Shown here in pieces: positions 1 through 64,000 of a stretch of DNA of 64,000 bases. The stretch spans positions 1 through 64,000 of the forward strand of contig NZ_LIQR01000054.1 of assembly GCF_001418575.1 (NCBI RefSeq). The letters run 5' to 3'. Positions within the stretch are counted from its first letter, which is position 1. Every line of letters begins with the position of its first letter. A program made the translations under genes and the position numbers. A model generated the notes under the pieces. That model had not been told where the DNA came from. It was given only the letters and a program-made list of their open reading frames with translations, and did not search any database. Origin of the DNA: Peterkaempfera griseoplana. GTDB taxonomy: Bacteria > Actinomycetota > Actinomycetes > Streptomycetales > Streptomycetaceae.

Positions 1-58
1 GGTGGACGGGGTCGGGGAGGCGGGGCCGCAGCATGAGGGGTTCTCCTTCCGGGGGTGG

Positions 59-259
59 CTACTTGGCGTGGGTGGTGCCGTTGACCACGTCAACCCCGGA
101 TCGGGTGGTGTGGTCGATGAGCGGGGCAAGGAAGGTGTTCGCGAGGTAGAAGCCGAAGAGGACCAGCGCCACGACGGCCCACCAGCACAGGCGGAAGAAC
201 TTGACGACGAGCCAGGCGAGTCCGCCCAGGACCAGGACGAGGGGAAGCGAGACGGTCAC
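59..259 (-). CDS. small two-helix membrane protein of the AICE transfer region
   Basis: A 66-aa protein with two hydrophobic stretches (about residues 4-20 and 24-45) and a short polar tail, so probably an inner-membrane protein. The GTG start at 259 has a GAGGAG site upstream, and the gene begins 11 bp after the DUF2637 gene. Its place at the end of a transfer operon suggests a Spd-like mycelial plasmid-spreading role, as in pSAM2-type elements. That role is inferred from position only, since Spd proteins have poor sequence conservation. Confidence 0.65.
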   Translation of the reverse strand: MTVSLPLVLVLGGLAWLVVKFFRLCWWAVVALVLFGFYLANTFLAPLIDHTTRSGVDVVNGTTHAK

Positions 260-270
260 GATGGGACTCC

Positions 271-984
271 TCAGGTGAGCTGTGCGGCGATGGCGTCGGC
301 GAGCAGGGCGTTCACACCGAGACGGGCGCGCAGGGTTGCGGCATCGATCTCGGTTCCGGTGCGGGCGCGGTGGGCGTCGGCGATCTTCCGGGCGTGGTCG
401 ACCAGTGCCGTGGGCACCGTCGGGGCCGCCGGAGCGGGACCGTCGACAGGAGCGGGTTCGGGCACCGCCGGAGGGAGCTCGGGAAGGCGCTCCGGCGGGG
501 CGACCTGCTCTGGGCGAGGCGCTTCCTCGTGGATCCCGGCCGGGGCCGGGGCGGCGCTGTAGACCGAAGGGGTTTCGTCGGTCGGCTCAGTGGCGGCGGC
601 CGGGGCATCGGTCGGGGTGTGGGCGAGAAGGGTTCCGCCGAAGAAGGCGACGGCGGGCCAGCCGGCGACGACGATGCGGAGCAGGGCGGGAACGTTGCCG
701 AGGTCGAGTAGCCCGGCGGTGGCGATGTTGGCGCCGAGCGAGGCCGACAGGGCGATGGCGAACCATGTCCAGGCGGCGCGTGCCGAGGCACCGTTGGCGC
801 GCAGGGTGCGCATGCGGCGCCAGGCGGCGACCAGCAGCAGATCTACGGAGATCGGGTAGGCCCAGGCTTTCCAGCCGTGTTGGCCGGCCGCTTCGGCGAT
901 GTCGTGGAGGTGAGCGAAGGACAGGGCACCGGCGATCACGGCCTGCACCAGAACGGCATCCAGGCGGGGCAGGTGACGGGACAT
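271..984 (-). CDS. DUF2637 membrane protein (Spd-like, conjugative element)
   Basis: A 237-aa protein. The first ~115 residues form four hydrophobic helices with the DUF2637 pattern (HLHDIAE, WAYPISVDLLLVAA, WRRMRTL). A long Ala/Pro/Glu-rich linker follows, then a C-terminal helical segment ending AATLRARLG, like the small helix-turn-helix tail often found in this family. I chose the ATG at 984 because AAGGAGG lies just upstream; a longer in-frame start at 1059 has no such site. DUF2637 proteins are common in actinomycete integrative elements next to the FtsK-like pump and are thought to help spread plasmid DNA between mycelial compartments. Confidence 0.8.
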   Translation of the reverse strand: MSRHLPRLDAVLVQAVIAGALSFAHLHDIAEAAGQHGWKAWAYPISVDLLLVAAWRRMRTLRANGASARAAWTWFAIALSASLGANIATAGLLDLGNVPALLRIVVAGWPAVAFFGGTLLAHTPTDAPAAATEPTDETPSVYSAAPAPAGIHEEAPRPEQVAPPERLPELPPAVPEPAPVDGPAPAAPTVPTALVDHARKIADAHRARTGTEIDAATLRARLGVNALLADAIAAQLT

Positions 985-1071
985 CGACGGTTCCTCCTTC
1001 CAGAGGTCGAGCCGGGGCCGGACGGGGCGTGCAGTCTGGCCGCCCGATCCCGGCGGCATCGGATGGGCGGG

Positions 1072-1341
1072 TCAGCGCCGGTAGCGGCGCTCGTACCAGC
1101 GATCACGCTCGCTGAGAGCGGCGGTGTATCGCTGCTGGGCGTCCTGGTGCTGGCGGTGCGTCTCGGCGATCTGAGCAGGGCCGCCGTGGTCGGCAGCACG
1201 GGCTGCTTCCACGTACGCCCGGTACTCGGACTGACGCGCCACCTCGCACCGCTTCTGCGCCTGACCGTCGCGCAGTTCCAGTGCCTGACGGACGTAGCGC
1301 TGCTCGGTGGTCTCGGACGGCTTGCGGCTGAACAGGCCCAT
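1072..1341 (-). CDS. hypothetical charged protein of the transfer operon
   Basis: 89 aa, highly charged and mostly helical (Arg, Glu, Gln and Ala rich), starting MGLFSRKPSE and ending RDRWYERRYRR. No membrane segment and no known catalytic motif are visible. It shares strand and short spacing with the pump gene upstream and DUF2637 downstream, so it is probably co-transcribed with them. Function unknown. Confidence 0.6.
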   Translation of the reverse strand: MGLFSRKPSETTEQRYVRQALELRDGQAQKRCEVARQSEYRAYVEAARAADHGGPAQIAETHRQHQDAQQRYTAALSERDRWYERRYRR

Positions 1342-1408
1342 CAGGGACTCCTTTCGATCGGTAGGGGGTGCTGGGGTGGAGGTCTGCCGCCCAGCGGGCG
1401 GCTGGGTG

Positions 1409-1591
1409 CTACTTGGTGGGGGCGGTCCCGGTGCCGAGGCAAGTCGGGCACAGGACTTCGACCTCTCCGACCGGCCGGGCCGTCTTGCCGCGCCCGGCGC
1501 GGTGGGTCTCGCTCACCCAGCCGTCGCCCTTGCAGCCGGCGCATTTCGCCGGGGCCGGAGCGGGGCGCTTGCGGGCGGCCACTGTCGTCAC
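1409..1591 (-). CDS. small zinc-ribbon protein with two CxxC pairs
   Basis: 60 aa with CAGCKGDGW near residue 17 and CPTCLGTGT near residue 48. This is the CxxCxGxG zinc-ribbon pattern of DnaJ central domains, so a four-cysteine zinc site is likely. The start codon overlaps the stop of the preceding 67-aa gene (ATGA), which indicates translational coupling. Tiny CxxCxGxG proteins are frequent in streptomycete transfer operons; their role is unknown. Confidence 0.65.
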   Translation of the reverse strand: MTTVAARKRPAPAPAKCAGCKGDGWVSETHRAGRGKTARPVGEVEVLCPTCLGTGTAPTK

Positions 1592-1791
1592 CGGTCCTTG
1601 TCGTGGTGGCGGTCGGCGGCGTCGCGGGCCACCTGGCGGGCGTTGCTGTCGTCGGGGCGGGTGTTGGCGATGCGCTCCAGGAGGCTGGCCTTCTCATCGG
1701 CCAGGTCGGCGGGGTCGCCGCCGGTCTCGCGGCTGTGTTCCAGGGCGGCGAGGAAGGCGGCGATCTCGCGCGCGGAGGGTCCTCGGGACAT
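1588..1791 (-). CDS. hypothetical small helical protein
   Basis: 67 aa, acidic and helical (MSRGPSAREIAAFLAALEH at the start), coupled by ATGA overlap to the zinc-ribbon gene downstream. It lies in the transfer operon behind the FtsK-like pump. No recognised domain. Confidence 0.6.
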   Translation of the reverse strand: MSRGPSAREIAAFLAALEHSRETGGDPADLADEKASLLERIANTRPDDSNARQVARDAADRHHDKDR

Positions 1792-1874
1792 GGGTGCTGC
1801 TCCTCTCGGTTTCGGGCATGGGGCGGGTAGGGACCTGGCGCGAGGCGGTCACGCCGACCGGGGTGTGGTGGAGG

Positions 1875-3254
1875 TCAGGGGATAGCCGGCGCCACGGTGG
1901 GCATAGGCGGAATCACCGGAGCCAGGACCGGCGCGACCGGGCGGAACGGGTCCAGCCGGGCCAGGTCGGGGACCAGGTGTGCAGTGGTGCGGCACACGCC
2001 GGCGGCGTCGGGGAGCGACAGGCGCGGAGTGCGGATGCGGGTCCAGCCCCCGGTCACATCACCGGCCACGGCCAGGCCCGGCATGCCGGGTGCGATCCGC
2101 GTGGCCGCGTCCATGGCGGTCTCCGAGATGTCGCCCAATCCCATGCGAGCGGTCTCGGTGTCGTTGACGCGGTGGACGATGCGGGCGGTGAGCTGGGCCC
2201 GGAGCATGGTGGCGCCCTTCCCCAACTCGGAGCCGAACCGCTGCCCTGCGATCTCCAAGAAGATCCCGGCAGCGCGGGCGAGTTGAGCGAGGCGGACCAG
2301 GGCGGTGACGATCTCGTTGCGGCGCTTCTCGTCCGTCTTGGTGGCGACCAGGAACAGTTCTGCGATCTCGTCCACCACCAGGACGATGGATACCGGACGG
2401 AGCTTGGCCGGCAGTCCCCAGATGTCAGCGGTGACCTGGTCGTCCGGGACCCAGCCGGGGATCCCCTGCTGGGCGCGGATCAGGTCGTACCGCTCGTCCA
2501 TCTCCGCGAGCAGGGCCCGCAGCAGGTCCAGCGCCGCATCCTGGTCGGTGGCCAGCGCGGACAGCCGTGGGGCGAACGGTGCCTGTTCCACGCCGCGCTT
2601 GCAGTCGATGCCCGCCAGGGCGACCGGGCGGGAGGCCAGGCCGCAGACCAGGTTGCGGGCGTACATGGATTTGCCTGATTGCCCGGCCCCGAGGATCAGG
2701 GAGTGGGGTTCGGCGAGGTAGTCCCGGAAGAAGGCGGTGCCGTTCTCCCGCAGGGCCACCGGGACCCGCAGCAGGCCGCCGGCCCGGACTGTGCGGCGTG
2801 GCATCCGTACGTTCCGCAGGACATCGAAGCCGACCAGTCGCAGCTCCACCACGCCGGGGCGTATCTCGGTGACGTGGACCGCGTGGACGCCCCAGGCGTG
2901 CCGCAGCCGGTCTGCGGCGTCGGCGACGTCGTCGGTCTGCTGGCCCCGGGCGAGCCGCAGCCGAAGGCGTAACCCGGTCGAGGTGGGGCTGACCCGGCGG
3001 ATCCGAGGCGGTACCGGCTTGAGCTGTTGCCGGGCGGCCCCGGTCGCCGTCATGGTCCGCCACAGTGACGGCTCCACCGCCAGTCCGCATGCCTCCATCA
3101 CCGAGTCGTACGAGTGGGCGATGCGGGCGGCAGTGACCGGCAGACCGATGGCCGACCAGTACGCACGAGGCGCCTTGACCCTGGCGTACGCCGCGCCCGC
3201 ACCGCCGACGACCAGTGGTCCACCCAGTTCGAGAAGGGGCGTCCAGTCGGCCAT
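1875..3254 (-). CDS. FtsK/SpoIIIE-type DNA translocase (TraSA/TraB-like)
   Basis: 459 aa. Walker A GAGQSGKS lies at residues 189-196 and a Walker B run VLVVDEIAELF near residue 290, as in FtsK/SpoIIIE motor domains. A hydrophobic stretch near residues 8-28 probably anchors it in the membrane. Actinomycete integrative elements use one such hexameric pump to move double-stranded DNA between hyphae without nicking. The length matches TraSA-type proteins. It lies 6 bp after the SCO3933-family gene and leads the small transfer genes, so the operon is probably under the divergent GntR repressor. I infer the TraSA role from domain plus neighbourhood. Confidence 0.88.
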   Translation of the reverse strand: MADWTPLLELGGPLVVGGAGAAYARVKAPRAYWSAIGLPVTAARIAHSYDSVMEACGLAVEPSLWRTMTATGAARQQLKPVPPRIRRVSPTSTGLRLRLRLARGQQTDDVADAADRLRHAWGVHAVHVTEIRPGVVELRLVGFDVLRNVRMPRRTVRAGGLLRVPVALRENGTAFFRDYLAEPHSLILGAGQSGKSMYARNLVCGLASRPVALAGIDCKRGVEQAPFAPRLSALATDQDAALDLLRALLAEMDERYDLIRAQQGIPGWVPDDQVTADIWGLPAKLRPVSIVLVVDEIAELFLVATKTDEKRRNEIVTALVRLAQLARAAGIFLEIAGQRFGSELGKGATMLRAQLTARIVHRVNDTETARMGLGDISETAMDAATRIAPGMPGLAVAGDVTGGWTRIRTPRLSLPDAAGVCRTTAHLVPDLARLDPFRPVAPVLAPVIPPMPTVAPAIP

Positions 3255-3260
3255 GGCGGA

Positions 3261-3611
3261 TCAGCCCTTGACCGGGGTCGGCAGCTGAGCCGGGACCAGG
3301 GCGACCGCGCGGAACGAGATGCCGTGCCGCTTCTGCCCGTTGAACTCGTTCTCCCAGTCCCGCGCCTTCAGCCCGACCACCGAAACCGGCATGCCGACCT
3401 GCAGACCGTCCGGGACGCCAGTCGCGGGGATGGACACGGTGTAGAGGTTGGCCTCGCCCTCGTCGGCCACGGTCAGGCCGACCGTCATCATCTGCGCGCC
3501 GGTCTCGCGGTCGAGGGCGATCTCGCCCGTCTGCTTGTTGACCACCTTGGGCGCGGCCGGTACGGCCACGAACACGATTGCGGTGGAAGTGTCGATCTTG
3601 AAGGACGGCAT
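3261..3611 (-). CDS. SCO3933-family regulatory protein
   Basis: 116 aa, beginning MPSFKIDTSTAIVFVAVP and containing VVNKQTGEIALDRETG. This pattern marks the SCO3933 family found between the GntR gene and the FtsK-like gene in many streptomycete elements. It is all-beta in appearance, with no enzyme motif. It is the first gene of the leftward operon, directly after the operator region at 3632-3751, and is probably repressed by the GntR protein. The biochemical role is not established. Confidence 0.75.
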   Translation of the reverse strand: MPSFKIDTSTAIVFVAVPAAPKVVNKQTGEIALDRETGAQMMTVGLTVADEGEANLYTVSIPATGVPDGLQVGMPVSVVGLKARDWENEFNGQKRHGISFRAVALVPAQLPTPVKG

Positions 3612-3631
3612 GACTGCTCTCCTGTCGACTT

Positions 3632-3656
3632 ACTTGGAGTGCTTAGTACTCCAAGT
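3632..3656. promoter_or_regulatory. palindromic operator 1 (ACTTGGAGT/ACTCCAAGT)
   Basis: Nine-base arms ACTTGGAGT and ACTCCAAGT around a 7-base centre, 20 bp upstream of the SCO3933-family start. The ACTTG/CAAGT half-sites recur in two further palindromes to the right. This is the expected layout of KorSA-type GntR operators controlling the transfer operon. Confidence 0.6.
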
Positions 3657-3673
3657 GGCGATGATTTGAGGAT

Positions 3674-3702
3674 GCACTTGGTATGCCAAGAGTGTCAAGT
3701 GC
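3674..3702. promoter_or_regulatory. palindromic operator 2 (GCACTTG/CAAGTGC)
   Basis: Outer arms GCACTTG and CAAGTGC enclose a smaller palindrome CTTGGTATGCCAAG. It shares its half-site with operators 1 and 3 in the divergent promoter region between the transfer operon and the GntR gene. Confidence 0.6.
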
Positions 3703-3733
3703 TGCTGCTCGACTGTGTCCCCGGCTTGTGCTG

Positions 3734-3751
3734 CACTTGGTACGTCAAGTG
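3734..3751. promoter_or_regulatory. palindromic operator 3 (CACTTGGTACGTCAAGTG)
   Basis: Arms CACTTG and CAAGTG around GTACGT, ending 11 bp before the GntR start codon. A repressor bound here would block its own gene, so the GntR protein is probably autoregulated. Confidence 0.6.
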
Positions 3752-3762
3752 GGAGAGGGGTC

Positions 3763-4128
3763 ATGGCGGAGCACAGCGGCAAGGCGATGTACTTGCAGAT
3801 CGCCGACGAGATCAAGCGGCAGATCCGGGCCGGCGAGCGGAACCCGGGGGACCTGCTGCCGTCCGAAGCGGAGATCATCCGGGACCACAACGTCTCCAGG
3901 ACCGTTGCACGCCAGGCGATGAACCGGCTCGTGGAAGACGGCTATGCCACCTCGCACCAGGGCAAAGGCCGGTTCGCGGCCCAGCCGACGGGCGAGCCGG
4001 CGAAGCACACCCCCGAGTACGAGCTGATCACCGCGAGTCTGGCCGCGATGCATCAGGATGTTCGGCAGCTGGGGGAGCGTCTGGACCAGCTCGAAGAGCT
4101 CGTACGTCACCAGTTGCGAGCGCAGTGA
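3763..4128 (+). CDS. GntR-family transcriptional regulator (KorSA-like)
   Basis: 121 aa. The N-terminal ~75 residues form a GntR winged helix: YLQIADEIKRQIRAGE, then PSEAEIIRDHNVSRTVARQA and the wing GKGRF. A short helical C-terminus (LGERLDQLEELV) probably makes the dimer, and there is no ligand-binding domain. I use the ATG at 3763, where the GntR pattern begins, rather than an in-frame start at 3715 inside the operators. It is divergent from the transfer operon and next to three ACTTG/CAAGT palindromes, the arrangement of KorSA in pSAM2, which represses transfer functions. Confidence 0.85.
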   Translation: MAEHSGKAMYLQIADEIKRQIRAGERNPGDLLPSEAEIIRDHNVSRTVARQAMNRLVEDGYATSHQGKGRFAAQPTGEPAKHTPEYELITASLAAMHQDVRQLGERLDQLEELVRHQLRAQ

Positions 4129-4222
4129 CGATCCGCTCCGTCCGCTGCGACAGTTGAACCAGCTCGTCCCCTAAGTCCCTGATCAGCTCTGCGATCTGGT
4201 CCTGTTCAGCCGGAGTCAGCAC
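4028..4222 (-). CDS. possible small helical protein, antisense to the GntR 3' end
   Basis: 64 aa starting MLTPAEQDQIAELIRDLG, amphipathic and coiled-coil-like. The GTG start at 4222 has GGGGAG about six bases upstream. The last ~100 bp overlap the 3' end of the GntR gene on the other strand, where that protein is also helical, so part of the reading may be an antisense shadow. The first ~30 codons lie outside the GntR gene and look protein-like. Confidence 0.4.
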   Translation of the reverse strand: MLTPAEQDQIAELIRDLGDELVQLSQRTERIVTALATGDVRALRAGPDAPPAAEHPDASRPDSR

Positions 4223-4355
4223 CGCGACTCCCCTCCCGTACCGCTCGTGGGTCTGACGTACATCCGAGGTTGACCTCAACGCTAGAAGCCACCGCCGCCA
4301 GGACCCCGGAATCTTTTTCCGGGGTCCCCGTGTACAGGGGAGCGACGCTGAAGCC

Positions 4356-5578
4356 ATGCGAGGAATGACGACGAACCTCACCATCGGCGAACGAGTGGCC
4401 TGGTACCGGCGGCGGCGCGGCATGTCTCAGGACGTGCTCGCCGGACTGGTCGGCCGAACAACGGACTGGCTCAGCCGGGCCGAGAACAACCGCATCGAGC
4501 TGGACCGCCTGTCGGTCATCAAGAGCCTGGCCGACGCCTTGGACGTGACCATGGGAGACCTGCTCGCCGAGCCCTCCCTCATGGAGTGGACCCCCGACAG
4601 CGGCCGGCGCACCGTCCCCGCCCTGCGCGAAGCCCTGATGAACTACCGCCAACTGACGCCGCTGCTCGGAGTCCCCACCGAAGGCGAGCCCACCAGCCTT
4701 GCCGAACTCCGCAGCGATGTCGCCGACGTCTGGGACGCCTACCAGTCATCGCGGTACGGCTACGCCACCCGACGGCTCCCGCTGATCCTCGCGGATGCCA
4801 TCCTGGCCGCCCAGTCCTACACCGGCAGTGACGGTGCCAGGCCCATGAGCTGCTGGCCATGAGCTACCAGGGCGCCGCCATGGTGCTGACCAAGCTCGGC
4901 GAGACCGACTTGGCCTGGATCGCCGCCGACCGCGGACTGTCCGCAGCCCAGCAGGGCCGAAGCCCGATCGTCGTCGGCTCCCTGTTCCGGTCCGTCGCGC
5001 ACTGCCTGCTCTCCAACGGCCGCTATGACTCAGCCGTGCAGCTCGTCCAGGACGCCGCCGGCTACCTGCGGCCCGGACTGCGCGGCGCATCCCCCGAGTA
5101 CCTGTCGATCTTCGGGACACTTCTGCTCGCCGGATCCATGGCCACCGCCCGAGCCGAGGACCGTGCCACCACCCGAGACTTCCTCACCGAAGCCGACCAA
5201 GCCGCCGAGCAGATGGGTCACGACGCCAACCACATGTGGACCGCGTTCGGCCCCACCAACGTCGCCATTCACCAGGTGGCCACCGCCGCCGAACTCGGCG
5301 ACATGCAGGTCGCCATCGAACTCGGCCCTCAGATCGACACCACCGGCCTGCCCACCGAACGGCGCGCCCGTCACAACCTCGAAGTAGCCCGCGCCATGAG
5401 CGCCCGCAACCAGGCCGACAACGCCCTGTCGCTGATCCTCGACGCAGAGACCTGGGCACCCGAGCAGGTCCGGAACCACTACCTCGCCCGCGAACTCGTC
5501 CTTTCATGGGTGCGCAACCAGCGCACTCGCCCCGGCCGCCCTCTCGCTGACCTCGCCCAGCGGCTGCACGTCGTCTGA
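4356..5578 (+). pseudogene. XRE-family regulator with long helical C-terminus, frameshifted at ~4840-4860
   Basis: The first frame (to 4862) has a clear XRE helix-turn-helix (YRRRRGMSQDVLAGLVGRT, then LSRAENNRIELDRL) and the start of an alpha-helical ligand-type domain. It stops at 4860-4862. The -1 frame continues without loss as AHELLAMSYQGAAMVLTKLG to 5578, reading as TPR-like helices. The two halves together make one ~400-aa regulator of the kind common in streptomycetes. The break is at GGTGCCAGGCCC, around 4835-4850. Either the gene is broken, the base call is wrong, or the two halves are separate proteins (an ATG at 4859 exists but has no good ribosome site). It sits 18 bp before the Nudix gene, a frequent pairing. 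Confidence 0.7.
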
Positions 5579-5596
5579 CCTGGGTACTGTGGGCAC

Positions 5597-6082
5597 ATGG
5601 CCACCAACGAGCACGAAGCCAAGATGGCGCACCCGCGGATGGCTGCGGGTGCGCTCTTCTTTGACGCCGCCGGGCACGTCCTCATGGTGGAGCCGACCTA
5701 CAAGGACTACTGGGACATCCCCGGCGGGTACGTGGAGACCGGCGAATCCCCCCTGCAAGCCTGCATCCGCGAGGTACGCGAAGAACTCGACATCACCCCA
5801 CCCATCGGCCGGCTGCTGGCCGTCGACTGGGCACCAAGCGACCGCGAAGGCGACAAGGTGCTCTACCTCTTCGACGGCGGCCAGCTCACACCCGCTGCTC
5901 TTGAAGCCATCACCCTCCAGGCCGACGAGCTCCGCAGCTTCCGGTTCGTGCCCGTCGAGGCCATCCCCAAGCGCACCATTCCCCGCCTGGCCCGCCGCAT
6001 CACCGCCGCAGCCCACGCCCGAGCCGGACAGGCCCCGGTCTACCTCGAACACGGCTACCCAGCCGGTCACGCTGCCGCCTGA
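5597..6082 (+). CDS. Nudix hydrolase, possible Pif-like element immunity protein
   Basis: 161 aa. The Nudix box GX5EX7REUXEEXGU is visible at residues 43-65 (GGYVETGE, then REVREELDI), all acidic metal ligands present. Nudix enzymes hydrolyse nucleoside diphosphate-linked compounds. In pSAM2, the Pif immunity factor that blocks redundant transfer has a Nudix motif, so this gene, next to a pSAM2-like transfer region, may play that part. This is inference from context; a housecleaning hydrolase is equally possible from sequence alone. It starts 18 bp after the XRE reading frame. Confidence 0.8.
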   Translation: MATNEHEAKMAHPRMAAGALFFDAAGHVLMVEPTYKDYWDIPGGYVETGESPLQACIREVREELDITPPIGRLLAVDWAPSDREGDKVLYLFDGGQLTPAALEAITLQADELRSFRFVPVEAIPKRTIPRLARRITAAAHARAGQAPVYLEHGYPAGHAAA

Positions 6083-6084
6083 AC

Positions 6085-6933
6085 TCAGGCCCTCAGCCAG
6101 GGCCGCCGATCCCGCGCGTGACCGTAGACGACCGTTACCCTCCCCGGTGCCAGCACCGCGGGAAGCGCTCCGAACCAGGCGTCAGCCCGGCTCCCGTCGA
6201 TGACCGCCACGACCGGCGAAGTCGAGCCCCCACGGATCGAGCGTGCCCCCACCACAGCCAACACGGGCCGCACCTCCACCGCGAACGGGCATAGCCGCGA
6301 CAGCAGCCGGGTCGCCCTCTCAGCCTCAAACAAGCTGTTCCGCACATAGTGATCGTTTCGGCCGTTCACCGTCACCGCCCGGTCGCCGACCCACACCGAG
6401 GCCCCGCGATGGTGCTTGGTGTTCACCACGAACACCCCGCCGGGACCGATCAACAGGTGGTCGAGGTCCGAGCCATTGGACAGCTCGATCGAGTGCAACG
6501 CCTGCCACCCGGCCGCCTCCAATCTCTTGAGCCGAGAGCCGACGATCCGCTCGCCCTTGAGGCCGACTTCCCACCGGGCCAACTCGTGTTGCCGCTTGCT
6601 GTGTCGAGCCATCCATCGCTTGACCCTGCTTGGCTCCAGGGTCTGGATCTGCCGTCGTAGAGCATCACCGGCCCGGACCGTGGCCAGGTCGTCAGCGGCA
6701 GCCGGAACGATTGGCGCCTCCCACGGCCCCAACTCACCTGCTCGAGAGGTCGATCCGCAGACCAGGTATGGCGCCAACGCCTCCAGCGCTGCATCCCGGT
6801 ACCCGTCGAGCACCGGCACCAGGCGTCCCGCCTTGCCGTCGTACCAAGCGACCGTCACGTCATCGGCCACCCGGTTGACGTACAAGCGATCCTGCCCCCG
6901 TCGGCGCCACGACTTCACTCGCAGCTCGTCCAC
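6085..6933 (-). CDS. NERD-domain protein (nuclease-related)
   Basis: About 282 aa from a GTG at 6933 (a longer reading starts at 7005). The C-terminal half fits the NERD domain: GERIVGSRLKRLEAAGW, then SDLDHLLIGPGGVFVVNTKH and WVGDRAVTVNGR. NERD resembles PD-(D/E)XK nuclease folds, with the D in DLDHLLIG and the K in VNTKH at the expected places. The N-terminal part is a beta-rich region of unknown role (LYVNRVADDVTVAWYDGK). It ends 2 bp from the Nudix stop, so the two genes converge. NERD proteins are frequent on actinomycete mobile elements. Substrate unknown. Confidence 0.8.
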   Translation of the reverse strand: MDELRVKSWRRRGQDRLYVNRVADDVTVAWYDGKAGRLVPVLDGYRDAALEALAPYLVCGSTSRAGELGPWEAPIVPAAADDLATVRAGDALRRQIQTLEPSRVKRWMARHSKRQHELARWEVGLKGERIVGSRLKRLEAAGWQALHSIELSNGSDLDHLLIGPGGVFVVNTKHHRGASVWVGDRAVTVNGRNDHYVRNSLFEAERATRLLSRLCPFAVEVRPVLAVVGARSIRGGSTSPVVAVIDGSRADAWFGALPAVLAPGRVTVVYGHARDRRPWLRA

Positions 6934-7077
6934 GCGACCACCCCCAGCAGCGCTCGACAACGACCCAGGGGAGCACAGCCCCGAGCAGCCGACAAGAGCG
7001 CCCATTCACACCGAACCACCCGAGCGATGCACCAGAAGGGAGGAGAGCGAGAGGGGGAGGAGAGGAGATGCGTAAAA

Positions 7078-7420
7078 ACCTTCTCTACGGGTTCAAGGCG
7101 CGGCGCCTGGCGCCGCGCGGCCCCGCCCGTCCGCTCGCCGTCGCTCCTGTCTTCGCCCCGCTCCGGCGGCGGCCAGCGGGCCCGCAGGCAGGATGACTCA
7201 TAAGGTTAGGACAACCCGCCCGGGCAGGGGCGGCCGGCTCCACGGCTTTACCCACCTGCCCGATCAGGGACCCGAGTCGACCAAGGCCAGGGGGCCACTC
7301 GGCCAGATTGCGGGCAGGCGAGGAGCCTGCCCGATTCGCGGGTCAGCTTACGGCCCCCTGGCCATGCCCGACCCCAGACCGGGCAGGACACCGGCCAAAC
7401 CCGTTCCACCGTCCAGGCGT
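7078..7420 (+). repeat. non-coding repeat, copy 1 (with structured core)
   Basis: The gene-free stretch 7006-7682 is mostly this repeat. It opens with TTCTCTACGGGTTCAAGGC, which recurs at 29323, followed by a GC-rich inverted region, CTCGCCGTCGCTCCTG and a Cys/Pro-poor non-coding tract, then the nested stem-loop described separately at 7275-7400. Copies 1 and 2 align over about 320 bp and copy 3 (30826-30960) only over the structured part. Stops in all frames and the base-pairing pattern argue against coding. Beyond 7420 and up to the methyltransferase I see no further gene. Confidence 0.6.
7275..7400 (+). ncRNA. candidate structured RNA, copy 1
   Basis: An outer helix pairs CAGGGGGCC (7288-7296) with GGCCCCCTG (7352-7360). 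Inside it CGGGCAGGC (7311-7319) pairs with GCCTGCCCG (7325-7333) over a 5-base loop. A small hairpin TGCCCG/CGGGCA (7365-7370 with 7380-7385) follows. The same nested design occurs at 29518-29590 and 30849-30921. Between copies, one base pair of the inner helix changes from G-C to T-A on both strands together, which supports a real RNA (or hairpin DNA) structure. Strand is assigned by analogy only. Confidence 0.5.
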
Positions 7421-7682
7421 GGGGACGCCAACGACCGTGGAAGTCACTAGCCCGGGCGTGGGCCAACATGCGCTCCGCCGACCCAACGGACAGCCTCACC
7501 ACGCAGGTGCTCACGAGCACCATTGGCGATCGCACACTCGGTTGGCCCACGTAGGCACAATCTAGAGCTGACTGACATCTCGATCCGAGGACGCCACGCT
7601 GACCTCGGGCCAAGGCATGGAGGACACCTTCCGCGCGAAGCGCAACATCGCCAAGAGTACGCAACTACTGTGACGCTTCGGA

Positions 7683-9011
7683 GTGGTGAGCTACCATCTT
7701 GTGCATGCATGTGTCCCGGACCAGGCTCTCCTCGACGTTCGTGGGGCCGAACTACCGAGCAGCCGCTCTGCCGCAGGACCGGTGAGCGCGCGCGATAGGC
7801 GCTGGACAGTCGTAGATCTGTTCAGCGGAGCCGGAGGGATGAGTTGGGGGTTTCACGCCCACTCGTCGTTTCGTGTCGCAGCGGCGGTCGATGCACAAAG
7901 GAGCAAGCCGAGCCGTAGCACGCTCGCCTGCAACGAAACTTATCAGCGAAATATAGGGGTTGAACCCCTCACTTACGATCTTGCAGATGTGAGTCCGGAG
8001 GAGCTGCAGCAGGCCATCCGGCGAGCAGGACACCTGCGCCGACCGAAGATACTGCTTGCCTGCCCTCCGTGCACTGGATTCACTCGCACCCTGCCGAAGA
8101 ATCATAGTGAGGACGATCCCCGAAACGGGCTTGTAGGGAGGGTTGCGGATTTCGCCGCAATGCTCAATCCCGAGATTATCATCGTTGAGAACGCCCGGGA
8201 GCTTATTCGTGGAGCGTTCCGCACCCACTCGGAAGAGCTCATAGGAAAGCTCGAATCAATGGGCTACACTGCTCATTCTGCGGTCTATCGCCTTGACAAG
8301 TTCGGACTTCCACAGCGACGCGAGCGCGCGATCATTATTGCTGTGGCCGCCGGCCTACCCCTTAAGACGCTGGAAGACCTTTGGTCCGGCTGGAAGGTCG
8401 ATCCAAAGGCAATCACGGTGCGCCGGGCGATCTGGGATCTCCCCGAGCTCGAGGCAGGACAGGCTCATCCCTCGGATTCCTCTCACGTCAGCAGCAGACT
8501 CACCCCGGAAGTGCTTGAGCGCATCCGAGCCATCCCCACGGATGGCGGCTCTTGGATCAGCCTGTTCAGTAGCGCGGAGACGGAGAAACTGGCTACCCCT
8601 GCCATGAGGAGCTCGTTTGATGCTGGGCGGACCAACCACTTCAGCGATGTCTATGGCCGTATGGCGTGGGACTCTCCAGCACCGGTCATTAAACGCGAGT
8701 GCAGCCACGTCGGTAACGGCCGATACAGTCACCCTCAACAGGATCGCTTGTGCACCGTGAGAGAGCTAGCACTCCTCCAAGGATTCCCGGCTAATTACGA
8801 CTTCGATGGGGCAAGCCGGCAGAACGCCTACCGTCATGTGGGCGACGCCGTCCCCCCAATGATTAGCCATCAGCTGGCGTGGGTTTGCCACTGGATACTT
8901 GGGGGAGCACGCCCGAAACCGGAGCAGTTTGTACTTCGGGGCACGACGCTGAGGCCTCAGGACATACTCAGTCATCACGCCACTAAGGTGGAGCAAGGCA
9001 AGGGCTCTTGA
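7683..9011 (+). CDS. DNA (cytosine-5) methyltransferase
   Basis: Up to 442 aa with the ordered C5-methyltransferase motifs: I (VVDLFSGAGG), IV with the catalytic cysteine (PPCTGFTRT, C130 counted from 7683), VI (ENAREL), VIII (LPQRRERAIIIA), IX (RELALLQGFP) and X (GDAVPP). It should transfer methyl from S-adenosylmethionine to C5 of cytosine in a specific DNA site. Motif IV is PPCTG rather than PPCQ, and motif VI is ENA rather than ENV, as in some divergent members. The start is uncertain: GTG at 7683, or GTG at 7782 with AGGA upstream, just before motif I. It is 12 bp upstream of the dual ATPase gene, so the two are probably one operon. GC is lower than in the flanking DNA. Confidence 0.9.
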   Translation: MVSYHLVHACVPDQALLDVRGAELPSSRSAAGPVSARDRRWTVVDLFSGAGGMSWGFHAHSSFRVAAAVDAQRSKPSRSTLACNETYQRNIGVEPLTYDLADVSPEELQQAIRRAGHLRRPKILLACPPCTGFTRTLPKNHSEDDPRNGLVGRVADFAAMLNPEIIIVENARELIRGAFRTHSEELIGKLESMGYTAHSAVYRLDKFGLPQRRERAIIIAVAAGLPLKTLEDLWSGWKVDPKAITVRRAIWDLPELEAGQAHPSDSSHVSSRLTPEVLERIRAIPTDGGSWISLFSSAETEKLATPAMRSSFDAGRTNHFSDVYGRMAWDSPAPVIKRECSHVGNGRYSHPQQDRLCTVRELALLQGFPANYDFDGASRQNAYRHVGDAVPPMISHQLAWVCHWILGGARPKPEQFVLRGTTLRPQDILSHHATKVEQGKGS

Positions 9012-9023
9012 TGTCAAAGTAAA

Positions 9024-12000
9024 GTGGGGAAGCCGGAACTATACGGAGGTCCGACTGCTGTGGCTACATTCAAAGCTCGCGCTCGCGCAGTCGATATGCT
9101 CGGCCGCCAGCAGATCGCGGGTATCCCTACGGCCATCAACGAGCTCTTCAAGAATGCGCACGACGCATACGCGGAGAACGTGATCGGTGATTACTTTCGC
9201 GAGGACAGACTCCTCGTGATCCGCGATGACGGCTTCGGCATGACCTATGGCGACTTCATCGACAAATGGCTGGTTGTTGGAACTGAGAGCAAGGTGAACG
9301 CCGGGGCTGCTCCGCCCGTGGATTCGAAGAGCGCACGTCCTGTCCTTGGCGAAAAAGGGATTGGGCGCCTGGCAGTCGCTGCGGTAGGACCTCAAGTTCT
9401 TGTCCTATCCCGCAATGCCCAAGATGTCGCTCTCACGTTCGCGCTTGTCAATTGGACATTGTTCACTGCTCCGGGCATCGATCTCGAGGACGTTGAGATC
9501 CCGACTCTACGAATCCCAATCGGTGAACTTCCTGGCCAAGAAGAAGTGCGTCATCTTGCGGAGGGTATACTTCGCAACCTGGAGGCACTAGAGGGACGGA
9601 TAACGCCCCAGGTCGCCCAGACCGTTCGGGAAGAAATCTCCGCACTCTACAACCTGGATCCTGCTCATCTCACGCAGCGAATGGCGGGTCCGACTCTTAG
9701 GGAAGTACCGGGAACCCAATTTTGGATTACCCCAACCGATGAGATGTTGGCCTACGACATCTCTGGCAGTCCAAATGATGAAAACGAGGCATCCCCGCTC
9801 TTTAGAACGCTCATCGGATTTAGCGATACGCTAGTGCCGGGGAATCCCGCGCCTCCGATGGCGGCACACTTCTATGATCACCGATCTAAGGACCTGGTCT
9901 ATGATGTGATTGGCGATGGAGAGTTTTTCACTCCGCAAGACTTCCAACTCGCAGATCACCAGATCCTCGGTTATTTTGATGAGTACGGGCAATTCTCCGG
10001 CAAGGTTTCGGTCTACGGCAGGGACCCAGTAAAGCATGTCGTTGCCTGGCCGGGGTCTCGAGGTAAGCCTACGCTTTGCGGCCCCTTCAAACTTAACCTT
10101 GCATACGTGCAAGGAAATAGGAGTCAGTCTCGTTTGGGTGACGAGGACTTCAATCGGCTGGCGCGGAAGCTTGCCCGAGTAGGAGGCCTGTACGTCTACA
10201 GGGACAGAGTTCGCATGCTTCCCTACGGGCGAAGCGACTTTGACTGGCTCGATATCGAGCGAGAACGTAGTAAGAGCGCATCCGACTACTTCTGGTCGTA
10301 CCGCCGCATGTTTGGCGTTGTGGGGATTGATAGTACCGCCAACTTCCGTTTGCAAGAGAAAGCGGGACGGGAGGGATTCCGGGCTAATGCTGCTTATCGC
10401 GAGTTCCGGGACATGCTTCAGAACTTCCTTGTTCAGACGGCAAGAGATTTCTTCCGCGAAGATAGTGCTGACGAATCCTGGCGAATCACTAGGAGGGAAC
10501 TAGAGCGCGAAGCCGATGCCCGGCGTCGGCACGACAAGCAGACCCGTAAACGCAGGGCAGACTTTCGCCAAGAATTGTTGGGGGCAGAGAAAAGGCTCAG
10601 CCAGGGAGTCCCTGAGGAACACGTCGGCAGCATCCTGCGCGACCTCGAGTCTGATCTCGCAGACGCAGTTTCCGACCTGGATTCAGCGCGAGCGGCACAA
10701 AAGGTGATCGCAGCCGAGGCTCGCGCACAACGAGCAGTCAATGAAGTTCGCGTGAGGTTTCGGGTCAGCCGACCTCGTGGCGTGGCTCTTCCGAGGGGCC
10801 TCGCACAGGACTGGGACAATTATCAGCGTGAGTTCGAAGCAATGGAGCGTTCGCTCCTAGAGCACACGCGTACGGAGATTGAGAGGCGCAGTTCTACGGC
10901 AGCCAAACGTCTGGGCTCTGCTCTAGATAGGCGGAGGCGTTTCGAAGCTGGAATTCAGGGCCGTATCTCGGACGCGCAAACTGCCTTGGGGCGGCGATCC
11001 CGCGAGGTTGTCGAGCGTTCAGAAGAGCTGCAGAAGGTGATTGTTCAGCAGGCCAACGAGTGTCGCAGAAAGCTCGAAGAGCAAACTCGACTCGTTCAGC
11101 TCGACATGGCTAGTACGAGCACTGATGAGCTGACTGATCAAGACGCAGCTGATCTCCGCAGGGCGCTGGAAGATCGCATCGATGGCGCCATGACGCAACA
11201 AGTGCAGCAGCTGGATGCTCTGCTAGAACGCATGGATTTGACTTTCGGCGCCCAGCCGGAGAGCTCAGCCGGCGATGTCCTTGACGTCATCGGTAGCTTG
11301 GAACAGGAAGTCGTGACGCTCAAGGACCGCGCAGATGACGATCTCGAGCTGGCGCAGCTCGGGCTGGCGTTGCAGGTCATCAACCATGAATTCTCTTCGA
11401 GCATTCGCTCGGTACGCACTAACCTAAGAAGACTGCGCTCTTGGGCAGATGCGAACAGGGCATTGCGTCCGGTTTACTCGGATCTGCGTGCCAGCTTCGA
11501 GCATCTTGACGCATACCTAAGGCTTTTTACCCCACTGAATAGGCGCCTCTACAGGCGCGACACAATCATGAAGGGGGCTGATGTCGAACGCTTCCTTGTC
11601 GACCTATTTCGAGAGCGAATCTTGCAAGAGAGTATCAGTTTGGAGGCCACCCCCGAGTTCCGAAACGCTAGGGTTAGGGCTTACCCTTCGACGCTTTACC
11701 CGGTTTTCGTCAATTTGGTCGACAATGCCATCTACTGGCTCACGACTCGAAGTGCACCACGCGTAGTTCGATTGCATCACAGCGAGCGGGAGTGGATCGT
11801 CGAGGACAACGGTCCGGGTGTTCCTACGGTTGATCAACCAAGAATATTTGAACTTGGGTTCTCGCGAAAGCCAAACGGCCGAGGGATGGGGCTGCATATC
11901 AGCAGAGACGTGCTCCGGAAGGAAGGATGGTCGTTGTCCCTTTCCACTTCACCGTTGGGGGGCGCGAGGTTCACGCTACAAGAGCCGGACGAAGGCGTGA

Positions 12001-12059
12001 ACGTAGCGGCAGACGATCAGCGCATCGCGGACATGTTGGCACTTGAATTGGATACCTAG
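9024..12059 (+). CDS. dual GHKL ATPase: MutL/MORC-like N-terminus, coiled coil, histidine-kinase-like C-terminus
   Basis: 1011 aa. The N-terminal GHKL ATPase has an N-box INELFKNAHDAY (N44), DDGFGM (68-73) and a lid GEKGIGRLA (109-117), as in MutL, Hsp90 and MORC proteins. A beta-rich region follows, then a long charged coiled coil (about residues 490-760). The C-terminus carries INHEFSSSIRSV with H788 in an H-box-like position, an N-box NLVDNAIYWL (N901), VEDNGPG (D928) and GRGMGLHI, a full histidine-kinase ATPase. So one chain has two ATP-binding sites of different type. No membrane segment is visible, so it is cytoplasmic. With a methyltransferase before it and a receiver-domain protein after it, I infer an intracellular sensor/transducer in a defence module. 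MORC-like ATPases linked to methyltransferases are known; this double architecture I do not recognise as a described system. Confidence 0.85.
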   Translation: MGKPELYGGPTAVATFKARARAVDMLGRQQIAGIPTAINELFKNAHDAYAENVIGDYFREDRLLVIRDDGFGMTYGDFIDKWLVVGTESKVNAGAAPPVDSKSARPVLGEKGIGRLAVAAVGPQVLVLSRNAQDVALTFALVNWTLFTAPGIDLEDVEIPTLRIPIGELPGQEEVRHLAEGILRNLEALEGRITPQVAQTVREEISALYNLDPAHLTQRMAGPTLREVPGTQFWITPTDEMLAYDISGSPNDENEASPLFRTLIGFSDTLVPGNPAPPMAAHFYDHRSKDLVYDVIGDGEFFTPQDFQLADHQILGYFDEYGQFSGKVSVYGRDPVKHVVAWPGSRGKPTLCGPFKLNLAYVQGNRSQSRLGDEDFNRLARKLARVGGLYVYRDRVRMLPYGRSDFDWLDIERERSKSASDYFWSYRRMFGVVGIDSTANFRLQEKAGREGFRANAAYREFRDMLQNFLVQTARDFFREDSADESWRITRRELEREADARRRHDKQTRKRRADFRQELLGAEKRLSQGVPEEHVGSILRDLESDLADAVSDLDSARAAQKVIAAEARAQRAVNEVRVRFRVSRPRGVALPRGLAQDWDNYQREFEAMERSLLEHTRTEIERRSSTAAKRLGSALDRRRRFEAGIQGRISDAQTALGRRSREVVERSEELQKVIVQQANECRRKLEEQTRLVQLDMASTSTDELTDQDAADLRRALEDRIDGAMTQQVQQLDALLERMDLTFGAQPESSAGDVLDVIGSLEQEVVTLKDRADDDLELAQLGLALQVINHEFSSSIRSVRTNLRRLRSWADANRALRPVYSDLRASFEHLDAYLRLFTPLNRRLYRRDTIMKGADVERFLVDLFRERILQESISLEATPEFRNARVRAYPSTLYPVFVNLVDNAIYWLTTRSAPRVVRLHHSEREWIVEDNGPGVPTVDQPRIFELGFSRKPNGRGMGLHISRDVLRKEGWSLSLSTSPLGGARFTLQEPDEGVNVAADDQRIADMLALELDT

Positions 12060-12132
12060 CCTCTCTCTATCCTCCGTCAGCTCAACCACTGCTCTACAAT
12101 CCGACTAGCAGACCATGCATTGACAGGAGAGC

Positions 12133-13842
12133 GTGCAGATGGCAGCAGGTGGGATGTCGTCTTCAGCACACCCCGTGGATTCAGCACGTGATTACGCGGA
12201 TCTGTGTATGCGCGCGGCCCAGGAATTCATTCACACGATCGTTGTTGTGGATGACCGCGCGACCTACGGAGAGCTCGAAGCTATTACATCGCTCGTTGAG
12301 CCCGGAGCAGTGATTGCGGCCGAAGATTCCTTTGATGAGCCAGCTGGTATTGCTCCCGGCGGCGCATCTCTAAACGTTGCAGTACTGACCGACGCAAGCG
12401 CGGACATCGGTCTTACCTGTGCAGTTCTTCGGCCGCGCGAGGAGGAGCAGCGTGATGGCACGCTGCACAGACGACTGGTTCGGGCGGCTCGAAGGGCCGA
12501 TGTCCTTGTGCTGGACTGGCAGCTGAACGACGAATCAGATGGACAGGCGGCGCTTCGGCTGCTGAGCGACGTAGCTCAAGAGGATAAGCGAGGTCAAGGG
12601 CGTCTTCGACTTGTCTGCTTCTACACGAGCCATCCCGATTTGGACGGCGTGTTCGGTGCGGTTGAACGTCACCTCGGCGAAGCGGTTCTAAGTTCTTCTG
12701 GGCCCGGCCAAGCCTATCGCTGGATTGACTGTGGCTGCATGCGAATTGTCGTGTTTGCGAAGGCCGGCGGTATCACCGCAGACATTGCTGTGCCGGCGAT
12801 CGCATTGGAGGAGGACGAGCTACCGCAGAAGTTGGTCGAAGAGTTCGCCTCACTGACCTCGGGCTTGGTGAGTAATGTGGCAGTTGCCTCACTCGCGGCT
12901 GTCAGGGCAGATGCGCACCGATTGTTGACAAGATTTGGTTCGAGTTTGGATGAGCCTTTCCTGTCTCATCGTTTCTATGAAGGTGGCCCGGAAAGCGAGG
13001 AGCTGGTTGTTCGTCTAGTAGCCGACGAGATCAAGTCTCTCCTTGATAGCGCGGACGTGAGGCGGTGGATAGAGCCTACCGCAATAAGGCATTGGGCCCA
13101 GCGGTATCTTCCTGATCAGATCAAGTTGAAGCCCAAGAAGGGTGAGAGAATTCTCTCAAAGGTGGAGCTGGTAAAGGTCCTTGAGGGCGGCGCGTACTAT
13201 GGCTCCGCAGAAGTAACCAACCAAGTCAATACCGGAAATAAGTTCGATCTCGGTAAAGAATACAAGGATTCCGTTACTGAGATTCTGATTAATGAGGGTG
13301 GTGACGCTGAGCGGCTGGACTATGAGTTCGCACGCCTGACATGCCTGGCTCGCAATGACTCCTCCCCATTCCCGGGCGATAGGTCTCCAATCCTCACTGA
13401 AGGATCGATCGTCAGGGGAAGGAATGGGCAGCAGGTGATCTACCTCCTGTGCTCAATGCCGCTATGTGACACCGTGCGAGTGGGGGCGCCGAGAGCCTTT
13501 CCATTTGTGCCGCTTAAGGTTGTCACGTCCGCTGACCGATACAACCTTGTAGCTTTGAGTCCCGAAGGTGGTCAACTGCATCTAGCCTTCGCGCCGAGTA
13601 ATCACTACGATATTGTTCGTCACACTTTCGCAGGGGATCCTGGCGGAGTTGTTCGGTCCCGTAGGAGAAAGGTCCGGGATCGGGAGCAGTTTGTTTTCTT
13701 TGATGTTGATGAAAAGCCTTGGATATGGGTGGCTGAGCTTCGTTTCCAGCATGCGCATCGGAAGTTGAATGAACTTGGGGCAGCTTCCAGCCGAGTCGGA
13801 CTTGATGAAGCGCACATCCTTCGAAACGCTGGTCGGCGCTGA
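12133..13842 (+). CDS. receiver-domain protein with large C-terminal domain of unknown function
   Basis: 569 aa. The N-terminal ~220 residues read as an enlarged response-regulator receiver: acidic pair D40/D41 (VVVDDRA), phospho-acceptor D128 (VLVLDWQL), switch T165 (CFYTSHP) and conserved K210 (VVFAKAG). All four functional positions are kept, so it could accept phosphate from the upstream kinase-like protein. The remaining ~350 residues have no DNA-binding domain that I recognise and are mixed alpha/beta, with KPKKGERILSK near residue 335. The GTG at 12133 follows AGGAGAGC; the ATG at 12139 is an alternative. It lies 73 bp after the ATPase and converges with the HNH gene 3 bp downstream. 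Likely the response partner of the ATPase; its output is unknown. Confidence 0.75.
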   Translation: MQMAAGGMSSSAHPVDSARDYADLCMRAAQEFIHTIVVVDDRATYGELEAITSLVEPGAVIAAEDSFDEPAGIAPGGASLNVAVLTDASADIGLTCAVLRPREEEQRDGTLHRRLVRAARRADVLVLDWQLNDESDGQAALRLLSDVAQEDKRGQGRLRLVCFYTSHPDLDGVFGAVERHLGEAVLSSSGPGQAYRWIDCGCMRIVVFAKAGGITADIAVPAIALEEDELPQKLVEEFASLTSGLVSNVAVASLAAVRADAHRLLTRFGSSLDEPFLSHRFYEGGPESEELVVRLVADEIKSLLDSADVRRWIEPTAIRHWAQRYLPDQIKLKPKKGERILSKVELVKVLEGGAYYGSAEVTNQVNTGNKFDLGKEYKDSVTEILINEGGDAERLDYEFARLTCLARNDSSPFPGDRSPILTEGSIVRGRNGQQVIYLLCSMPLCDTVRVGAPRAFPFVPLKVVTSADRYNLVALSPEGGQLHLAFAPSNHYDIVRHTFAGDPGGVVRSRRRKVRDREQFVFFDVDEKPWIWVAELRFQHAHRKLNELGAASSRVGLDEAHILRNAGRR

Positions 13843-13845
13843 TCG

Positions 13846-14839
13846 TCAATCGCTCTGGGTTGCGCTCTGAATCGCCGCTCGAAGCTCCAGTGGCGTAGGC
13901 CAGGGAGCGCGCCGATGAATCATGCGGTGACAGTTAGAACAGATGAGAGCGAGGTCTGCCAGCTTAGTGGCGCCCTCGCCAGCCACGTGGAGGGGGACGA
14001 TGTGGTGGCACTCGATGTAGCCAACGCCGCGTTCCCCGTACGCCTGCTCGAAGTTGAAGTTGCAGACCTCACAGGCCAGGCTGAGCCCCTTTCGAAGCAC
14101 AGCCTCGATCTTCTTGTGTCGCAGCCCCCGATTGCGCTCGCGAGCGACGTGCCGGCTTAGGAGCAAGCGACCTTCTGGAGCTTCGTAGTCGTCCAGTTCT
14201 TCGTCCGAGAGTAGAGTCTGCCAGGGAGTCGTCAGCTATTCCAGCCCGTATGAGCTGGGCTGCCGCTGCCATATCCAAGGGCCTTTCGATGAATGCCTGG
14301 ATCACCTTGAGGTCGGTGGCTCCGCAGTTAGTGGATTTTCCCTGATAGTCGGGATGGTTCGACATGAGATCGTAGGTCTTGCGCTCAACACCATTCGGGT
14401 TGCGGAACTTCTCGTTGCGTGATTCGGGTTCGTGGAAGGGGAGCAGCTGCAGCAGAGCCGAGAGTTCAACTGCTCGCGGGTCTTCGGCAGCGATGCCCTT
14501 CCAATCGTTCTCGACAGTGACGGCGCAAGCAAGCACCACTTCGTCCCATGTCCAAGCCGGGTTCCGCACGGATATGACCCGGAAGCCCATACGTTCCAGC
14601 CATGCGACAGCTGCCGCCTTGCCACCGTACAGCTGGTCGTGTGTCAGAGCCTCCCCGTACTCGTACTTGTGCGCAACTCCGGCGATCGCCTTGGAGTCGT
14701 ATCGCAGCCCATCGTGCACCAGCACGTAGCCCAGAGATCGGCCATAGTGGTAGGTCTTCCGGAACTCCTCTGGACCCAGTCGGTCGTACTCCTCGATCGC
14801 CGCCAATACCGCCTCACGGCTAAAGATCCCCTTCTTCAT
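13846..14839 (-). pseudogene. McrA-like HNH endonuclease, frameshifted near 14200-14238
   Basis: The N-terminal frame (14839 down to about 14235) matches the head region of ScoMcrA-like proteins: FSREAVLAAIEEYDRLG, LVHDGLRYDSKAIAGVAH, then RNPNGV. The other frame picks up as LLSDEELDDYEAPEGRLL and runs into an HNH domain: CEVCNFNFEQAYG, GYIECHHIVPLH, LALICSNCHRMIH. Catalytic histidines and zinc-type cysteines are complete, so only one indel separates two sound halves of a ~330-aa enzyme. Relatives are type IV restriction enzymes that cut modified DNA. It points towards the methyltransferase operon and ends 3 bp from it. If the indel is a sequence error, this is the nuclease of the module; otherwise the HNH half (106 aa from 14166) may survive alone. 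Confidence 0.75.
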
Positions 14840-15161
14840 GGCGAACAGCGTAGGAGATCACAGCTACTCACCGAGGTCCCTTGCGAACACTCGCGGCTGA
14901 CATCAACGTCGTCGGGTAACGACGGATCGGGGGTACGTCAAGGACTCTGGATCCGATGTTGTTGAGGACTCTCTCGGATCCTGGTTCGAACCTACAAGGC
15001 GCTGGTCCACCGCGGCCCCGTCCCTCATGATGGCGCCGTTATGACCCCCGGTGAATGTGTGCTTGCTTCTAAGGGCTGTCCCGTTATCGGCGTCCTGTTC
15101 GACGTAGGCTCTGCCGGACGGCGTCGTCAGTCCGAAGTCTCGGCCACTTGAGAGGGCATCG

Positions 15162-15353
15162 TTGAACCCGAACCCCACCTGTTGCTTCTGCTACGAGGTC
15201 ATCGATCTTGACCAGGACGGGGCAGCGACCGAGCTCAGGCTCGGTGCTGTTAACCCGGCGCGAGGCGATAGCGTGCGGCAGAAGGCCTACTCACACTCAA
15301 GCTGTCTGCGCGAGCGAGTCCACTCGAACATCGAGCTCTGGTGGGAGTTCTGA
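15162..15353 (+). CDS. small protein with CxxC and HxxC zinc-type motif
   Basis: 63 codons from a TTG at 15162 with GAGAGGG upstream. CCFCYEVIDLD near the start and AYSHSSCLRERVH near the end give a CxxC...HxxC set, which would make a small zinc ribbon. Short proteins with this pattern and an H-x-x-C-L-R ending are common in streptomycetes, function unknown. It lies inside the IS5-like element ahead of the transposase, so it is either a passenger or a captured gene end. Confidence 0.5.
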   Translation: MNPNPTCCFCYEVIDLDQDGAATELRLGAVNPARGDSVRQKAYSHSSCLRERVHSNIELWWEF

Positions 15354-15411
15354 GACGGAGCTGACCTTCACGGCTGCCGATCACGGGTGCGGTGATCTCG
15401 GAGTGCCTGGT

Positions 15412-16170
15412 GTGATCACGGCGTCGGAGCCGTCCTGGATAGCCCCGTTCACCGGGCTGAGCCCGCGCGACTTCCGCAAGCTGATGACGGCCCTCCGCCA
15501 CGAAGGCGCCGACACCGTGCGGCCCGGCCGGCCGTGGAGCCTTCCCTTCGAAGACCGGGTTCTGCTGGTAGCGGCTTACTGGCGCACCAACCTGACACTG
15601 CGGCAGCTCGCTCCGCTGTTCGGCGTGTCCAAGTCAGCGGCCGACCGAATCATCGACCACATCGGCCCGCTGCTCGCACTCAAGCCCCGCAGGCGGTTCC
15701 GCAAGGACACCGTGCTGATCGTCGACGGCACCCTGGTGCCCACACGCGACCACAGCATCGCCGAGCAGTCCAAGAACTACCGGTACTCGACCAACCACCA
15801 GGTCGTCATCGATGCCGACACCCGGCTGGTCGTGGCTATCGGACGCCCGGTGCCCGGCCACCGGCACGACAGCAAAGCGTGGGAGGAGTCCGGGGCCAAG
15901 GCCGCGGTCGGCAGGATCACCACGATCGCTGACGGCGGCTACCTGGGCACGGGCCTGATCATCCCGCACCGCCGCCCGCCCGGTGGCGAACTCGTTCAGT
16001 GGAAGCAGGAACACAACCACTCCCACAAGCAGGTCCGCGCCCGTGTCGAGCATGTCTTCGCCCGCATGAAGACTTGGAAGATTCTGCGTGACTGTCGGCT
16101 CCAGGGCGATGGCGTCCACCACGCCATGCTCGGCATCGCCCGCCTGCACAACCTCCTGCAGGCCGCGTAA
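15412..16170 (+). CDS. IS5-family transposase (DDE)
   Basis: 252 aa from a GTG at 15412, the point where the family begins (VITASEPSWIAPFTGLS). Order: helix-turn-helix LTLRQLAPLFGVSKSAAD, then the DDE core with LIVDGTLVPT (D1), TTIADGGYLG (D2), and RARVEHVFARMK (E). The set of catalytic residues is complete, so the enzyme may be active. Confidence 0.88.
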   Translation: MITASEPSWIAPFTGLSPRDFRKLMTALRHEGADTVRPGRPWSLPFEDRVLLVAAYWRTNLTLRQLAPLFGVSKSAADRIIDHIGPLLALKPRRRFRKDTVLIVDGTLVPTRDHSIAEQSKNYRYSTNHQVVIDADTRLVVAIGRPVPGHRHDSKAWEESGAKAAVGRITTIADGGYLGTGLIIPHRRPPGGELVQWKQEHNHSHKQVRARVEHVFARMKTWKILRDCRLQGDGVHHAMLGIARLHNLLQAA

Positions 16171-16239
16171 CCGAGCGGGCGGCCACCGAGATCAGCACAT
16201 CCGCAGTCGGACGTGATCAATTACGGGACAGCCCTTAGG

Positions 16240-16489
16240 CTACTGCTCGGGCCCAAGTCGGATTCGAGCCGGGTGCGTGGTGTCTCGAGCTTGAGCGGTC
16301 CCTGTTCCTCAAGCTGGGCGACCAGTTCGCCAACGTGGGCGACCATATGGTCGGACGTCGCACTTCCGGGCAATGGAGCGGCCGGCCGGAAGCTTCTCCC
16401 CTTTGTGCTCGGGCTGGCGGTTGTTCTGACAAGTCGCGCCCGTCGCGTGCCTGGGCGGGCGGCACTGAGCAGCGGAGCCTCCCCCTGAG
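16240..16489 (-). other. 250-bp spacer between the two insertion sequences, possible gene end
   Basis: The minus strand reads HMVAHVGELVAQLEEQGPL followed by LETPRTRLESDLG and a stop near 16224, which looks like the C-terminus of a protein whose 5' part was cut off by the IS3-like insertion at 16490. Nothing upstream restores the gene, so this is only a possible remnant. Confidence 0.3.
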
Positions 16490-16545
16490 TGGTGGACACG
16501 CTGATACTGGATCTGCTTGATCCGGAGGAAGCGAGAACACCGCCG

Positions 16546-16901
16546 ATGGCGATGAAGGACTACTCGGACGAGTTCAAGGCCGATGCGGTGGCCCTGTTCG
16601 AGTCCACACCCGGGGCGACCTACAAGAGCATCGCCGCTGACCTGGGTATCAACAGGAACACCTTGCGGACCTGGGTGCTGCGGGACCGCGAACGCCGGGG
16701 GACCGGCCCGGACGCTGCCCGGGCCGGCAAGACGGCAACCCTCGGACCACGCCGACTGCACCGTCTGAGGATCCGGATGAGCGGATCCGGCAGCTGGAGG
16801 CGCGGGTCGCCGAGCTCGAGGCGAGTGAGCGGAAGCTGGCCACCGAGCGGGACATACTCCGCAAGGCGGCCAAGTATTTCGCCGGGGAGACGAACTGGTG
16901 A
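16546..16901 (+). pseudogene. IS3-family transposase OrfA, frameshifted
   Basis: The first frame gives the helix-turn-helix part (MAMKDYSDEFKADAVALFE, then KSIAADLGINRNTLRTWV). Around 16740-16765 the reading must shift to reach SEDPDERIRQLEARVAELE and ERDILRKAAKYFAGE, the leucine-zipper C-terminus expected of OrfA, which ends at the TGA overlapping the OrfB start (GTGA). So the protein has one internal frameshift near GGACCACGCCG. IS3 elements normally shift between orfA and orfB, not inside orfA, so the copy is probably disabled or misread. Confidence 0.7.
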
Positions 16902-17794
16902 GGAGCCGCTTCCAGTTCGTCGACGACCACCGGGACGCCTTCGAGGTGAAGCGGCTCTGCGAGGTCTTGGACCTGAACAGGTCCAGCTACTACAAGTGGC
17001 TGGCCGGCCGCGAGGCCAGAGCAGCCCGGCAGCGGGCCGACCGGCGTCTGGCAGCCGTGATCCGACAGGTCCACGCGGAATCCGGCGGCGCCTACGGCTC
17101 CCCGCGGGTGACCGCCGAGCTCAAGGAGGCGGGCCTGCTCGTCAATGAGAAGCGGGTCGCCCGGGTCATGCAGGCGTTCTCCATCACTGGCGTCCGCCTG
17201 CGCAGACGCGTGCGCACCACCGTCCCGGACCAGGCGGTCGCCCGGGTTCCGGACCTGTTCGAGCGGGACTTCACTGCCGCCGAGCCAGGGCGGAAATACA
17301 TGGGTGACATCACCTACCTGCCCCTCGCCGGCGGCGAGTTCCTCTATCTCGCGACGGTGCTGGACTGCTTCAGCCGCAAGGTCGTTGGCTGGTCCATCGC
17401 CGACCACATGCGCACCGACCTGGTCGCCGACGCCCTGCGGATGGCCGCCCGCACCCGCGGCGGCCTGGACGACTCCGTCTTCCACTCCGACCACGGGGCC
17501 CAATACGGGTCCAGGGCCTTCGCCGAGCTCTGCGACCAGCTGAAGGTCACCCGGTCGATGGGCGCCGTCGGCAGCAGCGCGGACAACGCGGCCTGCGAAA
17601 GCTTCCACGCTTCCCTCAAGCGCGAGACCCTCCAAGCAGCCCGCGACTACGGTGACCCCGCCACCTGCAGGAACCGGGTCTTCGCCTGGCTGACCCGCTA
17701 CAATACCCGCCGCCGGCACTCCGCCAACGGCCACCTCAGCCCCAACGAATACGAACGGCGACACCACGTCGCTAAACTCACGCTCGCCGCGTGA
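16898..17794 (+). CDS. IS3-family transposase OrfB (rve integrase core)
   Basis: 298 aa. It has an HTH_21-type region (SGGAYGSPRVTAELKE) followed by the DDE catalytic core: YMGDITYLPL (D), SVFHSDHGAQYGS (D) and NAACESFHASLKRE (E). It starts with the GTG that overlaps the OrfA stop. The catalytic core is intact. Confidence 0.88.
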   Translation: MRSRFQFVDDHRDAFEVKRLCEVLDLNRSSYYKWLAGREARAARQRADRRLAAVIRQVHAESGGAYGSPRVTAELKEAGLLVNEKRVARVMQAFSITGVRLRRRVRTTVPDQAVARVPDLFERDFTAAEPGRKYMGDITYLPLAGGEFLYLATVLDCFSRKVVGWSIADHMRTDLVADALRMAARTRGGLDDSVFHSDHGAQYGSRAFAELCDQLKVTRSMGAVGSSADNAACESFHASLKRETLQAARDYGDPATCRNRVFAWLTRYNTRRRHSANGHLSPNEYERRHHVAKLTLAA

Positions 17795-18008
17795 TCAATG
17801 AAGCGTGTCCACCATCACGGGGGAAGGCCCAGCGGCGTTATCACGCGCAATCTCTCTGAGCTCGGCCGGGGGCGGCGAGAGACTAGCGTGCCACAGTCGT
17901 GCCACAACAGGCGGTATCAGGCGGAGGTTCGGGGTCGCTCATGGACGGTGGATAGCCGGAGGCTCGAGACAGATGGATCGCAGGTCAGCAGGGAGGCGCC
18001 GCCGAAGG

Positions 18009-18052
18009 CTTACAAAGCAGGGGTCGGCGGTTCGAAACCGTCTGCGCCCACC
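18009..18052 (+). repeat. attachment-site-like tRNA 3'-half repeat, copy 1
   Basis: 44 bp from CTTACAAAGCAG to CGCCCACC. It folds as the 3' half of a tRNA: anticodon loop CTTACAA (anticodon TAC), T-arm GGCGG-TTCGAAA-CCGTC, acceptor strand TGCGCCC and a CC end. The matching 5' half is absent. Tyrosine integrases of actinomycete islands use exactly such tRNA 3' ends as the att core. The right side carries the shared arm (to 18350) but the left side does not, the form expected of an element's left junction. Upstream, 17880-17925 holds a doubled GTGCCACA motif. Confidence 0.65.
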
Positions 18053-18350
18053 CCTCTGACCAGGCAAAACATCAAAAATGAGGGCTTTCGGCAGCACGTC
18101 GGGGCCCTTTTTGGGGTCTCATGGGAACGAATGGGAACGCGATGTCGGCCGTATGGTGCGTTCCGGCGTGAACGGCGTGCTTCTGCGCGACGGCGCCCTG
18201 ACCCGGTGAGGAACAAGGGCCAGGGATAGCGGTCCGAGTCGGTGAGGCTCGCTGGGGACGGCATCCTGACTGGCCCGGAGCCGGCGGATCGCGGCCGTCG
18301 CGCACGGCATGGCGTGCGACGAAGCAACCGGGAGTGACGGCGCACCGGAG
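18053..18350 (+). repeat. right-arm repeat, copy A (pairs with 27840-28140)
   Basis: About 300 bp nearly identical to 27840-28140, directly after the att core. It contains ATGGGAACGAATGGGAACGC at 18121-18140 (two GGGAACG boxes, likely integrase arm-type sites) and a GGGC/GCCC hairpin with a T-run before it. I see no gene in it. Confidence 0.65.
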
Positions 18351-18401
18351 CGCCAACGCCCGCTCGGACTTCGAGGCCCTGCCTGGCGGTACTGTGCGCC
18401 C

Positions 18402-18800
18402 GTGAACCCTCCCTCCCATGACTGGATCGATCAGGTCGCCGCCCGAGTGACTTCCTCATATGAGGCGTTCGCCCAAGAGTTGCAGGCCGCCGACGGCCGG
18501 CTGTTGTGGGTGGTGTCGAGCTACCGCACGCAGGTCTTCCCCCTCCGCATCTTCCTGTCGCTGCGCGCCAACGACGATCAGGACGTCGAAGACGTCGTGG
18601 TGTGCCTGGACTGCCAGATGAAATCCGACGGCCTCGTCGCGCAGATCGACATCTGCCTCGACGACGGGTCAGAGATCCTCGCGCTGGGCCCGGACATGGA
18701 CCTCAGCGACATGTCCGAGCCGGCCATCGCAGAGCACATCGGAGCCGGTGTGGACGCGCTCCTGCGAGAGGCGCATGCATTGGTGCTAGCTCACCTGTAG
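18402..18800 (+). CDS. hypothetical protein (132 aa)
   Basis: From a GTG at 18402: VNPPSHDWIDQVAARVTSS at the start, then WVVSSYRTQVFPLRIFLSL and an acidic C-terminal half. It reads as a compact soluble alpha/beta protein with no motif I recognise. It is the first gene right of att copy 1, in the island segment that also holds the Hsp70-NYN gene. An in-frame start at 18309 lies in repeat DNA and is unlikely. Confidence 0.6.
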   Translation: MNPPSHDWIDQVAARVTSSYEAFAQELQAADGRLLWVVSSYRTQVFPLRIFLSLRANDDQDVEDVVVCLDCQMKSDGLVAQIDICLDDGSEILALGPDMDLSDMSEPAIAEHIGAGVDALLREAHALVLAHL

Positions 18801-18991
18801 ACGAGGACGCTTGGGAAGAGACGAGCTGCCCCCGCTCGGGCCGCCTCCCCCGACTGAGTGTCTAACTGCGCTACAACGGGTCCGAACTCAGGCGGACAAC
18901 CGCGGACTTCCGTGGACGGTGGGCGTGGGGCGGAGACGTGCCGTTGCAGGTCACACGACCGTCCGCATTGCTTCGGGACGAAGAAGTTGAG

Positions 18992-19750
18992 CTAAAGGCC
19001 GTCGCGCTCGATCAGTGAACCGTCAGGGCTCAGTGAGTACGAGCGCGGCGGATCCATGGTTTCCACGGCCCTGCGCAGCTCCGCTTCGTGCTCTGCAGGA
19101 TCAGGTCCTAGTGGGTCCTGCACGTGGAATCCGTGCAGCTCGATGGCGTCTGCGTCGACATCATCGGGCTCGGGACGGCCTTCCTGGATGAACCCGCAGA
19201 GCGCCCGAAGTGCGTCTTCACCCAGGTCCAAGGGGTGAAAAGGCAGAGCGCACGGTTCTGCCTCCTCGCCGGGCCAGGGGACGACGTCCGCCGGGCGGTC
19301 CCCTGCCCAGTAGGGCAGTTCAAAGGGGAGTGGTTCGCCGATGTTCTCGATCACGCCGCTGTCCGGCGACAGACTTAGGGAGCGGACGAGACGTCCGTCT
19401 TCCCACACAGCGAACGCGAGCCAATCGACGACGCTGTGCATGGCGTGCAGGACAAGCCGTCGGTCGGCGCTTGCCGCCACGAGGTGCTGCGGGAGCTGGG
19501 AAGGGGTGTTGATCATCACCCTCTGATCAGCTATGACCTCCACGCCCGGCCAGCTGGCCGCGTACACCGTCCCTATTGGGGGGTACACGCCGTCCCAGAG
19601 GGTCGAGCCTCCGCACTCCTCGATCTCCCAGCCCGGGTAGAGCCGCCGCATCATGGTCGTCGTCCGATTAAGATCCGCCGCCCCTACTCGTCGCAGCAAC
19701 GTCGGCACATCGCCGTCGGCGTACACCAGCAGTCCTGTCTTCGCTCCCAA
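18992..19750 (-). CDS. DUF6928-like protein
   Basis: 252 aa from a TTG at 19750 that has AGGGAGAGG just before it. It begins GAKTGLLVYADGDVP and contains LYPGWEIEECGGSTLWDG, LVLHAMHSVVDWLAFAVW and LSLSPDSGVIENIGEPLP, the conserved stretches of the DUF6928 family. It ends with a second similar SLSPDGSLIE run. Streptomycetes carry many copies. No enzymatic residue set is obvious. A longer reading to 19969 exists but lacks a good start. Confidence 0.72.
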   Translation of the reverse strand: MGAKTGLLVYADGDVPTLLRRVGAADLNRTTTMMRRLYPGWEIEECGGSTLWDGVYPPIGTVYAASWPGVEVIADQRVMINTPSQLPQHLVAASADRRLVLHAMHSVVDWLAFAVWEDGRLVRSLSLSPDSGVIENIGEPLPFELPYWAGDRPADVVPWPGEEAEPCALPFHPLDLGEDALRALCGFIQEGRPEPDDVDADAIELHGFHVQDPLGPDPAEHEAELRRAVETMDPPRSYSLSPDGSLIERDGL

Positions 19751-20015
19751 AACCTCTCCCTGGAGTGTTGCTGTCGATGCCGGACGCACCATAGCCGCGC
19801 ACACCGACATGCGCCACACCCGCGAGCGTGCAGGAGCACTGCCCGTCAGCGTGTAGGCCGTACGACTGACATCAGCAGCTGACATCAGACGAGGGCGGAC
19901 AGCAGCAGCTCCAGGCGGAGGGCCGGGTAGCCAGGAGGGTCCGTTCCGAGAGGTCGTCTCAGAGCGCACTCGAACTTACAAGGCGGGGGTCTCGCGACTC
20001 CGTTACAGTCCTGGC

Positions 20016-20399
20016 ATGGATCCGCGGACGCTCCTCGGGTGCCGGCTGCGAGACGTCGTCGCTGCGTGGCACATCTCCGAGGGCGCGAAGCAACACCAGC
20101 CGATCGACGTTTGGTTGGTGCTTGACGTGGGCGGCCCCGTCGAGATCGGTGTCGCCTCGGACTGGCAGCTGACTCTCCAAGTCGGGCAGCCGTACGAGCC
20201 GTACGACATGCAGGAGTGCGGCGCAGTTGAGGTGGGTCCACTCTCTAGGCACTTCCCGCTTACGAAGTATCTGGGAGAAGAGATCCGGGGCGTGGGTGAG
20301 GACGTCCATCCCGTGGCTGGCCGCATGGGGATGGATCTCCGGTTTGCGTCTGGTGGGGTTCGGGGGCTTCGCAGGCCCCCCATACACCCGGAGGCCTGA
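20016..20399 (+). CDS. hypothetical protein (127 aa), possibly C-terminally altered
   Basis: MDPRTLLGCRLRDVVAAWHI at the start and DVWLVLDVGGPVEIGVASDW in the middle give a beta-rich soluble protein of a type seen in many streptomycetes. The last ~15 residues (GGVRGLRRPPIHPEA) look low-complexity and may follow a small indel. Function unknown. Confidence 0.55.
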   Translation: MDPRTLLGCRLRDVVAAWHISEGAKQHQPIDVWLVLDVGGPVEIGVASDWQLTLQVGQPYEPYDMQECGAVEVGPLSRHFPLTKYLGEEIRGVGEDVHPVAGRMGMDLRFASGGVRGLRRPPIHPEA

Positions 20400-20440
20400 G
20401 GCGCCGTAAAGAACGCGGCTCGCAGTCTCCGGCTGAGTCG

Positions 20441-20914
20441 GTGAAGAGCAGCACCTCCGCTCCTTCCGTCCGTCCTGACCCAATCGACGCGATGACGGTG
20501 ATCAAGGGAGTGGTAGAGCGGGTACCGAAGGAGCTGGAGGCTGCCGGGGCCGGCGAGGTTTCGCCGTCCGGGGCGCTTGTCACAGCAGTGCGCAGGGCGG
20601 TACTGGACGAGTTCCGTACGCGCGCCCAGTTCGCCGGACGCCTCGCCGAGATCGACGCACTGCTCTGGTCCAAGGCCGGCGGCAGTCGTGAGGTGGTCGC
20701 AGGTGCGATGACTGCGCACCTGCGAGAACTACGGCTGCTACGAGTGACGGAGCCAGAAGCGAGCGACCGGTTCGTGGTGACCGAGGGCGAGGGAGAAGCC
20801 CTTGAGCTGCTGAGTCCGGCGTACGTCGATGAGTTGACAGGGAAGGTCATCCTTGCGGGACAACTCCGGCGCGTCGCCGGCCCTGCGGGTATGAAGTGGG
20901 GTGAAGAAGCATGA
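20441..20914 (+). CDS. small partner protein of the Hsp70-like gene (GrpE position)
   Basis: 157 aa, helical N-terminus (DAMTVIKGVVERVPKELE) and a compact, winged-helix-like C-terminal half (VVAGAMTAHLRELRLLRVTE). Its stop overlaps the Hsp70-like start (ATGA), so the two are translated together. A GrpE-like exchange factor would fit this place, but I see no clear GrpE fold signature; a DNA- or client-binding adaptor is equally possible. Confidence 0.6.
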   Translation: MKSSTSAPSVRPDPIDAMTVIKGVVERVPKELEAAGAGEVSPSGALVTAVRRAVLDEFRTRAQFAGRLAEIDALLWSKAGGSREVVAGAMTAHLRELRLLRVTEPEASDRFVVTEGEGEALELLSPAYVDELTGKVILAGQLRRVAGPAGMKWGEEA

Positions 20915-22981
20915 CGGCGGCTGGCATCGACTTCGGGACCACCAACTCTGTCGCCGCCCAGTGGAACGGCGAGTACGTCGAAGTGCTGGAGATCTTGTGG
21001 GCAGGGCTTGGACGCCAATTGGGGGCGCAGGGGGTTCGAACTGCTCTACCCGTCGGTCGTCGGCACGAGTTCCCTGAGGCCGGGCACGCTGTTCGGCTGG
21101 GAGGCGAAACTCCGTTCCGAAGAGGCCGTCGAGGCATGCAAGCGCATGCTGCGTGAGGAGCCGTTCGTCAAACTGGGTGGTGAGCGGTTCGCGGCGACCA
21201 CCGCCGCGGCCGGCGTCTTCCACGCCATCGCCAGGGCCGCGGAGGAGGAAGCCGCCACCGAGATCCGCGAGGCCGTCGTCACGGTGCCCGCCAACGCGAC
21301 CGGCGCGGCCCGATTCCGTACGCGTGAAGCAGCCCGTGCCGCGGGGATCACGGTCCGAACCCTGCTGAACGAACCGACGGCAGCGGCGATCGCCTACGCC
21401 CACGAAATGGAGGTCGACGGCGAGTTCCTGGTCTTCGACTGGGGCGGCGGCACGATGGACGCCACCCTGCTCCTGCACGACGACGGCTTCTTCGACGAGA
21501 AGGCGAGCCGAGGCGTCAACCGCCTCGGCGGCCTGGAGATCGACGCCCGGCTGCGCCGCATGGTCCTCGACCGGGCGCCCGCCCGCAGGGGCTGGAGCGC
21601 CTCGGAGAAGCGGATGTTCGCCCTCGACATCGAGCGGGCCAAGATCCTGCTCTCTCAGCAGGAGTCCGTCGGCGTCCAGACGCCTGACGGGGCCCTCGTC
21701 GAGATCGGACAGGAGGAGTTTTCCGAGGCCATCCAGGACCTGATCAGCCGTGCGCTCGATCCCGTGGAGGAATGCCTGGAGTACGCCCGGATCGACCCTC
21801 GGCATCTCACTGCCGTACTGATGATCGGTGGCAGCAGCCAGATCCCAGCCGTACGCGCTGCGGTCGCCGAGGCACTTGACTGCGAACTCGTCGACACCGC
21901 AATGTGTGACCCCATGACCGCGGTGGCCGAAGGAGCAGCGATCAGCGCGGCGGCCATGGACGGCAAGCTGAAGAGCATCATCCGCGTGGTCAACACACAC
22001 GCCCTCGGCACGATTACCAAAGACCGCGAAGGCAGGCGGGGATTCAGCGCCATCATCGACCGGAACATGCGTCTGCCCCAGCAGCGCATGAAGTCATACG
22101 AACCGCACAAGGACAACATCTCCCGCCTGACCGTGGAAGTCTGGGAAGGAGACCCGGACCGCGACGTAGACCACCCGGACAACGTCAAACTGGCCGACCT
22201 CGTCCTGGCCTACCCACGGCCCTGCACGGCTGAGGAGGGCATTTTCGATCTGGAGTACACCTACAGCAAGGAAGGGCTCCTGACCGTCAAGGCGACCCTT
22301 CAGAAGACCGGGGAGGTTGTCCTCGACGGAGAAGTAAGGGTGTTTGGGGACGGGAACGTCCTGCCAGAGGTGAAGAAGGAACTCGACCGCCTGCTCACCC
22401 TTGCCCCGACCGCCCGGCCCGCTGCCACGCCGACCCATCCGCAGCAGGCCCGGACCAGCGACCAGAGGGACGGAGTACCCAAGCCCGCTCCGCCGCGTCC
22501 CTCACCCCGACCGGCACCCACCAGTGCGGAAGCACCGCCGCTCATCGTGGACGGCTCCAACCTTGCCTGGAACGGCCGGCCTCCGCGTGCAGCGGGTGGC
22601 AGACCGAGCTTCGCGGCGCTGGAGGCGGCTGTCCGGTCACTGCGGTTCAAGCATCCGGATTGCGACATCCACGTGGTGGTCGACGCCACCCTGCGCCACG
22701 ACGTGTCTGCCGAAGAGCGCCCTCGTGTGGAAGACGCCATCGCGAACGCGAAGGTCGTGCAACCCCCAGCCGGGACGGAGGGCCGGGGCGACGCGCTGGT
22801 GATCAGCATCGCTGAGGAGGTCGGCGGGGTCATCATCTCCAACGACAACTTCGCGCCATTCCAGAAGGCGCACCCTTGGCTCCGGGCCCCGGGACGGATC
22901 CGCGGAGCCACTCACTCCCAGGGCATATGGGTCTTCACTCCGCGCGTACCGAATGCGGGAGCGCCCGCCCGGCTGAGGTGA
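20911..22981 (+). pseudogene. Hsp70-like ATPase fused to a Regnase-type NYN RNase domain, frameshifted at ~21000
   Basis: The first frame opens with the Hsp70 phosphate-1 motif GIDFGTTNSVAAQW. Near 20995-21010 the reading must shift to continue as GFELLYPSVVGTSSLRPG to 22981. The rest has NEPTAAAIAYA, the phosphate-2 motif FLVFDWGGGTMDATL and the adenosine motif VLMIGGSSQIPAVRAA, followed by a short substrate-side region and a Pro-rich linker (about 90 residues before the end of the Hsp70 part). The last ~150 residues are a NYN/Zc3h12a-like RNase: LIVDGSNLAWNG, VVVDATL, and GVIISNDNFAPF, with the acidic residues for metal binding. So an ATP-driven chaperone seems tied to RNA cleavage. The chain would be about 690 aa if the indel is removed. 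Confidence 0.72.
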
Positions 22982-23112
22982 TCGCGGTTGACGAGGCGCG
23001 GACTGCGGCAATCACTACCGGGTTCCACAGTCCGCGCCAGGACGCGAACAACTCAACGGCCACCCTGAGGTGGGCCGCCGGCCGGCAGCCGCGTGTGGCA
23101 GCATCTCCGCAC

Positions 23113-23928
23113 ATGGGCGGGAGAGAGAACAGCGACGAGGCGTACGTCCTTGATCTGTGTGACGAGGTTCTCGGCGAGCAGGGCCTTCGGCAGCACCGGT
23201 TCGAGTGGCTGCTCGGCGATGCCGGATCCGCGGGGCGGCAGACCAGGCTCCCGGTGGACAGTTACTGGCCGAGTCGGAAGCTCGTCGTGGAATACCGGGA
23301 GCTGCAGCACGACCAGGCCACGCCGTTCTTCGACAAGCCCGGACGCTTGACGGTGAGCGGCGTGGACAGAGGCGAGCAGCGGGCGCTGTACGACGCTCGA
23401 CGCGAGGCGGAGATCCCCGCTCGGGGCCTGCGCCTGCTCGTGATCCGACCTGCCGACCTGGACGCCAACAACCGGGGCCGACTGCACCGCCGGGACCGCG
23501 CCCGCGACCTGGAAGCGGTCCGCGGCCTTCTCGCCGCAGCACAGGGAACGGACCCGGCATCGCAGACCAGTTGGGCGCGCGACGAAGACCGGGTGGTCGA
23601 CGCCTTTCGGCGCTGGCTGATGACCGAGGGCTGGACACCGGTCGCGCCCACGGACCCGCACACCGACATCGAGGCAGTGCGAGGCGATCAGCGACTGGTC
23701 GGAGAGGCAAAGGGCCGCACCAAGGAACGCGGCACCGATGCCGACATAGCCTACGGACAACTCCTGCGCCGTATGACCGACCCTTCCCCGGATACCTGCT
23801 ACGCGCTGGTCGTGCCTTCCTCGTCCGTGATCCACGCCTTGCGGGTGCCAGCCCAGGTGCGCAGTCTGCTCGGAATCAGCATCTACGAGGTCGCCGACGA
23901 CGGCTCGGTGCGGATACGAGAGGCATAG
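23113..23928 (+). CDS. PD-(D/E)XK-like protein with two nuclease-type lobes
   Basis: 271 aa from the ATG at 23113 (MGGRENSDEAYVLDLCDE). The N-terminal lobe has LPVDSYWPSRKLVVEYRELQ, a D...EYxE pattern like Vsr/restriction nuclease cores. The C-terminal lobe, after WARDEDRVVDAFRRWL, has TDIEAVRGDQRLVGEAKGRT, a D...ExK core as in Mrr-type nucleases. It follows the Hsp70-NYN gene by 131 bp on the same strand and may belong to the same system. An in-frame start upstream of 22981 would overlap that gene and is unlikely. Whether one lobe is inactive cannot be told. Confidence 0.65.
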   Translation: MGGRENSDEAYVLDLCDEVLGEQGLRQHRFEWLLGDAGSAGRQTRLPVDSYWPSRKLVVEYRELQHDQATPFFDKPGRLTVSGVDRGEQRALYDARREAEIPARGLRLLVIRPADLDANNRGRLHRRDRARDLEAVRGLLAAAQGTDPASQTSWARDEDRVVDAFRRWLMTEGWTPVAPTDPHTDIEAVRGDQRLVGEAKGRTKERGTDADIAYGQLLRRMTDPSPDTCYALVVPSSSVIHALRVPAQVRSLLGISIYEVADDGSVRIREA

Positions 23929-24318
23929 CCGCACACGGGCAGACTCCGGCTGGGCTCGGGGTCAGCTTGTAGGGCATTTCGGCCACGAGTCGGAGCCGAA
24001 GCGCCCAGGCGGGGACCCAACACCGCCGGCGCCGGCAAGGCGGTGTGCGGAGGCTAACGGGCCTTGGGGTAGGCCTGGACTGGCACTGCCTGCCAGGACA
24101 TCGGAGACGACACCGTGGCCCGCTCTCCGCCGAGCGGAGACCCGTGGCGGACGTCGCCGCCGACCCCAAATGCGCTTCCTCTCCAGCCGCCCCGCCCCAG
24201 GCCCCACCACCGCCTGGGAAAGGCATCGCCGATGCCCAGACCTCGCGCCACGCCGATCACCGAGACCGATGAGTGGGGAACCGGCGAGGTGATCGACGCC
24301 GCGACCGGGGCAGTCGGG
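23929..24318. other. 390-bp gene-free spacer
   Basis: It lies between two converging genes. Reading frames here are short shadows with no recognisable protein and no T-rich terminator. I see nothing I can name. Confidence 0.4.
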
Positions 24319-27123
24319 TCACCAGCCGGGGTAGCGGTCCCACCAGTGCGAGTCCCAGCCTGGGGTGTATTCGGTGCCGCTCGGCCGTTCGGCCAACTGT
24401 GCGACGAGGTCGCGGGCCAGGGTGTCGATGACCCAGGCCAGTTCGTGGCGGCTCACCAGATCGATGGGCAGCGCATCGGCGCCGTGGGCTGCTCCGAGCA
24501 GCGCGCCGGTCACGCAGGCGACCGAGTCGCCGTCCGGCGCCCCGGCGGCGAAGCGCAGTGCGGCACCGAAGTCGGCGCGGCCGGGGAAGGATGCGGCGGC
24601 GTAGAGGCCGCCGAGCAGTGCCGAGGGCGCGGTGGCGTCCGGTGCGAGTCGGGCGAGGCACCCGTGATCGGCGGGTTGGTTGTCGGCCTGCCGAAGTGCA
24701 GTGGCGAGCCGGTCGTGGTCGTCTGCGGTCAGGCCGCGGTCGGAGTCACGAAGGGCCTGGATGCCGCCCGTCAAGGCGTGCCGCACCTGTGATTGCTTGC
24801 CGGACTGAGGATCCTGCATGCCGGGAGTGCTGGTCAGGCAGTGGGCGACCAGCACGGCGGCGTGGGCTGCCGCGGACTGCGCGGCCGTGTCGCCGTGGGT
24901 GAGGGCGGCGATCTCGCGGGCCCACCGGACTGTTTGGTCCGAGCCGTGTGCAGCTGCGACCACGGCGACAGGAAGGGTGCGGGTGAGGGCGTGGCAGCCG
25001 CGGCTGGTCGTCGTCGGCCTGTCCACGGTGCCCTGCTCGTCCTTGGAGAGGGCGGCCACGGTTGCCGGTGCGGAACCGCGCCGTTCGGCCAGCACGGGGA
25101 CCTGGGCGAGCCATCCGTCCGGCCACACGTTGTCGGTGCTGCCCCCGGCCCAGCGGCGCCGCATCCGTTCGGCCTCGATCCCCTGCAGGGCGGCCCACCG
25201 GCAGTAGGTGTGCCACACCACCGACGGCGGATGGCAGATGCCCTTGTGGTCGCCGCGCACCAATGCGCGGATCGTCCCCTCGGCGGTGAAGCAGGCCAGC
25301 TGGGTACTGACCCCGGCCTGCAGCGGGCCGCTGGCAGGCAGCTTGCCCCGGGCGGTGCCCAGCGTGTCCCCTAGCGCCAGGCCGAGCAGCATCCCGCGCA
25401 CCCGCGACGCCGCCCACTTGCCCTTGAGGAACTCCCTCTTCTGCTCCGCATCACCGCCCAGCTCCTCCAGCGGCTGCTCGGCACTGCCATCGTCCAGTCG
25501 GCCGACCCTGCCGAGCTGCCCCAGCTTGCCGACCCTCAGCGGGGACGCCTGTCCCGCCTCCCGGCCGGCTTTGGCCGCCCCACGGCTGCCCGACGAGGTA
25601 CCGCCGAGGGTGTCGTGGGCGGTCAGCTCGTGCACTGCGTTGTGCATCTCGGGATGCGCGTGGAGCTGCCAGCCACCGGTCAGCACACGCCGGAGGTCGT
25701 GCAGCGCGGTCGCGGAGTCGGTGCCGGTGGCCAGGTGGCTGTAGAGGGCGGCAACGGCCGGGGTACGGCTCTGCCCGGCCGCGCAGTGCAGCAGGACCCG
25801 CTTGCCGGCGCGGCGCAGCCGCAGCACCTCGCGGGCGGCTTGGTCCAGGACGAAGTGAAGGTTGGCGTTGTCCCCCTGGCTGTCCACCAGCCAGACACGG
25901 ACGTGCTCGACGTCGGCGCCGAGCAGGATCGGGCCGCTACCGACCCGGCACAGCGACACCACGGCGTCGACGGCGACCGGCTCGGTGCCCCGCGTCAGGG
26001 CCATGTTGCCGAGTATCAGCCCGGGGTCGTGCGGGTGAGGTATGGCGAAGCTGCTGCCGTGGGACGCGGCAGCCAGGCGCGGTGCCGAGGGCCAGCCGAC
26101 CGCATCGTCGCTCCCGCCGCGGGCGGTGAGTACCGCCAGCCGGACCAGGTCGACCGCGGAATGGCCGGGCCAGCCGTGGACGGCCTGCTCCCAGGCCAGC
26201 GGGATGCCGGAGCATCCCCAGCGCGCACCGAGCAGGGCGCCGGCAATCGCCGCGACCGTATCCGTGTCCTTCCCGGCCCGCACCGCCGCCTCCAAAGCAC
26301 GGCGCAGGTGCAGAGCAGGAAAACTGCCCTGGGCGGGGACCAACTCGGGAACGGCGGTGCGAATGATCGCCGACCATGCGGCCTGGAGCGCGTGGACAAC
26401 CCAGCCGTTGTTGGCAAAGTGATGCGGCAGGTTGGCCTCCGCCTCGTCCAGTCGCTCCGCCCACACACCTCGGCGCTCCGCCGGGAGGAGGTCCAGTCCG
26501 GCGCGGACGCCATCGAACGTGCCGTGAAGCACTGCGGTGCGGATGCCTGAGCACCACAGCACGCAGGCATCGGCGCAGTCGGCATCCGGGTGGGTCAGCG
26601 CGCTGACGGCAATAGCGGCCTCGGCCATCGCCGCGGGGTCGCCCAGATGCGTCAGGGCGACGATCCCGGTGCGCATCAGCGAGCCGTTGCCGGCGGCTTG
26701 ATCGTTGCCAGCAGTGAAGCGGCGCGCGGCGTCGATCAGTGCCGCACCCGGCGCTCCAGGGGTGCGGTGGGCGGCATCCAGGACGGAGCGGGTCTGCGAG
26801 CCGACGTCCGTAGCGCCGTCGCTCAGCCATCGATGGAAGTTGGCGGCGATTGCATCGAGGGACTCGGGAGTGCGCAGGTCCGCTCCGGTGGCCGCGACCT
26901 GGGCGATGCACACCTGCATCTGTGTGTCGTCGGAGTACTCGCCGGGCTCGTAGGGTCCCAGGCCGCCACCGATCATCCGCGGCTGCTGGTCCTCACCCAG
27001 CCTGGGCTGGAACTCGTACGGGACGCCCAACGCGTCGCCCACGGCCGCGCCGAGCAGTACGCCGGCGGCCCGGTCGATGGCCCGTACGTCCAAGTGAGGC
27101 TGCGGGGTGAGGGCGTGGGCCAT
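24319..27123 (-). CDS. ADP-ribosylglycohydrolase - dual-specificity phosphatase - degenerate glycohydrolase fusion
   Basis: 934 aa. The first ARH/DraG domain (residues ~15-330) keeps its di-magnesium site: GDALG (29-33), SDDTQ (64-68) and AGKDTDTVAAI near its end. The middle (~345-500) is a dual-specificity/tyrosine phosphatase with the P-loop HCAAGQSR (C447, R453). The second ARH domain (~575-930) has GLALGDTLG but TAEGTIRAL where SDDT should be and DGDSVACVTG where DTD should be, so its metal site is lost and it is probably a binding or regulatory domain. Expected chemistry is removal of ADP-ribose from proteins or nucleic acid, with a phosphatase for a linked phosphate. The ATG at 27123 has GGGAGA upstream. 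No signal peptide. Confidence 0.82.
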   Translation of the reverse strand: MAHALTPQPHLDVRAIDRAAGVLLGAAVGDALGVPYEFQPRLGEDQQPRMIGGGLGPYEPGEYSDDTQMQVCIAQVAATGADLRTPESLDAIAANFHRWLSDGATDVGSQTRSVLDAAHRTPGAPGAALIDAARRFTAGNDQAAGNGSLMRTGIVALTHLGDPAAMAEAAIAVSALTHPDADCADACVLWCSGIRTAVLHGTFDGVRAGLDLLPAERRGVWAERLDEAEANLPHHFANNGWVVHALQAAWSAIIRTAVPELVPAQGSFPALHLRRALEAAVRAGKDTDTVAAIAGALLGARWGCSGIPLAWEQAVHGWPGHSAVDLVRLAVLTARGGSDDAVGWPSAPRLAAASHGSSFAIPHPHDPGLILGNMALTRGTEPVAVDAVVSLCRVGSGPILLGADVEHVRVWLVDSQGDNANLHFVLDQAAREVLRLRRAGKRVLLHCAAGQSRTPAVAALYSHLATGTDSATALHDLRRVLTGGWQLHAHPEMHNAVHELTAHDTLGGTSSGSRGAAKAGREAGQASPLRVGKLGQLGRVGRLDDGSAEQPLEELGGDAEQKREFLKGKWAASRVRGMLLGLALGDTLGTARGKLPASGPLQAGVSTQLACFTAEGTIRALVRGDHKGICHPPSVVWHTYCRWAALQGIEAERMRRRWAGGSTDNVWPDGWLAQVPVLAERRGSAPATVAALSKDEQGTVDRPTTTSRGCHALTRTLPVAVVAAAHGSDQTVRWAREIAALTHGDTAAQSAAAHAAVLVAHCLTSTPGMQDPQSGKQSQVRHALTGGIQALRDSDRGLTADDHDRLATALRQADNQPADHGCLARLAPDATAPSALLGGLYAAASFPGRADFGAALRFAAGAPDGDSVACVTGALLGAAHGADALPIDLVSRHELAWVIDTLARDLVAQLAERPSGTEYTPGWDSHWWDRYPGW

Positions 27124-27324
27124 GGTGTCTCCCGTGGTGCGGCCGGCGCTGTGAACGCGAGCCGAGCAGGTGGTGCGCGGGCAGCGATCCCAATCGTCAG
27201 CAGCCGGGAACGTGCAACCGGGACGGAAGGCCGACCAGGTCGATTCCGTGGCAGCCTGACGCCGCGCCAGCTTGGCACGGCACTCTACTTATCGTCAATG
27301 AGACAATAGGAGGAGTCGGACTGT

Positions 27325-27507
27325 ATGGCCACGGAACAGTACCGCTGCGCCGGCGCCGACCCTGACCGGGCCTGCGAGTCCATCCGCCCCCATGGCCAGC
27401 CCGAGAAGGGGGTGCCCTGCCCGCGCAGCTGCGGCTGCATAGGGCAGCTGGAGATCCGGCCCAGCGTCCTGTACGGACTAATACTCCAGCTCAGTCCGAG
27501 CCGTTAA
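27325..27507 (+). CDS. possible 60-aa cysteine-containing protein in the left arm
   Basis: ATG at 27325 with AGGAGGAG eight bases upstream. The C-terminal 26 residues (SCGCIGQLEIRPSVLYG and on) recur with few changes at 36191-36268, while the N-terminal part does not stay in frame there. The good ribosome site speaks for a real small gene; the repeat setting speaks for a remnant of an element gene such as an excisionase. Function unknown. Confidence 0.38.
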   Translation: MATEQYRCAGADPDRACESIRPHGQPEKGVPCPRSCGCIGQLEIRPSVLYGLILQLSPSR

Positions 27508-27795
27508 GCCTGTACGCAGGCGGCCATGGACGGGCGGTGGGGCTTTCGTGGACTCCAAGCGATCAACGGTGCTCACCGGTTCGTGGGCGTGCCGTCGCCT
27601 CGGCCGGGCCGTAGACCTTCACCTGGAGAGGTCGTCAGGGGTACCCACGGGAACGTCATGGGAACGGAAGGATGGAGAAGGGTCGTGAAAGTCGGAGCAA
27701 GGAGGGTGTACGCGCCTCCCGATCCAACCCCTCTGAGCTGCGAGGACGGTCATCATCGAGCAAGACCGAGAGTGATCACCAAAGTGTTGGTCACT
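27340..27795 (+). repeat. left-arm repeat, copy A (pairs with 36090-36582)
   Basis: About 450 bp directly before att copy 2 that align, with small indels, to 36090-36582 before att copy 4. It contains two GGGAACG boxes at 27648-27666 and ends GTGTTGGTCACT immediately before the core. With the right-arm repeat it gives copy 2 a complete P-core-P' layout. Apart from the small ORF at 27325-27507 no gene is visible from 27127 to 27795. Confidence 0.6.
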
Positions 27796-27839
27796 CTTAC
27801 AAAGCAGGGGTCGGCGGTTCGAAACCGTCTGCGCCCACC
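27796..27839 (+). repeat. attachment-site-like tRNA 3'-half repeat, copy 2 (both arms present)
   Basis: Identical 44-bp core, with the left arm before it and the right arm after it. Of the five copies this is the only one with both arms, the form of a free attP or of the junction between two tandem elements. Confidence 0.65.
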
Positions 27840-28140
27840 CCATCTGACCAGGCAAAACATCAAAAATGAGGGCTTTCGGCAGCACGTCGGGGGCCCTTTT
27901 TGGGGTCCCATGGGAACGAATGGGAACGCGATGTCGGCCGCATGGTGTGTTCCGGCGTGAACGGCGTGCTTCTGCGCGACGGCGCCGTGACCTGGTGAGG
28001 AACAAGGGTCAGGGGAGCGGTCCGAGTCGGTGAGGCTCGCTGGGGACGGCATCCTGACTGACCCGGAGCCGGCGGATCGCGGCCGTCGTGCAGGGCATGA
28101 CGCGCGACGAAGCAACGGGCAGTGACGGCGCACCGGAGCT
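27840..28140 (+). repeat. right-arm repeat, copy B (pairs with 18053-18350)
   Basis: About 300 bp nearly identical to the arm after att copy 1, including ATGGGAACGAATGGGAACGC at 27910-27929 and the same hairpin ahead of it. The two copies border a 9.8-kb segment in direct orientation, so recombination between them could delete the Hsp70-NYN and glycohydrolase genes. Confidence 0.65.
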
Positions 28141-28233
28141 GGTGACCGCTCCGCCGGGCCTCAGCGGTTGATGCGTGGGCGCAGCTCCACAGCCGTGGCT
28201 GATGGCAACGGCGAATGACATCACCGGATCACG

Positions 28234-28702
28234 GTGCATCCCGGCGGAGAGCAGTTCCAAGGTTCGAGCTCCAGACGAGCCAGCGTCGACGGCGAGGACG
28301 GACGGATCCTGGCGTCAGGCGCGCTGACAACGGCACCTGGGAGCCTCCGGGGGGGCGCGCTTGAACTCGGTGGGATCGTCGAGGACGTGGGGCGGCGCGA
28401 GGTGCAGGAGGAGACCGGTATCCGGGTCTCGGTCGAGCGGCTCACTGGTGTCTACAAGAACGTGACCCGGGGCGTTGTCGCCCTGGTCTTTAGCTGCCCA
28501 CCCGGAGGCCGGACAGGAGCGCACCTCCGAAGAGTCCACCGCCGTCGCATGGCTCACCCCGGACGAAGTCTCCACCACCATGGGCGAGGTCTACGCCGTC
28601 CGCATGCTCGACGCCCTGGAGCCGGACACAGCGCCGCACGTGCGAACCCACGACGGCCGACGGTTCATCACAGGCGGTTGTCGACTCTCAGATGACGGCT
28701 GA
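28234..28702 (+). pseudogene. decayed Nudix hydrolase
   Basis: The first frame has GGIVEDVGRREVQEETGIRV, a Nudix box that lacks about five residues between GGIVED and REVQEE. Near 28490 the reading shifts from VALVFSCPP to the other frame, HPEAGQERTSEESTAVAWL to 28702. A deletion and a frameshift in 470 bp mean a dead gene. Confidence 0.7.
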
Positions 28703-28828
28703 CGACCTGGCATCGGGCGATGCTTGACGCGCCCTGGACGATCGTCCGTCGGTAGGCTGCCACTCATGGGCACTGGTCTCTTAGCAAGGCCGACCAGTAT
28801 GGACGCCCACATCGCTGCGGAGGGGCGC

Positions 28829-29089
28829 ATGCCGAAGAAGAAGCGGACGCGGGAGGCAGGCACCGGCCCTTCACATGGGTGGGCCATCGTCGTGCGTCTG
28901 GCCAACGGTTCACGTGCCTACTACTACATTGACGAACGGCATCGTGACGCCGCGGGGAATCCACTCGAATGCTGGGGGCGGAAGTCCCAGGCGCTCGGGT
29001 TTGCGTCCGAAGGCGAAGCCCGAAGCCTCGCGACACAGATGCTGACGAACTCGTCAGCGAAGGAGTACGAGGTCGTGCGACTGCCCTGA
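28829..29089 (+). CDS. hypothetical basic protein (86 aa)
   Basis: ATG at 28829 with GGAGGGG ideally placed. MPKKKRTREAGTG at the start, then GWAIVVRLANGSRAYYYID and ALGFASEGEARSLATQM. It reads as a small beta-rich protein with a basic N-terminus, which might bind nucleic acid. An earlier ATG at 28766 is possible. No family recognised. Confidence 0.55.
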   Translation: MPKKKRTREAGTGPSHGWAIVVRLANGSRAYYYIDERHRDAAGNPLECWGRKSQALGFASEGEARSLATQMLTNSSAKEYEVVRLP

Positions 29090-29319
29090 CACGGCGATGA
29101 GTGCGAGGGTGCAGATCCCGTCCGCAGACCCGAGGGCTCGCACTCACCCACCTGTGCCCCAAGCTGGGAAAGTCCACACCGTTCCGTGATCTCAACAACC
29201 GGGATACACCAGCCGTCTCCATGCCAGCGCGATGACCTGAACAGCCAAGCCGAGACAAGCGGCGCCATACATCACGTCAGGCAGGACACATCCCGGGCGG
29301 TAGTGAGTAGAACTTTTCT

Positions 29320-29650
29320 CTACGGGTTCAAGGCTCGCTTCGCTCGCAGCGGCGCCGCGCGGCGCCGCTCGCCGTCGCTCCTGCCTGCGTCCCGCTCCGG
29401 CGGCGGCCCGCTCCGCGCCGCAAGGCGGGAGGGTGAGGCAGGCCGGCCGGGGCTGGGGCGGGCGCCGACACGATCTTTAGCCACCTACCCGGTCCGGGAC
29501 CCGACGTCGAGCAAGACCAGGGGGCCACTCGGACACATTGCGGGCAGGCCCAAGACCTGCCCGAGCTGCCAACAAGCGTACGGCCCCCTGGCCATGCTCG
29601 ACCCCAGCCCAGGCAGGCCAACGGCCAAAGATCGCGCCAACGCCCGCGCG
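29320..29650 (+). repeat. non-coding repeat, copy 2 (with structured core)
   Basis: Starts with TTCTCTACGGGTTCAAGGC at 29323, as copy 1 does at 7081, and runs through a GC-rich tract with CTCGCCGTCGCTCCTG into the stem-loop region. The first ~180 bp are more divergent than the stem-loop. No gene lies between 29090 and 29724. Confidence 0.6.
29500..29630 (+). ncRNA. candidate structured RNA, copy 2
   Basis: Outer helix CAGGGGGCC (29518-29526) with GGCCCCCTG (29582-29590). Inner helix CGGGCAGG (29541-29548) with CCTGCCCG (29556-29563) over a 7-base loop whose sequence differs from copy 1. The third small hairpin of copy 1 is weak here. Confidence 0.5.
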
Positions 29651-29724
29651 CACACCCTGTCCGGCCTGCCCACGGCGATCTACCCTGAGCCGAGCTGTGG
29701 GGATGCGATGAGCGGAGACGGCAC

Positions 29725-30108
29725 GTGGTCGGGGTCATGTTTGCTCTGTTCCTGGTTGTCGTCTTGCCTGTCCGGTACGTGTGGATAGCTATCCGTGTGT
29801 GGCGCGACCCCACGCGCGCTGTCGATGCCGCTTCCTCTTTCAGTGTCCGAGGTGCACCGGGGTGGGTCCTCACGCGGGGTGTCGCGGTGGTTGCCACCCA
29901 ATTCGTCTTCATGGGCGTGTTCGTTGCCACGGCGCCGCTGGCTGCCCGGGTAGGGCGGGCGCAGAAGCACGCCGAGCCCTGGTGGGCGATCTCCCTGGTC
30001 GCAGGCGCTGGAGTGCTTCTCTGCTGGTTGTTGATCACCCTGATAGGGATCTTTAACAGACCGCGGTTCCTAGTGGTGCCCTACTTGAGGGACCGACGAC
30101 GGCTCTAA
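29725..30108 (+). CDS. small membrane protein (127 aa)
   Basis: GTG at 29725 after GGAG. Three hydrophobic segments (FALFLVVVLPVRYVWIAI, GVAVVATQFVFMGVFVATA and ISLVAGAGVLLCWLLITL) and basic ends. No transporter or enzyme motif. Function unknown. Confidence 0.6.
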   Translation: MVGVMFALFLVVVLPVRYVWIAIRVWRDPTRAVDAASSFSVRGAPGWVLTRGVAVVATQFVFMGVFVATAPLAARVGRAQKHAEPWWAISLVAGAGVLLCWLLITLIGIFNRPRFLVVPYLRDRRRL

Positions 30109-30172
30109 CCCGCGACTCGGAAGCATTGACAGCAACGGTTGACACAACATCGAAAGACGCTGGCGGACCGGA

Positions 30173-30616
30173 GTGAACCCCGCTGGGCAGTTCCCCCAGA
30201 TGAACCTTCTCGAACCATCTAGCGATCCCACACGCAGGATCACTGATAAGGAAGAGGTCGAAGTGCAACGCGCACCTCTCGGTCGCTGGCACGATGAACA
30301 TGTGCCCGAGTACTCATGGCCCGCCGACCCATACCCCGATGGGGAGAAGCACATCCGCAGCTGGCCCGAGACGATTGCCATGCTGCCCCTCGGGGCTCAG
30401 GTGACGGGTGATGTGATTGCGCGTCTGCCGTTTGGGGTGTTCATCCGAATCGACAGCATGCCCGATGCATTGGGGCTCGCGGAGATCACGACAGCTCCAT
30501 GCCGGACGGTTCTTCCGACGGTGGGGACCCGGGTCGCAGCCATGGTGATCTGGCATGCCGAACAGAACCATCAGGTGAAGCTGAAGCTTACCGAGTGGGC
30601 CCAGGAAGGCAGCTGA
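30173..30616 (+). CDS. S1-like RNA-binding-fold protein
   Basis: 147 aa. The C-terminal ~75 residues match an S1/OB fold: LGAQVTGDVIARLPFGVFI, then GLAEITTAP, VGTRVAAMVIWH and HQVKLKL. The N-terminal ~65 residues look disordered. Start is GTG 30173 or ATG 30200. Small single-S1 proteins of streptomycetes are of unknown role; binding RNA is plausible. Confidence 0.6.
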   Translation: MNPAGQFPQMNLLEPSSDPTRRITDKEEVEVQRAPLGRWHDEHVPEYSWPADPYPDGEKHIRSWPETIAMLPLGAQVTGDVIARLPFGVFIRIDSMPDALGLAEITTAPCRTVLPTVGTRVAAMVIWHAEQNHQVKLKLTEWAQEGS

Positions 30617-30825
30617 CGGCAGCCTGACGGCAACGTCAGTGAACGTAGCGGTACACCGCGGGGAGTCACGGATAACCACGACGCGCGGCAGCGGGCAGCT
30701 CCCATACGCGACCTGGCGCGACGTACTCGCCTGCAAAGCGGATGTTCGCGAGGGTGCCCAGACCGGGCGAGACGCCAGCGCCCAGGGGAACCACTTGACG
30801 GGCCATAGGAACGTCCCTCTCCGGA

Positions 30826-30960
30826 CCGGGGCCCGAGTCGAGCAAGACCAGGGGGCCGCTCGGCCAAATTGCGGTCAGGCTCAGAAGCCCTGACCGAGTC
30901 GCAACAGCGTACGGCCCCCTGATCACGCTCGACCCCAGACCGGACAGGACACCGCCCAAA
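30826..30960 (+). ncRNA. candidate structured RNA, copy 3 (compensatory change)
   Basis: Outer helix CAGGGGGCC (30849-30857) with GGCCCCCTG (30913-30921). Inner helix CGGTCAGG (30872-30879) with CCTGACCG (30889-30896). Compared with copies 1 and 2, one inner pair changed from G-C to T-A with both bases altered, so pairing is kept. The upstream part of the repeat is missing here. The gene-free stretch 30617-31036 otherwise holds nothing I recognise. Confidence 0.5.
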
Positions 30961-31036
30961 GCCGCTCCACCGGCCGGGTGTCGAGCCCTCCAACGTCCTC
31001 ACGTGAGTCCTACAGGTGCCCGGGAATAGTCGCCGA

Positions 31037-31477
31037 CTACTGAGGGTCACGGATCGGAACTGGGCCGGTAAGCCTGGCCAGACGCCTGCTATCGTCACCA
31101 GCCATCCAGGCTGGCTCTCCAAGCCTCCGTCGAAGCCGCTGAACCTTCTCGGCGGTCGGTACGGCGCTTGTCATGCCCGAACGCGCACGCGATTCCAAGC
31201 TCCCGAGCACGATCCGAACAAGTGGAGCATCCGGGAACTTCTGCCACGACTTCGGACGCTTCGCCGTCAGCCGTTCCTCGACCGTTTCTGTGTCCGTAGA
31301 CGAGCAACCCTTTAGATCGGACAGAACCAAGCTCTCGCGGCGGCGATTTGCACTGTTACATGCCCTCTTGTTCCGGCGAATGCTCTTGCGGGAGCTCTTA
31401 TCGTTCTCGCCGTAGTTGTTCCGCCGGTCCCTCAGGTAGCTCAGCTGCTTCTTCTCCTGAGGAGTCTTACGCTTCAT
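31037..31477 (-). CDS. hypothetical basic protein (146 aa)
   Basis: ATG at 31477: MKRKTPQEKKQLSYLRDRR, then NNYGENDKSSRKSIRRNKR. This strongly basic N-terminus is typical of a streptomycete family of unknown function. The later part (RRRLGEPAWMAGDD) is less clear and may be extended by a frame change. It may bind nucleic acid. Confidence 0.58.
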   Translation of the reverse strand: MKRKTPQEKKQLSYLRDRRNNYGENDKSSRKSIRRNKRACNSANRRRESLVLSDLKGCSSTDTETVEERLTAKRPKSWQKFPDAPLVRIVLGSLESRARSGMTSAVPTAEKVQRLRRRLGEPAWMAGDDSRRLARLTGPVPIRDPQ

Positions 31478-31627
31478 CGCCCCACCCCATCTCCTTGCTG
31501 CCATTCAATCTGACATCACTCGCCGACATCAACGCTGCCGGACCGTGGCATACCGGCATGGCCCGGGCTGGACTGGATGTGCCAGTGAGACATGGGTTTC
31601 GGCAGCTCGCGTCGCCCATGGTTCGAA

Positions 31628-31671
31628 CTTACAAAGCAGGGGTCGGCGGTTCGAAACCGTCTGCGCCCACC
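31628..31671 (+). repeat. attachment-site-like tRNA 3'-half repeat, copy 3
   Basis: Same 44-bp core. The right side has a diverged arm with CTGGGAACGAATGGGAACGC at 31741-31760. The left side is not the shared left arm but GGTTCGAA directly before the core. Confidence 0.62.
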
Positions 31672-32362
31672 CTGTTTGACCAGGCAGAATGTCAAAAACA
31701 TGGGCCTTCTGCGACCTGCCGAGGCCCTATTTCGCGTCCCCTGGGAACGAATGGGAACGCGTGGGTCTCCTCGGCGGTACGGCGAGCCTGCGCTGGAATT
31801 GGCGGGCTGCACCCTTCACAGCGCAGCCGCTCGCTGATCTTGGCGGCAGCGCGCGAAGCACGCCCGGGAGGTCCGCGCCGGAACGACCCAGTGCCGGCCG
31901 GTCTCCTCCCGGAGGTAAGCGGGGACACATCAGCGTGGCCGGCTGAACCAGACCTTCGAGAGCTGGAGAACAACGTCGGCCAGGAGGACGACGAGCAGTC
32001 CAGCCCCGACGGCTGCCGCTGAGGGGCCCTCGGGCGGGCGCCGGCCGACCCACGATGAACATGGTCATCGTCGCGATGAGAGCCACCGGGGCATCAAGCC
32101 CCTTGGCGCGCGTGCCGGGGGACAGGGCGCATGTCGGGCGGCCACTCCACGGCCCCCTTCAGGAGGGGAGAGAAGGGGCGGGGCCGCCCCGGGAAGCGAA
32201 CCCGAAGGTGCCGTCCGGATTGGCAAACGTCTCGCAAGCCTCGGTGCGGTCCCCTGTCAACACCAGAGGGACGCCTCGGCCGCGGCGATACTGCCAGCTC
32301 ACGGCGGCGGCGCTGGTCGGCCCGAGCCTGAGCACACTGCTCCCCAAGCTCCAGCAGACAGG
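31672..32362. other. gene-free stretch with diverged right arm
   Basis: 31672-31770 is the diverged right arm of att copy 3. Further right, the minus strand around 31943-32030 reads as one hydrophobic helix (GAGLLVVLLADVVLQLSKV) but has a stop shortly before it, so it is at most the end of a lost membrane protein gene. No intact gene seen. Confidence 0.4.
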
Positions 32363-32391
32363 GCTGCCCCGGCGGCGGTGGCCGGGGCAGC
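32363..32391 (-). terminator. hairpin after the S1 protease gene
   Basis: Perfect 11-bp stem GCTGCCCCGGC/GCCGGGGCAGC with a 7-base loop, 12 bp past the protease stop. GC-rich with no T-run, as usual in Streptomyces. Confidence 0.6.
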
Positions 32392-32403
32392 GGCGGAGAA
32401 GTG

Positions 32404-33672
32404 TCAGGTGTTTACAGTCGCGCCCGTGTCGTTCGTGAGGGTGTAGATGTCGGTGAAGTACTCCACTGTCCTCCCTGAGCTGTCCTTACCCAAGCCTTCG
32501 TGGATGCCTCTGGCCCAGACGGTGCTTGATCCGTCCAGCGAGAAGTACGGTCCGCCGCTGTCACCGCCGACGGTGTAGGTGCCGCCCGTCGTGGCCATGA
32601 CGAGGTCCGACCACGGGTCGTTGGCAGGCGACACGTTGGTCGCCTCAACTTGGATGCCGCAGATCACACCGCCGAATGCCCCGGATTCGCAAAGCCAATC
32701 CCCAACCGACACGTGCTGCTGGCCCACGACCCGCTTGGCGTTGTGGGTGTCACCATGCAGGATGCCGGGCCCGTCGTAGTACTCGTTGCCGGCAGGAGCG
32801 GCGATCAGGGCCGCGTCGTGGCTGCCTGGGACGTCCAGACTCTGGCCCAGGGAGTGGGTGAGATCACCGTTGGTGAAAGTTATGCCGTTGACGGGGGTTC
32901 CGCTGAGATTCTCCGAGCAGTGTGCCGCGGTGGCCATGTAGGTACGCCCGCTGGAGTCGTGCATGCCGAACGCGGTCGAGCAGCCGTCGCCGGTTGTCGC
33001 GTTCCGAATGACGTTGCCGCCCCAGTAGTTGGGTTGGTCGTCACACCGGCTCGGCGCACCGAGCACGGGCGCGCCTGTGAAGACACAGGTCGCCTGCAGT
33101 GTTACCGGCCCGCCGCCGTGGCCGGTGTGGACGGCCACGGCGAGCTCAGCGTTCAGGCTGACGGCCCGCGGGGCGGCCGCATGTCCCGCGAAGTCAAGTT
33201 GGATGCCGCTGCCGTCGACGAGGGGGTAACCCGAGACGGCGCCGGACATCCGAAGGCCGCGGCGTACAGCCGCTTTGAGATGTTCCTTGTCGTACCGGGC
33301 AGGTACCACGGTGACAGAGACTGTTCTGCGGAGACGCCGGACCAACCGCGCGACGTCCGGCGGCACGGCGCCATGCCAGTACACGGTGACTGTGTGATGG
33401 TCGGCATCGACCCGGGTGTTCACGAGCCCGTTGTGGCCCGTTCCCGGCTTGGCCGCAGCGTTGTGGATCTTCTCCGCGGCGGCGTCCAGGGGAATCTGCG
33501 CCATCATACGAGCGTAGGCGAGTTGGTCCATCCCGTACGGTATGGACGGAGGCGTGGTGGTGGCCGAAGCAGTGGCGGTCGTGGTGAGTCCGAGCGTCAT
33601 GGTCGCGGCCGCAGCGACCGCCAGGGCGCGTCGGGGCCAAGACCGGGTCGGCCGACAGTGCCGGTTCTTCAC
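32404..33672 (-). CDS. secreted trypsin/streptogrisin-like serine protease (S1)
   Basis: 422 aa from the GTG at 33672, which has GGAGG upstream. A basic start and hydrophobic run (RRALAVAAAATMTLGLTTT) form a signal peptide. Residues ~50-190 look like a propeptide. The S1 catalytic residues are TAAHC (His), GSHDAALI (Asp) and GGDSGGP (Ser), in order. Cysteine pairs around the active-site His and in LCESGAFGGVICG support an exported, disulphide-bonded enzyme. It would digest external protein. Single gene with its own terminator. Confidence 0.85.
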   Translation of the reverse strand: MKNRHCRPTRSWPRRALAVAAAATMTLGLTTTATASATTTPPSIPYGMDQLAYARMMAQIPLDAAAEKIHNAAAKPGTGHNGLVNTRVDADHHTVTVYWHGAVPPDVARLVRRLRRTVSVTVVPARYDKEHLKAAVRRGLRMSGAVSGYPLVDGSGIQLDFAGHAAAPRAVSLNAELAVAVHTGHGGGPVTLQATCVFTGAPVLGAPSRCDDQPNYWGGNVIRNATTGDGCSTAFGMHDSSGRTYMATAAHCSENLSGTPVNGITFTNGDLTHSLGQSLDVPGSHDAALIAAPAGNEYYDGPGILHGDTHNAKRVVGQQHVSVGDWLCESGAFGGVICGIQVEATNVSPANDPWSDLVMATTGGTYTVGGDSGGPYFSLDGSSTVWARGIHEGLGKDSSGRTVEYFTDIYTLTNDTGATVNT

Positions 33673-33783
33673 GGTGTGTCCTCCAGAGGGTTGGCAGGTG
33701 CAGACAGGAATTGCCCTCACCGGCGTATCTGCACGCTGAGAGCTGCCACAACGGCCAGAGCCCCAGCGTGGTGACAAGCGAGA

Positions 33784-33812
33784 CCCCAGCCGGACCGCAC
33801 CTCAGGCTGGGG
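33784..33812 (-). terminator. hairpin between the DUF2690 gene and the S1 protease
   Basis: CCCCAGCC (33784-33791) pairs with GGCTGGGG (33805-33812). A wider pairing of GAGCCCCAGC (33758-33767) with GCTGGGGCTC (33806-33815) is the alternative. Downstream of the DUF2690 stop on the minus strand. Confidence 0.5.
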
Positions 33813-33938
33813 CTCGCGACGATCAGTCAGGTCGGCACATCGACGAAGCTGCAGATCATATGCGCAGTGCAAGACCGGCTAGCAGCGATAGGAGCCGACG
33901 CGGTAGGGCTCTTGCGTCATGCTGACGACGTGACAGGC

Positions 33939-34445
33939 TCAGGCGCAGACGGCATCGACACCGTTATTCGGAGCCTTTGGATAGGCCCAGATGGTATTAC
34001 CGAGGTCGCCGCTGGACGTGTAGTGGACAGCCCAGATGCAGGCCTGATCGATGCCTTCGATCATGTTCGTCCACATCGGGCCGACGGAGCCGGTGTAGAA
34101 GCCGGAGCAGGTGGAGTTGTCGGGCATGCACTGGCGATGTGAACCCTCGTTGTCATCCTGGTGACCAGGCGTGTGAATGTCGACGATCGACCGACTGTTG
34201 TTCGTGAACCTCATTACCACCCAGTTGGTGAAGCAGCTGGTGGAGTACCAGTTCTCGACAGTGGCGACCACGTTGCCCGCAGTGTCCTTCACGTCTCCCG
34301 AGTTGGCCGGGTACGAGTTGTCGGCACAGTGGGAGCTGTAAGGATCCTGCCCCACATGAGTGGGGGTCGCTGCGTTCGCGGTCTGCGCACCCGACAGGGC
34401 CAGGCCGATCGCAACGATGGGAACAGCAAGACGGGAAACGCGCAC
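33939..34445 (-). CDS. secreted DUF2690-like protein
   Basis: 168 aa from the GTG at 34445 (GGGAGG upstream). Signal peptide VPIVAIGLALSGAQTANA, then HVGQDPYSSHC, the DGQDPY-type opening of the DUF2690 family, with cysteines that could form disulphides. It is divergent from the HTH-DUF2690 gene at 34738, which carries a second, related domain outside its membrane helix, so the two may recognise the same ligand or each other. No catalytic residues seen. Confidence 0.7.
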   Translation of the reverse strand: MRVSRLAVPIVAIGLALSGAQTANAATPTHVGQDPYSSHCADNSYPANSGDVKDTAGNVVATVENWYSTSCFTNWVVMRFTNNSRSIVDIHTPGHQDDNEGSHRQCMPDNSTCSGFYTGSVGPMWTNMIEGIDQACIWAVHYTSSGDLGNTIWAYPKAPNNGVDAVCA

Positions 34446-34737
34446 AGTATGCCTCCCATAGGCTTCTGACGGTTCGACTGCGGATGAAGGCGTGACGGCT
34501 AACCTGAGCGATCTGATCCGGGTCGTTGCAATCACGGACAAGCTCTGGAGCCCGTCCCCCCGGTGGTCGGTTGTGGACGGGCCGTGGTCCCAAGTCGCGC
34601 CCGACGGACCGTGGCCCAAGGCAGCGACGTGTCCGGCACCGACTCCGGATTGGCATGTTCGAGACTTCCCGACGACCCGGTGTTCGGACAGTCTTGGTGG
34701 CCGCCGAACGACAAAATCCGAACACGTGGGGGACGCT

Positions 34738-35670
34738 GTGGGTCGCCATCCGAATCCTGTGGACGCTCCTGAACAGGCGCTTGCCGACCTGGCCGCCGGA
34801 TTGCGGCAGCTGCGCATCCGCGCTGCGAACCCGCCCTACCGAAAGCTGGCCGCGCGTGCCCGCTACTCGGCCAGTACCTTGTCCGAGGCTGCTTCGGGAC
34901 GCCGGCTGCCCAGCAAAGCGGTCGTCGTGGCCTACGCAGCGGCGTGTGGAGCGGACCCCGACGAATGGGGGAACCGCTGGGAGGGCGTGGCGGCCGCCTT
35001 CCACGAACAGCGCGAGCGGCAGTCCACGGCCTCTCCTGCGAAGGCTTCGGAACCAGGCTCCGGTGCGGAGCCGCAGCCGACTGCCGGCTTCCTGGAAGCG
35101 GCGGCCGCAGCCACCGACCGGCGGCTGGGGCCCAGGTCACCTACCCGGACAGCCGCCGTTGTCGCTGCTGTTGTCCTGGCCGCCGGAGGTGTACTCACAG
35201 CCGCGCACAGCGGTTGGGGCCCCCCGGTCTCCGCAAGATCGGGCAGCCCTGCGCCGAGCCGACCCATCACCCTGAACGATGGGCAGGACCCGTACATCCA
35301 CGGCTGCGGACCGGATCAACAGGTGCTCGAAAGACGTCCTGTCTTCTGGCCCGACGGTGCACAGTACGGCGAGTTGGTGCTGTACTACTCACCGCACTGC
35401 GATGCAGGCTGGGGCTACGTCTACGGCCCCAACTCTCCACGCTGGGAGGTGTTCATCCGGGCCCACCGCATCGAGGACGACAAGGTCGCCGAGTCCAGTT
35501 TCTCCGGCACGGCACGTCCGAACTCGTGGGGAAACGCGCTATCCGCGCGGCACGGCTGTGTGCGTGCGGAGGCCTGGGTGGTCACCAAGAACACCGGCGC
35601 CACGTCGAAGCTGGCCATGACCAGCTGCTTCAGTCCAGGCGACCAGGCTGGCTCTCCCACCGCCCGCTGA
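34738..35670 (+). CDS. HTH - transmembrane - DUF2690 protein
   Basis: 310 aa from the GTG at 34738 (GGGGGA upstream). The N-terminal XRE-like domain (LRQLRIRAANPPYRKLAARA, YSASTLSEAASGRRLP) is followed by a linker, one membrane helix (AAVVAAVVLAAGGVLTAA, ~residue 155) and an exported DUF2690 domain starting DGQDPYIHGCGPD. It joins an intracellular DNA-binding-type domain to an external sensor-type domain, like a one-component membrane regulator. Longer in-frame starts exist upstream but lack homology. Adjacent divergent secreted DUF2690 protein suggests shared control. Confidence 0.72.
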   Translation: MGRHPNPVDAPEQALADLAAGLRQLRIRAANPPYRKLAARARYSASTLSEAASGRRLPSKAVVVAYAAACGADPDEWGNRWEGVAAAFHEQRERQSTASPAKASEPGSGAEPQPTAGFLEAAAAATDRRLGPRSPTRTAAVVAAVVLAAGGVLTAAHSGWGPPVSARSGSPAPSRPITLNDGQDPYIHGCGPDQQVLERRPVFWPDGAQYGELVLYYSPHCDAGWGYVYGPNSPRWEVFIRAHRIEDDKVAESSFSGTARPNSWGNALSARHGCVRAEAWVVTKNTGATSKLAMTSCFSPGDQAGSPTAR

Positions 35671-35829
35671 CCGCGAGCACGGGATGCCGCATTCCGATCC
35701 TGCTGAGCATCACTTTCGTCGCTCGACCCGTTCACGATGTTCATCGGCTCGGCTCATCTGACTGATCATTTCAGAATGAGATCGGCGTGACACTGGCGTT
35801 CGGCAGCGCACTCGAGCGAGACCTTTCGA

Positions 35830-35955
35830 GTGCCTGTCGATGCCGTTCCTGATGACCTGTGGGAACGCATAGCCCCGCTGCTGCCGCCCCGTCCCGCTCC
35901 GCGGCACCGCCACCCCGGTCGGCTCCCTGTGCCGGACCGGACCGCGCTGGCGGGG
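35830..35955 (+). pseudogene. 5' fragment of an IS5-type transposase
   Basis: VPVDAVPDDLWERIAPLLPP followed by GRLPVPDRTALAG is the conserved N-terminus of one IS5-type group. The rest is gone. After it a 17-bp stretch CCGCGCTGGCGGGGAAG appears twice, 60 bp apart (35943 and 36003), an internal duplication. Confidence 0.62.
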
Positions 35956-36089
35956 AAGACTCGGCAGCGGCGCGACGGGCAGCGACAACTGGCGGAACAC
36001 CCCGCGCTGGCGGGGAAGAGGCGCTGGCACACCGAAGTCACCAGTCGACCCAGCCGGCCCACGACAAGTCCTGGCTGTGGACTGCGAGG

Positions 36090-36582
36090 CCGCGACCAGC
36101 ACCGCTGCGCCGCCGACGACCCCGACCGGTCCCGCGAGTCCATCCGCGCCCCCATGGCCAGCCCGAAAAGGGGATGCTCTGCCCGCCAGCTGCGGCTGCA
36201 TTCGCCAGACGGAGATCCGGCCCGGCGTCCTGTATGCACTGATACTCCAGCTCAGCCCGAGCCGCTAAGCCTGTGCCCAGCGGCCATGGACGGCCCGAGG
36301 GCCCCTGACCGCCGGACGGGCGGTGGGGTCATCGTGGACACCAAAAGATCAACGGTGCTCACCGGTTCGCGGGAGTGTCGTGGCCTCGACCGAGCCGCTG
36401 ACTTCCCAGGAGAGACTGCTCTGCAGTTGTGCCCATGGGAACGTCATGGGAACGGAAGGATGGAGAAGGGCCGTGAAAGTCGGAGCAAGACGGGCGCGCG
36501 CTCCTCTGAGTTCAGGCCTCTGATCTGCGAGAACGGTCACCATCGAGCAAGAGCGGGAGTGATCACCAAAGTGTTGGTCACT
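36090..36582 (+). repeat. left-arm repeat, copy B (pairs with 27340-27795)
   Basis: Aligns to the left arm of att copy 2, with the doubled GGGAACG motif at 36434-36453 and the same GTGTTGGTCACT end. The 60-codon reading frame of copy A is broken in its first half here. No gene is visible from 36270 to 36893. Confidence 0.6.
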
Positions 36583-36626
36583 CTTACAAAGCAGGGGTCG
36601 GCGGTTCGAAACCGTCTGCGCCCACC
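36583..36626 (+). repeat. attachment-site-like tRNA 3'-half repeat, copy 4
   Basis: Identical 44-bp core with the left arm before it but no right arm after it: the form expected at an element's right junction. The DNA to the right (CCTTGCAGGCCTCTGACC) is unrelated to the right arm and may be the original chromosomal side. Confidence 0.65.
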
Positions 36627-36897
36627 CTTGCAGGCCTCTGACCTGCGGTTTTACCGGAAATTGGGCCCGGAATCGCAACCTGCGGCCTCTGCCTTCACTG
36701 CAGGTGAGCGAGGTTTTGGGGCAGGCTCCGCCGTCTCGGGCGGATGTCGCTGACCTGGGGTTTTGCCGATCGGTTCGGTGTCGTGCGAGCCGTCTGCCCT
36801 TGTGCGTGAGCATTCGGTGAGCGGCCCCGCTGACAAGGCGTCAGGCGGCCGGTCCGGGACAGTGGGATTAGCGGCTTTTCAGGAGGTTTCCGCGTGA

Positions 36898-37032
36898 GTG
36901 CTGGCGCCGTCAGTGCGGGGCGGGATCGGTGTGGATCTGAGGCTTGTCGCCCTCTGGGAGGCTGTCTACGGCTACTTCGCCGTCCGGCCGGAGTTCGGTG
37001 TGTTCGACGAGCTCGACGGCCTGCTCCGCTGA
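36898..37032 (+). CDS. possible 44-aa protein or 5' gene fragment
   Basis: GTG at 36898 with AGGAGG 11 bases before; reads VDLRLVALWEAVYGYFAVRP and FGVFDELDGLLR then a stop. It is protein-like but very short and ends where the converging Asp23-type gene also loses its conserved end, so it may be the start of a gene cut by a deletion. Confidence 0.35.
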   Translation: MLAPSVRGGIGVDLRLVALWEAVYGYFAVRPEFGVFDELDGLLR

Positions 37033-37096
37033 CGGGTGCGCGAACGGGCAGGCCGCAGCCGCCCGCCGAGCGCCTGCGTGCTCGACGCGCAGAGCA

Positions 37097-37573
37097 TCAC
37101 GCGCACCGCACCAGCCAGGGCATCGACGCGGGCGAGAAGATCGCCGGACGCGAGCGCCGCCTGACGTCGACGCCCTGGGCCTGCTCCTGGCTGTCAATCT
37201 CCTCGATCGCGTGGGTGATATTGCGGCTTACCCCAGCGGCCAGATCCGCGATCGACACGTCGTACTCACACACGATGTCCACGGCGACTGCGGCCTGGGT
37301 CTCGCCGACGTCCACCGAGACACCCTGTGTGACGCTCGGTCCACGTGAACCAGGGATGCGCTCACGGACCGCGCCGAGCGCCCGTGGGCCGCCGGTGCCG
37401 AGGTCGTACACCCCTGACGCCTCACGAGCGGCAATGCCGGCGATCTTCTGGACCGCGGCGTCTGCAATCGCGGTCCGGCCACGCTCCGTGACCAAACCGC
37501 CGCGTCCAGCCCCTGTGGAGGCCCGGTTCCCCGACGCCCCACCGCCTGATGCCTCTGCGGACACTGTGCTCAT
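37097..37573 (-). CDS. Asp23/Gls24-family protein, altered C-terminus
   Basis: 158 aa from the ATG at 37573. GRTAIADAAVQKIAGIAARE, then GVYDLGTGGPRALGAVRERI and DVGETQAAVAVDIVCEYDVS are typical of Asp23/Gls24 cell-envelope stress proteins. The conserved ending (a helix then VNIxVDDV) is replaced after RNITHAIEEI by a basic unrelated tail, so the gene probably lost its 3' end. A disordered Gly/Ala-rich N-terminus precedes the domain. The protein may still fold, as most of the domain is present. Confidence 0.68.
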   Translation of the reverse strand: MSTVSAEASGGGASGNRASTGAGRGGLVTERGRTAIADAAVQKIAGIAAREASGVYDLGTGGPRALGAVRERIPGSRGPSVTQGVSVDVGETQAAVAVDIVCEYDVSIADLAAGVSRNITHAIEEIDSQEQAQGVDVRRRSRPAIFSPASMPWLVRCA

Positions 37574-37821
37574 CAGTTCACACTTCGGGATGTACTGGCC
37601 GTGGGCGGGCCGGGCGACGAAGATGCAGTAGTTCTCGTAGGCCGTTACGTCACCGCTGACGCGGTCCGCTACCTGCCGGCGCGGCCAGCACGATCGACTT
37701 GGTGGTCCTGTCGGCCAAGACTTCCTCCGGTCATCAAGGTGCCGGCCGATCACTTGGGTGTCCACGCTTGCGGGGGCCGGGGTGGCCGGGCCTGCGACCT
37801 TGGTTCCAGATGGTGGATCGG

Positions 37822-38100
37822 TCAGTCGCGTGACCACTCGGTTTCGGCCTGGGGCTCGCCGACGGGGTGGGGCCCCTCCCAGAGCCGGATCCTGATCGCC
37901 AAGGGGCCGGGAGCGGGTTGCGAGAGCGTGCGCACGAACACGTCTCGCAGGTGGTTGGCCGCCTGCTGGGGTGGCCCGTCGGTTTCCAGAGGGTTCTGCA
38001 TGGGAGCGCCGTCCTGTTGGGACCAGCGGCCGTCGTCGTCCTTGGTCTCGAGAATCCACCGGTAGCGCCGCACGCCGGCCTCCTGCGATGACAAGCTCAT
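37822..38100 (-). CDS. hypothetical protein (92 aa) coupled to DUF5994 gene
   Basis: ATG at 38100 overlaps the DUF5994 stop (ATGA). It reads RYRWILETKDDDGRWSQQDG, then QAANHLRDVFVRTL and AIRIRLWEGPHPV, a small alpha/beta protein with no recognised domain. Translational coupling suggests a joint role with the DUF5994 protein. Confidence 0.62.
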   Translation of the reverse strand: MSLSSQEAGVRRYRWILETKDDDGRWSQQDGAPMQNPLETDGPPQQAANHLRDVFVRTLSQPAPGPLAIRIRLWEGPHPVGEPQAETEWSRD

Positions 38101-38729
38101 GCCGGAACGCCTTTCCACGGTCGAATCCTGTCGGCTTCCCCATCCGGCGGTTGTCGCCGCGTGGCCTGCAGAAGGCTGTCCTGGGTGCTGCGCTCGGGAC
38201 AAAGGGCGCCTCCGTCGGATTCCCATTCCTCTTCCCGGCTGCCGGGGGTATGGGCTGAAGGGCGGGTCCTGCCGTCCTTCGCCAGTAGGCAGCTCGCGGT
38301 GAGGAGGTTGTCCGGGTCGGCTGCGGCGGACATCAGTCGGGCGGCCGCGCGGGGGTCGGTCTCGGGCGGGATCACCAGGAGGTCCCAGCGGCCGACGGTG
38401 TAGGAGAGCAGGAGGAGGTCGTCGGTGTCCTGCTCGGTCGCGAACCACCCGACGTGCACCACGTGCCCGTTCACGGGCACTTTCCGCGGGATGGCTGGCC
38501 AGAACCGCGGGTTCACGGTGATCCGGGTGATCCGTCCCCAGGTTCGGTCCAGTGCGTCGGTCAGGGCGGGGAGTTCGACCGGGAGGTCGCGGGAGCGGGG
38601 CCACCAGGCACCGTCCAGCGGTCCGTGGGCCGCCGCACCCGGCGGGGTCAGAAGGAGGCGGGCCGGCGGAGGTAGGTCTCTTTTGCTGGTCGCCGGGATG
38701 CGGTCGACGGTCACGCTCATATCGGGCAC
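38097..38729 (-). CDS. DUF5994 family protein
   Basis: 210 aa. Conserved core LDGAWWPRSRDLPVELPALT, then NPRFWPAIPRKVPVNGHVVH and VGWFATEQDTDDLLLLSY, which define DUF5994. The last ~70 residues are a disordered extension. GTG at 38729 follows CGGAGG. Many streptomycete copies lie beside stress and regulator genes; function unknown. Two decayed relatives lie at 40463 and 42110 in this window. Confidence 0.75.
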   Translation of the reverse strand: MPDMSVTVDRIPATSKRDLPPPARLLLTPPGAAAHGPLDGAWWPRSRDLPVELPALTDALDRTWGRITRITVNPRFWPAIPRKVPVNGHVVHVGWFATEQDTDDLLLLSYTVGRWDLLVIPPETDPRAAARLMSAAADPDNLLTASCLLAKDGRTRPSAHTPGSREEEWESDGGALCPERSTQDSLLQATRRQPPDGEADRIRPWKGVPA

Positions 38730-38926
38730 CTGCCTCCGGGGCCGTCACCGACGGGCCCGGTGTTGTTGCGCGCCGGGAACGCCGCGGCATGGAAGCCGGC
38801 GTGCGAAGTGTTCCCGGTGTTCCGAGTCTACTCCGGTCGGGCCCCTGCGGTGCAGCCTCGGGAATCCTGACTGCCGGGACCGGAGCGGAAACCGAGTACA
38901 GGACTGCTCGGGCATATTGTGGAGGT

Positions 38927-39172
38927 ATGTCCGTTTACGTCAAGCTGGTGCGCGAAGCTTTGGCTCCTGCTGAGCCGTCCGGTGGCCCCCTTGACATGCA
39001 GTACGAGGACCGGCCGGGAACCGTCACATACGAATACGATCTGCATCCCAGCGGGGCGCTCAGAATCCTGCGGGTGTCCGAGAACGCTCCCCACGTCGTC
39101 GAAGGATTTTTCGGGCCCGGAGCGTGGCTCCAGGTCGCGGGTACCTATCTGCGCAGCGGTTCCGCGTACTGA
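38927..39172 (+). CDS. hypothetical protein (81 aa)
   Basis: ATG at 38927 with GGAGG five bases before. VYVKLVREALAPAEPSGGPL, then TYEYDLHPSGALRILRVSE. A compact beta-rich protein. A fragment of a close relative (MQHEDSPGGVTPEYDIHFLG) lies at 42178-42250. Confidence 0.62.
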   Translation: MSVYVKLVREALAPAEPSGGPLDMQYEDRPGTVTYEYDLHPSGALRILRVSENAPHVVEGFFGPGAWLQVAGTYLRSGSAY

Positions 39173-39195
39173 CGGTGCCCCACGACCTGTGAGCA

Positions 39196-39216
39196 GGGCC
39201 GGACTGCTGCCGGCCC
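39196..39216. terminator. bidirectional hairpin between converging genes
   Basis: GGGCCGG/CCGGCCC, 7-bp perfect stem and 7-base loop, between the 81-aa gene and the CorA gene, which converge. Confidence 0.5.
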
Positions 39217-39228
39217 GGGGCGGCCGGG

Positions 39229-40203
39229 TCAGAGCCAGTCCTTGCGTCTGAAGACGAGGTAGAGCAGCACGGAGAGGCTCGCGATGGCGGTGGTGGAGAG
39301 GATGAACCCCGACTGGTGGCCGAAGCCGGGGTAGGGGAGGTTCTGCCCGTAGAATCCGGTGATCGCGGTGGGCACAGCGATGATCGCGGCCCAGCTGGTC
39401 ACCTTCTTCATGATCAGGTTCATTCGGTTGGCCTGGACGGAGAGGTTGGTCTCCATGACCGAGGCCACCATGTCCCGCAGGGACTCGGTCCACTCGGTGG
39501 CGCGCAGCACATGGTCATAGACGTCCTGGTAGTAGGGCACGAGGGGTTCGGTGACCACATGCAGGCCGGGCCGCATGAGCGCGTTGACCACTTCGCGCAT
39601 CGGCAGGACCACGCGGCGAAGCTGCACCAGGGATTTTCGCAGTGCATAGGCGCGGCGCTGCACAATCTCGATCTGCCGGCGCCCCTCCTCGAAGAGCAGG
39701 TCCTCCAGCGCCTCGATCTGGTCCTCGAGTTGCTGTACCGCGCTGAAGTGCCCGTCGACGAGGTGGTCCAGCAGACCGTGCAGGAGAAAGCCGACTCCGT
39801 GCCCGGCCAGGTCGGGGCCCTGATCCCAGCGGGCGACCACATCCCGGACGGCGAGGCCGTCGTCCTGGCGGACGGTGATCAGCGCCTGGCTCGTGACGAA
39901 CACCGCGATCTCGCTGGTGGACAGCGCGCCGCTGTCGGGGGCGACGGAAACGGCGTACGCGCTGAGGAACTCGTGCGTGCGGTAGCGGTCGAGCTTCGGC
40001 CGCTGGCCCTGGTGGAGGGCGTCTTCGAGGGACAGTTCGTGGAGCCCGAACTCCTGGCCGACCTCGGTGAACTCGGCGTTCCCCGGCCGGTAGAGGTCGA
40101 GCCATACCACCGAGGACGCGTCGGCGAGGTACCCGGAGACATCGCCGACCGGGAAGTCCTCCAGGACCAGGGTGCCCCCGCGGTAGAGCCGAGTCCGCGC
40201 CAT
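39229..40203 (-). CDS. CorA-family divalent cation transporter with GQN signature
   Basis: 324 aa from the ATG at 40203. Long soluble N-terminus, then the stalk helix (VLRATEWTESLRDMVASVM) and two C-terminal membrane helices. The loop after the first helix should read YGMN; here it is YGQNLPYPGF. The GMN motif forms the ion-selecting mouth in CorA, so magnesium selectivity may differ, or the protein belongs to a ZntB/atypical branch. The cell-inward basic tail RRKDWL is kept. Confidence 0.85.
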   Translation of the reverse strand: MARTRLYRGGTLVLEDFPVGDVSGYLADASSVVWLDLYRPGNAEFTEVGQEFGLHELSLEDALHQGQRPKLDRYRTHEFLSAYAVSVAPDSGALSTSEIAVFVTSQALITVRQDDGLAVRDVVARWDQGPDLAGHGVGFLLHGLLDHLVDGHFSAVQQLEDQIEALEDLLFEEGRRQIEIVQRRAYALRKSLVQLRRVVLPMREVVNALMRPGLHVVTEPLVPYYQDVYDHVLRATEWTESLRDMVASVMETNLSVQANRMNLIMKKVTSWAAIIAVPTAITGFYGQNLPYPGFGHQSGFILSTTAIASLSVLLYLVFRRKDWL

Positions 40204-40462
40204 GGCCCGAGCCTAGCCAGATCCCGCCGATTCTTGCGTCAGCAGGGGCCTGGGCGTGGGAATGTCCCGTGACCGGCGCGTCGTCCCCGCGGACGGGAGG
40301 CTGGGGGCCGGCCGGCCCGCAGGGTCAGCTGCCCAGCGGGCCCCTGCTGCGGAGTACCGCGAAACCACCGGGAACACTTCGAGGGCGGCACCCATGGGGG
40401 CATCGTTTCCGCCGAGTGACCACGCCGGGTGAGTTCAAGCCCCGGGGTCAGGTCTACGCAGC

Positions 40463-40610
40463 ATGGCGACGATGACCGTCCATCCGCTTCACCCGGCGGA
40501 CGCCTACTCCGCCCGCCGCCCCATTGTCGCTCTGCGTTCTTCGAGGGAGGCCCGCCGCCCCGGCCACCTCACCGGCGACCGGTGGCCGTACTCGCGGCAT
40601 CTCACGCGCA
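40463..40610 (+). pseudogene. decayed DUF5994 fragment
   Basis: MATMTVHPLHPADAY at the start, then GHLTGDRWPYSRHL, corresponds to the start of DUF5994 (GPLDGAWWPRSRDL in the intact gene). Downstream similarity is lost. The 580 bp from 40204 to 40784 contain nothing else I recognise. Confidence 0.38.
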
Positions 40611-40784
40611 CTGGCAGACGGTGCCGTTGGCGCGGACGCGGCGTGAGGCGGCCGAGCTGTCGCCGGGTTTGCGTGAGCGGATGGCCCACCGGCATCGGGT
40701 TCGGAACCGGGTTGCGCCCCTGCGCCCACCTCAGCCGGACCTGCGGCCTCGCTCTTCCCAGGGGGAGGTCCGCACGGCGTGACG

Positions 40785-42056
40785 TCACCCCGGCCAGTCA
40801 AGGCACAGGACGGTGGCATCGTCGCGGGGATCGTGGCCCGTCGCCTGCAGGATGGCTTCGGTGTAGGCGCACACGGCTTCGCGCGGGTGCCAGCCGGCGG
40901 TCTTCTCGATCAGTCTGCGCAGGCCGAAGTCAGTGCCGTTGGGCTCCAGCATGCCGTCGGTGAGAAGGACCAGGCGGTCACCCGGACGCAGATCGAGGCT
41001 CTGGACGCGGTACCCCGGGTTCGGAGTGACGCCGAAGGGAAAGTCGATCAATGGGACGAGCTCCTCGACCTTCCCGTCGCGCAGGCGCAGCGGCCAGACG
41101 TGACCGGCGTTGACGAAGGCGGCGTGACCGGTGTCGAGAGCAACACGTAGCAGCTGTCCGGTGACCATGGCCTGGCTGCCGTGGTCGGCGGGGGCCTGAT
41201 GGCCCTGGTCGGCGTAGTGAGCGACCGCTCGATGGGCGTCCTCGGCCTGGGCGCCGAGGCCGGCGCCGGCGCGGCGGGCGTTGCGCGGGGAGCCGACGAC
41301 CAGCGTGGCGAGCAGTGCGGCCTGCACGTCGTGACCCATGGCGTCGGTGAGGGACAGGTACAGGGCGTCACGGTCGAGGGTGTAGTCGAAGGTGTCCCCG
41401 CCGATGTCGTGGGCCGGTTCCAGTGCTCCGGCGACGACGAACCGACCGGCGTCGCAGGTGAAGGAATCGGGCAGCAGGCGGTGCTGGATCTCGGCTGCCA
41501 GGGACAGCCGTGTGGTCCGCCGGCTCCATTCGTACAGATCGGTGAATCGCCGGTTGACGATCACCACATAGGCCAGGGCGTGGGCAGCCTCAGCGATGCG
41601 TTCCACTGTCTGCCGGTCGGGAGCAGCGGGCAGGGTCAGCTCCAGCACACCGATCGCGTCGCCACGGTCGGCGACCGGTGCAATGACCCGTGCGGGGCCT
41701 GCCCTGCCTTCCCGCGTCCGGTCGCCGACCTCCACCCGCACGTGCTGCGAGCGGATCACCTGGTCGTAGACGGTGCCCAGCAGCTCGATCCGCTCCGGCC
41801 GCCCCCTGCCCCCCTCAGCAGGCGCCCGGGTCAGCCGTACGAGAGCCTTGCCACCGAGGTCGGTGATCAGGAAGGACACCTCGACCGCGGCCATCTGCTC
41901 GTCGAGCACCCGCGCCAACACGGCGACCGATTGCGTTGGCGGTGCCGCCTCCACCAATGTCAGCAAACCGCCCAGCCAGGCCTGTGCATCTGCCGCGTTC
42001 GGCGCCTCTCTCGTCGGCGTCAGGGCCTGCCGGATCTGCCGGCTCGGTCCGGGCAC
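40785..42056 (-). CDS. PP2C/SpoIIE-type serine phosphatase with N-terminal GAF-like domain
   Basis: 423 aa. Residues ~30-170 resemble a GAF-type sensor fold (ARVIAPVADRGDAIGVLELT). From ~175 it follows the SpoIIE/RsbU pattern: AAEIQHRLLPDSF, then HDIGGDTFDYTL (metal Asp), SLTDAMGHDVQAALLATL (metal Asp), FVNAGHVWPLRL, LVLLTDGMLE and DPRDDATVLCLD. The acid residues for two manganese ions are complete. Such enzymes dephosphorylate anti-sigma factor antagonists. No antagonist gene is next to it, so the target is unknown. Confidence 0.85.
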   Translation of the reverse strand: MPGPSRQIRQALTPTREAPNAADAQAWLGGLLTLVEAAPPTQSVAVLARVLDEQMAAVEVSFLITDLGGKALVRLTRAPAEGGRGRPERIELLGTVYDQVIRSQHVRVEVGDRTREGRAGPARVIAPVADRGDAIGVLELTLPAAPDRQTVERIAEAAHALAYVVIVNRRFTDLYEWSRRTTRLSLAAEIQHRLLPDSFTCDAGRFVVAGALEPAHDIGGDTFDYTLDRDALYLSLTDAMGHDVQAALLATLVVGSPRNARRAGAGLGAQAEDAHRAVAHYADQGHQAPADHGSQAMVTGQLLRVALDTGHAAFVNAGHVWPLRLRDGKVEELVPLIDFPFGVTPNPGYRVQSLDLRPGDRLVLLTDGMLEPNGTDFGLRRLIEKTAGWHPREAVCAYTEAILQATGHDPRDDATVLCLDWPG

Positions 42057-42059
42057 CGC

Positions 42060-42260
42060 CCGCTCGCCGGGGCTTGAGTCAGGTCAGAGGAGGTCGTGCA
42101 GGTCCTGGTCGGGGGAAACGACCCCACATGCACCACGTGCCCGGTGACGGGCGCCTTACGCGGCACGGTCGGCCGGACATGCAGCACGAGGACAGTCCGG
42201 GAGGCGTCACACCCGAGTACGACATCCACTTCCTTGGAGCGGCTCGGGTGACGGGACCGG
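42060..42260. pseudogene. fused remnants of DUF5994 and the 81-aa protein
   Basis: The minus strand at 42115-42165 reads VPRKAPVTGHVVHVGSF, the middle of DUF5994. The plus strand at 42178-42250 reads MQHEDSPGGVTPEYDIHFLG, the middle of the 81-aa protein of 38927. In the intact locus these two genes are neighbours and divergent; here only their inner parts survive, in the same relative strands but joined. Confidence 0.55.
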
Positions 42261-42270
42261 CCGCGCCGGG

Positions 42271-43215
42271 TCATGCCCAGCCGTGGTGCCGGGCGTACCA
42301 GCCCAGCTGGATGCGGGTGGTGGCGCCGGCCCGCACCATCAGCGCCTGGACCCGGCGCTGCACGGTACGCGTCGACAGGTCCAGCTGCCCGGCCACCGCG
42401 ACATCGGTGAGGCCGGCGAGCAGCAGACGCAGAATATGGGTGTCCAGCAGGTCGATGCCGTGGTGCGCCTGGCCGTACGGGCGGGCGCGCGCCCACACCG
42501 CGTCGAAGAGTGCCTGCGCGACGTTGGCCAGCCCGCCCCGCAGGACGAGGCTGGGGTCGACCTCGCTGCCGCGGCCGTGCAGCGGAAGCATCGCCACCTC
42601 GCCGTCGCTGATGATGAGTTTGAGCGGTATCTCCTCGACCGTGCGGATCCGCACCCCGTCGGCGAGCGACTGGTCGACGTTGTCGATGGCCCGCGGTTCA
42701 CCGAGAAACCCCTGGTCGATGACGACACGCGCCCGCACGCTGCGCTCCAGTACGGTCGCTTCCCGGGTGTTCTTCGGTCCGACGGCCCGGGCCTCACCCG
42801 TGGCGAAGGCGTCGACCGTGCTTCTGGCTGCGAGCTGGAGCTGGATGTAGCGCTGCTGTACGGCCTCCGGGCCCTCCACGATCTCCACCAGATCGCGCTG
42901 GGCCCGGCCCATGCTGCCGGTGCGGTAGGTCTCGACCAGCTCGGCGACGGCCAGTTCGGCGCGCTGGAGGCGCTCGCGGTGGGCGGCCAACTCCGCCCCG
43001 AGCGCGACCGCCGGGGGAGCCGCGGCCCAGTGGCCGGTCGCAGCCTGCCTGCTGGCCAGGCCGCGTGCGGCCAACGCCTCCAGCGCGGCGGTGACATCCG
43101 TGACGGGCACCCCCGTCGCCTCCGCTACCTGTGGGGTGGTGGCAGCGGGTCGCGCGACAAGCGCTCGGTAGACGCTCTCCTCACCAGCGGTGAGACCGAG
43201 ATCCTCGAGTGCCAA
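42271..43215 (-). CDS. TrmB-like/LuxR-type transcriptional regulator
   Basis: 314 aa from a TTG at 43215 with GGAGG six bases upstream (longer in-frame starts have no ribosome site). N-terminal TrmB-like winged helix (GLTAGEESVYRALVARPAAT, TPQVAEATGVPVTDVTAALE), a middle ligand-type domain, and a C-terminal LuxR helix-turn-helix (LLDTHILRLLLAGLTDVAVA, LDLSTRTVQRRVQALMVRAG). This two-HTH design is frequent in streptomycetes beside secreted protease genes. It lies 145 bp from the subtilase gene on the same strand and may control that gene and the divergent one at 46492. Confidence 0.8.
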   Translation of the reverse strand: MALEDLGLTAGEESVYRALVARPAATTPQVAEATGVPVTDVTAALEALAARGLASRQAATGHWAAAPPAVALGAELAAHRERLQRAELAVAELVETYRTGSMGRAQRDLVEIVEGPEAVQQRYIQLQLAARSTVDAFATGEARAVGPKNTREATVLERSVRARVVIDQGFLGEPRAIDNVDQSLADGVRIRTVEEIPLKLIISDGEVAMLPLHGRGSEVDPSLVLRGGLANVAQALFDAVWARARPYGQAHHGIDLLDTHILRLLLAGLTDVAVAGQLDLSTRTVQRRVQALMVRAGATTRIQLGWYARHHGWA

Positions 43216-43360
43216 TGTCGCCTCCGTGCCCTGCCGTGCTCGTGAACGGCGGATTCTTGCAGGCCGCATGGGTGCGGTCGGCGGCCGGGTGGTGCCCTCC
43301 CCGGCCGCCGAGTGGCGGTTGCTCGTCCTTCCGGATCCTGGATCCGCGGTTGCCAGACGG

Positions 43361-45991
43361 TCAGCGGACCAGGGTGACCTCCGGTGAAGTCCAGGTCTCG
43401 GTGCCGGGTGCCTTCTCGGGATCGGCGAGCGCCTTGTCGAGGACGAAGCGCAGCCGGTACGTGCCGGCGGGTGCGGCGGAGCCGTCATCGAGGGTGGCGT
43501 CCCAGTCGTAGAAGCCCACCCCGGTGCCGACGCCGGAGTTGCGGGCCACCCAGGAGGCGTCGTACGGGGTGGCGACCACCTTGCCGTCGGTGTCGAGGAC
43601 CTGCAGCCGCATTCGCTCCAGCATCGGGAAGCCTTGCGAGAACATCACCCAGGCCTCGTCGTCGGCGGTCGATGTGTCGGTGAGGTCGACGGTGATCGGC
43701 AGGCTCCTGCCGAAGCTGTAGGAGCCGGGGCGCAGCGCCGGGTTGTCCAGGCTGGGGTTGACGGCGGTGAAGGTGGGGTTGATCGCGGAGACCGCGTCGA
43801 AGTCGCCCGCCATCCCCAGATAGGGCACCCGGATCGCCGGGACGCTCGCGCCGGCCTCGGTGAACTCCACCCACCCGCCGAACAGGGTGCCCTGGGCGAC
43901 GCCGTCGGGCTGCTCGATGTGTACGGTGACCTCGCCGCTGCCGTGTGCGGCGACGGTGAGGTGGTCGCTGCCGTGGACCCGGGCGCCGCCGACGGCGTCG
44001 TCGGGCTGCCATTCGGCGGTGTACGGCGGGGCGGCCGAGACTGCTGCGCTCTGGCCGATCCGGTAGGTCACCGGCTGGTCGGTGGGGTTGTGCACGGTGA
44101 GGGTGCGGATCAGTTGCCGTCCCTCGAGGTCGCCCAGGGCCAGTTTGGCCGGGGTCGCGGTGGGGCGCGCGCCGTTGACCGACTCCAGCGCCGCGACCGC
44201 GTCGACCCGCCCGGCGCCCTGCTGGGCCACCGGCTGCAGTCCGCGCAGGTGGTCACCGGTCATGGCGAGCGGTGTGGCGGTGTTCTGCAGGGCGGTGCGC
44301 ACCTCGTCCGGGGTGAGGCCGGGGTGGGCCTGGAGCAGCAGGGCGACCACACCGGCGACGTGCGGAGCGGCCATCGAGGTGCCGGAGTTCACGCCGTACC
44401 AGCCGAGGGCCGGTGGAAGCGTGGAGAGGATGTAGCCACCGGGGGCGGCGATGTCGGGCTTGAACTCCAGTTCGTTGCCCGGGCCCCAGGACGAGCTGGG
44501 GTCCATCAGGCCGGCGGAGTCGGCGTTGAGCTCGGTGCCGGCGTAGGAGCCCCAGGTGAGCCTGGTTCCCGTCGGGTCGCCCAGGATGCGCTGGGCGTCG
44601 CTCTCCCGGATCCCGGCCAGCGGGATGCCGGCGCTGTTGCAGCACATCGAGGTCGGAATGGTGTCCGGGCCGGACGCCGGGCTGTGGTAGAGGGCTGCGA
44701 CAGCGCCGGCGGCCGCGGCGGTGCGGGTGAGGTCCAGCGGGCGGCAGGCGTAGCTGCCGGGGCCGGTGGCCGGGGCGAAGAGGGCGATCTGTCCGGCCAG
44801 GCTGCCGGCGGGCAGCGCGGTGCAGCTGGACGCGATCGGGGTGACCGGGGCGCTGCCGCTCGCGGGCGAGGCCGGGGTCCGGCCGGAGTCCAGGTACGGA
44901 ACGGGGGCGGCGGAGCCGTCGTCGAGACTGAAGGCGAGATAGGGGTAGCGGCTGCTGTAGGTGCTGCCGACGGCTATCGCGCCGTCCGCGATCGCGGGCG
45001 TGGCGGCGTTGAACGGCCCGGCGTAGCCGTTGCCGACGGCGACCACGGTGGCGATGCCGGAGTCGACCAGGTTGTCCACGGCGAGTGCGAGTACGTTGCT
45101 GCTGCGGGCGCCGGTGTAGCCGAGGCTCATGTTGACCACGTCCACACCGTCGGCGGCGGCGCGGTCGAGCGCGGCGAGCACCAACTCGTCGCTTGAGGGG
45201 TTCTTGCTGCCGAAGACCCGGTAGGAGCGCAGAGTGGCGTCCGGAGCGACGCCCAGGACGTGCTCGTCGTCGCCGGCGATGATGCCGGCGACATGGGTGC
45301 CGTGGCCGGCGGCGGGACCGTACTTGTCGTCGTACGGGTCGGCGTCCTCGTCCGCGAAGTCATAGCCGCCCAGCACCTTGGCGTTGGGGAAGCCCCCGCC
45401 GCCGAGCCCCGGGTGGTCGTAGGCGATGCCGCTGTCGATGAGGCCGACGGTGATGCCCTTGCCGGTGTAACCGGCACGGTGGGCGCCGGGGACACCGGTC
45501 AGCTCGGTGGTGGTGACGATCTCCCGGCCCGACGGTGCGTCGGTGGCGGAGCGAGCGGTGCCGCCCGCCTGGGCAAGGGCCTTCTTGATGACCGCCTCGG
45601 TGACCGGGACGGGCTTCTCGGGCGGTTGGTAGACCACCGGCTCGCTGACGGACACCACACCGGGCAGCGTGCTGAGCCGCCATGCCTGGGCCGCCGGGAC
45701 CTTCACCGACAGACCGTTGACGACGTTGTGGAACCTCCTGCCGACGGTCAGCGTGATCCCTGCATCCCGAGCCGTGTCGACGAGCGCCTGCTGCGAGTCG
45801 TCCACGGCGCTGCGCGCCGCGGCCCGCACCCCGGGCGCGGCCAGTTGAGCGGCCGGCGCACCGTCGAGGGTGACGATGCGGGTGACCGTTGGCCCGGACG
45901 CACCGTCCGAGGCCGCGAGCGCCACGCCGCCGGGGGCGGTGAGCGGCAAAAGCAGCGCCCCCGCGAGCAGGGATCTGGGAAGTCTGTACAC
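43361..45991 (-). CDS. secreted subtilisin-like serine protease (S8) with PA insert
   Basis: 876 aa. Signal peptide LLAGALLLPLTAPGGVALA, an I9-type propeptide (VVNGLSVKVPAAQAWRLSTL), then the catalytic domain with D176 (GLIDSGIAYDHPG), H220 (HGTHVAG) and S539 (GTSMAAPHVAG). A PA-type insert lies between His and Ser (SCTALPAGSLAGQIALFA). The last ~300 residues are beta-sandwich modules (DGSAAPAGTYRLRFVLDKAL) for substrate or wall binding. Exported enzyme. The 45991 ATG has no strong ribosome site in view. Confidence 0.87.
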   Translation of the reverse strand: MYRLPRSLLAGALLLPLTAPGGVALAASDGASGPTVTRIVTLDGAPAAQLAAPGVRAAARSAVDDSQQALVDTARDAGITLTVGRRFHNVVNGLSVKVPAAQAWRLSTLPGVVSVSEPVVYQPPEKPVPVTEAVIKKALAQAGGTARSATDAPSGREIVTTTELTGVPGAHRAGYTGKGITVGLIDSGIAYDHPGLGGGGFPNAKVLGGYDFADEDADPYDDKYGPAAGHGTHVAGIIAGDDEHVLGVAPDATLRSYRVFGSKNPSSDELVLAALDRAAADGVDVVNMSLGYTGARSSNVLALAVDNLVDSGIATVVAVGNGYAGPFNAATPAIADGAIAVGSTYSSRYPYLAFSLDDGSAAPVPYLDSGRTPASPASGSAPVTPIASSCTALPAGSLAGQIALFAPATGPGSYACRPLDLTRTAAAAGAVAALYHSPASGPDTIPTSMCCNSAGIPLAGIRESDAQRILGDPTGTRLTWGSYAGTELNADSAGLMDPSSSWGPGNELEFKPDIAAPGGYILSTLPPALGWYGVNSGTSMAAPHVAGVVALLLQAHPGLTPDEVRTALQNTATPLAMTGDHLRGLQPVAQQGAGRVDAVAALESVNGARPTATPAKLALGDLEGRQLIRTLTVHNPTDQPVTYRIGQSAAVSAAPPYTAEWQPDDAVGGARVHGSDHLTVAAHGSGEVTVHIEQPDGVAQGTLFGGWVEFTEAGASVPAIRVPYLGMAGDFDAVSAINPTFTAVNPSLDNPALRPGSYSFGRSLPITVDLTDTSTADDEAWVMFSQGFPMLERMRLQVLDTDGKVVATPYDASWVARNSGVGTGVGFYDWDATLDDGSAAPAGTYRLRFVLDKALADPEKAPGTETWTSPEVTLVR

Positions 45992-46491
45992 GGTTTGCGA
46001 TCAAAGCCGACCTGGGTGCGGCTGATCAACGGGTGGCGGTGTCGTGATTGCGCCAAGGCGGGTTCTCGACGCACGTGCGACCGAGTCCGGGAGAGGCGGG
46101 CGTCGGGACCCGGTGCTGCTGTCCGGGCTGCAGCCGGGCTGATGCCGAGCGGTGCGTGGTGTACGGGGGCGTCGTCGATGCCGATCCCACCACAGCCGGA
46201 CCGGCTTGGGGACGGCTCCGCTGGGAGGCAGCGGACCTTTCTTCTGGCGCGCCTTCGCACCGGGTGACCATGTCGCGCCATTGCCTGCGGCCATTGACGC
46301 ACGGTTCACCGGTGTCGTGCTGTTTGCGGCCTCCCGGTCGAAGCGAGGAGGCCTGGCTTGCGGCTGCGGCGCTTTGTATAGGTCGAGATTCCGCCAAGGC
46401 GGAAAGGCGACAGCTCTCAGGCTTGATGGGGACCAGGAACGGGATGGCAGTGTGTGCACGCCAGTTCGATCCCCCGCCAAAGGAATGCCGA
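45992..46491. promoter_or_regulatory. divergent promoter region of two subtilases with repeated CGCCAAGGCGG
   Basis: This 500-bp spacer has the 11-mer CGCCAAGGCGG twice: 46051-46061, 60 bp from the left subtilase start, and 46392-46402, 90 bp before the right one. The second copy is a CCGCC-AA-GGCGG palindrome and both are preceded by GATT. Such a shared motif could be the site of a common regulator. No gene is credible here. Confidence 0.45.
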
Positions 46492-49158
46492 GTGACTCCC
46501 CCTGCCCCACCTGCTCCCCGAGGCCGTCGCGCCGTCTCCGCGCTTGCCGCCACGCTTGTCGTGTGCGGACTCAGCCTGTCCTCAGTACCGGCCCACGCCG
46601 CGGATGACGCTTCGGTTCCTGCCGCCGCCATCGCCGACAAGCTCGGCGCCCACGATCGCGGGCTGATTGCGAAGTACGCCGCCCAGTTCCGGGCCCGTAG
46701 CCTGCCGGCCGGAGCCGACCAGGAGGTTCCCGACTTCGTCACCCTGATGTTCGCGGTGAAGTCGGGCACCACCGAGGAGGCTGCCCGGCAACTGGCCGAC
46801 CTGGGCGCCGAGGTGACCCGGACCGATCCGGAGATCGGTTACATCAAGGCCAACGTGCCCTTCGACGCCGTGGACCAGGTTGTCGCCCTCGACGACGTGC
46901 TCCGGGTGGACGCCGACGAACTGCTCAAGCTCGAGGACACCACGGCCGACTCCGGGACTGCCGGCGCCGGCAGCAGTGGCACTGCGGATCTGCCTGCCGC
47001 GCCGTCCGCCGCGACCCCGGACGACAACCCGTACATGCCGACCCGCGAGACCGGCTCGGTGGCGTTCAAGACCGACCACCCCGCCTATGACGGCCGCGGC
47101 GTGACCATCGGCATCATGGACACCGGTGTCGACCCGACCCATCCGGCGCTGGCCACCACCACGACCGGCGAGCGCAAGCTGGTGGACACGGTCACCGGCA
47201 CCAACCCGCTGAACTTCATCGACCTGCTCTTCGACCGCACCTGGATGACGTTCACGTCCAGCAACAAGGTCACCGGGCCGACGGCCGACAAGTACGGCAT
47301 CACCTGGACGATGCCTGAGGGCGGCGGCGACGGCTACTACCTGTCGGGCAAGAACCTGGCCATCGCCGGCTACACCGACCCCACTCTGAGCGGCTACCTG
47401 GGCGTGGCCTACCGTGACTCCGACGGTGCGGTCTGGTTGGACCTGAACCAGGACCACGTCTTCACCGACGACGAGCTGTACCGGCCGTACCGGGTCAACC
47501 ACCAGATCGGCTACCTCGGCCACGACGACCCGTCGACCCCGGTCAACGAGCGTGAGCCGTTCACCGTCGAGGTCAAGCACCTCAGCGCCAAGACCGTCGG
47601 CGTCGACATCAACACCATCGACGAGGCCCACGGCACCCACGTGGCCGGTATCACCGCGGCCAACGGGATCCTCGGCGGTGCGATGAACGGCCAGGCGCCC
47701 GGCGCCAAGCTGGTCTCCATGCGGGCCTGCACCGAGAGCGGCTGCTCCAGCGCCGCACTCACCGACGGCATGGTCGACCTGGCCACCAACTATCACGTGG
47801 ACGTCATCAACCTGTCCATCGGCTCCGGCCCGGCCCTCAACGACGGCCAGAGCGCCATGGCGCTGCTGTACGACCGGCTGATCGACACCACCGGCGTCCA
47901 GATCGTCTCCTCCGCCGGCAACTCCGGTACCGCCACCAACAGCGTCGGTGACCCGTCCTCCGCCGACAAGGTCATCAGCGTCGGTGCCTCGGTCTCCAAG
48001 GAGACCTGGTGGGCCGACTACGGCTCCGCCGTGGCGAAGGAGCAGGCCGTCTTCCCGTTCTCCTCACGCGGCCCGCGTGAGGACGGCGGCTTCAAGCCGG
48101 ACGTCACCGCCCCCGGCGCCGCCATCTCCACCACCCCCGACTGGATCGCCGACAGCGTCCCGCCGGAGACCGGCTACACCCTGCCGCCCGGTTACTCGAT
48201 GTTCCAGGGCACCTCGATGGCCTCCCCGCAGGCCACCGGTGCCCTGGCCCTGCTGATATCCGCCGCCCGGCAGAACGGCATCAGCCCCACTCCGGCCGAG
48301 CTGCGCCAGGCCATCGCCTCCACAGCCGACTTCAACAAGGACGAGCCGGCCATCGCCCAGGGTCACGGCCAGATCGACGTCCCGCAGGCATGGAAGGCCC
48401 TGTCCAAGGGCTACACGGACGCTGGCGAGGTGACCGTGTCCGCGCCGGTCTGCACCATGTACTCCGGCCAGCTGGTCACCCCCGGCACCGGCAGCGGCCT
48501 GTACAACGGCTGCGCCCCCGGAAGCGGCGGCCAGTCCGTGGGTGAGTCCCGGACCTACGACGTCACTCTCACCCGCACCACCGGCCCCGACCACGCCGTG
48601 CCGTACGTCCTGCGCCTCCAGGGCAACGACGGCACCTTCAGCACGCCCGACCAGGTCATGCTGGAGAAGAACGTCCCCACCGTCGTCCAGGTGACGGCCA
48701 CCCCGGGCAGCCAGGGCATCCACAGTGCGGTGCTGGCCATCGACGACCCGACCACCAAGGCCACCGACCAGTACGCCATGCTGGCCGTCCAGGCCGCCAC
48801 TCCGCTGGTCCCCGGCAGCACCTGGACCGCCGACGGCACCGTCAACCGCGACGACACCGTCGTCTACAGCGTCGCCGTCCCGGTCGGCGCCACCAGCCTC
48901 ACCGTCGACCTGTCAGGCATCGCCGAAGGCAGTCAGACCCGCTGGTGGGCCTACGGCCCCGACGGGCTCACCGCCGAGAAGTCCACTGCCGGCACCGGCT
49001 ACTGCTACACCGGCTACCTGGACGGCAACGGCTGCGACCCGCTGAACCGCACCTACGCCAAGCCCAAGCCCGGCGTCTGGGAGTTCGTGGTGGAGGCCCG
49101 CCGCACCAGCCCGCTCCTTGCTAACCCGTACCACCTGGAGGCGACCGTCACCCAGTGA
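46492..49158 (+). CDS. secreted S8 protease, tripeptidyl-peptidase II-like
   Basis: 888 aa from the GTG at 46492 (AAAGGAA upstream). Signal peptide AVSALAATLVVCGLSLSSVP with an AHA cut, propeptide to ~175, D210 (GIMDTGVDPTHPA), a long insert between D and H that is typical of the TPP II-like group (GYYLSGKNLAIAGYTDPTL), H380 (AHGTHVAG) and S575 (GTSMASPQATG). C-terminal beta domains end in HLEATVTQ. It is divergent from the S8 gene at 43361. Exported, likely for degrading peptides outside the cell. Confidence 0.86.
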   Translation: MTPPAPPAPRGRRAVSALAATLVVCGLSLSSVPAHAADDASVPAAAIADKLGAHDRGLIAKYAAQFRARSLPAGADQEVPDFVTLMFAVKSGTTEEAARQLADLGAEVTRTDPEIGYIKANVPFDAVDQVVALDDVLRVDADELLKLEDTTADSGTAGAGSSGTADLPAAPSAATPDDNPYMPTRETGSVAFKTDHPAYDGRGVTIGIMDTGVDPTHPALATTTTGERKLVDTVTGTNPLNFIDLLFDRTWMTFTSSNKVTGPTADKYGITWTMPEGGGDGYYLSGKNLAIAGYTDPTLSGYLGVAYRDSDGAVWLDLNQDHVFTDDELYRPYRVNHQIGYLGHDDPSTPVNEREPFTVEVKHLSAKTVGVDINTIDEAHGTHVAGITAANGILGGAMNGQAPGAKLVSMRACTESGCSSAALTDGMVDLATNYHVDVINLSIGSGPALNDGQSAMALLYDRLIDTTGVQIVSSAGNSGTATNSVGDPSSADKVISVGASVSKETWWADYGSAVAKEQAVFPFSSRGPREDGGFKPDVTAPGAAISTTPDWIADSVPPETGYTLPPGYSMFQGTSMASPQATGALALLISAARQNGISPTPAELRQAIASTADFNKDEPAIAQGHGQIDVPQAWKALSKGYTDAGEVTVSAPVCTMYSGQLVTPGTGSGLYNGCAPGSGGQSVGESRTYDVTLTRTTGPDHAVPYVLRLQGNDGTFSTPDQVMLEKNVPTVVQVTATPGSQGIHSAVLAIDDPTTKATDQYAMLAVQAATPLVPGSTWTADGTVNRDDTVVYSVAVPVGATSLTVDLSGIAEGSQTRWWAYGPDGLTAEKSTAGTGYCYTGYLDGNGCDPLNRTYAKPKPGVWEFVVEARRTSPLLANPYHLEATVTQ

Positions 49159-49173
49159 CGACCCGCTGACGTG

Positions 49174-49208
49174 GCGGGCCGGCCGGGCCATGAGCCCGGT
49201 CGGCCCGC
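49174..49208 (+). terminator. strong hairpin after the S8 gene
   Basis: GCGGGCCGGCCGGGC and GCCCGGTCGGCCCGC, 15 bp with one G-T pair and a 5-base loop, 15 bp past the stop. Confidence 0.65.
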
Positions 49209-49807
49209 CCTGGTCAGATGCGGTAGGGAGGGTGCTGTCCCGCACCGGCCTTGGGTCGTCCGGCGGCCGCGAGCCGGCTGGTCGGGTAAATCTCGCTCGT
49301 GACCCCGGCGTGCGTTTCCAGGCCCCGCGCGTTGTCGTGCTCGGTGACCGCTAAGCCGATGGGGAGCGGTTCTGGCTCGCGGTGAGCGCAGCATCGAGCT
49401 GTGAAAGGGGTGACTGGGCGGGGCGTGTGGGGAGATCACGATGTCGAGTTCCTCCGGTGCGGTCCTGGAGCGGTACCCGTCCAGCGATCAGCGGCGGAGC
49501 CGCCACCTGGGCCAGTCCGGCCGGCGAGGCATGCTGGCCCACTCTCGGTGGCCGGCCGCAACCGATCGGCTCGGTAAGGTGCGGCACGGTCGCTGGAGGG
49601 CGGGGGTGGAGAGTGCCCTCGCGGGGACCGGCGGACGCTCCATGTCCTGACGGCCTCGATATCGCCTCTGCGCGAGCATTCGGTGAGCGGACGACGGACG
49701 ACTTCCCGTCACACCTCGTCATGAGACGGCAGGGAAATCGATGCTTTGTCGGACAAACAGCTCCCGTGGCGGACCGGATGGCACGGCCCGTCACGGGAGC
49801 TGTAGCG
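49209..49807. other. gene-free stretch before att copy 5
   Basis: Reading frames here are shadows. The last part holds a long inverted repeat, AGCTCCCGTG (49768-49777) with CACGGGAGCT (49793-49802), directly before the att core. Confidence 0.45.
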
Positions 49808-49851
49808 CTTACAAAGCAGGGGGCGGCGGTTCGAAACCGTCTGCGCCCACC
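49808..49851 (+). repeat. attachment-site-like tRNA 3'-half repeat, copy 5
   Basis: The 44-bp core with one difference (GGGGGCGG for GGGGTCGG). A diverged right arm follows, with ATGGGAACGAATGGGAACGC at 49922-49941 and a GGGCC...GGCCC hairpin. The left flank is unique. Confidence 0.62.
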
Positions 49852-50083
49852 CTATTTGACCAGGGCGAACATCAAAAATATGGGCCTTCGACGACCTGTC
49901 GGAGGCCCTTCTTTGCGTCCCATGGGAACGAATGGGAACGCGATGGCATCCCTCGGTGGCCCCTCCTGCGGGGAAGGGCGTGTCCCTGTATCCGAGGGCG
50001 GCTCACAGCTCCGACCCGGCGAGGAACGAGGGGCAGCGGAGCCTCTAACTGGACACCCTGCAAGGGCGGCATGACTGTCCGCG

Positions 50084-50338
50084 ATGACGATGCAGACGTC
50101 AGGGCTCCGTCGACCGCGCAAGCGCCCCGCTGGTCTCGCGCTCTTGTTCACCATCTATATCCACCGGCTCCGCGCGTACATCCTCGGCCAGGACGGCAAC
50201 AAGGCCAGCGGCTTCGTCCCGTTCAGTGATGCGGTCGCCCAGACTGGCGGCTCGAAATGGCCCACCAGCGACGTGGCCGCTCTCACCGAGGACGTGGTGT
50301 ACAACTGCGGCGTCATGACCACGGTTCTCGGGTCGTGA
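50084..50338 (+). CDS. possible hypothetical protein (84 aa)
   Basis: MTMQTSGLRRPRKRPAGLAL, then ASGFVPFSDAVAQTGGSK. It has no ribosome site and no family I know. It may be the 3' part of a lost gene. Confidence 0.35.
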   Translation: MTMQTSGLRRPRKRPAGLALLFTIYIHRLRAYILGQDGNKASGFVPFSDAVAQTGGSKWPTSDVAALTEDVVYNCGVMTTVLGS

Positions 50339-50392
50339 TCAAGCGCATCCATCTGAGAGAAGTCGCGATCCACAACCAGGGGGGACACCGCC

Positions 50393-51307
50393 GTGAGCGA
50401 GAGTGAGGGCACCGTCGAAGAGACGGACTGGGATGAGTACGAGAACGATGACGAGCGTTGGGCTGACGACGAGAAGGCTCGCGCGGCACTGGCAGAGGCT
50501 AGGTGCTCACCGCAGCAAGGGGTGCCGCGACTGCTCGGCATGCTCACAAATACGGACCTGGACGGTCCGACGGAGTACGGCACGGATCTCAGCCGCCGAC
50601 AGCAGATCCTCGAATGGCTGCTCCGTCAGCGGGGCGACGTGGCGGGCGCGGCGACGTGGGTCTGTCTCACCGCACAGAGCATGTACGAGTTGCAGGTCAT
50701 CTACTCGTCTGTCGATCACCCACGCGAGCTGAAGCTCGGCGAGCAGGACACTCGCGGGCGGACGAAACCTGACGATTGGGAGCCAGCACTGCGCTTGCTC
50801 GTGAGCGCGCAGGGCCTCGACGAGTACCTGCGCATGGAAGCCGTAGGCTCGCTCCTCCAGGGCGGAGCCACACTCCAGGACATCGAGCAGATCGCGCCAG
50901 ACTTGGGCCTCGAGGCCATGTTCGGCGGCTGGCCGGGGGTCTCCGACTCGACCATCGAGCTCATCGAGGAGGACATCGCCCGGGACGGGTCGCGTCCCTG
51001 GTCGGCACGGCTGAGCGCGCTGGAGCACTTGCAAGACGAGAACTCCCCGCTGGCCGACTCAGCGGCAGTCACAATCATCAAGGATCTACCGCCCGACGGC
51101 ATCCGCCCCTCCGAACTTGCCCTTCTTGCTACCCACGTCCGAACGGATCTGCTGCGCTCCATTGCGGAGGCTGCTGATGCGGATGCCTTTTGGCGCCTGG
51201 TCCGCGACCGGCGCCGACGACGCCTGAAGATCCCCCGGACCTGGCCCTGGGCCCGACAGATCACCGACGCGTTCCGCCGCCTGCAGGCCCTGCCCGCACC
51301 AACCTGA
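50393..51307 (+). CDS. hypothetical helical-repeat protein (304 aa)
   Basis: GTG at 50393. An acidic N-terminus (TDWDEYENDDERWADDE) followed by helical repeats (EAVGSLLQGGATLQDIEQIA, ARLSALEHLQDENSPLADSA) that look like HEAT/ARM units, and a basic C-terminus (RDRRRRRLKIPRTW). It probably acts as a binding scaffold. No catalytic motif. Accessory-island protein of unknown role. Confidence 0.62.
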   Translation: MSESEGTVEETDWDEYENDDERWADDEKARAALAEARCSPQQGVPRLLGMLTNTDLDGPTEYGTDLSRRQQILEWLLRQRGDVAGAATWVCLTAQSMYELQVIYSSVDHPRELKLGEQDTRGRTKPDDWEPALRLLVSAQGLDEYLRMEAVGSLLQGGATLQDIEQIAPDLGLEAMFGGWPGVSDSTIELIEEDIARDGSRPWSARLSALEHLQDENSPLADSAAVTIIKDLPPDGIRPSELALLATHVRTDLLRSIAEAADADAFWRLVRDRRRRRLKIPRTWPWARQITDAFRRLQALPAPT

Positions 51308-51487
51308 CCCCAGCACCCCGCCACGACGCACCCCGAGAGGAGGAACCCGCAGCCCCCGGCCCCGTGGAAGCCGGCGCCACCGGCGCGACAGCCGAAGCGC
51401 AGCCCTACCCGGCCGAGCCCGCCGAGCAGGACAACAGCGACATCACGGGCACCAGATCACGAGGCCACCGCAGTGAAAGATTCCGGA

Positions 51488-51550
51488 TTGGTTCGAATCC
51501 CGCAGGCGGCTCCGAGAAGGCCCAGGTCAGATAGCCGCTGACCTGGGCCT
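51488..51550. terminator. perfect 13-bp hairpin, with a T-loop-like sequence before it
   Basis: AGGCCCAGGTCAG (51518-51530) pairs fully with CTGACCTGGGCCT (51538-51550). Just before, GGTTCGAATCCCGCAGGCGG (51490-51509) looks like the T-loop end of a tRNA. It may be the 3' end of a tRNA or an att remnant followed by that tRNA's terminator, marking the island border. Confidence 0.5.
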
Positions 51551-51553
51551 CTG

Positions 51554-52135
51554 TCATTTCGCGGCCTCAGGTGCCCCGCCTCGTTCGACGTGACCTGGCG
51601 TCATCGCGGTCAGCGCGCCGGCCTCGATCGCGATGGCGAGGCCGCCGAGCAGGGTGGCGTCCTTGTTGGCCAGGTGGGCCGCGCCGAACAGGATGCCGGA
51701 CAGGGCCAGCGCGAGGTACGTTCCGAGGCCGCGCTCCGCGAGCCGGAAGAGCAGGCCGCGGAACATCAGCTCCTCGGTGACGGCGGCGCCCGCCATGAAG
51801 CCGACCAGCCCGATCGCCCCGGTCAGTGACCCGAGGCCGTTGACCTCGTAGTCGCCCAGGAGGTAGATGTTCGCCATGACGGCCGCGAACATCGCGACCC
51901 CGATCACCAGGCCCCGCAGGAGCGACCTGGATGCCTTCTCGGGGGCCAGCTCGGTGACCGGGCGCCGCTCGGTACGCGCCACGACCCACCGGTAGACGAG
52001 CACCGAGAGCACCGCCGTCAGGCCGCCTATGAGGAGCGAGAGCCACGGGCAGTCCTGGACCGCGGCGGCGCCCTGGCCGCCGACCGCGCCGACCACGACC
52101 ACGGCCAGGACCTGCGACACCAGCTTCAGTTTCAT
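51554..52135 (-). CDS. CPBP-family intramembrane metalloprotease, C-terminally shortened
   Basis: 193 aa from the ATG at 52135 (GGAAG upstream). Several membrane helices, the EEXXXR motif (VTEELMFRGLLFRLAE) and the FXXXH motif (LSGILFGAAHL) of CPBP/Abi proteases. The family's last helix with the HXXXB motif is missing: after LLGGLAIAIEAGA the sequence becomes TAMTPGHVERGG and ends. So the third metal ligand is lost and activity is doubtful. It may have been cut by insertion at the island border. Confidence 0.72.
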   Translation of the reverse strand: MKLKLVSQVLAVVVVGAVGGQGAAAVQDCPWLSLLIGGLTAVLSVLVYRWVVARTERRPVTELAPEKASRSLLRGLVIGVAMFAAVMANIYLLGDYEVNGLGSLTGAIGLVGFMAGAAVTEELMFRGLLFRLAERGLGTYLALALSGILFGAAHLANKDATLLGGLAIAIEAGALTAMTPGHVERGGAPEAAK

Positions 52136-52309
52136 GACTCTTCCTTCGGTTCCGTGTCCGGTTCCTCGCCGGTCCGCGGCGGCGCCGCGGCTGAACTGAA
52201 CGCTACGGAGACGGAGATCGGGAGTCGTCACCTCGCAGAGCGCACCTGCACGTAGCTCTCCCGGGGGACGGACGGCAGCCGGCCGGCCTCGTCCGCGGGC
52301 CCGAAGACC

Positions 52310-52341
52310 GTGGGGGAGGAGCCAGGCGGCTCCTCCCCCAC
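52310..52341 (-). terminator. strong hairpin after the large subtilase
   Basis: GTGGGGGAGGAGCC/GGCTCCTCCCCCAC, 14 perfect pairs with a 4-base loop, 38 bp past the stop of the 1274-aa gene. Confidence 0.68.
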
Positions 52342-52378
52342 GGGTGGTAAGTCGGCGACGGTCAGGCCGAGTTCAGCT

Positions 52379-55300
52379 TCACGGGGTGAGGCCGAAGGCG
52401 CGGACGATGGTCTGGGTGACGCCGTTGCCGTCGTGCTGTTCGGTGTTGACGCGGAGGGACACGTTCTGCGCGCCGGAAGGGGCGGTCAGGGTCGCCCGCC
52501 AGGCGCCCTTCTTCTCCTTCACCTCCTGCTTCTGCCAGGTGGCCCCGTCGTCGTAGGAGACCTCTAGGGTCACCGCGGAGACGTCGTCCGCCGAGGAGGA
52601 ACCGCCGAGCACGCTGGGCTTGATCACGAGGTCGGTCTTGCGCCCGGCCCGGCCCTCGCTGTCCACGTCCACGTCGTAGTCCAGCTGGACCAGCGGGATC
52701 TGCTGCTCAGTGGTCACCGCGCCGGAGGTGAAGCGCCACTCCGTGTGGGTGGCGGTCGAGTAGGGGCCGACGGGGTTGGTGTCCGAGGTGTCGACGACCA
52801 GCCGGTACGGGAGTTTCTCCGGTGCCAGGTTGCCGGCCCCGACCCAGGTGAACGGGAACCCCGAGAGCAGCTCGTTGTCACCCTGGTAGAGCGCGGTCGA
52901 CTGGGTGCCGGAGGAACCGGCGTGCGCCGACCCCGAGTCGCTGTACCCCTCGACGTCACCGCTGAACACGTCGTACGGGTAGCGGACGAGGGCGTTCAGC
53001 ATGCGCGGCCGGACGATCGGACTGAACCAGTGGCCCGGCTGCGTGCTGGCGGCCTCGAAGGACTCCGTCTCGGTGCGCTGCGCCACGTGGTCCAGGACGG
53101 TGAACTCCTGCCACCTGACCCCCTTGGTGGAGACCCAGTCGGTGCGGGTCCCCGCGGTGATCGCCTTCCGCTCGAACGGGAGGTGGAGGGACTTGCCCGG
53201 GATGAAGGCCGACTGGCCCTCCCAGAAGTACGGCGGGTAGTCGTCCCGCATCTCGGTGGCGCTCTTGCCGGCGGGCACCGCGAAGTTCTCGTCGATCCGG
53301 GCGAGGTGGCGGGGGTCGGTGTCGGCGGAGGGGTCCGCGGGCACCGCGCCGACGTGGTAGTCCGCCAGGTCGTAGAGGTAGTCGGGGGTGGGGTTGGACT
53401 CGGTCGAGAGGTGCGCCCCGCCCTTGCCCGCGGCGGTGGTGTCCGCGATCAGCTGCTCGCCCTCGTCCGGAGGGATCGAGGCGACCGGGACCGTCCCGGT
53501 GGTGGCGAGGTCGGGCTTGCCGTACCAGTCGTACGTCTGGCCCGGGCCCTGGCCGACGACCAGCAGCAGCGCGGCACCGGCCGAGGCCGCGGCCGCCGCC
53601 TGGTCCGTGGCCGCCACGGTGCCACCGCGGACGACGACGGCCTTGCCGCGGGCGGAGAGAGCGGCGTAGTCGGCGCTCGCACCGTTACCGGCGAAGACGG
53701 CGTCCAGGCGCGAGGTGCCCTCCGGCAGGGAGGGGGATCCCGGCTGCGGCAGCAGGTCCTTGAGGTCGTGCCCGCCGGCGGTGATCGCCAGCGGGGTCTG
53801 CGGGGCGCGGAACCTGGTGCCGAAGGCGAAGCTGCCCTCGGTCACGTTGTCCCCGGTCGGCAGCGCCCACAGGCTGTCGTAGGCGGGGGACGGGAACAGC
53901 ACGTCGAGGACTCCGACGCCCGGTTCGGGTTTGCTGGAGGTGAAGGAGCGCCAGACGTCGAGCCGGCTGTCGGTGACGGCGGTCGGCTTGGGCGTGTCCA
54001 CCTTGACCTGGCGGGCCTGCGAGGCGTCCAGCACGACGCTGCGGTCGGCGCTCAGCTTCACCTCGGGCGCGACCAGCACGGCCCCGGCGACGGAGCTGGG
54101 CCCGTGCGTCCCCTCCACGTCCACGTAGGCGCGGAGCGCGTAAGTGCCGGGCGCCCAGCGGCTGGTGAGCGTTCCGCTCTCGGGCACCCACAGGCTGGTG
54201 TCGACCCCGTTGTCACCCGTGATCGAGACCGAGCCGCTGATGGGACGGCCGGAGCGGTCCTTCAGCTGGATCGTGAGGTTGTGCTTCTCGGACTCGACGG
54301 AGACACCGACGGCCGTGTGCAGGGTCGCGGAGCCGCCCGGGGTGGCGCCCGTGGCGACGATCTGCGCGGAGTGCGTCCCCGGAGCGAGCCCCTGGGGATC
54401 GACCACCACGTCGGTCTGTGCGGTGCCGTGCGCGGGGACGGTCACCTGACCGGCGCCCAGCGAGAACGCACCGGACGAGGCGCCGTCCGCGTCGACGGAG
54501 AGGTCCAGCGTGACGGGGCTGTCCGTGGTGTTGGTGTACGTGACCTGACGCCGGATCGGCTGCGGCGTGCTGCCGGGCGCCCAGGGCACGATCCCCGCGT
54601 CCACCGAACCGGAGGCGAAGACCTCGGCGTAGTACGCGGCCGGGATCATCACCCGGCCGGTCCCGGCCTGGTAGGGGCTGTAGTCCGGGGTGCGCATGCT
54701 GGTGGACATCAGGGCGTTCTTGAGGTCCTGCGCCGTCCAGTCGGGGTGCTTCTGCGCCAGCAGGACCGCCGAGCCCGCGACGTGCGGGGTCGCCATGGAC
54801 GTGCCGTCCATGCCCACGTAGTAGCCCTCGCCGCCGTCCTGGGAGTACTGCGAACGAGCAGCCCACACGGCCACGCCGGGGGCGGTGATGTCGGGCTTGA
54901 GGCCGTCGTCGAGCTGACGCGGCCCGGCGCCGGAGAATCCGGCCAGGGCGTTGGAGCTGTCCACCGCGCCGACGGTGAGCGCGGCGTCCGCGGTGCCCGG
55001 CGAGGTCACGGTGTACGGGTTGGGTCCCTCGTTGCCCGCGGCCACCACGAAGAGTGCGCCGGTCTCGGCGGACAGCTGGTTCACGGCGATGCTCAGGGGG
55101 TCGTTCTGCGCGTGCCTGGTCGCGTCACCGAGGCTCATGCTGATGACCTTGGCGTGTTCGGTCCGGGCCGCCCACTCCATGCCGGCGATGATCCAGGAGT
55201 CCAGGCCGGGGCCCTTGTCGCTGAGGACCTTGCCCACCACCAGGTCGGCGTCGGGGGCGACGCCCCGCTCCTGACCGCCGGAGGCGGCTCCGGTGCCCGC

Positions 55301-56203
55301 GATGGTCGAGGCGGTGTGGGTTCCGTGGCCGGCGCGGTCCGTGACGGTCTCGCCCGGGACGAAGCTCTTGGAATCCACGATGCGCGGCGCGAGGTCCGGG
55401 TGGGCGGCGTCCACCCCGGTGTCCAGGACGGCGACCCTGACCCCGGCGCCGGTGCCTCCGGAGGCCCACGCGGCGGGCGCGCCGATCTGCGCGGTGCTGT
55501 CGGCGAGGGTGGGCTTCACCTTGCCGTCGAGCCACACCTTGTCGATGCCCGCGGCGAACGGCGCGGTCCTCGGGGCGTCGGCGGCGGAGTCGGCTTTGTC
55601 CTTCCCGTGGCCCTTGCGGGCCGGGCCGGTGAGGGTGGACCAGAACGCGGCGGCCTTGGACCGGTGGGTGCGGACCGCCTCACCGTGGACCGCGGGCAGG
55701 CTCAGCGTGGTCTCGGTACCCGGCAGTGCCGTCTGCGCGCCTGCGGCGTCCTTCGCGCCGTCGGACGCGAGGGTCGCCGATCCCGCGGTGTGGGTGAGGA
55801 TCAGTGGCAGCTCGGCGGCGTTCTTGTCGTCGTAGCCCTGGGCCACCAGCTCGGTGACGTCGAAGAGGGCGGTGTCGAGCCGGCCGGCCGCGACGAACGG
55901 CGCGGCCTCGTCGGGGTACACGAAGGTGTGCCCGTTCGTCACGGATATTCGCACCGAGCCGGTCGCGCCCGGCGCCCGCTCGACGCTCACCTCCGGGGCC
56001 GTTCCAGGAGGTCCGGGAGTGACCGTCACCTTGTCACCGGTGATCAGGGTGACGGTGGCCGGAGGCTGGACGGGACCGCTGCCCGCGACCGGCGATGCGG
56101 CGCCGGTCTGTGGGGCACCGTACGCGAAGGGTGTCGGGAGGAGGGCGGCGACAAGGGCCATGCCGACATAGGTCGCTGGTCTTCGAAAAGAGGGGGGAAG
56201 CAT
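52379..56203 (-). CDS. large secreted S8 subtilase (1274 aa)
   Basis: 1274 aa. Signal peptide (VGMALVAALLPTPFAYGA), propeptide to ~225, catalytic domain with D261 (VAVLDTGVDAAHPD), H293 (AGHGTHTASTIAG) and S469 (DGTSMATPHVAGSA). The ~800 residues after it are beta-rich modules, including a PA-like region (GKAVVVRGGTVAATDQAAAA). Such long S8 proteins are typical streptomycete exoenzymes. Unlike the S8 gene at 43361 it carries no regulator beside it. A 14-bp terminator follows. Confidence 0.87.
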   Translation of the reverse strand: MLPPSFRRPATYVGMALVAALLPTPFAYGAPQTGAASPVAGSGPVQPPATVTLITGDKVTVTPGPPGTAPEVSVERAPGATGSVRISVTNGHTFVYPDEAAPFVAAGRLDTALFDVTELVAQGYDDKNAAELPLILTHTAGSATLASDGAKDAAGAQTALPGTETTLSLPAVHGEAVRTHRSKAAAFWSTLTGPARKGHGKDKADSAADAPRTAPFAAGIDKVWLDGKVKPTLADSTAQIGAPAAWASGGTGAGVRVAVLDTGVDAAHPDLAPRIVDSKSFVPGETVTDRAGHGTHTASTIAGTGAASGGQERGVAPDADLVVGKVLSDKGPGLDSWIIAGMEWAARTEHAKVISMSLGDATRHAQNDPLSIAVNQLSAETGALFVVAAGNEGPNPYTVTSPGTADAALTVGAVDSSNALAGFSGAGPRQLDDGLKPDITAPGVAVWAARSQYSQDGGEGYYVGMDGTSMATPHVAGSAVLLAQKHPDWTAQDLKNALMSTSMRTPDYSPYQAGTGRVMIPAAYYAEVFASGSVDAGIVPWAPGSTPQPIRRQVTYTNTTDSPVTLDLSVDADGASSGAFSLGAGQVTVPAHGTAQTDVVVDPQGLAPGTHSAQIVATGATPGGSATLHTAVGVSVESEKHNLTIQLKDRSGRPISGSVSITGDNGVDTSLWVPESGTLTSRWAPGTYALRAYVDVEGTHGPSSVAGAVLVAPEVKLSADRSVVLDASQARQVKVDTPKPTAVTDSRLDVWRSFTSSKPEPGVGVLDVLFPSPAYDSLWALPTGDNVTEGSFAFGTRFRAPQTPLAITAGGHDLKDLLPQPGSPSLPEGTSRLDAVFAGNGASADYAALSARGKAVVVRGGTVAATDQAAAAASAGAALLLVVGQGPGQTYDWYGKPDLATTGTVPVASIPPDEGEQLIADTTAAGKGGAHLSTESNPTPDYLYDLADYHVGAVPADPSADTDPRHLARIDENFAVPAGKSATEMRDDYPPYFWEGQSAFIPGKSLHLPFERKAITAGTRTDWVSTKGVRWQEFTVLDHVAQRTETESFEAASTQPGHWFSPIVRPRMLNALVRYPYDVFSGDVEGYSDSGSAHAGSSGTQSTALYQGDNELLSGFPFTWVGAGNLAPEKLPYRLVVDTSDTNPVGPYSTATHTEWRFTSGAVTTEQQIPLVQLDYDVDVDSEGRAGRKTDLVIKPSVLGGSSSADDVSAVTLEVSYDDGATWQKQEVKEKKGAWRATLTAPSGAQNVSLRVNTEQHDGNGVTQTIVRAFGLTP

Positions 56204-56563
56204 CTATCAACTCCTGCGTGGAAACGGCTGCTCAGCCAGGTCGGCGGCAATCTATCCGGCTTAAATGACAGGAAAATGACCCATGCTGAGAGGCCGTCAG
56301 AAAATTTACCTGAAGGCCACACAGGGAATAGCTGCGGATACCTTAAAAGGTCGCAAAAGCCTTGCGACATCCGGCAGTTCTCGCTCTGCGGCCGAGTTGC
56401 CGGCCTCCCCGGCGCTGAGGGTGCGGCGCCGAGGAGGCCGCGGCGGCCGGAAGAATTCACACCCGTGCAACATGCGTACGGCCTGTCGGTTCGGCTTGGG
56501 CCGGTACCGGAGGGCTGCTCTCCTGTGTCCGGCGCCCATGAGTCGTCGCTGTCGAGCTGTGTG
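56204..56563. promoter_or_regulatory. upstream region of the 1274-aa subtilase, with inverted repeats
   Basis: This 360-bp spacer has lower GC than its surroundings. It contains GTCGCAA (56350-56356) paired with TTGCGAC (56362-56368), and a CCTTAAAAGG palindrome at 56341-56350. Either may be an operator or a terminator-like hairpin. No CGCCAAGGCGG copy is present here. No gene seen. Confidence 0.4.
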
Positions 56564-58339
56564 TCAGCCGTTGGACGCGGTTACGTTGACCGCGGCCCAG
56601 GCCTTGTCCACGGTGGTGTACTCGGTGCTTCCCTGGCCGTAGAGGTCCGCGGCCGCCTGCAGGGTCGCCGTGCGGGCGTCGTGGAAGTCGGTGCTGGAGA
56701 CCATGTACCGGGTCAGTGCCTGGTAGAAGATCGCGACGGCCTTGTCGCGGCCGATGCCCGTCAACGTCGAACCGTCGTACGTCGGCGAGTTGTACGCGAC
56801 GCCGTTGATGGTCCTGGCGCCGCTGCCCTCCGCCAGCAGGAAGAAGGCGTGCGAGGAGACGCCCGAGCCCCCGTGCACCTCGGTCTGGGGGGCGTTGGGG
56901 GACCAGTAGTCGACGGCCCCCTCCAGGACGTCCAGCGACGGGCGGTCCATGCGGCGCAGGAACCCCTGGCTCAGGCCGAGCTGCTCGCCCATCAGGTAGT
57001 TGGGGGCGTGCGTGGCGTTGTTCGTGCTGAACTCCACGGCGGTGCCGAAGATGTCGGCGAGCGACTCGTTCAGCGAACCGGGCTCGCCGATCTGCTCGTC
57101 GCCGGACGGGCTGTAGTCGGTCTGCAGGGCCGCCGTGGCCGAGACCACGCCGTGCGTCAACTCATGTCCGGTGACGTCCAGTTGGGTCAGCGGCTTGGTG
57201 AAGGTGTAGCCGTCGCCGTCGCCGTAGACCATGCACCAGCAGCCGTTGCTCCACCCGGCGTTGCCGTAGTTCTGCGCGAAGTGGACGACACCCACCGGCC
57301 CGACGCCGTCGTTGCGGATGCCGTTGCGTCCCAGCGTGTTCTTGTAGAAGTCGAAGGTCGACGTCAGCCCGTACTGGGCGTCGACGCCGGCGGTGTTGAC
57401 GTCGGAGGTGGTGCCGTTCCCCCAGGCGTTGTCCGCGTCGGTCATCGCGGCCGAGCCGGAGACGACGCGGCTGTCCGACAGGATCGTGTTCCGCGCGTTC
57501 CTGACCTCGGCCTTGCCGCGGGTGGTGTCCACCAGGGTGTAGGCCGACGCGGAGGTCTGCGAGGTGTTCAGCGTCACCGTGCCGCTGTACATCGACGCGC
57601 CGGTGCCCACCGCCGGAAGGGGGTACTTGGAGCCGGGCTTGGCTCCCTGCGAGGCCTTCTGCCCGCTGCCCGATGCGGATGCCTGGGCGCTCAGGCCCTT
57701 GAGCTTGCTCTCCAGCTTGGGCGAGATGATCCCGTCCAGCGCGGGGGTGTCGCTCACCACGTCGCCGGTGCTCGCGTCGACCACCACCACGTGGGAGGCC
57801 GTCACGTCGTCGTTGGACGCCACCTGGACCTGGTAGGCGAGGACGGTCTTGCCGTTCTGGGTGTGCACGATCAGGTGGGGAGTCTCCGACGCGCCCTTGG
57901 GGACCACCGAGGCTGCCTTGGCGCGTGCCTGCTCGGCCGTCACCTTCGCCGACACGGTCGGCACCGAGACCTCGGTGTCCGACGCCCGGGTCACGCCGAG
58001 GTACTCGGAGGCGGCGGTGAGGTGGACGACGAGGTCGGCACCCACGACGGGAAGGTTCCGGTAGGTCTGTGCGAAGCGGACGTGCTGCTTGCCACTCTGA
58101 TCGGCCATCACCTCCGTCACCACCAGCCCGCTCTGCGCGGTCAGACCGGTCTCGGCCGCGTGCGCGAAGGCCGCGGTCCGGGCGGCGTCGGCGGTGGCCG
58201 TGTCCGCGCCGGACCGGAGCGCTGCGGCGCTCGATCCCTCCGCGACGGGGGTTGCCCCGGCGGTTGTCGTGATCGAGACGGAGGTTGCGGTGGCGAGGAC
58301 CACCGTGATTGCGATCTTGGATATCAGTGCAGCGCGCAT
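56564..58339 (-). CDS. secreted M4 thermolysin-like metalloprotease
   Basis: 591 aa from the ATG at 58339 (MRAALISKIAITVVLATATS, a signal peptide; an upstream in-frame start at 58693 has no homology). A FTP/PepSY-type propeptide (YRNLPVVGADLVVHLTAASE, AYQVQVASNDDVTASHVVV) precedes the catalytic domain with HELTH (H392, E393, H396) and the glutamate helix NESLADIFGTAV. The third histidine region VHGGSGVSSHAFFLLAE is also present. All zinc ligands are kept, so an active, exported enzyme is expected. Confidence 0.9.
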   Translation of the reverse strand: MRAALISKIAITVVLATATSVSITTTAGATPVAEGSSAAALRSGADTATADAARTAAFAHAAETGLTAQSGLVVTEVMADQSGKQHVRFAQTYRNLPVVGADLVVHLTAASEYLGVTRASDTEVSVPTVSAKVTAEQARAKAASVVPKGASETPHLIVHTQNGKTVLAYQVQVASNDDVTASHVVVVDASTGDVVSDTPALDGIISPKLESKLKGLSAQASASGSGQKASQGAKPGSKYPLPAVGTGASMYSGTVTLNTSQTSASAYTLVDTTRGKAEVRNARNTILSDSRVVSGSAAMTDADNAWGNGTTSDVNTAGVDAQYGLTSTFDFYKNTLGRNGIRNDGVGPVGVVHFAQNYGNAGWSNGCWCMVYGDGDGYTFTKPLTQLDVTGHELTHGVVSATAALQTDYSPSGDEQIGEPGSLNESLADIFGTAVEFSTNNATHAPNYLMGEQLGLSQGFLRRMDRPSLDVLEGAVDYWSPNAPQTEVHGGSGVSSHAFFLLAEGSGARTINGVAYNSPTYDGSTLTGIGRDKAVAIFYQALTRYMVSSTDFHDARTATLQAAADLYGQGSTEYTTVDKAWAAVNVTASNG

Positions 58340-58778
58340 GTCCGGCCTGTCCCTTGTTGGTTCGGTCCCGCACCCGGTGATCGACCGAGAGACGGGATGG
58401 TGGGAGCATGCCAACCGAATATTGCGTCCGGATTGCCGGAAGATCAGAAGATCATATCGTGGGCGATGCGCGTGAGTGGGCGTCACCCTGCCTGCTGTGC
58501 GCTGGTAGTTCGCCGTCCGACCGGCCAGTCGATGCTGTTGCCGCCGGCGATGCTTTCTCGTTGACGAGGCTGCGGTCTTCGCCTCCTGGTTCGGGCGCGC
58601 TGTGTCCGACACCCGGCTCAGGGGCTCCTCGGGAATCCGTATCTGTTTCGGCTGCCTGGAGCGGGTCGGTGACGTCGGGGCCCGCAAGAGCACGGGACGT
58701 CGCCGACCTCGCGGCGCGCCGACAGCGGTGGGCCGACCGGATGAGGCGAGTGGACCTCTCCGGGTGACTCAGGGTGAC
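58340..58778. other. gene-free spacer upstream of the M4 gene
   Basis: Contains the M4 promoter side and the 3' side of the permease gene. Reading frames are shadows. A direct GGGTGACTCA repeat lies at 58762-58780. No gene seen. Confidence 0.4.
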
Positions 58779-60308
58779 TCAGGCCATCTGATTCACCATG
58801 GACGGGTTGTGGTCGGACGCGTACAGAGGCCCGGCTTCGTCGGTCCGGAGCCGCTTGCGCAGTACGACCAGCCACCAGAGCAGCGGCAGGGCGAGGATGC
58901 CGGCGAAGACGAACCCGTTGCCCGCGAACATCGGCAGGAAGATCAGCCCGACCTCGACGGCGAGGAAGACGACGAGGCTGATCACCAGCAGCGGCGTGCG
59001 GGCTCGGCCGAGGTCGAAGGTCCCCGGCTCGGCCTCGGGGATCCGCCCGCGGTGACTGGCGACGAGCAGCCCGAAGGTCTGCAGCACGTACGTGGTGAAG
59101 AACGCGAGCGTCGCGACGCCGAGGAGGTAGTTGAACGCCTTCTCGTTGACCAGCGCGGAGAGCAGCATCAGCACCGAGACGCCGCCGAGACTGAGGACGG
59201 CGACGGAGGGCGTGCGTCGGACCGGGTGGACCCGGCGAAGCACCGCCGAGAACGGCATCATGTTGTCGCGGGCCAGCGAAAAGAGCAGTCGGGTGCCGAC
59301 CAGGACGTTGGCCAGCAGGCACACCAGGATGTTGGTGAGGGCGACGGCGACGACGATCCGGGAGGCCACGGAGCCGAGCTGCTGGGAGATGATCGCCTCG
59401 ATGGGCTCCGACGAGCTGCCGACAGCTGCGGGATGGCGGATCGCGAGCACGTAGACCAGGTACATCAGGAACTCGATCACGCACGACGTGGCGAACGCGT
59501 AGAACATCGTGCGGGGGATCACCCGACGCGCGTCCTTGGTCTCCTCCGCCACGTCCGCGACCGCCTCAACCCCGACCAGCCCGAAGAAAGGGCCGAGGGC
59601 CGCGGTGATCCAGGCGAGGACGTACGAGCCGTTGTCCGGGGTGTGTCCGTGGAACAGCGAGCTCAACGGCTGGGCGTCGTCGTGCACGAGGAACGCGAAG
59701 ATCGCGACCAAGGCGGTCACCGCGAGGGTGATGACGAGCTCGAGGCCCACGCCGATGTTGTTGATCAGGGTGGCGAGGCGAAGGCCGTACGCGTTGATGA
59801 GGACGCAGACGATCACCACACCGATCGCGATGAGGATCTGGCGCGACTGCGTCAGGTCCCAGTCGAGCACGCTGCCGAGGTATCCCGCGAACACGTAGGC
59901 CAGGCTTGTCATCCCGCTGGTCCAGCCCACGAGCGCGGCGCAGCCGGTGAACCAGCCATAGCTCGGGCTGTTGAGCCGGCTCGTCCACTGGTAGGCGTAG
60001 CCGGCGAGCGGGATCTTCGCCGCCATGTCGGCTGCGATGAGGGTCCACAGCAGGAAGACCGGGATCGCGATGAAGAGGGTCCAGATGAAGGGTGATCCAG
60101 CATTCAGGAACCCCGAGCCGAAGCCGGTGAAGACGGCTGTCGTCGCACTGATCGTCGAGAAGCCGATCGCGAACGAGGCGATCCTGCCGACGGATCGATC
60201 GAGCTTCTGGTCATATCCGAACTCCGCGAGGCGCGCGTCCTCGTCCTCCCCGACGACGCGGGCAGGGGGAGTCAGGTCGGGTTTGACGGACAAGAGGTCG
60301 TCGGCCAT
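58779..60308 (-). CDS. APC-family amino acid permease
   Basis: 509 aa with about 12 hydrophobic helices. The N-terminal stretch RIASFAIGFSTISATTAVFT has the APC family opening, and FFGLVGVEAVADVAEETKDA with RRVIPRTMFYAFATS is the signature around helices 6-7. ATG at 60308 after AAGGAG. It lies next to the LysR regulator. The substrate may be an amino acid, amine or, given the sugar-type operon nearby, something else. Confidence 0.85.
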   Translation of the reverse strand: MADDLLSVKPDLTPPARVVGEDEDARLAEFGYDQKLDRSVGRIASFAIGFSTISATTAVFTGFGSGFLNAGSPFIWTLFIAIPVFLLWTLIAADMAAKIPLAGYAYQWTSRLNSPSYGWFTGCAALVGWTSGMTSLAYVFAGYLGSVLDWDLTQSRQILIAIGVVIVCVLINAYGLRLATLINNIGVGLELVITLAVTALVAIFAFLVHDDAQPLSSLFHGHTPDNGSYVLAWITAALGPFFGLVGVEAVADVAEETKDARRVIPRTMFYAFATSCVIEFLMYLVYVLAIRHPAAVGSSSEPIEAIISQQLGSVASRIVVAVALTNILVCLLANVLVGTRLLFSLARDNMMPFSAVLRRVHPVRRTPSVAVLSLGGVSVLMLLSALVNEKAFNYLLGVATLAFFTTYVLQTFGLLVASHRGRIPEAEPGTFDLGRARTPLLVISLVVFLAVEVGLIFLPMFAGNGFVFAGILALPLLWWLVVLRKRLRTDEAGPLYASDHNPSMVNQMA

Positions 60309-60422
60309 GAGGGGCTCCTTCTCACGAGCTCGGGCCGGGTGCCGAAGGTTGACGTGCAGTGAACACTCCGGATGTCACCGACGGGAAGGACCGAACTCTT
60401 ATCTGCCCATAAGCACGGGCTA

Positions 60423-61325
60423 TCACAGCGCAGGATCGGTCTGCGGCACCCGGCTGAGCATGTACCTCACGAGCTGTCGCGCCCCGGCCGAGAGTCGGTC
60501 CGACCGCCAGGCCAAGGACGTGTAGCTCACCGGCCGGTCGACGATGGGGACGAAGGTGATGCCGGGCCGCGCGTAGAGGCGTTGCAGGGACGACGTCGTG
60601 AAACTGATGCCGACGCCGCGGGCGACCAACGTCGTCTCTGCCTCGTAGGTGGCGGCCTCCGCGGCGATGCTCGCGGGCCGACCGGCGCGGACATCGGTGG
60701 CCATCCAGTAGTCGCGCCACTGGCGGGCCGAGGCCGGCGCCACGATCAGCGGCTCGTCGAGCAACTCGCTGATCTCCAGCTCCGCCCGCTCCGCGAGGCG
60801 GTGCGTGCGCGGCAGGCAGGCGACCCAGGACTCCCTTGCCACCACGACGGCGTCGATCCCCGGGACATCTACCGGTGGCCGCAGCAACGCGATGTCACAG
60901 GCGCCGGAGCCGAGCCCGACGCTGGGGTCGGAGAAGTCGTACTCGATGGTCTCGATCGAGAGGTGGGGCAGGTTCTTCTGGACGCCGTCAAGAAGCTGGA
61001 AGAGGAGGTCTGCACCCATTCCGGTGAGGTACCCGACCCGGATCTGGGCGCTTCCGGCGAGGGTCTCGACGGCATCGAGAGCAGCATCGAGCTCACGCAG
61101 GACGGCGCGCACGTGGGGCAGCCACTCGCGACCGAGATCCGTCAGCGAGACGGAATGGGTGGTGCGGTCGAAGAGTCGATGCCCGATGTGCCCCTCGAGC
61201 TGCCTGATGGCCGCCGACAGGGCGGGCTGGGAGATGAAGAGCCGCTCAGACGCCTTGCGGTAGTTGAGGTCCGTCGCGAGCGCGTCGAAGTACTTGAGTA
61301 GCCGCAGGCTGACATCCCGGTTCAC
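60423..61325 (-). CDS. LysR-family transcriptional regulator
   Basis: About 300 aa from a GTG at 61325 (GGGGAG upstream; a start at 61358 is also open). N-terminal LysR helix-turn-helix (LNYRKASERLFISQPALSAA, IRQLEGHIGHRLFDR), then the effector-binding region (IRVGYLTGMGADLLFQLL). It is divergent from the YjbQ operon at 61429 and upstream of the permease gene, the classic place for a regulator of both. Confidence 0.85.
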   Translation of the reverse strand: MNRDVSLRLLKYFDALATDLNYRKASERLFISQPALSAAIRQLEGHIGHRLFDRTTHSVSLTDLGREWLPHVRAVLRELDAALDAVETLAGSAQIRVGYLTGMGADLLFQLLDGVQKNLPHLSIETIEYDFSDPSVGLGSGACDIALLRPPVDVPGIDAVVVARESWVACLPRTHRLAERAELEISELLDEPLIVAPASARQWRDYWMATDVRAGRPASIAAEAATYEAETTLVARGVGISFTTSSLQRLYARPGITFVPIVDRPVSYTSLAWRSDRLSAGARQLVRYMLSRVPQTDPAL

Positions 61326-61428
61326 CGCAATCTCCCCCCACCTCCGTACGCCGTTCATAACCGTTGCTTATTGAATCATTCCAACTTCCTGCTTCCGTTG
61401 GCGCCCCCACGTCGAGAGCCTTCTCGTC
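61326..61428. promoter_or_regulatory. divergent LysR/YjbQ promoter region
   Basis: About 100 bp with the AT-rich stretch TAACCGTTGCTTATTGAATC at 61357-61376. In a LysR-controlled divergent pair the regulator site is expected here, but I cannot fix a single palindrome. Confidence 0.4.
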
Positions 61429-61926
61429 ATGTCCTCACACCACGGATCCATGACGATCGAGACGCCCGCACGCCAGGAGTTCTTCGACGTGACTGCCGAG
61501 TTCCAGACGTTCGTCGCCGGGACGGGAGTCCGCGACGGGATCGCCATGGCCTATTCCGCCCATACCAGTTGCTGCGTCTTCCTCCAGGAGGAGTCGGAGG
61601 ATGTGACCTACTACGGAACGCAGCTTCTGCTCCAGGACACACTCAACGTGTTCGCCAAGATCGCTCCGCCGACCCGTCACGAGGGGCAGTACCTGCACCC
61701 CGGGCCGATCCACATCCGGAACGCGGCCGACCTCCGCGATGAGCTGCCCGCGTGGGGCCTCAACACCGATGGGCACATCATCTCCTCGGTCCTCGGCCGC
61801 TCGGCGGCCGTTCCGCTCGTCGACGGCGAGCTCATCCTCGGCGAGTTCGGACGCGTGTACGTCGGCGACCTCGACGGCGTGCGCCCGCGCACCCGGACGG
61901 TGCACTTCCAAGTGCTGGGCGGCTGA
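61429..61926 (+). CDS. YjbQ/UPF0047 family protein
   Basis: 165 aa. Conserved runs IAMAYSAHTSCCVFLQEES, HIISSVLGRSAAVPLVDGEL and RVYVGDLDG are typical of YjbQ. The family has been linked to weak thiamine phosphate synthase activity, but its real role is not settled. A second ATG at 61450 is possible. The stop is 2 bp before the kinase start, so the two are one operon. Confidence 0.82.
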   Translation: MSSHHGSMTIETPARQEFFDVTAEFQTFVAGTGVRDGIAMAYSAHTSCCVFLQEESEDVTYYGTQLLLQDTLNVFAKIAPPTRHEGQYLHPGPIHIRNAADLRDELPAWGLNTDGHIISSVLGRSAAVPLVDGELILGEFGRVYVGDLDGVRPRTRTVHFQVLGG

Positions 61927-61928
61927 GC

Positions 61929-63383
61929 ATGCTGGTCTACGCCGTTGACCTCGGCACCACCAACATCAAGGTGGTGCTCTACGACGAGCGACTGCGGCGG
62001 CTCTCGGTGGCGGCGGCACCGGCGGCGTATCTGCGCGACGGCGACCGGGTGGAGTTCTCCCCGGGCGACCTGTTCGACCTCGTCCTGCAGCTGATCACCC
62101 GCTGTGCCGGCTCCGTGGCCGACACCGGTCAGCAGCATGCCGTCATCGCGCTCACCGGTCAGGCGGAGTCGCTGGTGCTCAACGACCGGCGCGGGGAGCC
62201 GGCGCGACCCGGGCTCTCCTGGCTCGATGACCGCGCCACCGCGGAGGCGGTCGAGCTCGGCGAGCACTTCGGGGTCGATGAGGCGTTCGCGGTGACCGGG
62301 GAGCCGAGCCCGTCGGCGACGTGGCCCGCGGCCAAGCTTCGCTGGTTGGCGCGACACGAGCCCGAGACGCTGGACCGCACGGCCGCCGTCCTGATGGTGA
62401 AGGACGACCTGCTCCGTCGCCTGACCGGCACGACGGTCGGTGAGGTGACGACCCGCGGCTTCACCTACCTCTACGACGTCCGACGCGCGCGCTATTGGCC
62501 TGAGATCCTGGACCACCTGGGTGTCCCGGAGGAGTCGCTCGCGCCGCTCGTCGCGGCCGGAACCGATCTCGGTCCGGTCCTCTCTGCTGTCGCCGAGCGG
62601 CTCCCGGCTGCGGCGTCGTACCGGGTGAATGCCGGTGCACTCGACCATTTCTGCGCCATGGTCGGGACCGGGAGCTACCGCCCGGACGTGGTCAGCGAGT
62701 CGGCCGGCACGGTGCTCTCGCTGTCAATGCTCACGGCCGACTGGTCGTTCGACGTGGATCGGAAGGTCTCCTTCCACCCTGGGTTGGGCCCGGGCGAGAT
62801 CGTCCTCTTCAACGGTGTCGACAGCGGCGGCGTCTCTCTCGAATGGTTCCGCCGTGAGGGGCTGTTCGGCATGGCGTACGCCGACCTTGAGCGGGCACTG
62901 TCGGCGCGCGGCGCGAGGGAGGCGCCGCTGTTCCTGCCCTACCTCACCGGAGTCAATCCGCCGGACTTCTTCCCCGATGCCCGCGGCGCCTTCCTCGGCC
63001 TCGACCTGGCCCACGATCGTCTCGATCTCGCCTACGCCGTGGAGGAGGGGGTGGCCCACCTCCTGCGCCGAAACGTGGAGTACCTCACAGCACGTCCGGT
63101 CGAGCAGATCGTCTCCTCCGGCGGCGGGGCGGCCTCGCCGTTCTGGAACCAGCTGAAGGCGGACGTCTGCGGGCTGGAGGTGCTCGTCCCCGACGAGTCC
63201 GAGGCCACCTGTCGCGGCGCGGCCGTCCTCGCACTGGTGGCAGCCGGCGAGATCGCCTCGATCGCCGATGCCGCGCAGCTCGACCAGCCGGCCATCACCG
63301 GCTACAGCCCGCGCCACGAACACCAGCAGGAGGCGCGTTACCGCCGGTTCGGCGATTACCTGCACCGCCTCTTCAACGACTGA
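61929..63383 (+). CDS. FGGY-family carbohydrate kinase
   Basis: 484 aa from the ATG at 61929 (an open frame to 61752 overlaps YjbQ). YAVDLGTTNIKVVLYDER is the FGGY N-terminal phosphate motif; ALTGQAESLVLNDRRGEP, LSWLDDRATAEAVEL and the C-terminal QIVSSGGGAASPFWNQLKAD follow in order. It should phosphorylate a sugar or polyol with ATP. Substrate not predictable; xylulose- or erythritol-type kinases share these motifs. Confidence 0.85.
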   Translation: MLVYAVDLGTTNIKVVLYDERLRRLSVAAAPAAYLRDGDRVEFSPGDLFDLVLQLITRCAGSVADTGQQHAVIALTGQAESLVLNDRRGEPARPGLSWLDDRATAEAVELGEHFGVDEAFAVTGEPSPSATWPAAKLRWLARHEPETLDRTAAVLMVKDDLLRRLTGTTVGEVTTRGFTYLYDVRRARYWPEILDHLGVPEESLAPLVAAGTDLGPVLSAVAERLPAAASYRVNAGALDHFCAMVGTGSYRPDVVSESAGTVLSLSMLTADWSFDVDRKVSFHPGLGPGEIVLFNGVDSGGVSLEWFRREGLFGMAYADLERALSARGAREAPLFLPYLTGVNPPDFFPDARGAFLGLDLAHDRLDLAYAVEEGVAHLLRRNVEYLTARPVEQIVSSGGGAASPFWNQLKADVCGLEVLVPDESEATCRGAAVLALVAAGEIASIADAAQLDQPAITGYSPRHEHQQEARYRRFGDYLHRLFND

Positions 63384-63401
63384 CACCCAAGGAGAGACAC
63401 C

Positions 63402-64000
63402 ATGAAGCTGGCCTGTTCATCCCCGATGGTCCCCGGAGACACCCTGACCGCGAAGGCCACCTTGCTCAAGCAGTGGGGCTACGACGCATTGGCCGTCTTC
63501 CAGCCGCTGGAGGAGTGGAACGACGACGTCCGGCGCGAGCTTGCCTCGCTCGAGCGCACCACCGGCATCCGTCCGGTCGAGTTCGTGCTGATCGACGACA
63601 TCTACGGAAACGCGATGTCGCCCGACGCTGAGCTGCGGGCACGCTGCCGCGCGATGTATCTGGAGGCCGCCTCGGTCTGTGCCGAGATCGGTGCCGTGAC
63701 CGAGATCGAGTACGAGTACGGCGCGCGCAGTCCGCTCCCGCTCTTCGAGCCCTACCAGCAGCTCGAGAGTGGCCAGGTCGACGCCTTCGCGGAGTTCTAC
63801 CGCGAGGTCCTCGCCGTCGTCGAGGGCACGCCCGGCCGTGTGCTGCTCGAGCCGATCAACCGCTACGAGTGCCGCTACCTGAACCTGGTGTCCGACAACC
63901 TGGCCGTGCTCGAAGCGGTCGACCACCCGAACGCGGCTCTCCTTCCCGACACGTTCCATATGTCGATCGAGGAGGCTGATGTCGCGAGCGCCCTGCGCGA
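63402..64000 (+). CDS. sugar phosphate isomerase/epimerase (TIM barrel), runs off the window
   Basis: ATG at 63402 after AAGGAGAG, 18 bp from the kinase stop. MKLACSSPMVPGDTLTAKA, then VLLEPINRYECRYLNLVSD and LLPDTFHMSIEEADV fit the xylose-isomerase-like TIM-barrel family, with Glu (LLEPINRYE) and Asp-Xaa2-His (DTFH) as metal ligands. Only the first ~199 residues lie in the window. Probably works on the sugar the FGGY kinase handles. Confidence 0.82.
   Translation, partial: MKLACSSPMVPGDTLTAKATLLKQWGYDALAVFQPLEEWNDDVRRELASLERTTGIRPVEFVLIDDIYGNAMSPDAELRARCRAMYLEAASVCAEIGAVTEIEYEYGARSPLPLFEPYQQLESGQVDAFAEFYREVLAVVEGTPGRVLLEPINRYECRYLNLVSDNLAVLEAVDHPNAALLPDTFHMSIEEADVASALR

What the first reader, a model, noticed from the sequence alone, without database searches (positions are those of the whole stretch)
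7683..14839. Candidate defence module: C5 methyltransferase + dual GHKL ATPase + receiver protein + McrA-like HNH
Three same-strand genes and one convergent gene, packed with gaps of 12, 73 and 3 bp, combine a modification enzyme with a MORC/MutL-like ATPase, histidine-kinase-like parts, a full receiver domain and an HNH nuclease. Methyltransferases beside MORC-like ATPases are known from comparative work on restriction systems, and phosphorelay-based defence (Detocs) is known. I know no described system that joins all these parts. A working model: the ATPase senses unmodified or invading DNA, phosphorylates the receiver protein, and the HNH enzyme or the receiver's C-terminus acts.
Basis: partly seen in the sequence, partly recalled or inferred. 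Interest (0 to 1): 0.82.

Follow-up and report, generated by a model that had tools for sequence, protein, structure and literature searches.

The report
Methylase plus DNA-linked two-component module
Three neighbouring genes form a widespread but functionally untested bacterial (and archaeal) unit, first described computationally in 2021, that pairs a DNA-marking enzyme with a soluble sensor kinase and its partner protein, probably to recognise foreign DNA; the fourth gene in the claim is a broken, normally solitary nuclease that happens to lie next door.

Summary
The three-gene core is real: C5-cytosine methyltransferase (7683-9011), a 1011-aa protein with HATPase_c_3 + HEF_HK + HATPase_c (9024-12059), and a Response_reg_2 protein (12133-13842). 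The catalytic and phosphorelay residues checked are intact; the region is low-GC mobile DNA. The combination is already described: Bellieny-Rabelo et al. 2021 (PMC8011034) defined both Pfam families and their linkage to C5 methylases, Vsr and HNH genes. In 81 kinase loci across bacteria and archaeal MAGs, the receiver is adjacent in 80 and the methylase directly upstream in 72; the three genes co-diverge. The fourth gene fails: the HNH "gene" is split by a frameshift (about 14204-14215), intact homologues are common in the host's family without the other three genes nearby (none in 17 regions examined), and its type adjoins only 1 of 81 triads. No nuclease is constant; Vsr is the commonest neighbour (32 loci). 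New detail: the receiver's C-terminal output domain, found only with the triad in 396 genomes sampled, carries invariant C-x4-C and R and is predicted as a MazF-like barrel (structure only; no sequence support; MazF active site apparently absent). Best model: methylation-gated phosphorelay defence or addiction module; untested.

The parts
7683..9011 (+). C5-cytosine DNA methyltransferase (442 aa). Catalytic Cys130 (PPC) and Glu169 (EN) intact; variant motifs PPCT / ENARE / GDAVP where the triad family has PCQ / ENVPG / GNAVP, shared with the Streptomyces griseus copy, so a subfamily trait and not decay
   Evidence: PF00145 5.5e-42; PADLOC MTase_II 3.7e-69; motif comparison with triad methylases; dN/dS 0.05 against the S. 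griseus copy, dS near saturation
9024..12059 (+). paraMORC-like histidine kinase (1011 aa): N-terminal GHKL ATPase, transducer-like region, coiled coil, HEF_HK dimerisation/phosphoacceptor domain, C-terminal GHKL kinase domain
   Evidence: PF13589 + PF19191 + PF02518; 52-sequence alignment with invariant ATP-binding motifs and H788-E789;
9129..9431 (+). HATPase_c_3 (MORC/MutL-like GHKL) domain, residues 36-136; N44, D68-x-G70-x-G72, G109..G114 invariant
11355..11555 (+). HEF_HK domain, residues 778-844; invariant His788 (bases 11385-11387), predicted phosphoacceptor
   Evidence: PF19191 1.1e-27; invariant
11688..11981 (+). C-terminal HATPase_c kinase domain, residues 889-986; N897/N901, G930, G952-G956 conserved
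   Evidence: PF02518 4.1e-16
12133..13842 (+). Response_reg_2 receiver-effector protein (569 aa)
   Evidence: PF19192 6.6e-29; AlphaFold2 model mean pLDDT 86.9
12226..12681 (+). Receiver domain, residues 32-183; D40/D41, Asp128 (bases 12514-12516, invariant in 75 proteins), T165; K210 just beyond
13390..13788 (+). C-terminal output domain, residues about 420-552: beta barrel of MazF-like predicted topology; invariant G424, C440, C445, R449
   Evidence: fold; invariant residues; found only with the triad in 396 genomes
13846..14839 (-). Frame-disrupted McrA-like HNH gene (N-part 14839 down to about 14204; HNH part about 14211 down to 13846). Neighbour, judged NOT a working part of the module

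Best explanation
A three-gene mobile module (methylase, paraMORC-type histidine kinase, receiver-effector) that tells self from foreign DNA by cytosine methylation and signals by phosphotransfer. Proposed working: the methylase marks the host's sites (inferred). The kinase, a soluble dimer whose N-terminal MORC/MutL-like ATPase acts as a DNA clamp or sensor (inferred from the family), is activated by unmethylated DNA (inferred); its C-terminal kinase domain phosphorylates His788, which passes the phosphate to Asp128 of the receiver protein (inferred; all required residues are present and invariant). This releases the receiver protein's own C-terminal output domain, a predicted MazF-like beta barrel with invariant Cys/Cys/Arg, which stops growth or invading replication (inferred, weakest step). 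An element that loses the methylase would be attacked, so the module can also act as an addiction device. Here it sits beside integrative-element genes. Optional neighbours (Vsr, HNH, AAA ATPases) modify it but are not required. Shown here: gene content, intact motifs, conservation of the unit, purifying selection on the methylase. Not shown: any activity.
For: Domain content. Unit conserved: receiver adjacent 80/81, methylase directly upstream 72/81, median intergenic gaps 0 and -4 bp. Co-divergence: Spearman MT-HK 0.57, HK-RR 0.55, MT-RR 0.36, each above all 500 permutations. Invariant His788 and Asp128, two intact ATP sites. Output domain found only in triad genomes, 3/396, so a dedicated effector or adaptor rather than a borrowed DNA-binding domain. 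Many loci end at the receiver with no co-directional gene close behind it or with household genes (PheS, glycosyl hydrolase), so no neighbouring nuclease is obligatory. Mobile settings: a second copy beside FtsK/Tra-type genes in S. griseus, an E. coli island at a tRNA-Leu gene next to type I R-M genes, an E. coli island with SPI-7-type genes, four complete triads plus one contig-edge partial on viral contigs, low G+C here. Methylase dN/dS 0.05 between window and S. griseus. Published linkage to R-M genes, 91.6% HK-RR linkage (PMC8011034).
Against: No experiment, here or in the papers found, shows defence, methylation, phosphotransfer or toxicity. The MazF-like resemblance is structural only (Foldseek E 0.03-0.1, TM-score about 0.5-0.6 on the target), has no profile support, and the MazF catalytic loop and residues seem absent. 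PADLOC 2.0.0 has no model for the receiver protein. Four loci seemingly not cut by a contig edge have kinase and receiver without a methylase upstream (L047, L057, L063, L093). The kinase-receiver pair could instead regulate something else.
Confidence: 0.5

Rival explanations
1. A regulatory two-component system that controls expression or activity of restriction-modification genes, with no effector of its own (the speculation of the 2021 paper).
For: HK/RR architecture; R-M genes enriched around it (PMC8011034); Vsr within four genes in 32 loci.
Against: No recognised DNA-binding domain in the receiver protein (no significant solved relative); the output fold is MazF-like rather than helix-turn-helix; no constant restriction gene to control.
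Confidence: 0.2
2. A type II restriction-modification system in which the ATPase-receiver complex, alone or with a recruited nuclease (HNH, Vsr or another), cleaves unmethylated DNA.
For: C5 methylase; the N-terminal GHKL domain is similar to that of BbrUII/HgiDII-family restriction enzymes (NF050001, 2.5e-16 over residues 22-136) and to a PADLOC REase_II model (6e-5); HNH genes adjacent in 6/81 loci and convergent in E. coli NN5.
Against: No nuclease domain recognised in the ATPase or receiver; no nuclease constant across loci; the local HNH is frame-disrupted and its homologues are found without the triad.
Confidence: 0.2
3. The four-gene defence module of the first reader, with the HNH protein as the executioner.
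For: Physical adjacency (3 bp); one other locus (L066, Solirubrobacteraceae MAG) has an HNH of the same type directly downstream, in frame.
Against: Frameshift between recognition part and HNH; convergent; 45 of 200 family genomes match the query, and none of 17 examined regions of up to 18 kb has methylase, kinase or receiver; the closest triad (S. griseus, 74% identical kinase) has no HNH after it.
Confidence: 0.04
4. Primarily a selfish addiction device of the integrative element, with phage defence incidental.
For: Carried in mobile settings in several hosts; R-M-like logic.
Against: Cannot be separated from defence by sequence; conserved on chromosomes in many phyla.
Confidence: 0.06

Closest known systems
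HEF_HK / Response_reg_2 two-component-like elements (Bellieny-Rabelo, Pretorius and Moleleki 2021, PMC8011034)
   Same: Identical domain families, the predominant architecture HATPase_c_3+HEF_HK+HATPase_c (174 of 222 proteins), adjacency of kinase and receiver, C5 methylase upstream, Vsr and HNH neighbours
   Different: Reported for bacteria only (their search was restricted to Bacteria); no output domain recognised there. Added here: archaeal MAG occurrences, co-divergence, the MazF-like output fold, and that no nuclease is constant
paraMORC ATPases in restriction-modification operons (Iyer, Abhiman and Aravind 2008, PMC2292703)
   Same: N-terminal GHKL ATPase beside cytosine methylases, Vsr and HNH genes; paraMORC1 has an unexplained C-terminal extension and may co-occur with HNH genes
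   Different: That paper does not mention a receiver partner; no SFII helicase recognised here; whether this family is paraMORC1 could not be checked
Detocs (phosphorelay anti-phage system; from my own knowledge)
   Same: Works-like: histidine kinase to receiver to toxic output
   Different: Detocs has no DNA methylase and a separate third effector gene; no sequence match found to the receiver or kinase
ScoMcrA-type HNH enzymes (the neighbouring gene only)
   Same: N-terminal about 90 residues match the start of a type IV enzyme model and it ends in HNH
   Different: No SRA or sulfur-binding domain recognised; about 330-370 aa in intact homologues; disrupted here

Membership tests
HEF_HK/Response_reg_2 R-M-associated module (PMC8011034) | Kinase with HATPase_c_3 + HEF_HK + HATPase_c | tested here: met
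   all three above the Pfam cut-off
HEF_HK/Response_reg_2 R-M-associated module (PMC8011034) | Adjacent Response_reg_2 protein with phosphoacceptor Asp | tested here: met
   PF19192 101.8 bits against a cut-off of 27; Asp128 invariant
HEF_HK/Response_reg_2 R-M-associated module (PMC8011034) | C5 methylase upstream | tested here: met
   PF00145, gap 12 bp; 72/81 loci
HEF_HK/Response_reg_2 R-M-associated module (PMC8011034) | His-to-Asp phosphotransfer between the two proteins | not testable with these tools
   residues present only; also untested in the paper
Type II restriction-modification system | Methyltransferase of a type II family | tested here: met
   catalytic Cys and Glu present
Type II restriction-modification system | Cognate endonuclease encoded with it | tested here: inconclusive
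   only a frame-disrupted HNH nearby; no nuclease constant in 81 loci; GHKL domain resembles that of BbrUII/HgiDII enzymes
MORC/paraMORC ATPases | N-terminal GHKL ATPase with intact motifs | tested here: met
   PF13589; invariant motifs
MORC/paraMORC ATPases | S5 domain after the GHKL domain | not tested
Detocs | Kinase and receiver related to DtcA/DtcB | tested here: inconclusive
   no such hit in PADLOC 2.0.0; whether that release holds Detocs models was not verified
Detocs | Separate third effector gene | tested here: not met
   no constant third gene after the receiver in 81 loci
MazF/PemK toxins (output domain) | Sequence-profile similarity to MazF | tested here: not met
   no PF02452 hit; hhalign probability 0.2 against 25 PemK-family proteins
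MazF/PemK toxins (output domain) | MazF-like barrel fold | tested here: inconclusive
   the top 35 PDB matches of the isolated domain are MazF structures, probability mostly 0.8-0.99, but E 0.03-0.4 and TM-score 0.34-0.59 on the target
MazF/PemK toxins (output domain) | Catalytic Arg/Thr and the long loop between strands 1 and 2 | tested here: inconclusive
   strands 425-431 and 434-440 are joined by a two-residue turn, which leaves no room for the loop; MazF residues recalled from own knowledge; no structural superposition possible
ScoMcrA-type type IV enzymes (HNH neighbour) | SRA or sulfur-binding domain plus HNH in one frame | tested here: not met
   no Pfam hit in the N-part, HNH in another frame; only the first about 90 residues match PDLC03662

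The most novel reading that the evidence does not exclude
A methylation-gated phosphorelay immunity type: unmodified DNA is sensed by a MORC-type clamp fused to a histidine kinase, and the signal ends in a response regulator whose own output domain, a MazF-like barrel with a new Cys/Cys/Arg active site, is the toxin. This would be restriction by signalling rather than by cleavage.
Probability: 0.25. Interest if true: 0.8.

Novelty: new member of a known kind. Interest (0 to 1): 0.42.

Why it matters
The core is a described but functionally blank module. If the phosphorelay model is right, it would join self/non-self marking by DNA methylation (as in R-M and BREX) to signalling-triggered growth arrest (as in Detocs), and give a bacterial system in which a MORC-like ATPase reads DNA methylation, a long-standing question for eukaryotic MORCs. 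The specific, dedicated output domain with invariant residues makes this testable. For this window, the value of the check is mainly corrective: three genes rather than four, and known since 2021.

Tried and rejected
First genome-contig scan with the receiver protein alone found nothing; solved by querying with a kinase alignment. Receiver in phages: no match; in plasmids: two partial matches. MazF homology of the output domain by profile-profile comparison: rejected; only the fold resemblance stands. Viral structure library for the output domain: one weak hit (E 8.6e-4, TM-score 0.17-0.27) of no use. PDB sequence search with the receiver profile: nothing significant. Methylase as degenerate pseudogene, suggested by its odd motifs: rejected, because the S. 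griseus copy shares them and dN/dS is 0.05. HNH as a constant component: rejected. Papers: no functional follow-up of HEF_HK/Response_reg_2 found among open-licence papers; DefensePredictor (PMC13092281) lists an untested predicted system with HATPase and REC domains whose identity I could not check.

Full report
WHAT IS THERE. Pfam names them without ambiguity: a C5 methylase (PF00145); a 1011-residue protein with HATPase_c_3, HEF_HK and HATPase_c; and a Response_reg_2 protein. The stretch has about 57% G+C in a genome of roughly 67%. To its left lie an FtsK/SpoIIIE-type protein (1875-3254, -), a GntR regulator (3715-4128), an HTH_31 protein and a NUDIX protein, typical of an actinomycete integrative element (inference); to its right lie transposase genes at 15208-16170 and 16489-17794.

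THE FOURTH GENE. The convergent 'HNH gene' 13846-14839 is two frames. ORF 14069-14839 carries the N-terminal part and then runs into a nonsense tail; the HNH domain (PF01844, 3.2e-11) is in another frame. An intact homologue matches both frames, 62% and 71% identical, with the switch near 14204-14215. Such homologues, about 330-410 residues and unbroken, are common: 45 of 200 genomes of the host's family match the query (some of these matches cover only the N-terminal 90 residues or the rest). In 17 regions of up to 18 kb around the better matches I found no methylase, kinase or receiver of the kinds considered. The nearest relative of the whole triad, in Streptomyces griseus BIG105 (kinase 74% identical), has a GntR-type gene and no HNH after the receiver. 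The HNH gene is therefore best read as an independent neighbour. HNH genes of other types do lie beside some triads: cluster of five (L028, L048, L076, L079, L087) plus L066, whose HNH is of the window type, and a convergent one in E. coli NN5. The 2021 paper likewise lists HNH_2 as the best represented endonuclease domain near the receiver gene.

CONSERVATION OF THE TRIAD. A scan of 84,980 species genomes with a kinase alignment gave 208 relatives, of which the best 80 were kept; with one more actinobacterial locus, 81 were analysed. The receiver is adjacent in 80, and a C5 methylase lies directly upstream in 72; some exceptions are contig ends, and two others have a methylase convergent downstream (L061, L067). 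Median gaps are 0 bp (methylase-kinase) and -4 bp (kinase-receiver). Hosts span many phyla, including MAGs named as Methanoperedens, Methanosarcina, Methanosarcinaceae and Euryarchaeota (L020, L072, L024, L071; assignment from MAG titles). Because the 80 were picked by similarity to a group-1 kinase, these rates apply to that architecture. Pairwise distances of the three proteins are correlated (0.57, 0.55, 0.36; permutation maxima about 0.2), partly a result of shared ancestry of the hosts, but consistent with inheritance as a unit. In the window's phylum the family is rare: 3 of 396 sampled genomes. In E. coli at least 197 of 5426 genomes have a related kinase; two examples sit in islands, one at a tRNA-Leu gene beside type I R-M genes (receiver broken by an IS element) and one with SPI-7-type genes. 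Four complete triads and one contig-edge partial were found on viral contigs.

NEIGHBOURS ARE OPTIONAL. Vsr-like genes are within four genes of the triad in 32 loci (representative confirmed by PF03852), AAA_15/AAA_21 ATPases in eight, HNH genes in six. At many loci no gene follows the receiver closely on the same strand, and several next genes are household genes. So the minimal unit is three genes, and no nuclease is constant. Vsr is expected beside a C5 methylase because it repairs deaminated 5-methylcytosine.

RESIDUES. Kinase: the ATP-binding motifs of both GHKL domains and His788-Glu789 are invariant or nearly so in 52-78 proteins. Receiver: D40, D128 and K210 invariant, D41 and T165 nearly so. 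Methylase: catalytic Cys and Glu present; the window copy and the S. griseus copy share unusual motifs (PPCT, ENARE, GDAVP), so these are a lineage trait; dN/dS 0.05 with dS near saturation (for the other two genes dS could not be computed).

THE OUTPUT DOMAIN. The receiver protein's model is good (pLDDT 86.9). After the receiver comes a helical region and then a beta-rich C-terminal domain with invariant G424, C440, C445, R449. In 396 genomes this domain was found only in the same three triad genomes. Searched alone, the top 35 PDB matches are all MazF structures, with E-values of 0.03-0.4; in the full-length search MazF structures also dominate the high-probability matches. Profile comparison with 25 PemK-family proteins gives nothing. 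The first two strands are joined by a tight turn, whereas MazF carries part of its catalytic site in a long loop there (own knowledge), and the invariant Cys/Cys/Arg lie elsewhere. I take this as a MazF-like barrel by topology, not a MazF enzyme.

WHAT IS KNOWN. Bellieny-Rabelo et al. 2021 (PMC8011034; [quoted passage not shown] Iyer et al. 2008 (PMC2292703) described paraMORCs with cytosine methylases, Vsr and, for paraMORC1, HNH genes. I found no functional study. PADLOC 2.0.0 has no model for the receiver protein. So the window holds a new member of a described, uncharacterised kind.

MECHANISM AND CONFIDENCE. The favoured model is self-marking by methylation, sensing by the GHKL-kinase protein, phosphotransfer His788 to Asp128, and action by the output domain. 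Only gene content, motifs and conservation are shown; sensing, phosphotransfer and effect are inferred. Confidence 0.5; regulatory TCS 0.2; a cleaving R-M variant 0.2; the original four-gene version 0.04.

Noticed in passing
21008-22981 (+): A 657-aa protein joins an Hsp70 domain (PF00012, 2.9e-53) to a Zc3h12a-like NYN ribonuclease domain (PF11977, 1.9e-5); a chaperone-ATPase fused to a predicted RNase, with a weak match to the PADLOC candidate PDC-M61B.
   Followed up: partly
271-6082: Integrative-element-like genes: DUF2637 protein, FtsK/SpoIIIE-type protein (1875-3254, -), GntR regulator (3715-4128), HTH_31 protein, NUDIX. Similar genes lie beside the S. griseus triad. The contig starts at window base 1, so the rest of the element is not visible.
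   Followed up: partly
6085-7005 (-): NERD (nuclease-related) domain protein, PF08378 1.1e-15, between the element genes and the triad.
   Followed up: no
7276-7399, 29506-29629, 30837-30960: A 124-nt repeat in three copies (75-81% identical), also present upstream of the S. griseus triad; function unknown.
   Followed up: no
18051-18351 and 27839-28139: A 300-bp direct repeat, 94-95% identical, about 9.8 kb apart; possible ends of an inserted segment.
   Followed up: no
L165 11978-14678 (E. coli NN5): Receiver gene interrupted by an IS903B-type element while methylase and kinase genes remain (the methylase also has an ISSen4 near its start).
   Followed up: no
L034 1865-8760 and L039 1821-8785: Two large genes (about 1150 aa each, one starting with a PLD/HKD-like, helicase-like sequence) directly upstream of the triad in two Chloroflexi MAGs; not identified.
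   Followed up: no

Follow-up and report, generated by a model that had tools for sequence, protein, structure and literature searches.

Several described systems resemble the gene set analyzed here. The closest one is the HEF_HK/Response_reg_2 pair (Bellieny-Rabelo et al. 2021, PMC8011034). In that article, the combination of HATPase_c_3, HEF_HK, and HATPase_c domains is present in 174 of 222 proteins, one GHKL domain or the other is missing from some homologs (34 and 11 of the 222), and HEF_HK is linked to Response_reg_2 in 91.6%. The article already reports an upstream C5-methylase, a link to paraMORC ATPases, and an over-representation of restriction-modification domains within ten genes of HEF_HK systems, and the authors proposed a cytoplasmic two-component system which controls restriction-modification and whose N-terminal domain perhaps senses NTP. 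No experimental or functional work on this system was found in the literature searched. Restriction-modification operons are also where paraMORC ATPases are found (Iyer et al. 2008, PMC2292703), and some of these ATPases are fused to HEPN RNases (PMC3710099); MORC2 is a DNA clamp (PMC12216690). In addition, an anti-phage role has been validated for VcSduA (Shedu type I-D, formerly paraMORC3; PMC12137116).

We analyzed a window of 64,000 nucleotides (the whole stretch of Peterkaempfera griseoplana DNA under study), in which three genes on the forward strand form the set of interest. They encode a Dcm-type C5-cytosine DNA methyltransferase (positions 7683–9011, 442 aa; Pfam DNA_methylase, E = 5.5e-42; TIGR00675), a double-GHKL soluble histidine kinase of HEF_HK family group 1 (9024–12059, 1011 aa), and its partner, a Response_reg_2 response-regulator protein (12133–13842, 569 aa; Pfam PF19192, E = 6.6e-29, 101.8 bits vs. 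a cutoff of 27), whose gene starts 73 bases 3' of the kinase gene. Group 1 of the HEF_HK/Response_reg_2 family agrees with the window in domain order, soluble kinase, adjacent Response_reg_2, upstream C5-methylase, and frequent Vsr; we found no essential difference, and the window set is a further actinobacterial member of this group. The two-ATPase architecture, in which the earlier note on this DNA had seen a potentially new way to couple DNA recognition to phosphotransfer, was published in 2021 (PMC8011034) and was dropped as a novelty. What is new here is the fixed gene set without a recurring restriction enzyme, a second version of it (type 2), and an output domain common to both; the available text of PMC8011034 mentions neither the S5/MORC-like module nor the common output domain nor the short type-2 version.

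Comparison with the other systems revealed both shared and distinct features. Like the window kinase, paraMORC/MORC proteins (PMC2292703) begin with a GHKL+S5 module whose ATPase motifs are intact, and they adjoin a cytosine methylase, sometimes with Vsr. However, they lack a histidine-kinase core and their partners are helicases and nucleases, whereas the partner of the window kinase is a receiver protein. In VcSduA, a GHKL-clamp N-terminal domain likewise controls a C-terminal output, but this output is a fused PD-(D/E)xK nuclease (PMC12137116), whereas that of the window set is a predicted phosphorelay.

The GC content of the window is 0.55–0.60 at about 7.7–15 kb, compared with 0.66–0.73 outside, and the host genome is GC-rich. 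This low-GC island holds the methylase/kinase/regulator set together with an HNH gene, and the fall in GC content indicates that it is acquired DNA. At a Streptomyces griseus locus (L005), the three genes were found at 68–69% nucleotide identity and several flanking segments also match; a search for the insertion site with the island-flanking DNA gave multicopy or scattered matches. The HNH gene (13846–14839, reverse strand; PADLOC mREase_IV, E = 3.3e-21) converges on the regulator gene at a distance of 3 bases, has the low GC content of the island, and resembles type-IV methyl-directed restriction enzymes. A frameshift separates its N-terminal part from the HNH part, which lies in another frame. 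Since this gene is absent from the other loci, it was rejected as a member, and its belonging to the set is doubtful.

The methylase has its catalytic Cys130 within a PPC motif as well as the ENA, QRRER, and GDAV motifs, and the PC and EN motifs are kept in 25 of 26 neighboring methylases. As regards a Type II restriction-modification system, the C5-methyltransferase motifs are thus in place; for a dedicated cognate endonuclease, the 27 loci compared below gave no recurring nuclease besides Vsr, and the window has one interrupted HNH gene that those loci lack.

The kinase ORF (9024–12059) has a GTG start and no internal stop. Its first GHKL ATPase domain (residues ~13–145, positions 9060–9458) carries E40, N44, D68xGxG, and G109EKGxG; HATPase_c_3 was detected at residues 36–136 (Pfam, E = 8.9e-12), and the domain matches HtpG by profile (E = 6.9e-5). 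It is followed by an S5/transducer-like region (residues ~146–477, positions 9459–10454), a coiled coil (residues ~484–775, positions 10473–11348; helices in the model), a DHp (HEF_HK) domain (11349–11543) with the phospho-acceptor H788 (codon 11385–11387), and a second GHKL domain, which is a histidine-kinase CA domain (residues ~845–990, positions 11556–11993). HEF_HK was found at residues 778–844 (Pfam, E = 1.1e-27; 96.8 bits vs. a cutoff of 24.1) and HATPase_c at residues 889–986 (Pfam, E = 4.1e-16), so that all three domains of the group 1 architecture score above the Pfam curated cutoffs and well outside what chance would give. When a profile of 14 kinase homologs was compared with PDB, HtpG chains matched at 40–128 and histidine-kinase chains matched too, the best being 3a0r (755–980, E = 2.9e-14).

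Multiple alignment of 26 full-length homologs revealed that E40, N44, D68, G70, G72, K111, G112, and G114 of the N-terminal GHKL domain are invariant, and so are H788, E789, N897, N901, G952, G954, and G956 in the C-terminal half. Position 928 is D in 17 homologs and N in 9. As these residues and those of the regulator (see below) are invariant or largely kept, the ATP sites of both domains and the phosphorelay residues are under selection. The S5/transducer-like region has a K446-A-G-R449-E-G451 loop, in which K446, R449, E450, and G451 are invariant in the 26 homologs and K446, R449, and G451 keep their partners in the distant type-2 kinase in a profile alignment; by analogy, this loop may be likened to the catalytic-loop arginine of Hsp90. 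A hidden nuclease within the kinase was considered and rejected, since in searches against Pfam, NCBIfam, and PADLOC the only nucleases matched were BbrUII/HgiDII-type enzymes, and these only in their GHKL part. Nor was a DNA-specificity domain recognized in the kinase sequence.

An AlphaFold2 model of the kinase was built as a monomer (mean pLDDT 75, pTM 0.51), in which the low pTM makes the relative placement of the domains unreliable. Model residues 19–477 align over 329 residues with the mouse MORC3 ATPase (Z = 18.4, rmsd 4.3) and also with Hsp90/TRAP1, and Foldseek gave further matches to MORC2-DNA and SMCHD1. Model residues 784–990 align with HK853 (Z = 18.6, 204 residues, rmsd 5.5) and further histidine kinases (Z = 18–19), and the second GHKL domain reaches Z values of up to 19.8 with histidine-kinase CA domains. 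H788 lies within helix 752–810, which is followed by helix 812–833 in a two-helix DHp arrangement, and it occupies the phospho-acceptor place of HK853, with a low pLDDT (about 40) around it. Since the Pfam, profile, and model matches agree, the kinase contains two different GHKL modules. Judging from the model, the N-terminal GHKL+S5 module is paraMORC-like, an assignment looser than MORC proper.

These results bear out much of the earlier note, which had read the protein as joining a GHKL domain of MORC/Hsp90 type to one of histidine-kinase type. Both folds appear in the monomer model, both domains are matched in Pfam, and their motifs are kept in the 26 homologs; the residues it had listed are all present (N44, D68-D69-G-F-G-M73, G109-EKGIG, H788, N901, D928, and G952-RGMGL). 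The coiled coil of ~270 residues that it placed between the domains corresponds to residues 484–775, H788 falls in the two-helix arrangement described above, and the receiver partner with D128 is the protein encoded next to the kinase. Neither of the two outcomes which that note had named as counting against it was observed in the monomer model.

The receiver domain of the regulator (residues 30–215, positions 12220–12777) has D40, D123, D128 (codon 12514–12516), T165, and K210. The three aspartates are present in 27/27 regulators and T165 in 24/27, and position 210 is Lys in 22/27 and Arg in 3. In the regulator model, which is of medium confidence (pLDDT 69), the fold of this domain resembles that of PorX and other receivers (Z = 11). 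The sequence and fold hallmarks of a two-component system are therefore present, namely a His in a two-helix DHp beside a CA domain and the D-D, D, T, and K residues of the receiver.

To place the set in a wider context, we examined 27 loci with a strong HEF_HK match. The regulator gene is directly 3' of the kinase gene on the same strand in 27/27, in most cases with an overlap or a gap of no more than about 10 bases. A methylase is present within 2.5 kb at 25 loci, or 26 if L012 is counted, where an insertion has split the kinase gene and the methylase lies upstream of it; at L046 it was not found. The methylase linkage is looser than that between kinase and regulator, with side and strand changing at L008, L049, and L050. 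The distances of kinase, regulator, and methylase correlate (r = 0.89, 0.67, and 0.59, with shared descent left in). Clustering of 225 neighboring ORFs gave one widespread cluster, the Vsr repair endonuclease (11/27 loci), the next largest being methylases (4 loci). Similarly, Pfam and PADLOC scans of 111 flanking proteins gave Vsr 11 times, transposases 4 times, and then singletons, and no recurring restriction endonuclease was found among the 25 commonest families of these proteins. Unrelated, fast-evolving restriction enzymes at single loci could be missed by such a homology census. The recurrence of Vsr fits a methylase which truly modifies the genome.

The distribution of HEF_HK is sparse: the host genome has 1 copy, and matches were found in 3/394 genomes of its family and 4/396 of its phylum, in 14/398 genomes of the phylum of a Gilliamella locus, and in 1/194 of the phylum of a Victivallales locus, these counts including some weak matches that represent unrelated sensor kinases. 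Three weakly matching loci were rejected as members, L044 and L045 being ordinary sensor kinases and L047 having no kinase match in the census. No copies were detected in 50,697 phage records, a few occur on viral contigs, and a near-identity DNA search of E. coli genomes gave none.

When the regulator C-terminal domain was used as a profile against 349 genomes, the expected regulators were recovered along with two loci that scored less well, L114 and L116 (E = 6.6e-4 and 3.8e-3). Both are surrounded by a C5-methylase, a kinase of 723–724 aa, and a regulator of 353–362 aa, in the same order as in type 1. The kinase of this type-2 set matches both HATPase_c_3 and HATPase_c with E values around 1e-17 to 1e-19, has a short coil, and lacks a strong HEF_HK match, and the regulator has a canonical receiver of the PF00072 type. 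Profile comparison aligned 676 columns of the type-1 and type-2 kinases (E = 1e-60), with all motif residues matched. The output domains aligned over 133 columns (hhalign probability 90%, E = 2e-6), and controls with reversed or shuffled columns (40 shuffles) gave a probability of at most 0.5%. On the strength of these alignments, the two receiver families have a homologous C-terminal output domain, and the kinase and output domain have stayed linked on both sides of a deep divergence, with a change of coil and receiver subtype. The type-2 set thus resembles the window in its three functions, whole-length kinase homology, homologous output domain, and Vsr at one locus, but differs from it in the short coil, the absence of a strong HEF_HK match, the PF00072 receiver, and its presence on plasmids.

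The type-2 set, with all three genes, occurs in Pseudomonadota genomes and on plasmids. Relatives of it were found in further genomes and in 48 plasmid records (41 from Campylobacter). Three of the plasmid records were inspected; the kinase and the next gene are present in all three, the methylase in two, and Vsr in one of these two. This short version, represented by L117, L118, and L124–L126 with a double-GHKL kinase of 720–730 aa, is common on Campylobacter conjugative plasmids; its kinase and regulator carry no annotation more specific than "sensor histidine kinase" and "response regulator." A third arrangement was observed at L043 (6591–11578), where a methylase is accompanied by a 745-aa double-GHKL kinase, which matches HEF_HK weakly, and by a 400-aa receiver-like protein lacking a recognized output barrel.

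The type-2 kinases also bear on the idea of the earlier note that an SMC/MORC-like clamp would gate the kinase, taken here to mean an SMC-like clamp whose long coil would relay DNA recognition to it. This idea differs from the NTP sensing suggested in PMC8011034. The coil is present in all 26 type-1 kinases aligned and the N-terminal fold is MORC-like. On the other hand, conservation within the kinase is lowest in the coil (mean 0.35 vs. 0.52–0.68 elsewhere), which also accounts for most gaps in the type-1/type-2 profile alignment. Because the type-2 kinase is homologous along its whole length without most of the coil, the design does not depend on this element. The MORC-like fold stands, the coil as essential coupler is weakened, and we regard an SMC-like mechanism as improbable; the coil may instead set the reach or geometry of the kinase.

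The C-terminal output domain of the regulator (residues ~416–556, positions 13378–13800) is a beta-barrel, in which G424, C445, and D446 are present in 27/27 regulators and C440 in 26/27. It matches no Pfam or NCBIfam family and only at chance level PDB sequences, has no recognized enzymatic motif, and a structure search of the regulator against a viral library gave nothing below E = 0.001. One possibility is that it is an active MazF-type ribonuclease which causes abortive infection. In the medium-confidence model, residues 418–556 resemble MazF-mt3 (Z = 8.1 over 99 residues, at an rmsd of 2.9) as well as other MazF-type barrels (Z = 7.7–8.1), and the paraMORC-HEPN fusions offer a precedent for pairing paraMORC with an RNase (PMC3710099). 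Foldseek matched several MazF chains with a probability of 0.97–0.98, yet with E values of 0.05–0.15, and a Z near 8 can reflect a common barrel arrangement. Moreover, profile comparison revealed no similarity to PemK/MazF (hhalign E = 0.86 and 0.16), none of 15 regulators matched PF02452 even at a permissive E of 5, and the sequences place the invariant C-D pair in a loop after the second strand rather than where MazF has its catalytic Arg/Thr. MazF homology was rejected at the profile level, and we give the ribonuclease only a small chance of being right. We consider the output domain to be a barrel of unassigned role with an invariant C-D pair, MazF-like in its modeled fold only. A HEPN domain in the middle region of the regulator was also rejected; R258-x3-H262 is present, but the His is found in only 16/27 regulators, and the spacing differs from that of HEPN.

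Considering these data, the gene set is probably a methylation-linked signaling or immune system. We propose, as a reading that falls just short of an even chance, that methylase, clamp-kinase, and regulator form one functional set in which the state of DNA is passed through a phosphorelay to an output domain that takes the place of a restriction enzyme. The methylase would mark the DNA of the cell itself. The kinase would be a dimeric, ATP-driven clamp of MORC/Hsp90 type fused to a histidine-kinase core, closing with ATP on DNA whose state is "wrong," probably because it lacks methylation or is foreign in some other way (cf. MORC2, PMC12216690). Closure would change the DHp bundle and lead to autophosphorylation of H788, the phosphate would pass to D128 of the regulator, and this would switch the C-terminal output domain, most simply a growth-arresting or RNA/DNA-damaging effector. 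We infer the DNA ligand and its recognition by the kinase, the methylation dependence, the phosphotransfer, the signal direction, and the nature of the output. This reading is favored by the intact motifs and both modeled folds, the fixed gene set with its correlated distances and recurrent Vsr, the homology of kinases and output domains between the two types, and the MORC2 and paraMORC precedents. It is weakened by the lack of a recognized DNA-specificity domain in the kinase and of an enzymatic motif in the output domain, by the looser methylase linkage, and by those published homologs that have lost a GHKL domain.

It is also conceivable that kinase and regulator are a two-component system tuning the methylase and nearby restriction genes, with nucleotide levels sensed by the N-terminal domain. 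This is close to what the authors of PMC8011034 proposed; the enrichment of restriction-modification domains within ten genes is in its favor, and a receiver-based output is typically regulatory. However, Pfam and NCBIfam searches found no DNA-binding output domain in the regulator, which has a conserved barrel with the invariant C-D pair instead; no recurring restriction gene to be regulated is present within 2.5 kb; and the N-terminal module comprises a complete GHKL+S5 unit, as in MORC/Hsp90, rather than a bare nucleotide-binding domain. We therefore rate this alternative as unlikely. Between immunity and housekeeping regulation, the census favors the former, since it gave Vsr repeatedly but no recurring restriction enzyme. 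More tentatively, the sets may represent a methylation-linked immune family in which a phosphorelay from a MORC-like clamp-kinase replaces the restriction enzyme, with an undescribed G...C-D barrel effector and at least two deeply diverged versions, of which one is carried by conjugative plasmids.

If the proposed phosphorelay is true, DNA recognition would be coupled to phosphotransfer and not directly to cleavage, i.e., a signaling replacement for restriction. The HEF_HK/Response_reg_2 pair, published without a functional assignment, would gain a testable job, and the C-D output barrel common to the two versions would be a named part to test. It would also connect a bacterial kinase with DNA clamps of the MORC type, and clamp closure could be read as phosphorylation. 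A likeness exists to Detocs, a two-component phage defense with a kinase and a response regulator that has an effector domain. Detocs is not known to have a C5-methylase or an N-terminal MORC-like GHKL domain.

Several additional observations were made at individual loci. In the window, a gene for a NERD nuclease-related domain protein (6085–7005, reverse strand; Pfam, E = 1.1e-15) lies on the 5' side of the methylase gene, beyond the low-GC part, and an IS5-type transposase gene (15208–16170, forward strand), similar sequences of which are multicopy in relatives, lies beside the island. The insertion which splits the kinase gene at L012 (4256–9025, a Verrucomicrobiae genome) carries a 475-aa ORF with no Pfam match. 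At L010 (14672–16281, reverse strand), a second methylase followed by a truncated N-terminal fragment of the kinase was found near the intact set, which suggests a decaying duplicate.

Follow-up and report, generated by a model that had tools for sequence, protein, structure and literature searches.

Genes and features at the locus

The window, by which we mean the whole analysed stretch of 64,000 nucleotides, carries a gene for an Hsp70 fused to a NYN-type RNase, which is preceded by a small partner gene and followed by an ORF of nuclease-like appearance, all of them lying between two copies of a 27-nt repeat. The features are as follows:

18026..18052, + strand: left 27-nt repeat resembling a tRNA 3' end (att-like)
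20365..20366, no strand: break point of homology to the relatives; upstream TPR/J-like gene and 5' end of the partner gene missing (blastn/MAFFT junction)
20365..20914, + strand: 5'-truncated gene of the GrpE-like partner; listed as an ORF from GTG 20441 to 20914 (junction, profile match, fold of a relative's protein)
20911..21156, + strand: 5' piece of hsp70 with the ATP-binding motif GIDFGTTNS, ending at a premature stop (ORF list, DNA)
20993..20998, + strand: site of a net +1 nt against all five relatives in the alignment, through mutation or an error in sequencing
21008..22981, + strand: main remaining Hsp70-NYN frame, 657 codons (ORF list, Pfam)
21167..22315, + strand: rest of the Hsp70 nucleotide-binding domain and beta substrate-binding domain (PF00012 positions 101-490 of 599)
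22538..22876, + strand: NYN/Zc3h12a RNase domain (PF11977) with LIVDGSNLAW ... VVVDAT ... GRGDALV ... SNDNF
23113..23928, + strand: PD-(D/E)XK-like ORF, common only to the window and its closest relative (L002); outside the conserved operon
27813..27839, + strand: right 27-nt repeat resembling a tRNA 3' end (att-like)

The frame from 21008 to 22981 matched the Pfam HSP70 family with an E value of 2.9e-53 and also RNase_Zc3h12a/NYN with 24.9 bits at a cut-off of 23 in the Pfam scan. A search of the whole source genome with PF11977 gave 28.3 bits for the domain at the same cut-off and no second NYN domain of this type elsewhere. Because both families are matched in one frame, the fusion is genuine, and the combination of an Hsp70 with a Regnase-type NYN in one chain, as proposed in the earlier note, was confirmed and found to be conserved among relatives. 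The Hsp70 part lacks the helical lid, as the match to the PF00012 profile stops at position 490 of 599, and a proline-rich linker followed by the NYN domain occupies the place expected for the lid. The ATP motifs DFGTTN, DWGGGT and GG are invariant across the aligned relatives. Judging from motifs and domain borders, the Hsp70 of the intact relatives is an ATPase-competent, lid-less protein. The solved structures nearest to the NYN domain are those of KHNYN and ZC3H12.

The ORF behind the fusion gene contains the stretch ...GDQRLVGEAKG..., and it can be called PD-(D/E)XK-like by eye only because none of the Pfam, NCBIfam and PADLOC models matched it. It had been regarded as a nuclease-like member of the cassette. 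While an ORF of this appearance does follow the fusion gene, we rejected it as an operon component, since it is present only in L002 and in none of the other 13 relatives. The att-bounded island suggested earlier is represented by the repeated 27-nt sequences, but no intact tRNA was found when we looked for one at the repeats.

A conserved three-gene chaperone operon

One scan of genome contigs yielded 14 relatives of the locus, all of them from Streptomyces or Actinacidiphila, and a profile search detected a homologue of the partner in 28 of the 345 genomes of the host family, and each of these homologues, including those with E values as weak as 1e-7, adjoins an Hsp70. Therefore, we rejected the possibility that the fusion is unique to the window sequence. 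The loci were fetched with about 17 kb around each, genes were called with a simple codon-usage caller and clustered, and some of the neighbours were scanned. The retrieved loci contain a conserved and collinear triad in the order of a protein of about 570 amino acids, the partner and the Hsp70. Clustering the homologues, as the earlier note had advised, thus revealed conservation of the fusion, the partner and an additional upstream gene, but not of the PD-(D/E)XK-like gene. More distant versions of the operon occur in other actinobacterial families, and a search for plasmids or viral contigs as carriers produced no matches.

The partner gene ends in an ATGA at 20911, which overlaps the start of hsp70, as the earlier note had stated, and the same overlap is present in every intact locus. 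On the strength of this arrangement, the partner is translationally coupled to the Hsp70. A GrpE-type protein was suspected before any fold search from the C-terminal sequence FEVLRPAYVD.xTGKLILAGQLRR and the long helix preceding it. AlphaFold modelling of the partner from L002 with 34 sequences gave a pLDDT of 72.5 and a model with helices at residues 70-87, 96-130 and 136-149 and six strands. The top six matches of this model in VIA-align were GrpE or GrpEL1 proteins (Z 8.1-8.7), followed by an unrelated chain at 5.3, which bears out the assumed co-chaperone type at the level of the predicted fold of the relative's protein. The partner matched no Pfam family, GrpE (PF01025) included, and its comparison with GrpE by hhalign gave a probability of only 3-4%. 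Because the profile-profile comparison is so weak, we call the partner GrpE-like rather than GrpE, a name that refers to the long helix and beta-wing of the predicted fold and not to the PF01025 sequence family. A weak match to Rfam mir-489 inside the partner gene was taken as chance.

The upstream protein of the intact relatives, about 570 amino acids in length, was predicted to be all helical (pLDDT 88), with a likeness to TPR repeats over residues ~320-435 in VIA-align. Plain Foldseek searches with the models of both the partner and the upstream protein returned no significant match. The C-terminal end of the upstream protein reads NPYLxLGLPHGAxxW..RxLRRE..LNxAxxRI, and the C-terminal domain was aligned with DnaJ J-domains by hhalign with an E value of 4e-5 and a score of 28.9, whereas 200 column shuffles reached 17.7 at most. 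The HPD motif is absent from this domain in the alignment, and the DnaJ Pfam model did not match the protein. In the distant loci L096 and L097, the J-like piece is represented by a separate gene directly after hsp70. We describe the upstream protein as a predicted helical protein that resembles TPR proteins and ends in a J-like domain devoid of HPD. The 'J-like' domain of DruH (PMC13192584) was set aside, as that name refers to a resemblance to phage-baseplate J and not to DnaJ.

Damage to the copy in the window

The start of hsp70 at 20911 (MTAAGIDFGTTNS...) and the remainder of the gene are in different frames. All five aligned relatives read ATC-GGCGG at the site in question, about 28 codons into hsp70, whereas the window reads ATCTTGTGG, a net gain of 1 nt near 20993, as a result of which the ORF from 20911 stops at 21156. 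Programmed frameshifting was rejected as the default explanation, since the aligned relatives read straight through, and the hsp70 frame is uninterrupted across this site in the retrieved relatives.

A second lesion affects the upstream part of the operon. Nucleotide homology to the relatives, at 86-89%, begins abruptly at about 20365, with none before it (blastn/MAFFT), and this break has removed the 5' end of the partner gene and the upstream operon gene. The profile of the partner is matched over positions 26-210 of 210 at 20357-20911, so the window version lacks the N-terminal ~25 codons, including the HRPCPACGQ knuckle, and the gene for the ~570-aa protein is absent from the locus. A profile search of the source genome detected no homologue of the upstream TPR/J-like gene, and a second intact copy of the operon was searched for in the same genome and not found. 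Taken together, the locus looks like what is left of a three-gene chaperone operon in decay, the copy in the window having apparently been inactivated by truncation and frameshift. The dN/dS ratio of the remaining frame against L002 is 0.17, close to the 0.14 observed between two intact relatives, so either the damage is recent or the frameshift alone is possibly a sequencing error.

If the additional nucleotide were such an error and the truncated partner worked without its N-terminus, the window copy would be intact and functional. The source assembly is a draft of 802 contigs, the dN/dS ratio near that of intact relatives is compatible with this explanation, and the Zn-knuckle N-terminus of the partner is also missing in other lineages, e.g., in L014 and L053. 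Nevertheless, we regard an intact copy as unlikely, because two independent lesions coincide in one locus and the upstream gene is gone at a sharp junction and present nowhere else in the genome.

The NYN domain among the relatives

An active-type NYN domain is present in 16 aligned members of the family, two of them from outside the host family, and the residues D547, N550, D591, D627 and D645 (L002 numbering) are invariant in all 16, so the catalytic residues expected by the earlier note are in place. Two relatives (L058 and L060) carry a degenerate NYN domain that has lost these residues, and Hsp70s without NYN are found behind Druantia genes in L059, L061-L069 and L095, as well as in the distant loci L096 and L097. 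In a tree of the Hsp70 proteins, the members with active NYN form one group with modest support (82/52), the degenerate and Druantia-linked members form its sister group (100/100), and L096-L098 fall outside both. The occurrence of degenerate NYN domains inside the group otherwise devoid of NYN suggests an ancestor with NYN and later loss of the domain, the direction of change being inferred.

An NYN domain that only binds RNA, serving as a tether and not as a nuclease, would be consistent with the replacement of the first Asp of the Regnase DD pair by Gly (GRGDALV), and also with the two relatives that retain the domain without the catalytic set, as they indicate that some NYN copies outlive the loss of catalysis. 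With the other Asp and Asn positions of the Regnase catalytic set invariant in the 16 members, we consider a mere tether very unlikely.

Linkage to defence genes

In all 10 sampled Streptomycetaceae genomes with NYN-less members, these are located immediately behind the Druantia type IV genes DruF-DruL-DruE. The gene upstream of the triad in L063 matched PADLOC DruE4 over its full length with 2189 bits, the triad of L095 is directly preceded by DruF4, DruL4 and DruE4, and L118, which lies upstream of L059, contributes DruF and DruL, so that L118 and L059 make up a full DruF-DruL-DruE-triad operon. DruL is present in 21 of the same 345 genomes. These include all 10 genomes with an NYN-less triad, in which ~7.6 kb separate it from the partner, but not one of the 18 other partner-positive genomes. 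The resulting Fisher p value of 8e-8 is overstated because the NYN-less loci form one clade, and the association with DruL is thus not made of independent events. The triad is absent from 11 of the 21 DruL-positive genomes, about half, and is therefore not essential to Druantia IV.

Loci with an NYN-bearing triad have other neighbours. The operons of L052-L054/L121 contain, in this order, a kinase-YprA helicase, a DrmD/DpdE-like helicase, a DrmMI-like methylase, the triad, LeoBC and LeoA, and the genes of this ARMADA-like operon with its inserted triad overlap. The kinase fused to a YprA/DruE-like helicase was identified in L121 by scanning the domains, and L046 has the same gene according to clustering. 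A DruE-like helicase adjoins the Hsp70-NYN gene in L093, the triad stands behind a GajB-like SF1 helicase in L055-L057, and further neighbours are GmrSD, NsnB, RAMA-domain genes or type I methylase genes. In many of the NYN-bearing loci, however, the ~8 kb that were inspected contain no YprA helicase. DruF and DruL are absent from the window and the NYN-bearing loci, and next to the window locus and in most relatives we found none of the ARMADA trio of YprA helicase, BrxHII-like helicase and PglX-like methylase. The neighbours that were scanned, some of the total, included no match to McrB or McrC. The defence setting assumed in the earlier note is borne out by those relatives that reside in Druantia IV and ARMADA-like operons.

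Comparison with known systems

Like the Regnase/ZC3H12 and KHNYN RNases, the fusion protein has an NYN domain that belongs to the Zc3h12a family and shows the motifs DGSN, GD and SND, but these RNases are eukaryotic, contain zinc-finger or KH domains and have no Hsp70.

Druantia type IV has been published as consisting of DruE, DruF and DruL (PMC8565338). The NYN-less triads stand directly behind DruF-DruL-DruE4 in one operon, yet the published definition includes no Hsp70, GrpE-like or TPR/J-like genes, and the window and its NYN-bearing relatives differ from Druantia IV by lacking DruF and DruL. ARMADA is composed of YprA, a BrxHII-like and a PglX-like protein (PMC12458937), and according to PADLOC similarity, the YprA-like helicase-kinase, BrxHII/DrmD-like helicase and PglX/DrmMI-like methylase of L052-L054/L121 follow the ARMADA order before the triad begins. 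However, the main text of that paper mentions no Hsp70, DnaK, chaperone or NYN, and the triad also occurs without ARMADA genes.

The conflict systems centred on GAP1-N2 GTPases contain HSP70, GrpE and DnaJ (PMC7159879) and resemble the triad as actinobacterial defence-type operons in which an Hsp70 is combined with a nucleotide exchange factor and a protein that bears DnaJ or TPR. In contrast, no GAP1-N2 GTPase/FNIII protein was recognised beside the triad in scans without a dedicated model, the GrpE and DnaJ Pfam models match nothing in the triad, and no NYN fusion is described in PMC7159879. Type III CoCoNuT systems possess Hsp70-like NBD/SBD proteins, CnuD and CnuCD (PMC11090510), and employ them in RNA-directed defence together with a separate RNase. 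Their Hsp70s have degenerate ATP motifs and are fused to McrC or McrB, and their RNases are of the HEPN type, whereas the ATP motifs of the triad Hsp70 are intact and its RNase is the fused NYN domain. We found no description of an Hsp70-NYN fusion or of a Druantia-linked chaperone triad in the papers searched, a mention in a supplementary table being possible.

Proposed role of the triad

Gene content and order, domain identities, the conserved catalytic residues and the linkage to defence genes are direct observations on the loci. The position of the intact relatives among antiviral defence genes suggests that the chaperone serves as an infection sensor with exchangeable effectors, the main argument for exchange being that NYN and DruFLE alternate around the same triad. 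We lean towards the view that the triad of TPR/J-like protein, GrpE-like protein and lid-less Hsp70 provides antiviral systems with their sensor or regulator, the effector being replaceable. The nature of the trigger and the gating step are inferred, as are RNA cleavage and protection from phages, and the proposed course of events is as follows. The triad would recognise a polypeptide made or exposed during infection, a misfolded or foreign protein being a plausible, if putative, trigger for the Hsp70. Delivery of this polypeptide would fall to the J-like/TPR protein and resetting of the nucleotide cycle to the GrpE-like protein, and the client-driven change of the Hsp70 would serve to activate or place the effector, which may be the fused NYN RNase cleaving RNA in one clade and the helicase-nuclease DruE of Druantia IV attacking DNA in the sister clade. 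A more specific version, in which the triad is a transferable infection-sensing module for an NYN RNase fused at the lid position, for DruE of Druantia IV or for an ARMADA-like system, and in which the nucleotide cycle of the Hsp70 gates the RNase directly, is offered tentatively, as we rate it at somewhat below an even chance.

Triads of Hsp70, GrpE and J proteins are classical proteostasis machines, and the Hsp70 might accordingly sense unfolded or nascent host proteins and have its NYN domain trim mRNA or tRNA in a stress response or in RNA quality control, with the defence genes just sharing a variable slot. Some of the neighbourhood could indeed be hitch-hiking, since several alternative versions are flanked alike, by clusters c17/c18 on one side and c19-c22 on the other. 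This explanation appears improbable to us in view of the patchy occurrence in only 28 of 345 family genomes, the NYN-less clade being strictly linked to DruF-DruL-DruE at the same spacing, and the triad inside the ARMADA-like operon with its overlapping genes, all of which are better accommodated by a defence function. The patchy distribution would also suit a unit similar to a toxin-antitoxin system, as would the position of a small coupled gene ahead of one that bears an RNase; here, the GrpE-like or the TPR/J-like protein would restrain an NYN toxin without any role of the Hsp70 cycle. We judge such a unit highly improbable: Hsp70s with a degenerate NYN or none come with the same partner and upstream gene, which argues against neutralisation of NYN as their purpose, and the ATP motifs of the Hsp70 are invariant.

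Hsp70-like proteins are known from a few bacterial conflict systems, but we came across no account of a complete, dedicated triad in which a fused RNase is exchanged for a helicase-nuclease of the YprA family. If the sensing role favoured here is true, two questions would become directly testable, namely what is sensed by Druantia IV and by systems of the ARMADA type, and whether the cycle of a chaperone can switch a nuclease on in response to viral protein, and the triad would represent a bacterial parallel to chaperone-based immune sensing.

The junction and the triad in relatives

The ORF at 20016-20399 crosses the point at 20365 where homology of the partner gene remnant to its relatives begins, so its final codons derive from the partner gene, read in a different frame; it is probably a truncated gene itself. 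Distant versions of the chaperone triad were present at two loci from another actinobacterial family (L096 and L097); NYN is absent from both, and the J-like domain is encoded by a small gene of its own after hsp70. Another genome of the window's genus (G002) carries the Druantia IV gene druL at C114:10856, and the triad is absent from it.

Near the triad, two relatives encode a giant protein (L121:6101-12409 and L046:316-6717). The domains were read in the L121 copy: it is a fusion of a Ser/Thr kinase and a DEAD helicase of the DruE/YprA-like kind, which has an MrfA Zn-binding domain. The L046 copy was assigned by clustering.

The island and its repeats

The following features concern the island and the repeat.

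15208-17794, immediately outside the left 27-nt repeat: two transposase regions, one of DDE_Tnp_1/4 type, the other an IS3-like pair
24319-27123 (-): 934-aa protein with two stretches matching ADP-ribosylglycohydrolase (Tri1/DraG-like) models and, between them, a phosphatase-like HCAAGQSRT signature
18026, 27813, 31645, 36600 and 49825, all on the same strand: five identical copies of the 27-nt tRNA-3'-end-like repeat
Contig position 66183 and contig C669:20, same strand as the window copies: two further genome copies

A 343-bp flank of the repeat is duplicated, with copies at 18008 and 27796. Although an intact tRNA was searched for at the repeats and not found, the array looks like the result of serial insertion at a single tRNA site.
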